The notes beneath the pieces were generated by a model, which worked only from the letters and a program-made list of their open reading frames with translations, was not told the DNA's origin and ran no database searches. This document shows, one piece after another, positions 1 to 23,457 of a stretch of DNA of 23,457 nucleotides. Position numbers and translations under genes: made by a program. The DNA comes from a virus. The stretch's first letter is position 1, and every line of letters starts with the position of its first letter. The stretch is taken from positions 1 to 23,457 of the IMG/VR virus record IMGVR_UViG_3300036859_000346; one strand, written 5' to 3'.

Positions 1-60
1 GTGGTCGCCCGGGGGTGAGGGCATCCGAGGTACCCCAGGGGCGGCCCCGGAGCGCCGATC
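1..60 (+). other. Left edge, no gene resolved; SD for first gene
   Basis: Too short to assign. Reading from base 1, an open frame ends at TGA (16-18), which could be the last codons of an upstream gene cut by the window edge. GGAG at 49-52 lies eight bases before the ATG at 61 and is a reasonable ribosome binding site. No promoter-like hexamers are visible. Confidence 0.3.
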
Positions 61-306
61 ATGACCAAGAACCATGCGACCAACCCACGAGCGGTGCGTG
101 AGGCGCGCCATCGCCAAGCCCGCATGGCACGTGCCGAGCAGCAGGACCAGCAGCGACACCGCGGCGTAGCACCTGTGGTGGTGGGCTGGTGCCTGCACTG
201 CCATACCGAACTGCGACCCGATGACCAGTTCGATCGGCTCAACCCTGCGGACCCAGGTGAGCCAGCACTGGTGTGCCAGGCATGCACCGAGCTGGAGCCA
301 TCGTGA
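61..306 (+). CDS. Small zinc-ribbon-like protein, unknown function
   Basis: 81 residues. The N-terminal half is basic and rich in Arg, Gln and Ala. The C-terminal half carries two Cys pairs, CLHC (residues 44-47) and CQAC (72-75), the spacing of a treble-clef or zinc-ribbon knuckle, so I infer zinc binding. Such small proteins are frequent just upstream of terminase genes in high-GC phages, but I recognise no named family. The ATG is preceded by GGAG. The stop overlaps a GTG start for the next frame (GTGA at 303-306). Codon use here (more CCA, GCA, CGA) is less strongly G/C-ending than in the structural genes downstream. Function unknown; the coding call rests on start, SD, overlap and the paired cysteines. 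Confidence 0.6.
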   Translation: MTKNHATNPRAVREARHRQARMARAEQQDQQRHRGVAPVVVGWCLHCHTELRPDDQFDRLNPADPGEPALVCQACTELEPS

Positions 307-533
307 GCCCGCGTGGCCGGCGCTGGTGGGCCGAGCGCAAGGCTAGCTGGCGCGCCCCTGCTGAGCCTGAACATCGTGGGCAAGCCCCAAGCCCCTGCCC
401 ACCTGACACAGCAGAAGACATGGCCATGCAGCTGGCCTCAGATCCTGAGTTCCGCCTCTGGCGTGCCCAGGAGCGCGCTGCTGAGCTGGCCGCGCTCACG
501 GTAGCGGTCTACACTGACCAGCGACGGAGGTAG
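303..533 (+). CDS. Hypothetical small protein
   Basis: 76 residues if started at the GTG overlapping the previous stop (GTGA, 303-306). An upstream ATG at 273 is in frame but lies inside the preceding gene with no SD, so the coupled GTG is preferred. The N-terminus is basic and Trp-rich (RGRRWW). The C-terminal half (MAMQLASDPEFRLWRAQERA) looks like an amphipathic helix. No family recognised. Codon use is weaker than in downstream genes. It is probably translated by coupling, since no independent SD is seen. Confidence 0.45.
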   Translation: MSPRGRRWWAERKASWRAPAEPEHRGQAPSPCPPDTAEDMAMQLASDPEFRLWRAQERAAELAALTVAVYTDQRRR

Positions 534-537
534 CACC

Positions 538-897
538 ATGGCCACCACAGCCAGGGCAGCACGCAAGAAGGCCGAGCACGACCGACAGCAGGAGGCTGCC
601 GCTGCAGCTGCCACCATGACGCCCGAGCGGGCCGCCCGCATCGAGCAGGGCGCCAACTTGCTGGCGATCGGGCGCATCATGGCCGGCTTCACCGATGGCC
701 TGGGCTCGCCCGAGCGCCAGTACCTGTACGGCTTCTACGCCGGCATCGAGCATGGCCTGGCGGTGGCTGCCCAGGATCCTGCCGCCGGCGCGCGCTGGCT
801 GACCTGGATGCTCGAGGTGATCCACCACAGCGATGCCGACAACGCGGCCGCCATCCAGCTGCACGCCAAGCGGCTGGCAGAGACCGCACCGGCATGA
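538..897 (+). CDS. Hypothetical alanine-rich helical protein
   Basis: 119 residues with a very good ribosome binding site (GGAGGT at 526-531, ATG at 538). Residues 1-40 are Ala-, Arg- and Gln-rich and probably form a coiled coil. Residues 40-119 look like a compact helical domain with aromatic positions (QYLYGFYAGIEHGL, then WLTWMLEVIHH). No signal peptide or membrane segment. I do not recognise the family. It overlaps the next gene by ATGA (894-897). Third positions are strongly G/C, supporting real coding. Position in the pre-terminase block suggests a packaging accessory or early-function protein, but that is only context. Confidence 0.65.
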   Translation: MATTARAARKKAEHDRQQEAAAAAATMTPERAARIEQGANLLAIGRIMAGFTDGLGSPERQYLYGFYAGIEHGLAVAAQDPAAGARWLTWMLEVIHHSDADNAAAIQLHAKRLAETAPA

Positions 898-1100
898 CCA
901 CGCCCGAGGCCCTGCTGGCCGTCCTGGGCGCCGCGTTCGTGGCCTGGGCCGGCTACACCTACGCCGCGGTGCGGCGTGGCAGCAAGGCCGACGAGGCCGC
1001 CCTGCGCCAGCGTGGCTGCACGTGCCAGTACCCGCGCGCCGGCGACCATGAGGGCAGCTGCCCGCTGTACCGCGACGACACGGACCAGGGCGCGGCGTGA
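894..1100 (+). CDS. Small membrane-anchored Cys/His protein
   Basis: 68 residues, start ATG inside the ATGA overlap with the upstream gene. Residues about 5-26 form a hydrophobic segment followed by RR, the pattern of an N-terminal transmembrane anchor with positive residues on the cytoplasmic side. The C-terminal half contains C42-x-C44...H52...C56 (CTCQY, H, SCPLY), a possible small metal-binding knuckle. The stop overlaps the GTG of the next gene (GTGA 1097-1100). No family recognised; membrane topology and metal binding are inferred from composition only. Confidence 0.55.
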   Translation: MTTPEALLAVLGAAFVAWAGYTYAAVRRGSKADEAALRQRGCTCQYPRAGDHEGSCPLYRDDTDQGAA

Positions 1101-1369
1101 TCAGGTTCACCGAGCTGCCGGGCGAGGGCCGGATCACCGGCGAGGACCAGGGCCCGTGTGTCTGGTGCGGGCGCCACACCGACTGCCTCCAGCAGGCCAC
1201 TGGCCTACCAGGGCGCCCTGAGATCCCGCTGCACCCGGAGTGCGCGATGGTGATCATCGTCAAGCGCAAGCGGTGGGCCCGCGGCGCCCTGCGGCCTGGC
1301 CACCGGGCTGACCAGCGGGCGCTCGAGCTGTTCGGGCCCATGCCGGCGCAGCTGGGGCCAGGCACGTGA
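1097..1369 (+). CDS. Small CxxC zinc-finger-like protein
   Basis: 90 residues starting at a GTG coupled to the previous stop. It contains CVWC (residues 21-24), C30 and HPEC (46-49), together a plausible Cys4 or Cys3His zinc site, followed by a basic segment (VKRKRWARGALRPGHRAD) that could contact nucleic acid or protein. The CVWCG...C...HPEC layout resembles small phage proteins seen near terminase genes, but I cannot name a family. The stop overlaps the GTG of a 36-residue ORF. Confidence 0.6.
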   Translation: MIRFTELPGEGRITGEDQGPCVWCGRHTDCLQQATGLPGRPEIPLHPECAMVIIVKRKRWARGALRPGHRADQRALELFGPMPAQLGPGT

Positions 1370-1476
1370 CCACCTGGCTCTACCGTGCCTGCGCCGTGCT
1401 GGGGCTGGCCGCTGGGGCCGTGCTAACGTGGTGTGCACTTCAGCCCATCTGCGGAGACTGCAGCGACGATGCCTGA
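1366..1476 (+). CDS. Tiny single-pass membrane peptide
   Basis: 36 residues. The GTG start lies in a GTGA overlap with the previous gene, and the stop (1474-1476) overlaps the probable ATG start of the terminase small subunit (1469) by eight bases, so it sits inside a chain of coupled genes. Sequence: basic and aromatic N-terminus (TTWLYRAC), a hydrophobic stretch (residues 10-25), then a short tail with CGDC (29-32). It looks like a membrane-anchored peptide with a possible disulfide or metal pair. It could also be non-coding; only the overlaps and composition support it. Confidence 0.4.
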   Translation: MTTWLYRACAVLGLAAGAVLTWCALQPICGDCSDDA

Positions 1477-2062
1477 TGGCGCCAAGCCCCGCACCCTAGA
1501 GGCCCGGCGGGCCGCCGGCGAGCAGGTCACGCACCTGCCCGTGATCGTGGGCGGCCGCCCCAGGGCAGACGAGCTGGAGCGCCCGCCGGCAAGCCTGGAC
1601 AAGTGGGGCAAGGCCGCTTGGCGCGAGGTGGTGCCGCAGCTGCTGGAGGCGAAGCTGATCGACCGGGTGGACATGCAGGCTGTCGAGGCCTACTGCCTCC
1701 ACCTGGGGCGCGCCAGGGCGCTGCGCGAGGCGATCGAGTGGCTCCATGAGGAGCCCAAGTACAACCTGGGCACGGGCGAGATCCTGAACCCCAAGACGTA
1801 CGGCCGGCGGCTGCGCCGGCGCACCTTGGACGAGCAGTTCCGGGCGCGCACCGCGCGGGGCTTCACCAGCAACCCGCTGCTCAGCCAGGAGCGCGAGGCC
1901 ATGCGCGAGGCCCGCATGATGGGTGAGTTGCTGGGCCTGAACCCGGTGGGCCGCACCCGGCTGACGGGGCCCAAGAAGGCCCAGGGTGGTGGCATCGCCA
2001 ACCTCACCGGCAACCTGCCACGGCCCGCCCTAACGGTGGTGCCCGCACCCGGCGAACCGTGA
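1469..2062 (+). CDS. terS: Terminase small subunit, P27 family
   Basis: 197 residues from the ATG at 1469, preceded by GGAG twelve bases upstream. A GTG at 1433 is in frame but lacks an SD and lies inside the preceding tiny ORF. The N-terminal part (KWGKAAWREVVPQLLEAKLI, then DRVDMQAVEAYC) matches the helical core of P27-type small terminases, in which a W/A..W..L pattern precedes L..D...ve.YC. The basic middle (KTYGRRLRRRTLDEQ) fits contacts with DNA or the packaging motor. The small subunit recognises the packaging site and feeds the genome to the large subunit. Four small ORFs separate it from the large subunit, more than usual. The stop overlaps the GTG of the next gene. Confidence 0.85.
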   Translation: MPDGAKPRTLEARRAAGEQVTHLPVIVGGRPRADELERPPASLDKWGKAAWREVVPQLLEAKLIDRVDMQAVEAYCLHLGRARALREAIEWLHEEPKYNLGTGEILNPKTYGRRLRRRTLDEQFRARTARGFTSNPLLSQEREAMREARMMGELLGLNPVGRTRLTGPKKAQGGGIANLTGNLPRPALTVVPAPGEP

Positions 2063-2397
2063 GCGTGGAGCACGAGCTGGAGCTGCCCACCGAGCCCGAG
2101 CGCGCGGCCCGTGGGCGCGCCGAGGAGTACGACCGTGGCACCCAGGGCCAGCGCGAGATCAACCGGATATGGGAGCGCACCCAGCAGACCATCGCCCTGC
2201 TCGTGGTGGTCTCCACGCTCGTGGTGGCCGCGTTCAAGGCGATCTTCGACGCGCTCTCCGATCCGTCGCGAGGCATTGCCGCCGGGCCTGCCTTCCTGTT
2301 CCTCGTGGGGGCCTCCAACCTCGTGATCGGCTTCTACTTCGGGCGCACCAATCACACGCGCACCGGCGGCGTGGACGTGCGCGAGCGAGAGCGATAG
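2059..2397 (+). CDS. Two-helix membrane protein, holin-like
   Basis: 112 residues, GTG start coupled to the terminase small subunit stop (GTGA 2059-2062). The first 40 residues are charged and helical (cytoplasmic). Hydrophobic segments at about 43-62 (TIALLVVVSTLVVAAFKAIF) and 76-95 (AGPAFLFLVGASNLVIGFYF) are followed by FGRTNHTRTGG and a charged tail. A helix ending in a YFG-Ser/Thr-rich segment is reminiscent of small phage holin-type proteins (YFGSS motif), so a lysis-related or membrane-remodelling role is possible. No endolysin is visible in this window, so holin activity is only a guess; a two-pass membrane protein is the safe statement. Confidence 0.7.
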   Translation: MSVEHELELPTEPERAARGRAEEYDRGTQGQREINRIWERTQQTIALLVVVSTLVVAAFKAIFDALSDPSRGIAAGPAFLFLVGASNLVIGFYFGRTNHTRTGGVDVRERER

Positions 2398-2405
2398 GAG
2401 GCACC

Positions 2406-2567
2406 ATGCCCTGGGATGTGAAGCGCGATGACAGGTGCCCGGCCCGCAAGCCGTGGGCCGTGGTCAAGAAGGACGACGGCACCATCGAGGGCTGCCACCC
2501 CAACGAGGTGATGGCCCAGCGCCAGCAGGCCGCTCTGCACGCGAACGAGCCCAAGCGCAAGCCATGA
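2406..2567 (+). CDS. Small conserved phage protein (CPxxKPWAVV type)
   Basis: 53 residues, ATG at 2406 with SD TAGGAGG just upstream. The sequence follows a pattern I recognise from many phages: MPW.v..D..CP..KPWAVVK..DG...GCH...A..Q.AAL.A, found as a stand-alone small protein or as a leader domain next to capsid or packaging genes. Conserved points here are C11, KPWAVVKK (15-22), GCH (29-31) and the QQAALHANE end. Its biochemical role is not known to me. ATGA overlap (2564-2567) with the next tiny ORF. An upstream in-frame GTG inside the previous gene is possible but would ignore the strong SD. Confidence 0.7.
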   Translation: MPWDVKRDDRCPARKPWAVVKKDDGTIEGCHPNEVMAQRQQAALHANEPKRKP

Positions 2568-2686
2568 CGCTGGCGCAGGCGATCCGGGCCGCGCGCGCCC
2601 AGCTGCGCAGGCTGCGCCGTGGCGGCACGATCATCATCGAGGGCGACCAGCGGCGCCTGCAGGTGATGCGCCCGCCCAAGCGGTGA
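2564..2686 (+). CDS. Tiny basic hypothetical protein
   Basis: 40 residues, ATG in an ATGA overlap with the upstream gene and a stop inside a GTGA overlap with the downstream gene. Composition: an Arg-rich amphipathic helix (AIRAARAQLRRLRRGG) followed by a likely beta hairpin (TIIIEGDQRRLQVM). It could bind nucleic acid. No family recognised. The tight coupling on both sides and G/C third positions support translation. Confidence 0.5.
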   Translation: MTLAQAIRAARAQLRRLRRGGTIIIEGDQRRLQVMRPPKR

Positions 2687-2889
2687 AGGCGCACGACGCC
2701 GACGACGAGATCGAGACCCCTGAGCCCACAACCGGCAAGGTGGAACTACAGGACGACGATCACGAGGACCACGGCGCTGGCTGGCTGTACGTGCCGGACC
2801 TGTCCAGCTGGACCGGCTGGTCGTCGCACAAGGTGCCCGTACCGCCCGCGGACCAGGCGCGCCGCCGGCGCATAGGCTTCGGCCGCTGA
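2683..2889 (+). CDS. Small acidic hypothetical protein
   Basis: 68 residues from a GTG overlapping the previous stop. The N-terminal 30 residues are very acidic (DADDEIETPEP, then DDDHEDH), the centre is Trp-rich (GWLYVPDLSSWTGWSSHKV) and the end is basic (RRRRIGF). The stop shares its last base with the ATG of the large terminase (TGATG at 2887-2891). No family recognised. Position and coupling suggest it is co-translated with terminase. Confidence 0.5.
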   Translation: MKAHDADDEIETPEPTTGKVELQDDDHEDHGAGWLYVPDLSSWTGWSSHKVPVPPADQARRRRIGFGR

Positions 2890-4547
2890 TGCTGCTGCCC
2901 AGCGGGCACCAGTGGATTGACCCGCCCCGGCCGTCGCTGGGGCCCGCGGTAGGCGAGTTCTGCGCCGCCAACGTGCGCCACACGAAGGGCAAGTGGGGCG
3001 CGCTGCGGGATGCCAGCGGCCGGGTGATCCGGCAAGCCGAACCCCTGATCTTCGAGCCCTGGCAGCAGGAGTTCCTGAACGAGGCCTTCGAGGTGGACCC
3101 GGCCACCGGGCTGCGGATCTACCAGGAGGTGCTGCTGGGGCTGCCGCGCAAGAACGGCAAGAGCACCATGGCCGCCGGGCTCAGCCTGTACCTGCTGGTG
3201 GCAGACGATGAGGCCGGCCCCGAGGTGTACAACGCGGCCGGCGCCAAGGACCAGGCGCGCGTGGTATTCCAGCAGGCCCGCGAGTTCGTGGATGCCAGCC
3301 CCACCCTGGGCGACGTGCTGCTGGTCAAGCGGTTCGAGATCGACTGCCCGGAGAACAACGGCCACCTGCGGGTGATCGCCAGCGACGCCAAGCTGCAGCA
3401 CGGCAGCAACCCCAGCGGCAACGTGATCGATGAGCTGTGGGCCCACGCCAGCGACGACCTGTACGTGGCCCTGACCAGCGGCACCGCGGCCAGGGCGCAC
3501 CCGTTCACCCTCACGATCACCACCGCCGGCTTCGACGAGGAGAGCCCGCTGGGCCAGCTGTACGGCCGGGCACTCAAGCTGGCCAGCATCAGCCGGCCCA
3601 CGCCCTACCTGACGATCGCCCGCGATCGCACCAACGGCTTCCTGATGTACTGGTACGCGGTGCCTGACGACCCCAAGTTCGACGTGCATGACCCGGCGGT
3701 GGTCAAGCGCGCCAACCCAGCGAGCTGGATCACGCCCAAGTACCTCAGCAAGGAGATGAGCAAGCCCAGCATGCGGTTCATCGAGTACCGCCGCTGGCAC
3801 GCCAACCAGTGGACGGCGGCCGAGGACGCCTGGCTCGAGGGCAGCCTGTGGGACCTGTGCGAGGACGACAAGGGCCCCGATGGCAAGCACCTGCAGCCGC
3901 CCACGCCGGCGCTGCCGGCCGGGGTGTTCGTGGACATGGGCCAGGTGTACGACAGCACCGCGCGGGTGCTGGCCCAGCGGCAGCCGTGCCGGCATACCTG
4001 GCACGTGCCCGAGGATTGCCCGGGCGACGTGGTGGTGGTGCGCGGCCGGCGCTGGAGCAACCCGTACCCGCCCGGGCACCAGCTGCGCGACGCTTGGCGG
4101 GTGAACACAGAAGACGTGCGGGCTGACCTGCGCGAGCTGCACAGCGCCTACCCGGTACCCATGGCCCTGCGCGACAAGCGCATCGCCCCGGGGCCGGCCT
4201 TCGGCTACGACCCCTGGCAGTTCCGGGAGAGCGCCGAGATGCTGGAGGACGACGGCCTGAACATGGTCGAGGTGCCGCAGAACGCCGCACGCATGGGCCC
4301 AGCCAGCGAGCAGCTGCTGGAGCTTGTCAAGGCCCGCCGGCTGCTGCACGACGGCGATCCACAGATGCGCCAGGCGATCACGGCCGCCGTTGCCAAGCGC
4401 ACGCCCCGCGGGTGGGTGATCACCAAGCCCAAGGGCAGCACCAAGCTGGTGGACCTGGCCGTGGCTTGCGCTGGCGCCGTGTCCATGGCTATGCTGGAGG
4501 CGCCGAAGCCGCGCGTACGCAAGGTTCGCAGGGCCCACGGCTTCTGA
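2889..4547 (+). CDS. terL: Terminase large subunit (ATPase/nuclease)
   Basis: 552 residues; the packaging motor that pumps DNA through the portal and cuts concatemers. ATPase half: adenine-contact region (FEPWQQEFL, 55-63), Walker A GLPRKNGKST (84-93, Lys91), Walker B NVIDELW with Asp181-Glu182, coupling motif TTAG (211-214). Nuclease half (RNase H-like): Asp349 in VFVDMGQ, Asp441 in FGYDPWQF, Asp522 in LVDLAVA, the expected metal-binding acidic triad. All key residues are present, so it should be active. The 552-residue length is normal. Odd point: residues 365-380 carry a Cys/His cluster (C367, H369, H372, C377) in a loop after the first catalytic Asp. The start ATG overlaps the upstream stop by one base. 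It is followed by the portal. Confidence 0.96.
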   Translation: MLLPSGHQWIDPPRPSLGPAVGEFCAANVRHTKGKWGALRDASGRVIRQAEPLIFEPWQQEFLNEAFEVDPATGLRIYQEVLLGLPRKNGKSTMAAGLSLYLLVADDEAGPEVYNAAGAKDQARVVFQQAREFVDASPTLGDVLLVKRFEIDCPENNGHLRVIASDAKLQHGSNPSGNVIDELWAHASDDLYVALTSGTAARAHPFTLTITTAGFDEESPLGQLYGRALKLASISRPTPYLTIARDRTNGFLMYWYAVPDDPKFDVHDPAVVKRANPASWITPKYLSKEMSKPSMRFIEYRRWHANQWTAAEDAWLEGSLWDLCEDDKGPDGKHLQPPTPALPAGVFVDMGQVYDSTARVLAQRQPCRHTWHVPEDCPGDVVVVRGRRWSNPYPPGHQLRDAWRVNTEDVRADLRELHSAYPVPMALRDKRIAPGPAFGYDPWQFRESAEMLEDDGLNMVEVPQNAARMGPASEQLLELVKARRLLHDGDPQMRQAITAAVAKRTPRGWVITKPKGSTKLVDLAVACAGAVSMAMLEAPKPRVRKVRRAHGF

Positions 4548-4554
4548 GGTGCCC

Positions 4555-6147
4555 ATGGCAGCCAACCTCACGCCACCGCCGGTAGGCTCGCCACAGTGGT
4601 GGCTGCTACGGCTGCTGCGCCAGCTGGAGGCCCGGCAGGCCCGGCTGCGCCTCTGGAACGACTACTACGAAGGGCGCCAGCCCCTGGCCTTCGCCAGCCA
4701 GAAGTTCAAGGAAGCATTCGGCGAACGGTTCCCCGAATTCACCAGTAACTTCTGCAGCCTGGTGGTGGAGGGCACCGCCGAGCGCCTGGAGGTGCAGGGC
4801 TTCCGGTTCAGCGACGACACCGCCGACGAGGCCGCCTGGGAAATCTGGCAGGAGAACGATCTGGACGCCAGCAGCCAGCTGGCCCACATCGAGCTGCTGG
4901 TCAAGGGCAGCGCCAACGTGCTGGTGGAGCCCCAAGGCGAGGCTATCCCGGTGCTCACGATCGAGGATCCGCTCGACAGCATCGTGGAGCCCGACATGAA
5001 GGACCGCCGCAAGCGCCGGGCCGCGCTGAAGCGGTGGATCGAGGACGACGGCACCCTGGTGGTGGTGGTGTACCTGCCCGATGCCGTGTACAAGTACAAG
5101 ACCACCCAGCGGTGGGCCCGCGAGTACCAGGCATGGGACTGGGGCCAGCCGCCACTGGAGCCGGGCGAGTGGACCGACAACAGTCTGAAGCTATGGACCG
5201 CCGCCGGCTTCGCGCCGTACCAGCCTGCCGGCGACGACGAGTGGCCGCTGCCCAACCCGCTCAAGGTGGTGCCCCTGGTGGAGCTGCCCAACCGGCCCAG
5301 GCTGAAGCCCGGCACCGGCCGCAGCGAGGTCAAGGACGTGATGAGTAATCAGGACGCGGTGAACAAGTACCGCTGTGACGCCCTGATCGCCAGCGAGTTC
5401 GCGGCCTTCCCGCAGCGGTACCTGCTGAACTATGAGCCCGAGGTAGACCCGGACACCGGGCAGGCACGCGAGCCGTTCCGGGCCGCGATCGACCGCCTGT
5501 GGACCGTGCCGCCGCCGGACCCCGACGACCCCAACGCGGCCGCCAGCCAGCCCAGCTTCGGGCAGTTCGCGGCGGCCAGCCTGGAGCCGTACTCGACGAT
5601 GATCGCGCTCGAGGTGGGCCACATGAGCAGCATCAGCCGGCTGCCCTACACCTACCTGCTGGCGGGCCCGCAGAGCACGCCACCCAGCGGCGAGAGCCTG
5701 AAGGCCAGCGAGGCCGGGCTCGAGCACAAGGTGGGCCGGACCAAGCTGTTCCTGGGCGAGGGCTGGGAGGAGGCCATGCGCCTGGCCCTGCGCGCCCGCG
5801 GTGGCAGCGCCGGCACCAGCCGCCGCAGCGAGACCATCTGGCGCGACAGCGAGACGCGCAACGAGGCCGTGCGCACCGACGCGGTGGTGAAGCTGCACGC
5901 CGAGGGCATCATCGACGATGAGCTGGCCTGGGAGATGAGCGGGCTCAGCCCCGATCAGATCCGGCGCCTGCGCAAGCGCCGCGAGGAGGCCGCCAAGGCC
6001 GAGGCGGCCGACGAGGCTGCTGCTGCCCGGGCCGCCGCCGAGGCCACGCCACCCGCCGGAACTACACCAGCTGAGCTGCGTCCAGCGCCTGCAGGGCCTC
6101 AGATGGGTGCTACGCTGCCCACCGCAGGGGTGCCAGCAGGCACCTAG
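4555..6147 (+). CDS. Portal protein, SPP1 gp6 type
   Basis: 530 residues. The ATG at 4555 is preferred because GAGG (4546-4549) sits five bases upstream; a GTG at 4549 would add two residues. It forms the dodecameric ring at the packaging vertex. Family signs: N-terminal helix then YYEGRQPLAF (37-46), the wing region with VVEGTAERL (about 70-78), IEDPLDSIVEPD (136-147), PLVELPNRPRLKPGTGRSEV (240-259), and a clip/stem region ending in helices around EHKVGRTKLFLGEGWEEAM. The Ala/Pro-rich tail after about 470 (AEAADEAAAARAAAEATPP) is low-complexity and disordered. It follows the large terminase directly and precedes scaffold and capsid genes, the standard head order. Confidence 0.93.
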   Translation: MAANLTPPPVGSPQWWLLRLLRQLEARQARLRLWNDYYEGRQPLAFASQKFKEAFGERFPEFTSNFCSLVVEGTAERLEVQGFRFSDDTADEAAWEIWQENDLDASSQLAHIELLVKGSANVLVEPQGEAIPVLTIEDPLDSIVEPDMKDRRKRRAALKRWIEDDGTLVVVVYLPDAVYKYKTTQRWAREYQAWDWGQPPLEPGEWTDNSLKLWTAAGFAPYQPAGDDEWPLPNPLKVVPLVELPNRPRLKPGTGRSEVKDVMSNQDAVNKYRCDALIASEFAAFPQRYLLNYEPEVDPDTGQAREPFRAAIDRLWTVPPPDPDDPNAAASQPSFGQFAAASLEPYSTMIALEVGHMSSISRLPYTYLLAGPQSTPPSGESLKASEAGLEHKVGRTKLFLGEGWEEAMRLALRARGGSAGTSRRSETIWRDSETRNEAVRTDAVVKLHAEGIIDDELAWEMSGLSPDQIRRLRKRREEAAKAEAADEAAAARAAAEATPPAGTTPAELRPAPAGPQMGATLPTAGVPAGT

Positions 6148-6168
6148 ACATGGACACAGGGGTGTAGC

Positions 6169-6855
6169 ATGCGAACACGCCGACATCTGGCGGTGCACTT
6201 CGCACCGACGGATGACACAGGTGCCGGGCAGCCCCAGGCGGGCGGCGCGGCACAGCCCCAGGCGGGCACCCAGGCTGGTGGCCAGGCGCCACCCGCAGGC
6301 AACGGCCAGGCGCCGGCCAGCGGAGCACAGCAGGGCACTGGAGCCGGCACCGACGCCGGCGGCACGGCCACAGAGAGCGACGCGGACAAGGCAGCCAGGC
6401 TCGAGCGCGAGAACGCCGAACTACGGCGCGAGAACGCCGGCCACCGGACCAAGCTGACAGCAGCCGAGCGGGCAGCCGCCCAGGCCGCCCAGGCTGGCAT
6501 GACGGAGCTGGAGCGGGCGCAAGCCGATGCCGCGGAGCAGAAGCGGCTGAACACCGAGCTGACCGAGCGCCTGCAGAACCAAGCGGTGCAGGCGGCCACC
6601 GTGGCAGCCGCCACGAAGCTGAACTTCCGCAACCCGGAGCTGGCATACCGGCTCCTCGATCGCAGCGCCATCGAGTTCAACGACAAGGGCGAGGCCAGGA
6701 ACGTGGAACACCTGCTGCGCGAGATCGCAACAGCCGACCCGTACCTGCTCAAGCCGGCGGGCGCGGACTTCGGCGGTGGCAATCGGGGCGGCACACCGGA
6801 TGGCCAGCCCACCGACATGAACACGCTGATGAAGGCGGCTCTCGGCAGGGGCTGA
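6169..6855 (+). CDS. Head scaffolding protein
   Basis: 228 residues, ATG with GGGGTG a few bases upstream. Residues 15-70 are Gly/Ala/Gln-rich and disordered. Residues 72-150 are strongly charged and predicted coiled coil (ARLERENAELRRENAGHRTK, ERAQADAAEQKRLNTELTERL). The segment 152-195 (FRNPELAYRLLDRSAIEFND, EHLLREIATADPYLL) matches the C-terminal pattern of phage scaffold or DUF4355-like proteins, with a Gly-rich end. The scaffold guides capsid assembly and then leaves. Its place between portal and capsid fits. No serine or cysteine protease motif is present in it or its neighbours, so maturation cleavage is not indicated. Confidence 0.85.
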   Translation: MRTRRHLAVHFAPTDDTGAGQPQAGGAAQPQAGTQAGGQAPPAGNGQAPASGAQQGTGAGTDAGGTATESDADKAARLERENAELRRENAGHRTKLTAAERAAAQAAQAGMTELERAQADAAEQKRLNTELTERLQNQAVQAATVAAATKLNFRNPELAYRLLDRSAIEFNDKGEARNVEHLLREIATADPYLLKPAGADFGGGNRGGTPDGQPTDMNTLMKAALGRG

Positions 6856-6866
6856 GCCCGCAGAAC

Positions 6867-6872
6867 AGGAGG
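6867..6872 (+). promoter_or_regulatory. Strong Shine-Dalgarno of the capsid gene
   Basis: AGGAGG with a seven-base spacer to TTG at 6880. This perfect site decides the unusual TTG start and fits the need for high output of the capsid protein. The tail tube gene has the same arrangement. Confidence 0.85.
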
Positions 6873-6879
6873 AACCGAC

Positions 6880-7839
6880 TTGGTCACACGTGCCGAGGCA
6901 CTCGCGCTCATTGCGCGGCAGGACGCCAGCGAGATCTGGCAGGCTGCCCCGCAGTTCAGCGCCGCCCTGCGGACGTTCCGCACGGTCAACATGGGCAAGA
7001 AGATGGTCCGCTACCCGGTCATGGCGGCCCTGCCCAACGCATCCTTCGTGACCGGCGAGGATGCGGGCGATCCGGACGCCCGCAAGCCCGTGACCACCCA
7101 GGGCTGGGAGAACCGGGACCTGGTGGCCGAGGAGATCGCCGGGATCGTGCTGATCCCGGAGAACGTGATCGACGACGCCGAGCCCGAGTTCAACCTGTGG
7201 GCCGAGATCCGGCCGCGGATCGTGGAGGCCGTGGGCGTGGCGCTCGACGGCGCCGTGTTCTTCGGCACGGGCACGCCGGCAAGCTGGACCACCGCGGGTG
7301 CCCTGGGCATCGTGCCCCAGGCCGTTGCCGCCGGCAACGTGTTCGTGGAGGGCGCCAGCGGGGTGGACATCGCGGAGGACATCAATCAGACGATCGCGCT
7401 GGTGGAGGACGACGGGTACGACGCACCCGACGCCTACGCCCGCCGGCGCCTGCGCGCTGCTCTCCGTGGCCTGCGCGACGACAACGGCCAGCCGATCATC
7501 CAGAGCCCCACCGCCGGCAGCAACGTGCCGACGATCTACGGCGCCAACCTGAATTGGGTCACCAACGGGGCCTGGGTGGACGCCGACGCCAAGCTCATCG
7601 TGGGCGACCCCAGCTACGCCATCCTGGGGCTGCGGCAGGACATCACCTATAAGTTCCTCACCGAGGCCAGCGTCACGGTGGACGTGGAGGGCACGCCCAC
7701 GCTCATCAGCCTCGCGGAGAACGACCTGGTGGGCCTGCGCTTCAAGATGCGCGTCGGCTTCCAGACGGCGCAGAGCCCGACCAAGGACGGCGGCGACGAC
7801 GCCTTCCCCTTCGCGGTGCTCCAGCCCGAGCCCAGCTGA
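6880..7839 (+). CDS. Major capsid protein, HK97 fold
   Basis: 319 residues from a TTG start set by AGGAGG at 6867-6872. It builds the icosahedral shell. Pattern matches HK97-type coat proteins: N-arm, then FRTVNMGKKMVRYPVMAALP, the E-loop/A-domain stretch FVTGEDAGDPDARKPVTTQG, the strand VAEEIAGIVLIPENVIDDAE, the spine helix IRPRIVEAVGVALDGAVFFGTGTP, and a C-terminal GLRFKMRVGFQ strand. It is short for the family and lacks an extra N-terminal delta domain, which fits the separate scaffold. Upstream scaffold and downstream connector genes confirm the role. The 98-base spacer after it contains a strong hairpin. Confidence 0.9.
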   Translation: MVTRAEALALIARQDASEIWQAAPQFSAALRTFRTVNMGKKMVRYPVMAALPNASFVTGEDAGDPDARKPVTTQGWENRDLVAEEIAGIVLIPENVIDDAEPEFNLWAEIRPRIVEAVGVALDGAVFFGTGTPASWTTAGALGIVPQAVAAGNVFVEGASGVDIAEDINQTIALVEDDGYDAPDAYARRRLRAALRGLRDDNGQPIIQSPTAGSNVPTIYGANLNWVTNGAWVDADAKLIVGDPSYAILGLRQDITYKFLTEASVTVDVEGTPTLISLAENDLVGLRFKMRVGFQTAQSPTKDGGDDAFPFAVLQPEPS

Positions 7840-7874
7840 GCCCAGGCACCGCCTGAGCTGATCGGACCAAGCGC

Positions 7875-7905
7875 GCGCCGGTGGCCACCCCAAGGCTGCC
7901 GGCGC
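7875..7905 (+). terminator. Strong hairpin after the capsid gene (possible attenuator)
   Basis: Twelve-base stem: GCGCCGGTGGCC (7875-7886) pairs with GGCTGCCGGCGC (7894-7905) around a seven-base loop, with two G:U pairs and no mismatch. No U-tract follows, so it is not a classic intrinsic terminator; a partial attenuator or a 3'-end stabiliser of the capsid message is possible. It lies in the longest non-coding gap of the window. Confidence 0.5.
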
Positions 7906-7937
7906 CGCCCAACCTGGCGCAGATAAGGAGCCCGCAC

Positions 7938-8204
7938 GTGGCCACACCCAAGGCACCCCGCGAGCGCGTGGCGCTCACCCACCCAACCGGCAAGTTCAGC
8001 GTGCTGGTGAGCGCCAACCGCGCTGCCCAGCTCATCGGCCGCGGATACAAGCCGCACGCCGCTGGCACCACCACCACGGCTGGCACGCCCGTGAGCATCC
8101 CCAACCGCAACGAGCTGACCATCCGCGCCAAGGCCGCCGGAGTGCCCGTGAAGGGCACCAATGCCGACCTGCTGGCCGCGATCGTGGCCGCCGAGCAGGG
8201 CTAG
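7938..8204 (+). CDS. Small head protein with HeH/Rho-N-like C-terminus
   Basis: 88 residues from GTG at 7938, chosen because AAGGAG (7925-7930) lies seven bases upstream. A GTG at 7881 is in frame but lies inside the hairpin without SD. The N-terminal half (VALTHPTGKFSVLVSANRAA, then LIGRGYKP) resembles short phage proteins with an H-x-x-tG...v......A..L..rGy pattern that follow capsid genes. The C-terminal 30 residues (ELTIRAKAAGVPVKGTNADLL) fit the helix-extended-helix/SAP-like fold (L..rAk..Gv.vkGt..dLl.ai). A Thr/Ala linker joins them. Probably a head-associated or connector-linked protein; exact role unknown. Confidence 0.7.
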   Translation: MATPKAPRERVALTHPTGKFSVLVSANRAAQLIGRGYKPHAAGTTTTAGTPVSIPNRNELTIRAKAAGVPVKGTNADLLAAIVAAEQG

Positions 8205-8214
8205 GGCTCACCAC

Positions 8215-8790
8215 GTGTCGCTGCTGCTGCTGGACGAGGCCCAGGCCGCCGGCATTGGCGCCGAGCTGGATGAGGCCGCCCTGCAGGACGCCATCGATGA
8301 GGAGGAGGCCTGGCTGGCGCGCAAGATCGGGCCCCTGGTGGGCGAGCGCACCGAGCGCTTCCGCCTGACCTACATCACGCCCCTGCCCACCCAGGTGCAG
8401 CTGCGCCGCCCCACCGACAGCGTGGAGGTGGAGCAGGACAGCACCGAGGTGGACATGGGCGGCCTCGACATGCTGGCCGATGGCTGGGTGGTGGGCCGGC
8501 TGCCGCTGGGCACGCGCTTCACCGGCGTGCTCGACATCACCTACACGCCCAACGATGAGCTGGAGGTGAAGCGGGCGCTCAAGGAGCTGCTGGGCCTCAC
8601 CCTGGCCACCCAGGGCAGCGCCGGCCTGAGCGCAGAAGTCATGGGCAGCTACAGCTACGCCCGCGGCGCCGGCACCACCACCAGGCTGCGGCGCTCGATC
8701 GTGCGCGGCCTGCAGGCGCCGCCGGCAGCCGGCACCACGCGGCTCCTGAGCAGCGTGCGCCACGGCCTGGCTGGCGCGATCGGCCGATGA
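8215..8790 (+). CDS. Head-tail connector (adaptor) protein
   Basis: 191 residues from GTG at 8215. An in-frame ATG at 8161 lies inside the previous gene and would give an implausible leader. Role: ring protein that binds beneath the portal. Evidence: position directly after the head genes and before the stopper; a helical N-terminus with the acidic DEAALQDAIDEEEAWLARKI typical of gp6/gp15-like adaptors; a beta-rich middle (RFRLTYITPLPTQVQLRRPT, TRFTGVLDITYTPNDE); and a helical end. Only a weak AGGG stretch precedes the start. Family placement is by pattern and synteny; it is longer than the usual 100-120-residue adaptor. Confidence 0.65.
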   Translation: MSLLLLDEAQAAGIGAELDEAALQDAIDEEEAWLARKIGPLVGERTERFRLTYITPLPTQVQLRRPTDSVEVEQDSTEVDMGGLDMLADGWVVGRLPLGTRFTGVLDITYTPNDELEVKRALKELLGLTLATQGSAGLSAEVMGSYSYARGAGTTTRLRRSIVRGLQAPPAAGTTRLLSSVRHGLAGAIGR

Positions 8791-9161
8791 GTTTCGGCTC
8801 GCTGCTGCGGCACAAGGTGCTGATCAGCCAGCGCCGGCCCGTGCTGGCTGCCGGCCTGCCCACCTACGATGCCCGGGGCCAGCAGATCGTCAGCCTGCAG
8901 CCCGTGGGCGAGTACCGGACCCGGATCCAGCAGCTCACGGCGCGCGAGATCGCTCTGCTGGGCCAGGCGGGCGCCGTCATAGGCGACCACCGCCTGTACT
9001 TCTTCGCGGGCACGCCGGTGGACGAGGCCAGCCAGGTGCAGCCCCAGCCCGCTGACGGGCGCCTGTTCGAGATCACGCGCGTCAACGACCTGGGCGGCGA
9101 GGGCCGGTACCTCGAGGTGTTCGCCACACTGGTCACCAGCACGGAGGTACCTGCATCGTGA
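8787..9161 (+). CDS. Head closure / stopper-like protein
   Basis: 124 residues, ATGA overlap with the adaptor gene. Predominantly beta: VLISQRRPV, GEYRTRIQQLTAREIALLGQ, HRLYFFAGTPVDEASQV, GRLFEITRVNDLGGEGRYLE, VFATLV. This matches the small beta-barrel of head-tail joining or head-completion proteins (a barrel ending in a strand that reads FEI..V....G.......V). The stopper seals the packaged head and forms the platform for the tail. Synteny (after adaptor, before gp10-like) supports the role. The stop overlaps the GTG of the fibre-like gene. Confidence 0.65.
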   Translation: MSFGSLLRHKVLISQRRPVLAAGLPTYDARGQQIVSLQPVGEYRTRIQQLTAREIALLGQAGAVIGDHRLYFFAGTPVDEASQVQPQPADGRLFEITRVNDLGGEGRYLEVFATLVTSTEVPAS

Positions 9162-9721
9162 CCACCCGCGTACGCCGCAGCCACCTGGCCCTGCGCCGGC
9201 TGGACGATCCGCCCGAGCCGCCGCCCGAGGGCGCTGAGCTGATCTATGCCGATGCCACTGGCGCCCTGCGCCAGCTGGATGACCTCGACAACGACAGCCC
9301 CATAGGTGGCGACGCGTCGGCAGCGATCGCAGCCCACGAGGCGGCTGGCAACCCACACCCGAACTACGAGACGTCCGCCGAGGCGCAAGCCAAGGTGGAC
9401 GCCGCGGTGGCCGCCCTGGTGGGCGCTGCGCCCAGCACCCTGAACACGCTGGCCGAGATCGCCACCGCCCTGGCATCGGATCCGGCGCTAGCCACCACGC
9501 TCACGGCGCTGATCGGCACGAAGCAGCCCCTGGACGCCACGCTCACCGCCCTGGCGGCCGTGGTGACGGCCGCCGACAAGCTGATCTATGCCACCGGCGT
9601 AGATACGTTCAGCACCGCCACACTCTCGGCCTTCGCCCGCACCCTGCTGGACGACGCGGATGCGGCCGCTGCCCGGGACACCCTGGGCGCGGCGGCCGCC
9701 AGCGCCGGCCAGGTGCATTGA
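9158..9721 (+). CDS. Tail-fibre-stalk-like protein inside the connector block
   Basis: 187 residues, GTG start coupled to the previous stop. Residues 1-60 are Pro/acid-rich with ELIYADATGALRQLDDL. From about 62 the sequence reads like fibre stalks: NPHPNYETSAEAQAKVDAAV, APSTLNTLAEIATALASDP, LTALIGTKQPL, then the widespread fibre repeat pattern TLTALAAVVTAADKLIYATG, FARTLLDD and ARDTLGAA. These segments normally sit in long receptor-binding fibres near the tail tip; here they end at once (SAGQVH) with no receptor-binding head. It may be a head or neck fibre. The Ser/Thr-rich stalk is a plausible acceptor for the adjacent glycosyltransferase, to which it is coupled (TTGA, 9718-9721). Confidence 0.75.
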   Translation: MTTRVRRSHLALRRLDDPPEPPPEGAELIYADATGALRQLDDLDNDSPIGGDASAAIAAHEAAGNPHPNYETSAEAQAKVDAAVAALVGAAPSTLNTLAEIATALASDPALATTLTALIGTKQPLDATLTALAAVVTAADKLIYATGVDTFSTATLSAFARTLLDDADAAAARDTLGAAAASAGQVH

Positions 9722-10785
9722 CGGAGGCGCCTGGCTCACGGCACCTGTTCGTCCTGGCCACAGGGCAGGACACGGGCGGCTGGGGCATCCGCATCAAGGC
9801 CGGCATCGACCGGCACGCGCCGGGCTGGACGGCTAGGAGCATGGCCACCACCCGCATGTACTTGGACTACCCCACCGACCTGCCCTTCCGGCGCGAGCTG
9901 GCCCGGGCGCACTACGGCCAGGCCGACGTGGTGCAGCTGCGGAACACGCTGCACGGCTGGCAGCTGTACGACGACGGTGCCGGCAAGCCCGTGGTGCTGC
10001 TCTACCACGGCAGCCAGTACCGCCGCGATCACGCCCAGCTGGCGGCTGAGGCGCGCGAGATCGGGGCGCTGCAGATCGTTAGCACCATGGACCTCACCCT
10101 GATCGAGGGCGACGCCACCTGGGTGGGCTCGCCCTACAACCTGGCCGAGCTGCGCGCGATCCGGGCCCAGCACTACCGCCCCGACGGCCGGATCCGCATC
10201 GCGCACGCGCCCACGAACCGCGCCATCAAGGGTACCGAGCACTTCCTGCAGGTGGTGCGCCGGCTGCAGGCCCGCCACCCCGTCGAGCTGGTGCTGATCG
10301 AGCAAGAGCGCTGGGCCACGTGCCTGCGCCGCAAGGCGACCGCCGACATCTTCTACGACCAGCTGGAGCTGGGCTACGGGAACAACGCCATCGAGGCCTG
10401 GGCCATGGGCATCCCGGTGGTGGCCGGTGCCGCGGATCCAGCCGTCCGGGCGGCCATGCGCCGGCGCTGGGGCCGGCTGCCCTTCCAGCAGACCACGCCC
10501 GACCAGCTGGAGGCGCGCCTCGAGGCACTGATCACCAGCGAGCGCGCGCGCCAGGAGTGGGCCCATGCCGGCACCGAGCACGTCGAGCGGTGGCATGATG
10601 AGCGGGTGGTGATCCCGCAGCTCCTGGAGATCTACAGCGCGGCCCTGCCCACCCAGCCTGGCCCGGTGCACGCCACGCGCGACCGCGCGGGCCGGCGAGC
10701 AGCGCGGGCACTGCGAGCACAGCAGAGCCTCGAGCGCGCCCTGGCACAGCGCGCAGCTGGCCGGGCCGCCAGGGTGGCTGGCTAG
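9718..10785 (+). CDS. GT-B fold glycosyltransferase
   Basis: 355 residues, TTG start within the TTGA overlap with the fibre-like gene. GT-B (GT4-like) signs: N-terminal Rossmann strand HLFVLATGQDTGGWGIRI with a Gly-rich loop; LLYHGSQYRRDH (94-105); the linker and start of the donor domain RIRIAHAPTNRAIKGTEHFL (158-177, Lys171 in KGT); VELVLIE; and the donor-sugar motif GYGNNAIEAWAMGIPVV (219-235, Glu226). It should transfer a sugar from a nucleotide donor to a protein or glycan. The C-terminal 40 residues are Arg/Ala-rich and basic. Context inside head-tail genes suggests a virion target. TAGTG overlap with the next gene. Family call is firm; substrate unknown. Confidence 0.85.
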   Translation: MTEAPGSRHLFVLATGQDTGGWGIRIKAGIDRHAPGWTARSMATTRMYLDYPTDLPFRRELARAHYGQADVVQLRNTLHGWQLYDDGAGKPVVLLYHGSQYRRDHAQLAAEAREIGALQIVSTMDLTLIEGDATWVGSPYNLAELRAIRAQHYRPDGRIRIAHAPTNRAIKGTEHFLQVVRRLQARHPVELVLIEQERWATCLRRKATADIFYDQLELGYGNNAIEAWAMGIPVVAGAADPAVRAAMRRRWGRLPFQQTTPDQLEARLEALITSERARQEWAHAGTEHVERWHDERVVIPQLLEIYSAALPTQPGPVHATRDRAGRRAARALRAQQSLERALAQRAAGRAARVAG

Positions 10786-11210
10786 TGGCCCGGCGAGGCA
10801 AGGCCCGGGGCCCTGGCAAGCGGGTCATCATGAACCGCGAGGCGCTGGACGCCATCAACCTGGGCGCCGCCGACGGACTGCAGGACATGGGCGAGCAGGT
10901 GCTCGCTGTGGCCCAGCCGCACGTGTGGGACCGCACGCCCAAGGGCCAGGGCATCATCGAGACCGGCAAGGCCGTCACCTACGTGAACGCCCGCAAGGTG
11001 GCCGGCACCGGCAGCGCGCCCAGGGGCGCCGCGGTGCGCGGCCTGATCGTCACCGTGGTGGGCTACGACTTCCCGGCGCGCTTCCAGGAGACGGGCACGT
11101 CGAAGCAGGCGGCCAAGCCGGTGCTGACGCCGGCCATGGCAGAGGTGGCACCGCACGGTGGCGACAACATGACCGCGTTCATCAAGCGGCGGCTGGGAGG
11201 GGTGCGCTAG
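10785..11210 (+). CDS. HK97 gp10-like tail-completion / minor head-tail protein
   Basis: 141 residues, GTG sharing one base with the previous stop (TAGTG). Pattern: a basic N-terminus, helix ALDAINLGAADGLQDMGEQV, AQPHVWDRTPKGQGIIETGK, strand RGLIVTVVGYDFPARFQETG, and TSKQAAKPVLTPAMAEV at the end. The segment Y..f..P...E.GTskq...P.l.PA matches HK97 gp10-type proteins, where a central strand then E(x)GT and a PxLxPA helix are hallmarks. It works at the head-tail interface before tail docking. It belongs with the adaptor, stopper and terminator, from which the fibre/glycosyltransferase pair separates it. Confidence 0.85.
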   Translation: MARRGKARGPGKRVIMNREALDAINLGAADGLQDMGEQVLAVAQPHVWDRTPKGQGIIETGKAVTYVNARKVAGTGSAPRGAAVRGLIVTVVGYDFPARFQETGTSKQAAKPVLTPAMAEVAPHGGDNMTAFIKRRLGGVR

Positions 11211-11668
11211 TGGCCACCGACATGTGGGATCCCGTGGGCAAGCTGCTGACGGAGCTGCGCGACGACACCGCCGTGGCGGCGATCGCCGGCGAGAACCCGC
11301 ACGAGCCAGTACAGGCCCGCGTCCGCAGCCCCAAGCCAGGCCAGGGCGACAGCCAGGGCCCGGGCCACTACCGGGCCTTCGTCACGATCGCGACGCTGGC
11401 TACACCACGCCACCCCAGCGTTCCTCTGCAGCGCGCCAGGCACGTGGTAACGTGCTACGGACGGGACCCCGAAGAGGCCGCGGCTCTGTACATCGCATGT
11501 TCGGAGGCGCTGCACCACAAGGGCCCGCGGCAGACCGGCAGCGGCCATGGCATCTATGTGAGCCACGACGACACCGGCGGCACAGAAGACGAAGATCCGG
11601 ACACCCAGCAGCCCCTATACCGCTTCGTAGTCGAAACCCTCGCCACCACCCAGGTGCTGGCGCCATAG
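11210..11668 (+). CDS. Tail terminator protein
   Basis: 152 residues from GTG at 11210, overlapping the previous stop by one base, with GGGAGGGG about ten bases upstream. The alpha/beta pattern fits tail terminators (gpU/gp17.1/gp11-like): N-terminal helix DPVGKLLTELRDDTAVAAIA, strands around RAFVTIATLA and ARHVVTCYGRDPEEAAALYI, a helix with CSEALH, and a C-terminal strand LYRFVVETLATTQ. It caps the polymerising tail tube and joins it to the head. The order (gp10-like, terminator, tube) is standard. A small hairpin follows the stop. Confidence 0.8.
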   Translation: MATDMWDPVGKLLTELRDDTAVAAIAGENPHEPVQARVRSPKPGQGDSQGPGHYRAFVTIATLATPRHPSVPLQRARHVVTCYGRDPEEAAALYIACSEALHHKGPRQTGSGHGIYVSHDDTGGTEDEDPDTQQPLYRFVVETLATTQVLAP

Positions 11669-11671
11669 CAG

Positions 11672-11694
11672 CCCCGGCGGTACTGCCGCCAGGG
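11672..11694 (+). other. Short hairpin in the gap after the tail terminator
   Basis: GGCGG (11676-11680) and CCGCC (11686-11690) pair around TACTG, extended by CCC/GGG across a single bulged A (11691). No U-tract. It lies in a 45-base gap before the six-cysteine gene; it may be a weak pause or processing site. Confidence 0.3.
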
Positions 11695-11713
11695 TGCGAC
11701 GGGAGAGAGACAG

Positions 11714-12214
11714 GTGACAACCGCACAGGCCGCTCGAGCCCGCGCGCAGCGCCCGCCGCTGCAGCCGGCCACCTTCACCATGGTGGCCGACGGTGTTCGC
11801 GCCCAGGTGGTCACCAGGGCCAACATCCTCCCGGCGCACCTCACCACCAGCGCCCACGAGGGCCGCCAGGCCAGCTGCCAGTGCTGGCCGCTCATGGAGC
11901 AGCTGATGGCCCGCCAGGTATGGCGCGTGGCGCCGGCGGGCACCCGGGAGGCATGCACCCAGGACGAGCACGATCTACGGCCGTTGCGGGCCTGTGTGTG
12001 GCCCGAGGCGCCCCAGGCGCTGGCCGCCCAGGCATGGCACGGCATCGTGGAGATCCTGCTCACCATGTGCGCCTACTGCGGCGCCGTGGAGGTGCGCGAC
12101 ACCAGCTACCACCAGCTTGCCGGTGTTCGATCCGGCAGCCTGGCGACCCGCCGGCGCTCAGACATCCTGGGCTGGTACGCCGGCAAGCGCCCGGCCGGGC
12201 GCGTGTACACGTGA
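11714..12214 (+). CDS. Unknown six-cysteine protein inserted before the tail tube gene
   Basis: 166 residues, GTG with SD GGGAGAG upstream. I do not recognise it. Visible features: a beta-like N-terminal part (FTMVADGVRAQVVTRANILP), CQCWP (C55, C57), C81, C94, and CAYC (C119-C122) followed by GAVEVRDTSYHQL, then a basic end (GWYAGKRPAGRVY). The Cys pairs suggest a metal site, with W and H residues nearby. It is flanked by unusually long gaps (45 and 60 bases) with its own SD, so it may be expressed separately from its neighbours. It occupies the slot between terminator and tube proteins, where an extra gene is uncommon. Confidence 0.65.
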   Translation: MTTAQAARARAQRPPLQPATFTMVADGVRAQVVTRANILPAHLTTSAHEGRQASCQCWPLMEQLMARQVWRVAPAGTREACTQDEHDLRPLRACVWPEAPQALAAQAWHGIVEILLTMCAYCGAVEVRDTSYHQLAGVRSGSLATRRRSDILGWYAGKRPAGRVYT

Positions 12215-12236
12215 GCCCCACCATGTAAGCCCGTGC

Positions 12237-12251
12237 GCCGGTGGCCCCGGC
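12237..12251 (+). other. Small hairpin before the tail tube gene
   Basis: GCCGG (12237-12241) and CCGGC (12247-12251) pair around a five-base loop. The 12-mer GCGCCGGTGGCC at 12235-12246 is identical to the left arm of the hairpin after the capsid gene (7875-7886). Both are in spacers before SD-equipped genes. Could be chance in such GC-rich DNA. Confidence 0.25.
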
Positions 12252-12259
12252 ATCCAAGC

Positions 12260-12267
12260 AAGGAGGT
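12260..12267 (+). promoter_or_regulatory. Strong Shine-Dalgarno of the tail tube gene
   Basis: AAGGAGGT, a full anti-SD match, seven bases before GTG at 12275. It decides that start over an in-frame upstream start at 12233, and it is consistent with high expression of an abundant tail protein. Confidence 0.85.
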
Positions 12268-12274
12268 ACGAACC

Positions 12275-12808
12275 GTGGGACTGCGCGCAGCCACCCCAGC
12301 CAACCTGGTCGTAGGCGCCGGCGACGTGCTGGTCGAGGATGCCGACCAGGGCGTCACGGCCGACGACAACGTGTACCGCGTGGAGCAAGAGCTGTTCAGC
12401 CCCGACAACCTGAACGGCTCGCCTGGCACGCTGGTGGACACCCACTACAAGGTCAAGGAAGAGGCGGTGCTCGAGGTCACCTGGCCCGAGGTGGCCGCCG
12501 ACACCTTGGCGCTCATGTGGCCCGGCAGCCAGTCGGCCGTGGTGGGCGACAGCACCACCATCGACAGCGATGGCACGGAGCGCCGGATCCCGAGCACCGA
12601 CTACCACGACTACGAGCTGCGGGTGCCGGGGCTCAACGGCAAGGTCTTCAGCTTCTTCGCCGACAACGGGCTCAACGTGGCCCCGATCGAGCTGAGCGGC
12701 CAGAACGCCGGCATGATGAGCCCGCGGCTCGAGATCCACAGCGCCTGGAGCGCTGCGGACATCACGGCCAGCCCGCACCGGATCGTCATCACCGTCCCGG
12801 CCAGCTGA
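12275..12808 (+). CDS. Major tail (tube) protein
   Basis: 177 residues from GTG set by AAGGAGGT. It forms the hexameric rings of the non-contractile tube. The sequence is almost all beta with Gly/Asp turns: RAATPANLVVGAGDVLVEDA, VYRVEQELFSPDNLNGSPG, VDTHYKVKEEAVLEVTWPEV, TALMWP-like middle, a charged hairpin SDGTERRIPSTDYHDYELRV, and a C-terminal IELSGQNAGMMSPRLEIHSA strand pair ending IVITVPAS. This follows actinophage-type tube proteins in length and fold pattern. Synteny (terminator upstream; chaperones and tape measure downstream) and the strongest SD in the tail region support it. Confidence 0.8.
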   Translation: MGLRAATPANLVVGAGDVLVEDADQGVTADDNVYRVEQELFSPDNLNGSPGTLVDTHYKVKEEAVLEVTWPEVAADTLALMWPGSQSAVVGDSTTIDSDGTERRIPSTDYHDYELRVPGLNGKVFSFFADNGLNVAPIELSGQNAGMMSPRLEIHSAWSAADITASPHRIVITVPAS

Positions 12809-12817
12809 GCCAGCCAG

Positions 12818-13324
12818 GTGCAGCTGCGCGACTTCCTGCCCCGGCGTAGCGTCGAAGACATACTGTCGGGGCGCATTCGCTTCTGGCTGGGCGCCGAGGG
12901 TGGGCGCTGGTACGAGGTGCCGGTGCTGCCGATCGAGGCCAACGAGCGCTGGCGGGCTGGGCTTGACGCCCAGCTTGCCAGCCTGCTCACCCAAGTCACC
13001 CAGGCCGGCGACGATGCCGGGCTGATCCTGGGCCTGCTGACCGGCGCCAGCAACGACCTGCTGGGCACCCTGGTGAGCTATGACGAGGGCCACACCCTGC
13101 CGCCCCAGGAGGAGCTTGCCCGGCTGGCCCGGCCACACGAGGCGCTGCGGGCGGTGCTCGAGTGCTGGCTCGCTGCGAACCCTCTAGCCGCCATCGGGCT
13201 GCTGATGGCCGACGAGGGCAACATGCAGCCGCCGGCGCCTACGACCAGTGGGGCCCCATCCGCGCCTACGAAGCCGCCAGCGCCTACGGGTGGGGCAGCC
13301 CGAGCCACATCCGGCGCACACTGA
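12818..13324 (+). CDS. Tail assembly chaperone, first frame (G-like)
   Basis: 168 residues in the zero frame, GTG start nine bases after the tube gene and without a clear SD. Sequence: RFWLGAEGGRWYEVPVLPIE (21-40), ANERWRAGLDAQLASLLTQV, then helices to about 132 (LAAIGLLMADEG), matching N-terminal tail-chaperone parts. The last 30 residues (QPPAPTTSGAPSAPT and on) are low-complexity and use poor third positions, consistent with the real message having moved to the -1 frame. The chaperone coats the tape measure during tube assembly. It is expected to give both a short form and a frameshifted long form. Confidence 0.75.
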   Translation: MQLRDFLPRRSVEDILSGRIRFWLGAEGGRWYEVPVLPIEANERWRAGLDAQLASLLTQVTQAGDDAGLILGLLTGASNDLLGTLVSYDEGHTLPPQEELARLARPHEALRAVLECWLAANPLAAIGLLMADEGNMQPPAPTTSGAPSAPTKPPAPTGGAARATSGAH

Positions 13325-13599
13325 CCGATGAGCAGTTCATCGCCTACCTGGACGCAGCCACCGACCGGATCGTGGAGACGAGCCGGCTCGATCTGCTACG
13401 CGCTGCGGAGGCCGCCCGCATCGGCACCCTGGGCGCCCACAACGGGCGCTGGTACCGCACGTGGCGCCAGAGCCAGCAGCGCCGCGCGACGGCCGACAGC
13501 GGCCGCCCCATCGGCCTTGAGGGCGAGGATCTCGAGCGGGCGCTGTACGCGCTCCTCCACAGCAATCCCGACATCGTGGCCGTGCGCCAGGCAGCCTAG
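13162..13599 (+). CDS. Tail assembly chaperone, -1 frame extension (GT-like)
   Basis: Open frame of 145 codons in the -1 frame relative to the chaperone gene, overlapping it by 163 bases. Convincing coding starts only near 13230 (AAGAYDQWGPIRAYEAASAY, then helices TLTDEQFIAYLDAATDRIVE, RLDLLRAAEAAR and a C-terminal ALYALLHSNPDIV). No start codon exists in this frame near that point; the first available GTG (13162) would give an unlikely leader. A programmed -1 frameshift giving a fusion of about 260 residues is therefore the best explanation, as in lambda G/GT. No canonical XXXYYYZ heptamer is visible. It is followed three bases later by the tape measure. Confidence 0.7.
   Translation: MLARCEPSSRHRAADGRRGQHAAAGAYDQWGPIRAYEAASAYGWGSPSHIRRTLTDEQFIAYLDAATDRIVETSRLDLLRAAEAARIGTLGAHNGRWYRTWRQSQQRRATADSGRPIGLEGEDLERALYALLHSNPDIVAVRQAA
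13235..13288 (+). repeat. Three copies of GCGCCTACG in the frameshift region
   Basis: GCGCCTACG occurs at 13235-13243, 13262-13270 and 13280-13288. In the zero frame each reads Ala-Pro-Thr; in the -1 frame each gives Ala-Tyr. It may simply reflect repeated AY in the real protein or play a part in frameshifting. Confidence 0.5.
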
Positions 13600-13602
13600 C
13601 CC

Positions 13603-15603
13603 GTGAGCAGCATCTTCGACGTCTTCGGCCGCCTGCTGCTGGATCCCGGCAGGTTCGAGGCCGATGCCCTGCGGGTGGCCAACGCCACCGGCGACAAGGT
13701 GGGCAAGGCCATGGGCAGCAAGGCCAGCGAGAGCCTAGGGCACCAGCTGGGCCGTGGCTTCACCCAGGGGCTGGGGCTTGCCGGTGCCCTGGGCGCGGCC
13801 AACCTGGCGGCCAACGTGGTGGGCGGCGTCACCGACCTGATCAGCACCAGCATCGCGGCCGCCAGCGACCTGAACGAGACGGTCAGCAAGGGCCAGGTGA
13901 TCTTCGGCAAGAACGCAGCCGAGATCGAGGCATGGGCCGGCACCGCGGCCAGCGCCTTCGGCCAGAGCAAGAAGGCCGCGATCGACGCGGCCAGCACCTT
14001 CGCCGGCCTGTTCCAGACGGTGGGCATAGCCGGCGACAAGAGCACCGAGATGGCCCGCAAGCTGACCGAGCTGGGCAGCGACCTCGCCAGCTTCTTCAAC
14101 ACCGACGTGGACGAGGCGCTGCAGGCGATCCGCAGCGGCCTGGCCGGCGAGAGCGAGCCGCTGCGCCGGTACAACATCTTCCTGAGCGAGACGGCCGTGA
14201 CCGCCAAGCTGGTGGCCACCGGGCACAAGAAGGTGAAGGGCGCCTTCAGCGAGAGCGAGAAGGCCGCTGCGCGGTATCAGATCATCTTGGAGCAGACCAG
14301 CGCCGCCCAGGGTGACTTCGCACGCACCGCCGACGGCCTGGCCAACAGCCAGCGCGCGTACAACGCGGAGCTGGAGAACCTGCAGGCCCAGCTGGGGCAG
14401 GAGTTCCTGCCGATCGCCAAGCAGGTAACGGACTGGCAGCTGGACTTCATCCGTGGCCTGGGCGTGGCCGGCGGTGCCATCGGTAGCTTCGCCGGCACGC
14501 TGAACGACGTGCAGACCAACATCAACGACGCGGTCAGCGGCTTCACGCCCTGGGAGGAGGCCACCGAGAAGGCGGCCCGCGAGGCGGCTGCGGCCGCCGC
14601 TACCGGCGGGACCGAGGTGGGCAAGGCGGCCGCCGAAGGCACCGCGGCCGGGCTGGACGCCAACACCCAGCGGATCATCACCAGCTGGAACAAGGCCATG
14701 GGCTATATGGACCCGATCTTCGCGGCGATGCGCGAGCGCCTGAAGGCCGGGGCCCACGGCCTGGGCGCCGATGTGGCCGAACAGGTGGCAGCCGGCCTGG
14801 CCGAGCAGCGCGACACGATTGACAGCCTCATCGAGGATCTGAACGAGCGGCGCACGCATCCACCCGTTAGCAGCACGCACGAGGTGGAGAACCTGCTGGA
14901 GGCGCTGTTCAGCCCAGCACTGGCGGCCGACCTCAAGAGCCCCGACCAGCTCACGCGCCAGCTGGCCACGCAACTGCGCGAGAGCCTGCTGCAGCGCCTC
15001 GAGGACATCAAGCTGCGCCCAGGCATCATGAGCGACAAGACGAAGGCGCTGATCGACAAGGCCGAGAAGGACGCCGACCCTGCGATCCAGCATCTGGCCG
15101 GCGAGGTGGAGCGCCTGTACAACGTGAACATGGCCGCGATCGACGCCAAGGAAGCCGAGGAGGCCGCCGGCAAGCTGGCCGAGAAGCACGCCCAGGAGTA
15201 CGTCCAGAGCTTCGTTGACTGGATGCGCTCGCCGGCAGTGCACACCACCATCGACAACGCCATCAAGGGCGCGCTGGAGGTGGCGCCTACGCTGCAGGGC
15301 TGGTGGGACAACCTGCTGGGCACGCTGAGCACGCCGAGCGGCACCCCGGTGCCCAGCCCGGCGCCAGGGCCCGCGCCCACGCGCGGTGGCGCCACAGGCA
15401 TCGACTACGTGCCCTACGACATGGCCGCCAAGATCCACGCCCGGGAGGCCGTGCTGGCGCCGGCCGAGGCCGATGCCTGGCGTGCCGGCAAGGGCGCCGG
15501 CATGGAGCAGAACGTGTTCATCGAGACCGTGAACATCACGGACCCCAGCGACGAGCCCAGCCTGTTCAACCGGCTGCGCTACCACGCCCTGGCAGGCGGC
15601 TGA
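13603..15603 (+). CDS. Tape measure protein
   Basis: 666 residues, GTG start. It sets tail length and is ejected ahead of DNA. Signs: a long helical, Ala-rich sequence; a hydrophobic stretch (about 53-90, GFTQGLGLAGALGAANLAAN); the conserved tape-measure block with FGKNAAEIEAWAGTAASAFG (101-120), STFAGLF, LGSDLASFFNTDVDEALQAI (157-176) and GLAGESEPLRRYNIFLSE (179-196); coiled-coil middle; Pro-rich linker (TPSGTPVPSPAPGPAPT); and a C-terminal YDMAAKIHAREAVLAPAEAD segment. At about 1.5 angstrom per residue, the family rule of thumb, the tail would be near 100 nm. It follows the chaperone frames and precedes the tail-tip genes, as expected. Confidence 0.95.
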   Translation: MSSIFDVFGRLLLDPGRFEADALRVANATGDKVGKAMGSKASESLGHQLGRGFTQGLGLAGALGAANLAANVVGGVTDLISTSIAAASDLNETVSKGQVIFGKNAAEIEAWAGTAASAFGQSKKAAIDAASTFAGLFQTVGIAGDKSTEMARKLTELGSDLASFFNTDVDEALQAIRSGLAGESEPLRRYNIFLSETAVTAKLVATGHKKVKGAFSESEKAAARYQIILEQTSAAQGDFARTADGLANSQRAYNAELENLQAQLGQEFLPIAKQVTDWQLDFIRGLGVAGGAIGSFAGTLNDVQTNINDAVSGFTPWEEATEKAAREAAAAAATGGTEVGKAAAEGTAAGLDANTQRIITSWNKAMGYMDPIFAAMRERLKAGAHGLGADVAEQVAAGLAEQRDTIDSLIEDLNERRTHPPVSSTHEVENLLEALFSPALAADLKSPDQLTRQLATQLRESLLQRLEDIKLRPGIMSDKTKALIDKAEKDADPAIQHLAGEVERLYNVNMAAIDAKEAEEAAGKLAEKHAQEYVQSFVDWMRSPAVHTTIDNAIKGALEVAPTLQGWWDNLLGTLSTPSGTPVPSPAPGPAPTRGGATGIDYVPYDMAAKIHAREAVLAPAEADAWRAGKGAGMEQNVFIETVNITDPSDEPSLFNRLRYHALAGG

Positions 15604-15604
15604 C

Positions 15605-16012
15605 GTGGCGCCGGCACTGATATGGGAGCACTCCTGGGATGGCGTGGATCTGAACAGCCTTGTCAGCCCCGGCTACAGCACCCACGTGGCCGAGGCCATG
15701 CAGGGCGCCGGGCAGGCCATGCTGAGCACTGAGATGCAGGCCAGCCTGCCGGTGCCCAACCGGCAGCAGCCCCTGGCCGGTCGCTACACCTTCCTGTGCC
15801 AGCCCATCGCCACCACCGATGTGCTGTACCAGTCGCTCATGGCCGAGCTGCGGGCGATCACGGGCCCCGGGCCCCACAGCTGGGTGTTCCGGGCGCCAGG
15901 CGAAGAGACGGCCCATACCGTGGAGGTGTGGGTGGACGGCCCGATGAGCATCGACGACAGCATGTATGGTGTGGCCACCTGGCGCGCCGTAGCCCACACC
16001 CCACCGTACTAG
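15605..16012 (+). CDS. Small tail-tip protein, possibly distal-tail related
   Basis: 135 residues, GTG two bases after the tape measure stop. Beta-rich: ALIWEHSWDGVDLNSLVSPG, LPVPNRQQPLAGRYTFLCQP, a helical DVLYQSLMAELRAIT, HSWVFRAPGEETAHTVEVWV, then DGPMSIDDSMYGVATWRAVA. The gene position right after the tape measure and the pattern of strands around v.V.VDGpm.I resemble the N-terminal barrel of distal tail (Dit) proteins, but it is short and the match is loose. It probably forms the ring joining tube and hub. Confidence 0.55.
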   Translation: MAPALIWEHSWDGVDLNSLVSPGYSTHVAEAMQGAGQAMLSTEMQASLPVPNRQQPLAGRYTFLCQPIATTDVLYQSLMAELRAITGPGPHSWVFRAPGEETAHTVEVWVDGPMSIDDSMYGVATWRAVAHTPPY

Positions 16013-16022
16013 GGAGCAAGCG

Positions 16023-16748
16023 ATGCCGGTAGAGAGCGCAGACCTCAAGTGGCTGCTGAGCGCCAGTGGCGCGAGCGAAGGCGGTGCCCGCAGCGCCGTG
16101 GAGGTGGCCGACGCCACCAGCGAGAACCTGTTCCCGAACATCACCGAGGCCGAGGCCCTAGCGGGCGGCACCGACTACCGCAAGCTGTTCAGCGCCAACG
16201 ATGACGGGGTGGACAGCTACCCCGAGCACAGCATCTGGCTCAAGGGCGCGCCTTCGGCCGGCCACACCATGAGCATCGGCCTGGGCTTCGACGACGGGGC
16301 GGACGCCGACGCCACCGCCGGGATCCTGGCCAGCTTCAGCGCGGCCGCCAAGGTGGCCCTGGTGAGCGACGGCGCCGACACCCGCAGCTGCGACGTGTGG
16401 GGCTACGACGCGGCGGGCGATCCACTGATGGAGACAGTGGTGCTCACGGGCGCGGCCGAGGTGCTCAGCGTGGCCACCTTCAGCGACGTGCTGGCGGTGC
16501 ACACCACCACCAGCGGCAGCCGGACCGTCACCATCAAGCAAGGCACCGGCGGCACCACCCGCGGGCAGATCGCCATCGGCCAGGCGGTGTGCTTCCGGTG
16601 GCTGGCGGCCACGACCAAGAGCACCGGCATCAAGCTGCCACCGCTGGCCACTGGTGGCGCCGACGGTGTGTGGATCCGCCGCGCCTGGGCAGCCAGCCTG
16701 GCCGCCATCGACGCCACCGAAGCCAAGCTGCGCACCGAGGAGCTGTAA
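16023..16748 (+). CDS. Virion structural protein (tail-tip associated family)
   Basis: 241 residues, ATG with GGGAG upstream. It follows a pattern I recognise from structural proteins of diverse siphophages: MP.E..DLK..LSG...S......S..EV.DAT..NLF..I...EA..G...YRk.f..N......, a strand HSIWLKGAPS, then IGLGFDDGA. Here: ESADLKWLLSASGASEGGAR, EVADATSENLFPNITEAEAL, GGTDYRKLFSANDD. The middle (140-185) is Ig-like beta. The end (TKSTGIKLPPLATGGADGVW) is typical too. It probably decorates the tail tip or tube. Exact function not established to my knowledge. Confidence 0.7.
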   Translation: MPVESADLKWLLSASGASEGGARSAVEVADATSENLFPNITEAEALAGGTDYRKLFSANDDGVDSYPEHSIWLKGAPSAGHTMSIGLGFDDGADADATAGILASFSAAAKVALVSDGADTRSCDVWGYDAAGDPLMETVVLTGAAEVLSVATFSDVLAVHTTTSGSRTVTIKQGTGGTTRGQIAIGQAVCFRWLAATTKSTGIKLPPLATGGADGVWIRRAWAASLAAIDATEAKLRTEEL

Positions 16749-16751
16749 CCC

Positions 16752-17186
16752 GTGGCGATCATCACAACCGTGTACAACGACTTCAAGCGCAACGGGCCGT
16801 CCGTGAACGTGCTTGACGGCCACACCATCGACGTGGTGCTGCTGACCAGCGCCTACACGCCCGACATAGACGCCGATGTGGACGAGGGCGATCTCACCGG
16901 CGAGCTAGCTGGCACCGGCGGCTACACCGTGGGCGGCGAGACGATCGCCGGCCTGGTGAGCGGGATCGACACCGCCGGGAACTTCGCCTACCTGGATGGC
17001 GACGACGTGATGTGGGGCACGCTCACACCCAGCGCCGCCTTCCGGTACGCGGTGCTGGTGGATCGGAGCGACAGCGACCGGCTGATCCAGTACATCGACT
17101 TCGGAGCCGACCAGGATCCTGCCGGCCTCGACTTCGCGATCACGTGGCCATCCGCCAGCTCTGGCGGGATACTGAAGGTGGTGTGA
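16752..17186 (+). CDS. Virion structural protein (tail-tip associated family)
   Basis: 144 residues, GTG three bases after the previous stop. It matches a widespread phage structural family: MA....vYN.FK......v..l....I.v.L.TS.YTP.iD.........E..GTG.YT.GG.....V...D..N....DgDdv.Wg..T......aVly.......LI.yiDFG.d.......f.ItWp....GGilk. Here YNDFKRNGP, DVVLLTSAYTPDID, TGGYTVGGETIAG, YLDGDDVMWGTLTPSAAFRY, IQYIDFGADQ and SGGILKVV. This family commonly lies beside the preceding one near the tail tip. Role probably structural; no enzymatic residues seen. Confidence 0.75.
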   Translation: MAIITTVYNDFKRNGPSVNVLDGHTIDVVLLTSAYTPDIDADVDEGDLTGELAGTGGYTVGGETIAGLVSGIDTAGNFAYLDGDDVMWGTLTPSAAFRYAVLVDRSDSDRLIQYIDFGADQDPAGLDFAITWPSASSGGILKVV

Positions 17187-17188
17187 CG

Positions 17189-18088
17189 GTGAGCTTCACG
17201 ATCGAGAGCAACGACACAAGCGAGGCGCCGGCGATCCAGTCGGTGTGGTACGACACCGACATCCGGATCCTGGAGCGCGGCCTTGCCGGCGTAGGGGTGC
17301 TGACGGGCTGTGGCGTGACGGCCCAGGGCAGCCCGGACATGACGGTGGCGGTGGCCGCCGGCACGATCCAGCCCAGCGCCGGCGCCGCCGCCGTGACCGT
17401 GACCAGCGGCAACGTGACGGTGGGCACAGCCCACGCCACCCTGCCGCGTCTGGACCTGATCTCGGCAGCGGCCGACGGGACGAAGACGATCACGGCCGGC
17501 ACCGCGGCCGCCAGCCCCAAGCCGCCGGCCCTGCCCAGCGGCCATATCGGGCTGGCCTTCATCTACGTGCCCGCCACCGCGACCACGATCACCACCGCCC
17601 GGATCACCGACAAGCGGTGCAACCCGCCGGCCAGCACCGGCGTGGCCTTCAAGATGCGGGCGCCGCAGGGCACCGGCACCATGACCACCACCTCGCCCAC
17701 CTATGTGGCCATCGACGCCACGGACCTGGCGTACCTCACGCTCAACCTGGCGGTGGGCGATGTGGTGCGGTGCATGCTGGCCGCCCAGCTGCTCTCCTCC
17801 AGCGACAGCGTGGTGTCGTTCGACTTCGAGGTGGATCAGCCCACCAGCGCGAACGTGCGGGTGGGCGAGGGTGCCGACCGTGGGCTGGGCTCGCAAGCGG
17901 GCGCGGCCGCGTTCCGGCAGACGGTCAACATCATGGGCCTGTTCGTGGCCACCGAGGCCGGCGTGCACGGCTTCCGGCCCATGTGGCTGACCGACGCCGG
18001 TACCGCCAGCCTGGCGAACGCCTCGTCGGCCGACAGCGACAGCGTGGTGACGTTCTCGGTGGAGAAGCTGGGCCAGCCGGCCGCCTGA
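17189..18088 (+). CDS. Tail fibre / receptor-binding-type structural protein
   Basis: 299 residues from GTG at 17189, with AAGGTGG upstream. Upstream in-frame starts lie inside the previous gene. The N-terminal two thirds follow a pattern common in tail fibres and upper baseplate proteins: GVLTGCGVTAQGSPDMTVAV, AAGTIQPSAG, then an R.DLI....DG..t...GTAA..P..P..P.g...La.iYVPA.at.I....ITDKR block. The C-terminal third (about 155-299) is a beta-sandwich-like domain (VAFKMRAPQGTGTMTTTSPT, VVSFDFEVDQPTSANVRVG). Probably a trimeric fibre or adaptor at the tail tip, next to the large hub. Receptor unknown. Confidence 0.7.
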   Translation: MSFTIESNDTSEAPAIQSVWYDTDIRILERGLAGVGVLTGCGVTAQGSPDMTVAVAAGTIQPSAGAAAVTVTSGNVTVGTAHATLPRLDLISAAADGTKTITAGTAAASPKPPALPSGHIGLAFIYVPATATTITTARITDKRCNPPASTGVAFKMRAPQGTGTMTTTSPTYVAIDATDLAYLTLNLAVGDVVRCMLAAQLLSSSDSVVSFDFEVDQPTSANVRVGEGADRGLGSQAGAAAFRQTVNIMGLFVATEAGVHGFRPMWLTDAGTASLANASSADSDSVVTFSVEKLGQPAA

Positions 18089-18110
18089 GGCGGCTGCTGA
18101 CAGCTAACCC

Positions 18111-21100
18111 ATGCCGGCCCTGATCGGACCGGGTGGCGGTGAGGTAGGCCCGGGTGGCGGTGAGGTAGGCCCCAGCTCAGCCGACCTTGCCCCGCCCGCC
18201 GGCGTCATCACCTACGTCGGCGGTGTACCCACCACATCCGCCCAGCTGCCGCGCGCCGATGTAGGCCCGATCGACAGCGGCACGGTGGGCCCAGCTGGCG
18301 GGCTCATCGGGCCAGGCCCCGGTTACGCCCGCATCGCGCTGCCGCCCAGCGGCACGAAGCAGCTCACCACCGGCGGCGCGCCTGGCCTGATCACGCCGCC
18401 TGGGGTGATCTACAAGCGCCCGCCGACCAACGATCAGCCGCCCACCGATGCCAGCTGGCTCCGGGCTGCCGGGAACCCGATCATCGAGGCCGACGTTGCC
18501 TGGGAGGGCGACGTGGTGCGCGAGCCGTGCGTGATCCAGGCCGGGGGCCTGTTCCGCATGTGGTACTCGGGTGGCGACCCCGAGGCCATCGGCTACGCCA
18601 CCTGCCCCGACGACCAAGACGTGGGCGATCCGGCGAACTGGACCAAGTACGCCGGCAACCCGATCATCACCGACGCCCGCAAGCCCAACGTGCAGGTGGT
18701 GGGCGGCCTCTACCGGCTCATGTTCACGGGCACCGATGGGCAGCTGTACACCACCACCAGCGTGGATGGCTTCACGGGCTGGAGCACGCCGGTGGTGGCC
18801 CTGGCGCTGGTAGGCGATGTGGAGGAGTGGGCCAGCCCCAGCCCGCTGTACGTGCCGGCCGAGCACGGGCTGGTGCTACGCACTGGCTCGCGCCTTGAGG
18901 CCACGCCACCGGGCGCGTACAAGGCATGGCCCGCGGTGTGCCGGCTGCAGGATGGCCGGCTGCTCATGGCATACACCGACGCCAACGGGCACCACAGCGA
19001 CAACAGCGGCCAGTGGGTGGGCAAGTTCAGCACGGACGGCGGCCTCACCTGGGGCACCGAGTTCCTGATCTACGACGACCCCACTCTGTGGACCACCGTG
19101 ATGGGCATCAGCCAGGTGGCCAGCGGGCGGATCTACGCCACGGGCTGGCGCGACAGCGGGGCGCCCACCACCGCCGGCCAGGGCGGCTACGTGTTCAGCG
19201 ACGACGGTGGCGCCAGCTGGAGCGGCTGGCAGGCAGTCACCACCAGCAGCGACCTGAACGAGTACCTCACGGGCCCGGTGGTGGAGCTGGGCAACGGCGA
19301 CCTGCTGGTGCCGGTGGAGATCACCTTCGCAGCGGACGGTGGGCTGAACAACAGCTCGCGCCTGCTGCGCGCGCCGGGCGGCACCCTTCCGTTCACCGAG
19401 GAGATCATCGTCCACGACTACAGCGACGATGGCCACCCGCACTACGAGAGCAAGCTGGGGCTGCTGGACAACGGCGACCTGCTGATGATCCACCGCCGCG
19501 GCAATAGCACCGCCGACGTGCACGAGATCCAGCGTTCGACCGACAATGGCGCCACGTGGAGCGAGCCTACCGATGGCCCGCTGGGCTACGGGGCGCCCAG
19601 CTGGGTGCAGCTACGGACGGGCGTGCTGGTGCTGATCACCAGGCAGGCCGGCGATGCAGCTGTGATCGCCTACCTGAGCCACGATCGCGGCGCCAGCTGG
19701 GGCGCGGCCATCTTGGTGGACGACACCTTCCAGGAGATGGAGTACGGGGCGCCCGTGGAGCTGCCGGATGGCAGCGTGCTGGCCGTGTACAGCCTGCAGA
19801 TCACCACCAGCATATTCAGCGCCGGGATCTACACGTCGGTGCTGGACCTGGCGCCCTGGTTCATGCTGGTGGCCGGCTTCGCGCTGAACCGCTGGCACAT
19901 CTACCGGGCTAGCAGCACGGACGGCCTGGCGTGGACCACCGATGGCGCCTACGTGGCCGAGCTGCAGCTGCACACCCTGGGCTCGTCCAGCGGGCCGCAC
20001 CTGCGGGCCTTCGCCGGCGCCTATCACCTGTGGTATGAGGCCACGCCGGCGAACGGGATCCTGCCAACAGACATCTACCACGCCAGCACCGCCACGCTAC
20101 GAAGCGCCTGGGGAGCGCGCACGCTGGTGCTCGAGCACACCGGCAGTGGCTTCGAGGACGACCAGGTGGCGCGGCCCCACATCGTGCTGGGCGAGGGGCC
20201 CAGCGTGGGCGTGGCCTTCCTGTACTACGACGGCCAGGATGCCAGCCCGGTGGCCGGCGCCATAGGTGTGGCCCTGGCGGCCGCGGTGGGCGGGATCAGC
20301 ATCAACGGTGGTGGGGTGTTCAGCGAGCTGCGCCTGCGCTGGGCAGTGGGCCTGGTGGGCAGCGAGATGCGCCTGCGCTGGGACGTGGAGGGCCCGATCG
20401 CAGAGGCCGAGCTGGCCCTGCGCTGGGGCGTGAACGGCCGCATCGGCAGCACCCTGACGCTGCCCTGGGCGGTGGCCGGCACGGCTGCCAGCGAGCTGCG
20501 CCTACGGTGGGCCGTCAAGGCCCTGCGCAACGAGGTGCAGGTGATCACGCCCACGGGCACCGTGGAGGGCGGCACCTACACCCTGACGTTCGACGGGCAG
20601 ACCACGGCACCGATCGCAGCCGGCGCAAGCGCGGCCACGGTGCAGGCCGCCCTGGAGGCGCTCAGCAACGTGGCGCCCGGCGACATCGTGGTGACGGGCG
20701 GGCCGCTCACCGAGCAGCCCCTGGTGCTCACCTTCGGCGGCGCCTACGCCGGCGTGGACGTGCCCCAGGTGACAGTGGATGGATCGGGGCTCACGGGCCC
20801 TGGCAGTGGCGCCACGGGCGGCACGGTGGTGCCTGGCGGCACGCCGCACCCCACGCCACCGCGCAGCGACGTGCCCCAGCTGTGGCGGCCCATGCACGTG
20901 TTCGACAAGGGCGGCGCCTACCTGGGCTCGATCACCCGGTTCAACGTGCCCAGCCCACCCACCCGCTACCTGCGCGCCTACCGGATCCGCAACACCGGCG
21001 GCATGACGTTCGAGGTGAGCCGCCACAGCGACGAGATCGACCTCATCGCAGCCGACCGCTGGGTGCTGCTGCAGAGCCTGGCTGGCGAGGAGCCGTGGCT

Positions 21101-23105
21101 GGGCAAGATGAGCCCGCGCCTCAGCGCCGGCGGCGTGCAGCAGGTGGAGTGCCTGGACGGCTGGCAGGCCCTGAACCTGGGCAGCCATCTGGTGCTCGAG
21201 CAGACGGTGGGCGACGGCACGCCGGCCACCGCGGTGTACGCCATGCTGGTCGAGCAGATGAACAACCTGCGGGCCCTGACGGGCGAGGTGCTGTGGGAGC
21301 TGGATGCCCAGGGCAGCCGGCCCTACCGGGGCGACATCGACTGGGACGGCACGCCGCTGGCCACCATCGATGCCGTGATCGAGCAGAGCTTGACCGAGCT
21401 TGCCTGCACCGGGCGCCTCGAGGGCGGGCGCCTGGTGCCCACCCTGGTGGTGCGCGATCGCTTCGAGGGTGGCGCCGGCGCCAGCTTGCATGACGGCCTG
21501 CTGGCCACCGTCACCAGCGGCGCGCAGGTGGCCGAAGATCCGACGCCGCTGGTGTTCAGCCTGCGCCTGCGGGGCCTGACCACCGACCTGGCCGCGTGCT
21601 TGCCCGAATGGGCCCGCTGGGCGCTCAAGGACATCACGCCCGAGGTGGTAGTAAGCGTGGATCCGGGGCCGTTCGACATGCGCGAGCAGGCCGAGCTGAA
21701 CGTGCAGTTCGGGCTCAGCCACGCGGCCGTGATGGCGCAGTGCAACGCCATCATCGACTGGCTGACCGACCTGTACCACAGCTTCCTACGCGCGGTGCAC
21801 GACATCGAGGGCCGGCCTTGGCACCCGGGCTGGGCCTACCTGGGGCCGCCCGATGCCTTCGAGCCCCACAGCGCGGGCAAGGACAGCCTGAGCCGGCGTG
21901 CCTGGAAGAACCGCCTGGAGCTGGTGGAGGTGGATCCGGGCGAACCCGCCAGCGCCGTGATGCTGAGCGACCAGAGCAGCCTCATCAACCTGCGCGAGTG
22001 GCTGATCGTCACCTACCTGCGGCGCACCGGCGTGCAGCATGTGGGCGTGTACGGGATCCCGACGGTGGCCGGCATCAGCCTGGTGCGCTGGGCGCTCAGC
22101 GGCAGCACCACGCTGTACACCGTGAGCGGCCGCCGGGTGGTGGATCGCGACACCCTGACGGGGCCCACCGGCGCCTTCGTGGATCCGTACAACGTGCGGG
22201 TATGGGACCCACCGCACACCGTGAGCGGCCACCTCGTGCCAGGCCAGTACCGCAACCTGCGCCGGATCATCAACGGGCCCTTCGCGCTCACGGGCTACGT
22301 GGACCCAAGCGACGGCGACAACACCTTCACGGACCTGGGCCCGGACGCTGCTATCAGCCAGGCCGAGGGTGATGGCTCCAGCCTGATCAGCAAGGTGTAC
22401 GACTTCGAGGCTAGGCGCATCCAGGAGTGGGATCCGCGGCGCGATGGCGTGGGCATGCTGCTGGGCCGGCCCACCGTGTACTTCGGAGCCCCGACGACGC
22501 GGCCGCGCTGGCACATCGTGAGCTTCAACGTGGGCGGTGACTTCAGCACCCAGCTGGTGCAGGGCATCGGCGCAAGCACCGCCGGCGCGGTGCAGGTGAT
22601 CGAGGTCGAGAGCTACTACGGCGCCCCGGACCCCGATCGCGACACCGACCAGTTCCCGTGGACCGCCACGATTGGCGAGGGCCTGACCGAGGAGCAGGTG
22701 ACGGTGCGCACGCCGGCCGACATGCAGGGCACCGAGTGGACGGTGGTGCGCGGCGCCAACGGCACCGACCCGATCCTGCACGAGCCAGGCGAGCGGGTGG
22801 GCCGCCTATCCGATGAGGTGTGGGATGGCTTCCCCTGGGCACCTGAGCTTGCCGCCTGGCCCGAGGGCCGTGCCTGGGCCGAGGAACTGCTGGCCGAGCT
22901 GAGCCGCGAGCGGGTGGACCTGGGGCTGCACGTGACGCACTGGTACGGCGACCAGCTGACCATCGGGTACGGTACGGTGCACCCTGTGAACGTGGCCAGC
23001 GAGGGCGTGCCCGAGCGCTGGATCGGGGCCGGCCGGGTGATCGGCTGGAGCACCGATGCAGCTGGTGGCGAGACAGAGGTCGTAGTGGAGTGGCTGGGTG
23101 GCTGA
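18111..23105 (+). CDS. Giant tail-tip hub fused to beta-propellers (sialidase/GH43-like)
   Basis: 1664 residues, ATG without obvious SD. Domains in order: 1-75 Gly/Pro-rich with a GPGGGEV tandem; 115-260 GH43/GH130-like propeller blades (REPCV, LFRMWYSGG, AGNPIITD); 265-575 sialidase-type BNR propeller with four exact S-x-D-x-G-x-x-W Asp boxes (307-314, 363-370, 476-483, 523-530); 585-715 further GH43-like blades (YHLWYEA, DDQVARPHIV); 738-806 five LRLRW repeats; 804-895 Ig-like domain (GGTYTLTFDGQTTAPIAAGA); 925-1664 baseplate hub resembling ReqiPepy6 Gp37 (MHVFDKGGAYLGSITRFNVP to the end). The usual sialidase RIP arginine is absent (AWPAV at 272-276), so binding is more likely than sialidase activity. 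Likely the adsorption and ejection hub. Confidence 0.88.
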   Translation: MPALIGPGGGEVGPGGGEVGPSSADLAPPAGVITYVGGVPTTSAQLPRADVGPIDSGTVGPAGGLIGPGPGYARIALPPSGTKQLTTGGAPGLITPPGVIYKRPPTNDQPPTDASWLRAAGNPIIEADVAWEGDVVREPCVIQAGGLFRMWYSGGDPEAIGYATCPDDQDVGDPANWTKYAGNPIITDARKPNVQVVGGLYRLMFTGTDGQLYTTTSVDGFTGWSTPVVALALVGDVEEWASPSPLYVPAEHGLVLRTGSRLEATPPGAYKAWPAVCRLQDGRLLMAYTDANGHHSDNSGQWVGKFSTDGGLTWGTEFLIYDDPTLWTTVMGISQVASGRIYATGWRDSGAPTTAGQGGYVFSDDGGASWSGWQAVTTSSDLNEYLTGPVVELGNGDLLVPVEITFAADGGLNNSSRLLRAPGGTLPFTEEIIVHDYSDDGHPHYESKLGLLDNGDLLMIHRRGNSTADVHEIQRSTDNGATWSEPTDGPLGYGAPSWVQLRTGVLVLITRQAGDAAVIAYLSHDRGASWGAAILVDDTFQEMEYGAPVELPDGSVLAVYSLQITTSIFSAGIYTSVLDLAPWFMLVAGFALNRWHIYRASSTDGLAWTTDGAYVAELQLHTLGSSSGPHLRAFAGAYHLWYEATPANGILPTDIYHASTATLRSAWGARTLVLEHTGSGFEDDQVARPHIVLGEGPSVGVAFLYYDGQDASPVAGAIGVALAAAVGGISINGGGVFSELRLRWAVGLVGSEMRLRWDVEGPIAEAELALRWGVNGRIGSTLTLPWAVAGTAASELRLRWAVKALRNEVQVITPTGTVEGGTYTLTFDGQTTAPIAAGASAATVQAALEALSNVAPGDIVVTGGPLTEQPLVLTFGGAYAGVDVPQVTVDGSGLTGPGSGATGGTVVPGGTPHPTPPRSDVPQLWRPMHVFDKGGAYLGSITRFNVPSPPTRYLRAYRIRNTGGMTFEVSRHSDEIDLIAADRWVLLQSLAGEEPWLGKMSPRLSAGGVQQVECLDGWQALNLGSHLVLEQTVGDGTPATAVYAMLVEQMNNLRALTGEVLWELDAQGSRPYRGDIDWDGTPLATIDAVIEQSLTELACTGRLEGGRLVPTLVVRDRFEGGAGASLHDGLLATVTSGAQVAEDPTPLVFSLRLRGLTTDLAACLPEWARWALKDITPEVVVSVDPGPFDMREQAELNVQFGLSHAAVMAQCNAIIDWLTDLYHSFLRAVHDIEGRPWHPGWAYLGPPDAFEPHSAGKDSLSRRAWKNRLELVEVDPGEPASAVMLSDQSSLINLREWLIVTYLRRTGVQHVGVYGIPTVAGISLVRWALSGSTTLYTVSGRRVVDRDTLTGPTGAFVDPYNVRVWDPPHTVSGHLVPGQYRNLRRIINGPFALTGYVDPSDGDNTFTDLGPDAAISQAEGDGSSLISKVYDFEARRIQEWDPRRDGVGMLLGRPTVYFGAPTTRPRWHIVSFNVGGDFSTQLVQGIGASTAGAVQVIEVESYYGAPDPDRDTDQFPWTATIGEGLTEEQVTVRTPADMQGTEWTVVRGANGTDPILHEPGERVGRLSDEVWDGFPWAPELAAWPEGRAWAEELLAELSRERVDLGLHVTHWYGDQLTIGYGTVHPVNVASEGVPERWIGAGRVIGWSTDAAGGETEVVVEWLGG
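18129..18170 (+). repeat. Exact 21-base tandem repeat, two copies
   Basis: Units 18129-18149 and 18150-18170 are identical and encode GPGGGEV twice near the N-terminus of the hub fusion. Further degenerate GP-x-x-x repeats follow in the protein (to residue 68). Copy number could vary by slippage. Confidence 0.9.
19029..19700 (+). repeat. Four Asp-box (BNR) repeats within the hub fusion
   Basis: STDGGLTW (19029-19052), SDDGGASW (19197-19220), STDNGATW (19536-19559) and SHDRGASW (19677-19700) each match S-x-D-x-G-x-x-W. In known sialidases and other propellers this motif marks the third-fourth strand turn of a blade, so at least four blades are present here. Confidence 0.9.
20322..20528 (+). 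repeat. Five LRLRW repeats linking propellers to the Ig-like domain
   Basis: Units begin near residues 738, 751, 766, 780 and 794: SELRLRWAV, SEMRLRWDV, AELALRWGV, STLTLPWAV, SELRLRWAV, period 13-15 residues. Alternating hydrophobic/polar residues with an invariant Trp suggest a beta-helix or stacked hairpins acting as a spacer rod. The pattern resembles repeats in other phage fibre proteins. Confidence 0.8.
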
Positions 23106-23457
23106 TCCGATCGTGCCGCCGGTGTATACAACGCCCGCGCCGGCCGGCGGGCAGAAGAACGTCAAGACCCCGCGCACCCGCATGGGCAAGCGCCTGGCGC
23201 CCATCCCGCTGGTGTACGACCGCGACAAGGAGAAGGGCAAGGCCACCGTCAAGGCCGTGGCGAAGCAGGCCCGCAAGAAGCTGCCGGGCGCGCTCACCAG
23301 CAAGGCGCCGGTGGACGAGCAGTACAACACCCGGGTCTACTTCAGCGAAGCCTTCGGGCCTGACGCCGGCAAGGTGTACAGCGAGCCGCTGGAGATCGAG
23401 GACCTGGCCGAGTGGGCCGGCAAGGAGTTCTACTGGCGCGTCGAGATCGACCAGTTC
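23098..23457 (+). CDS. Partial hypothetical tail-tip protein (runs off the end)
   Basis: 120 codons are open to the window edge, with no stop reached. The GTG at 23098 overlaps the hub stop by eight bases; a GTG at 23113 is an alternative. The N-terminus is Pro-rich (DPIVPPVYTTPAPAGGQ), followed by a Lys/Arg-rich stretch (NVKTPRTRMGKRLAPIP, KEKGKATVKAVAKQARKKLP), then a mixed region YNTRVYFSEAFG, EIEDLAEWAGKEFYWRVEI. Third positions are G/C throughout, so it is clearly coding. No family recognised. Position after the hub suggests a tail-tip accessory or the first gene of the next module. Confidence 0.75.
   Translation, partial: MADPIVPPVYTTPAPAGGQKNVKTPRTRMGKRLAPIPLVYDRDKEKGKATVKAVAKQARKKLPGALTSKAPVDEQYNTRVYFSEAFGPDAGKVYSEPLEIEDLAEWAGKEFYWRVEIDQF

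Follow-up and report, generated by a model that had tools for sequence, protein, structure and literature searches.

A sialidase-fold propeller and GH43-like blades at the N-terminus of a putative tail-tip hub chain in an uncultured siphophage

Siphophage host range is usually sought in fibres and separate receptor-binding proteins, and the locus described here raises the question of whether glycan recognition can also be built into the central chain of the tail tip. The window, by which we mean the whole 23,457-base stretch analysed, has a GC content of 70.7% and contains one ORF (Table 1) in which propeller-type sequence, a Trp-repeat rod and an Ig-like domain precede a long C-terminal part. 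With confidence a little better than even, we read this ORF as encoding, in an uncultured siphophage, a central protein of the tail tip, most likely the hub (Tal-type), with carbohydrate-recognition propellers grafted at its N-terminus.

The window displays a siphophage structural cluster on the + strand with the order TerS-TerL-portal-MCP-tail-TMP, and the location of the tape measure protein (TMP) gene, judged by gene order, places the 1,664-residue ORF in the tail-tip region. The 135-residue ORF at the site where relatives carry a Dit-like gene shows no family match, and no Dit was identified in the window. The connector region includes a 187-residue ORF (9158-9721) with similarity to numerous tail-fibre PHROGs (phrog_2631, E 1e-26), which is unusual at this location. 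Glycosyltransferase-like genes of differing types lie amid the head-tail genes of the window (9718-10785) and of relatives, and might glycosylate virion proteins. A tRNA-Gln called by ARAGORN within the large ORF (18559-18653, minus strand) has no Rfam match and is probably a false positive.

Table 1. Coordinates of the features in the window and of glycosyltransferase-like genes in related records.
Feature	Position	Strand	Basis or remark
Whole window, IMG/VR record IMGVR_UViG_3300036859_000346	1..23457		linear fragment
Small terminase, P27-type	1433..2062	+
Large terminase	2889..4547	+
Portal, SPP1-type	4549..6147	+
Scaffold-like gene	6169..6855	+
Capsid protein, HK97-type	6880..7839	+	followed by connector genes
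Tail protein	12233..12808	+
Tape measure protein (TMP)	13603..15603	+	phrog_1535, E 4e-23
135-aa ORF at site of relatives' Dit-like gene	15605..16012	+	gene order only
Single ORF, 1664 aa: propellers, Trp-repeat rod, Ig-like domain, C-terminal putative hub	18111..23105	+
Residues 1-105, Gly/Pro/Ser/Thr-rich (54%)	18111..18425	+	composition; low pLDDT for modelled 95-105
First GH43-like half, residues 106-254	18426..18872	+	blades 115-210 significant against GH43 domains of L026/L036
Complete six-bladed sialidase-fold propeller, residues about 255-582	18873..19856	+	Pfam, AlphaFold2, Foldseek, VIA
Second GH43-like half, residues 583-724	19857..20282	+	weak alone, 5.7 bits
Five Trp repeats [LM]xL[RP]WxV, residues 725-803	20283..20519	+	motif scan, DNA repeats
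Ig-like domain, residues 804-905	20520..20825	+	phrog_5042, phrog_10909
C-terminal tail-tip part, residues 906-1664 (759 aa), putative Gp37-like hub	20826..23105	+	position past TMP; hub-like start
Glycosyltransferase-like gene in L028	2671..4059		reverse strand reading
Glycosyltransferase-like gene in L029	2..1273
Glycosyltransferase-like gene in L030	3..1153
Glycosyltransferase-like gene in L048	10965..11981

Related phages were found through the capsid and terminase proteins of the window, and more of them through a profile of the relatives' hubs. The major capsid proteins of the relatives are 56-74% identical to that of the window, and the tail protein is 75-78% identical in L026 and L029, the closest records by this protein. 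The similarity to L026 and L029 ends at a sharp mosaic border, with nothing recognisable in common after the TMP gene; by this comparison the tail tip is exchanged relative to these two phages. The gene order read in L026, L029 and L030 comprises TMP, a small Dit-like gene and then the hub. Two lines of evidence support assigning the relatives' hubs to the Gp37-like type: Sipho_Gp37 matches below threshold in L043 (E 3e-5) and L045 (E 1.4e-3), and a prophage-like stretch of one genome of the Kutzneria phylum (L138), which carries TMP, a 464-residue Dit-like protein and a plain 368-residue hub in this order, the last matched by the clade hub profile built without L138 (probability 94%, E 2e-7).

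Seven such IMG/VR hubs (L036, L038, L039, L040, L041, L043 and L045), related by capsid protein or by hub profile and encoded after the TMP gene, have modules fused to them: GH43, sialidase-like, jelly-roll or PKD domains, or an inserted propeller. Each end of the L036 hub (9041-13576) carries a GH43 propeller (Pfam GH43, E 3e-16 and 7e-7); these paralogues share 30% identity, apparently through a duplication spanning the hub. The L039 hub ends in a sialidase-like propeller, and the L038 hub contains PKD and pectate-lyase-like domains. The N-termini of L038, L039 and L041 read from sequence as jelly-roll-like, those of L038 and L039 being alike. In addition, a 249-residue insert, which we infer to be a propeller on account of its repeats and of a weak match to Kelch, occurs at one point of the L036, L038, L039 and L040 hubs, is absent from L041, L042 and L045, and is also found (36% identity, E 4e-37) in the hub of L131 (reverse complement 3953-6466), which belongs to phrog_1887, a family unrelated to Gp37-like hubs. 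As judged from these comparisons, hub chains of this phage group carry modules at the N-terminus, at the C-terminus and internally, which suggests that the group swaps sugar-recognising modules on the tail centre. A separate 1013-residue protein in L032 (7257-10298, minus strand), read from sequence as BNR-type-propeller-like with Fn3-like domains (Pfam: weak Ig match only), is encoded directly before a 361-residue phrog_1887 hub and represents an unfused counterpart.

The sequence-only reading had assigned the C-terminal 740 residues of the window protein to a ReqiPepy6 Gp37-type hub, an identity that the present analysis does not demonstrate: for residues 906-1664, searches of Pfam, PHROGs and PDB sequences gave no match, not even to PF14594 (Sipho_Gp37-like) at E 10, and no relative turned up among phages, plasmids, IMG/VR records and 396 genomes from the Kutzneria phylum. 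What resemblance there is lies at the start, where the first 40-50 residues (D-x-x-G ... R-x-x-R ... F-x-x-S-R-H-S) align to the first 50 of the related-phage hub profile with a score of 27.3-27.6, reached by 0 and 1 of 150 shuffles in two tests; the best of 60 shuffles in an earlier test scored 29. The clade hub profile gave hhalign E values of 0.005-0.014 against the C-terminal part, with single shuffles higher in two tests, and pairwise and profile comparison with nine relatives' hubs exceeded shuffles only in a weak match at the start. The relatives' hub cores are recognisably Gp37-like and mutually alignable, whereas the C-terminal part of the window protein shows no significant alignment to them and was unalignable by MAFFT past its first 60 residues; because this alignment failed, the structure prediction that had been proposed for the hub part, run by AlphaFold2 on residues 906-1664, reached a pLDDT of 38 and no interpretable fold. 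Synteny alone is unable to carry the assignment, because the tail-tip genes past TMP have no matches in close relatives. We nevertheless regard it as probable that the C-terminal part is a hub, mainly from gene position and the hub-like N-terminal motif.

An alternative to this assignment holds that the C-terminal part is another tail-tip protein, such as a side baseplate protein or a fibre or spike anchor, and that the true hub lies past the right end of the contig. It draws on the missing hub-family match, on the four small unmatched ORFs between TMP and the gene, where the hub of relatives is preceded by a single Dit-like ORF, on the nature of the contig, a fragment ending 352 bases past the ORF, and on the usual location of phage sialidase-like propellers on spikes and separate proteins. 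It is countered by three points: (i) no other ORF of hub size occurs from TMP to the contig end; (ii) the first residues of the C-terminal part are hub-like and align with the beginning of the profile of the clade hubs; and (iii) the relatives normally carry such modules fused to hubs. On balance we consider a non-hub identity unlikely, and proceed with the hub as the preferred reading.

In the N-terminal half of the chain, Pfam BNR_2 (PF13088) matches residues 306-556 (E 5.6e-13), and the four exact Asp boxes noted earlier, S-x-D-x-G-x-[TS]-W, are confirmed at residues 307, 363, 476 and 523, compared with 0.003 expected per shuffled protein. In an AlphaFold2 model of residues 95-910, computed from an alignment with one homologous row, residues about 255-581 fold as a six-bladed propeller with pLDDT mostly 70-90, bearing out the claim of an N-terminal propeller of the carbohydrate-active-enzyme type. 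This fold matches Dfer_1899, of unknown function (VIA Z 36.5, rmsd 2.5 over 321 residues); GH33 sialidases score VIA Z about 34, Foldseek agrees on six-bladed sialidases, and the sialidase-dominated VIA list is uninformative on the remaining parts of the model. The region is a member of the BNR/sialidase-fold propellers, and is 33% identical to the C-terminal domain of L030/L039 (E 5e-39).

Membership in this fold invites the view that the propellers are active glycosidases, for instance capsule or exopolysaccharide depolymerases, as would fit a full-length propeller of an exo-glycosidase fold with Asp boxes, the tail-spike enzymes known with the same fold (BFVD matches such as the K1E spike) and the similar W-P motif of a bacterial BNR protein (L049). 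The active site argues otherwise for sialidase chemistry: in a profile alignment, the FRIP arginine of the sialidase 7af2, part of the arginine triad of GH33 sialidases, aligns to Ala272 in the window protein and is likewise alanine in L030 and L039 (YKAWP / YNAWP versus YFRIP of 7af2). Because this arginine is replaced by alanine, canonical sialidase activity is unlikely and glycan binding is favoured over hydrolysis for the propellers; other, non-sialidase specificities or pure binding are possible. The GH43-like halves, for their part, are too degenerate for a Pfam match. Active hydrolysis is, in our estimate, unlikely, and binding is the reading retained below.

The GH43-like propeller proposed in the sequence-only reading stands in part. 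Residues 115-210 align to the two GH43 domains of L026/L036 with hhalign E 4e-7 and hmmsearch E 1e-6, the hhalign score of 53.7 far exceeding the best of 100 shuffles (19.8). The second half is weak, Pfam (PF04616) matches neither half, single or joined, and AlphaFold2 left both halves unfolded (pLDDT about 20-25), so that of residues 115-720, the stretch expected to hold the propellers, only about 255-581 is folded. The layout also needed correction, the propellers being N-terminal as described, but with GH43-like sequence flanking the sialidase part on both sides. Joined in the order second-first, the two halves score 26.9 bits, compared with 17.0 in the order first-second and at most 4.7 in 300 shuffles, and their combined length of about 290 residues is that of a five-bladed propeller. 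These values are compatible with a GH43-type ring into which the sialidase propeller is inserted, the second half being the ring neighbour of the first; since the halves were not folded by AlphaFold2, this nesting is put forward as a hypothesis, and a sialidase propeller within a five-bladed GH43-like ring is possible but not proven.

Between the propellers and the C-terminal part, both the Trp-repeat rod and the Ig-like domain claimed earlier are present. The five Trp repeats are located at residues 740-802, and a search for the rod in phages returned only matches with E above 0.08. The Ig-like stretch matches phrog_5042 with E 4e-9, contains a stretch 64% identical to the Nocardia phage NTR1 major tail protein, aligns to the tail tip protein gp23 in PDB 9d93, which we take to be from phage Bxb1, with E 3.8e-14, and recurs in a tail protein of a relative (G447); by these matches it is an Ig-like domain common among actinophage virion proteins. 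At the other end of the chain, the N-terminus (residues 1-105) is probably unstructured.

That all these parts form one chain, as the sequence-only reading stated, agrees with the coding signal. The frame is open and unbroken across 1664 codons, third-position GC is 0.87-0.94 in the same frame over the entire length, and codon usage differs between the propeller and C-terminal parts by 0.078, against a mean of 0.084 for random splits. The ORF is real and coding throughout, and carries no sequence sign of a frameshift, join or fusion artefact, because the GC3 signal keeps to one frame and codon usage is within that of random splits. A second product, the C-terminal hub alone made from an internal start in addition to the full chain, is very unlikely: one in-frame GTG (residue 854) shows a Shine-Dalgarno-like match of 5/6 but falls within the Ig-like domain, starts near residues 906-930 lack a good ribosome site, and the main start lacks one as well, which makes this signal uninformative in this phage. 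Least credible of all is an assembly artefact, which could appeal to the metagenomic origin of the contig and to the lack of the same fusion in any other record, but is opposed by the single frame, by uniform codon usage and GC3 across the joins, and by comparable fusions in records independent of this one.

When relatives of the ORF product were sought, at full length and in parts, in IMG/VR, GTDB contigs, INPHARED phages, plasmids and 396 genomes from the Kutzneria phylum, the matches comprised only the Ig-like domain, the L030 sialidase-like domain, a few distant sialidase-like proteins and chance hits. The look-out for like fusions yielded relatives whose hubs, of firmer identity, are fused to GH43 and sialidase-like propellers, and no record with the same fusion. 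Glycan recognition on the hub chain, as first suggested, is supported in general by these fused hubs, with the hub identity of the window protein itself plausible yet unproven.

In the preferred reading, the C-terminal part would be a Gp37/gp27-like hub that trimerises beneath the distal ring of the tail. The Trp repeats and the Ig-like domain would serve as a spacer, and the three propeller copies, projecting round the axis of the tail, would bind a glycan on the host surface. Such binding would bring the tail channel to the wall ahead of DNA release and may couple recognition to the protein that closes the channel, and possibly to its opening. The GH43-like halves on either side of the sialidase part may make up one five-bladed ring with the sialidase propeller inserted, and the hub gene of this phage group would act as a socket for exchangeable modules at its N-terminus, inside it and at its C-terminus. 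The combined proposal, that a six-bladed sialidase-fold propeller is nested in a GH43-type five-bladed one at a siphophage hub N-terminus, and that the hub chain of the lineage is a three-site socket (N-terminal, internal and C-terminal) between whose sites carbohydrate-recognition propellers move, even across unrelated hub families, is tentative, and we would sooner doubt than assert it as a whole. If hub chains do carry interchangeable glycan-recognition propellers, hub genes deserve inspection when host range is predicted from metagenomes, and the exchange of modules at three sites in a single core protein, if true, would offer a testable route of host switching.

Compared with known systems, sialidase-like propellers of sequenced phages reside mostly on spikes, fibres or separate virion proteins, but the earlier statement that separate fibres are the normal place for such domains is only partly right. 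Exceptions are the megatron found in RcGTA and roseophage R4C, and Tal proteins that bear carbohydrate-binding modules. In the megatron, adhesin-like and sugar-enzyme-like domains lie N-terminal to a gp27-like hub domain (PMC7296036, PMC10276861). It resembles the window protein as one tail-axis chain in which mannanase-like peripheral and CBM-like domains precede the gp27-like central hub domain, but its peripheral domain is not a propeller, its hub is split into hub and megatron, and its N-terminal iris helices are not seen in the window protein. The Siphovirus ReqiPepy6 Gp37-like family (PF14594) is similar in presumed role and position, with a weak resemblance in the first segment through the clade profile, but differs in that the window protein gives no match to it. 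Tal and evolved Dit proteins with carbohydrate-binding modules (review PMC9863714) likewise place sugar-binding modules on core tail-tip proteins and not on fibres, although the modules are of other kinds and N-terminal propellers are not described in that review; and phage Jersey has a lambda-type hub with N-terminal extensions that include an Ig-like domain (PMC13243795). Proteins of the same propeller family occur in the tail gene clusters of Microcystis phage Mwe-JY05 (WWT39762.1, 30% identity) and Pseudomonas phage KLEP17-4 (gp22, 23%), but as separate genes unfused to a hub candidate. Phage phi11 Gp45, a receptor-binding protein with a five-bladed propeller proposed to bind wall teichoic acid GlcNAc (PMC4901313), is in contrast a separate trimeric protein placed around the baseplate, outside the hub chain. 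Against this background, the new elements are the type of module (propellers, which may be nested), its placement at the N-terminus of the window protein, and the exchange of such modules among three sites and two hub families.
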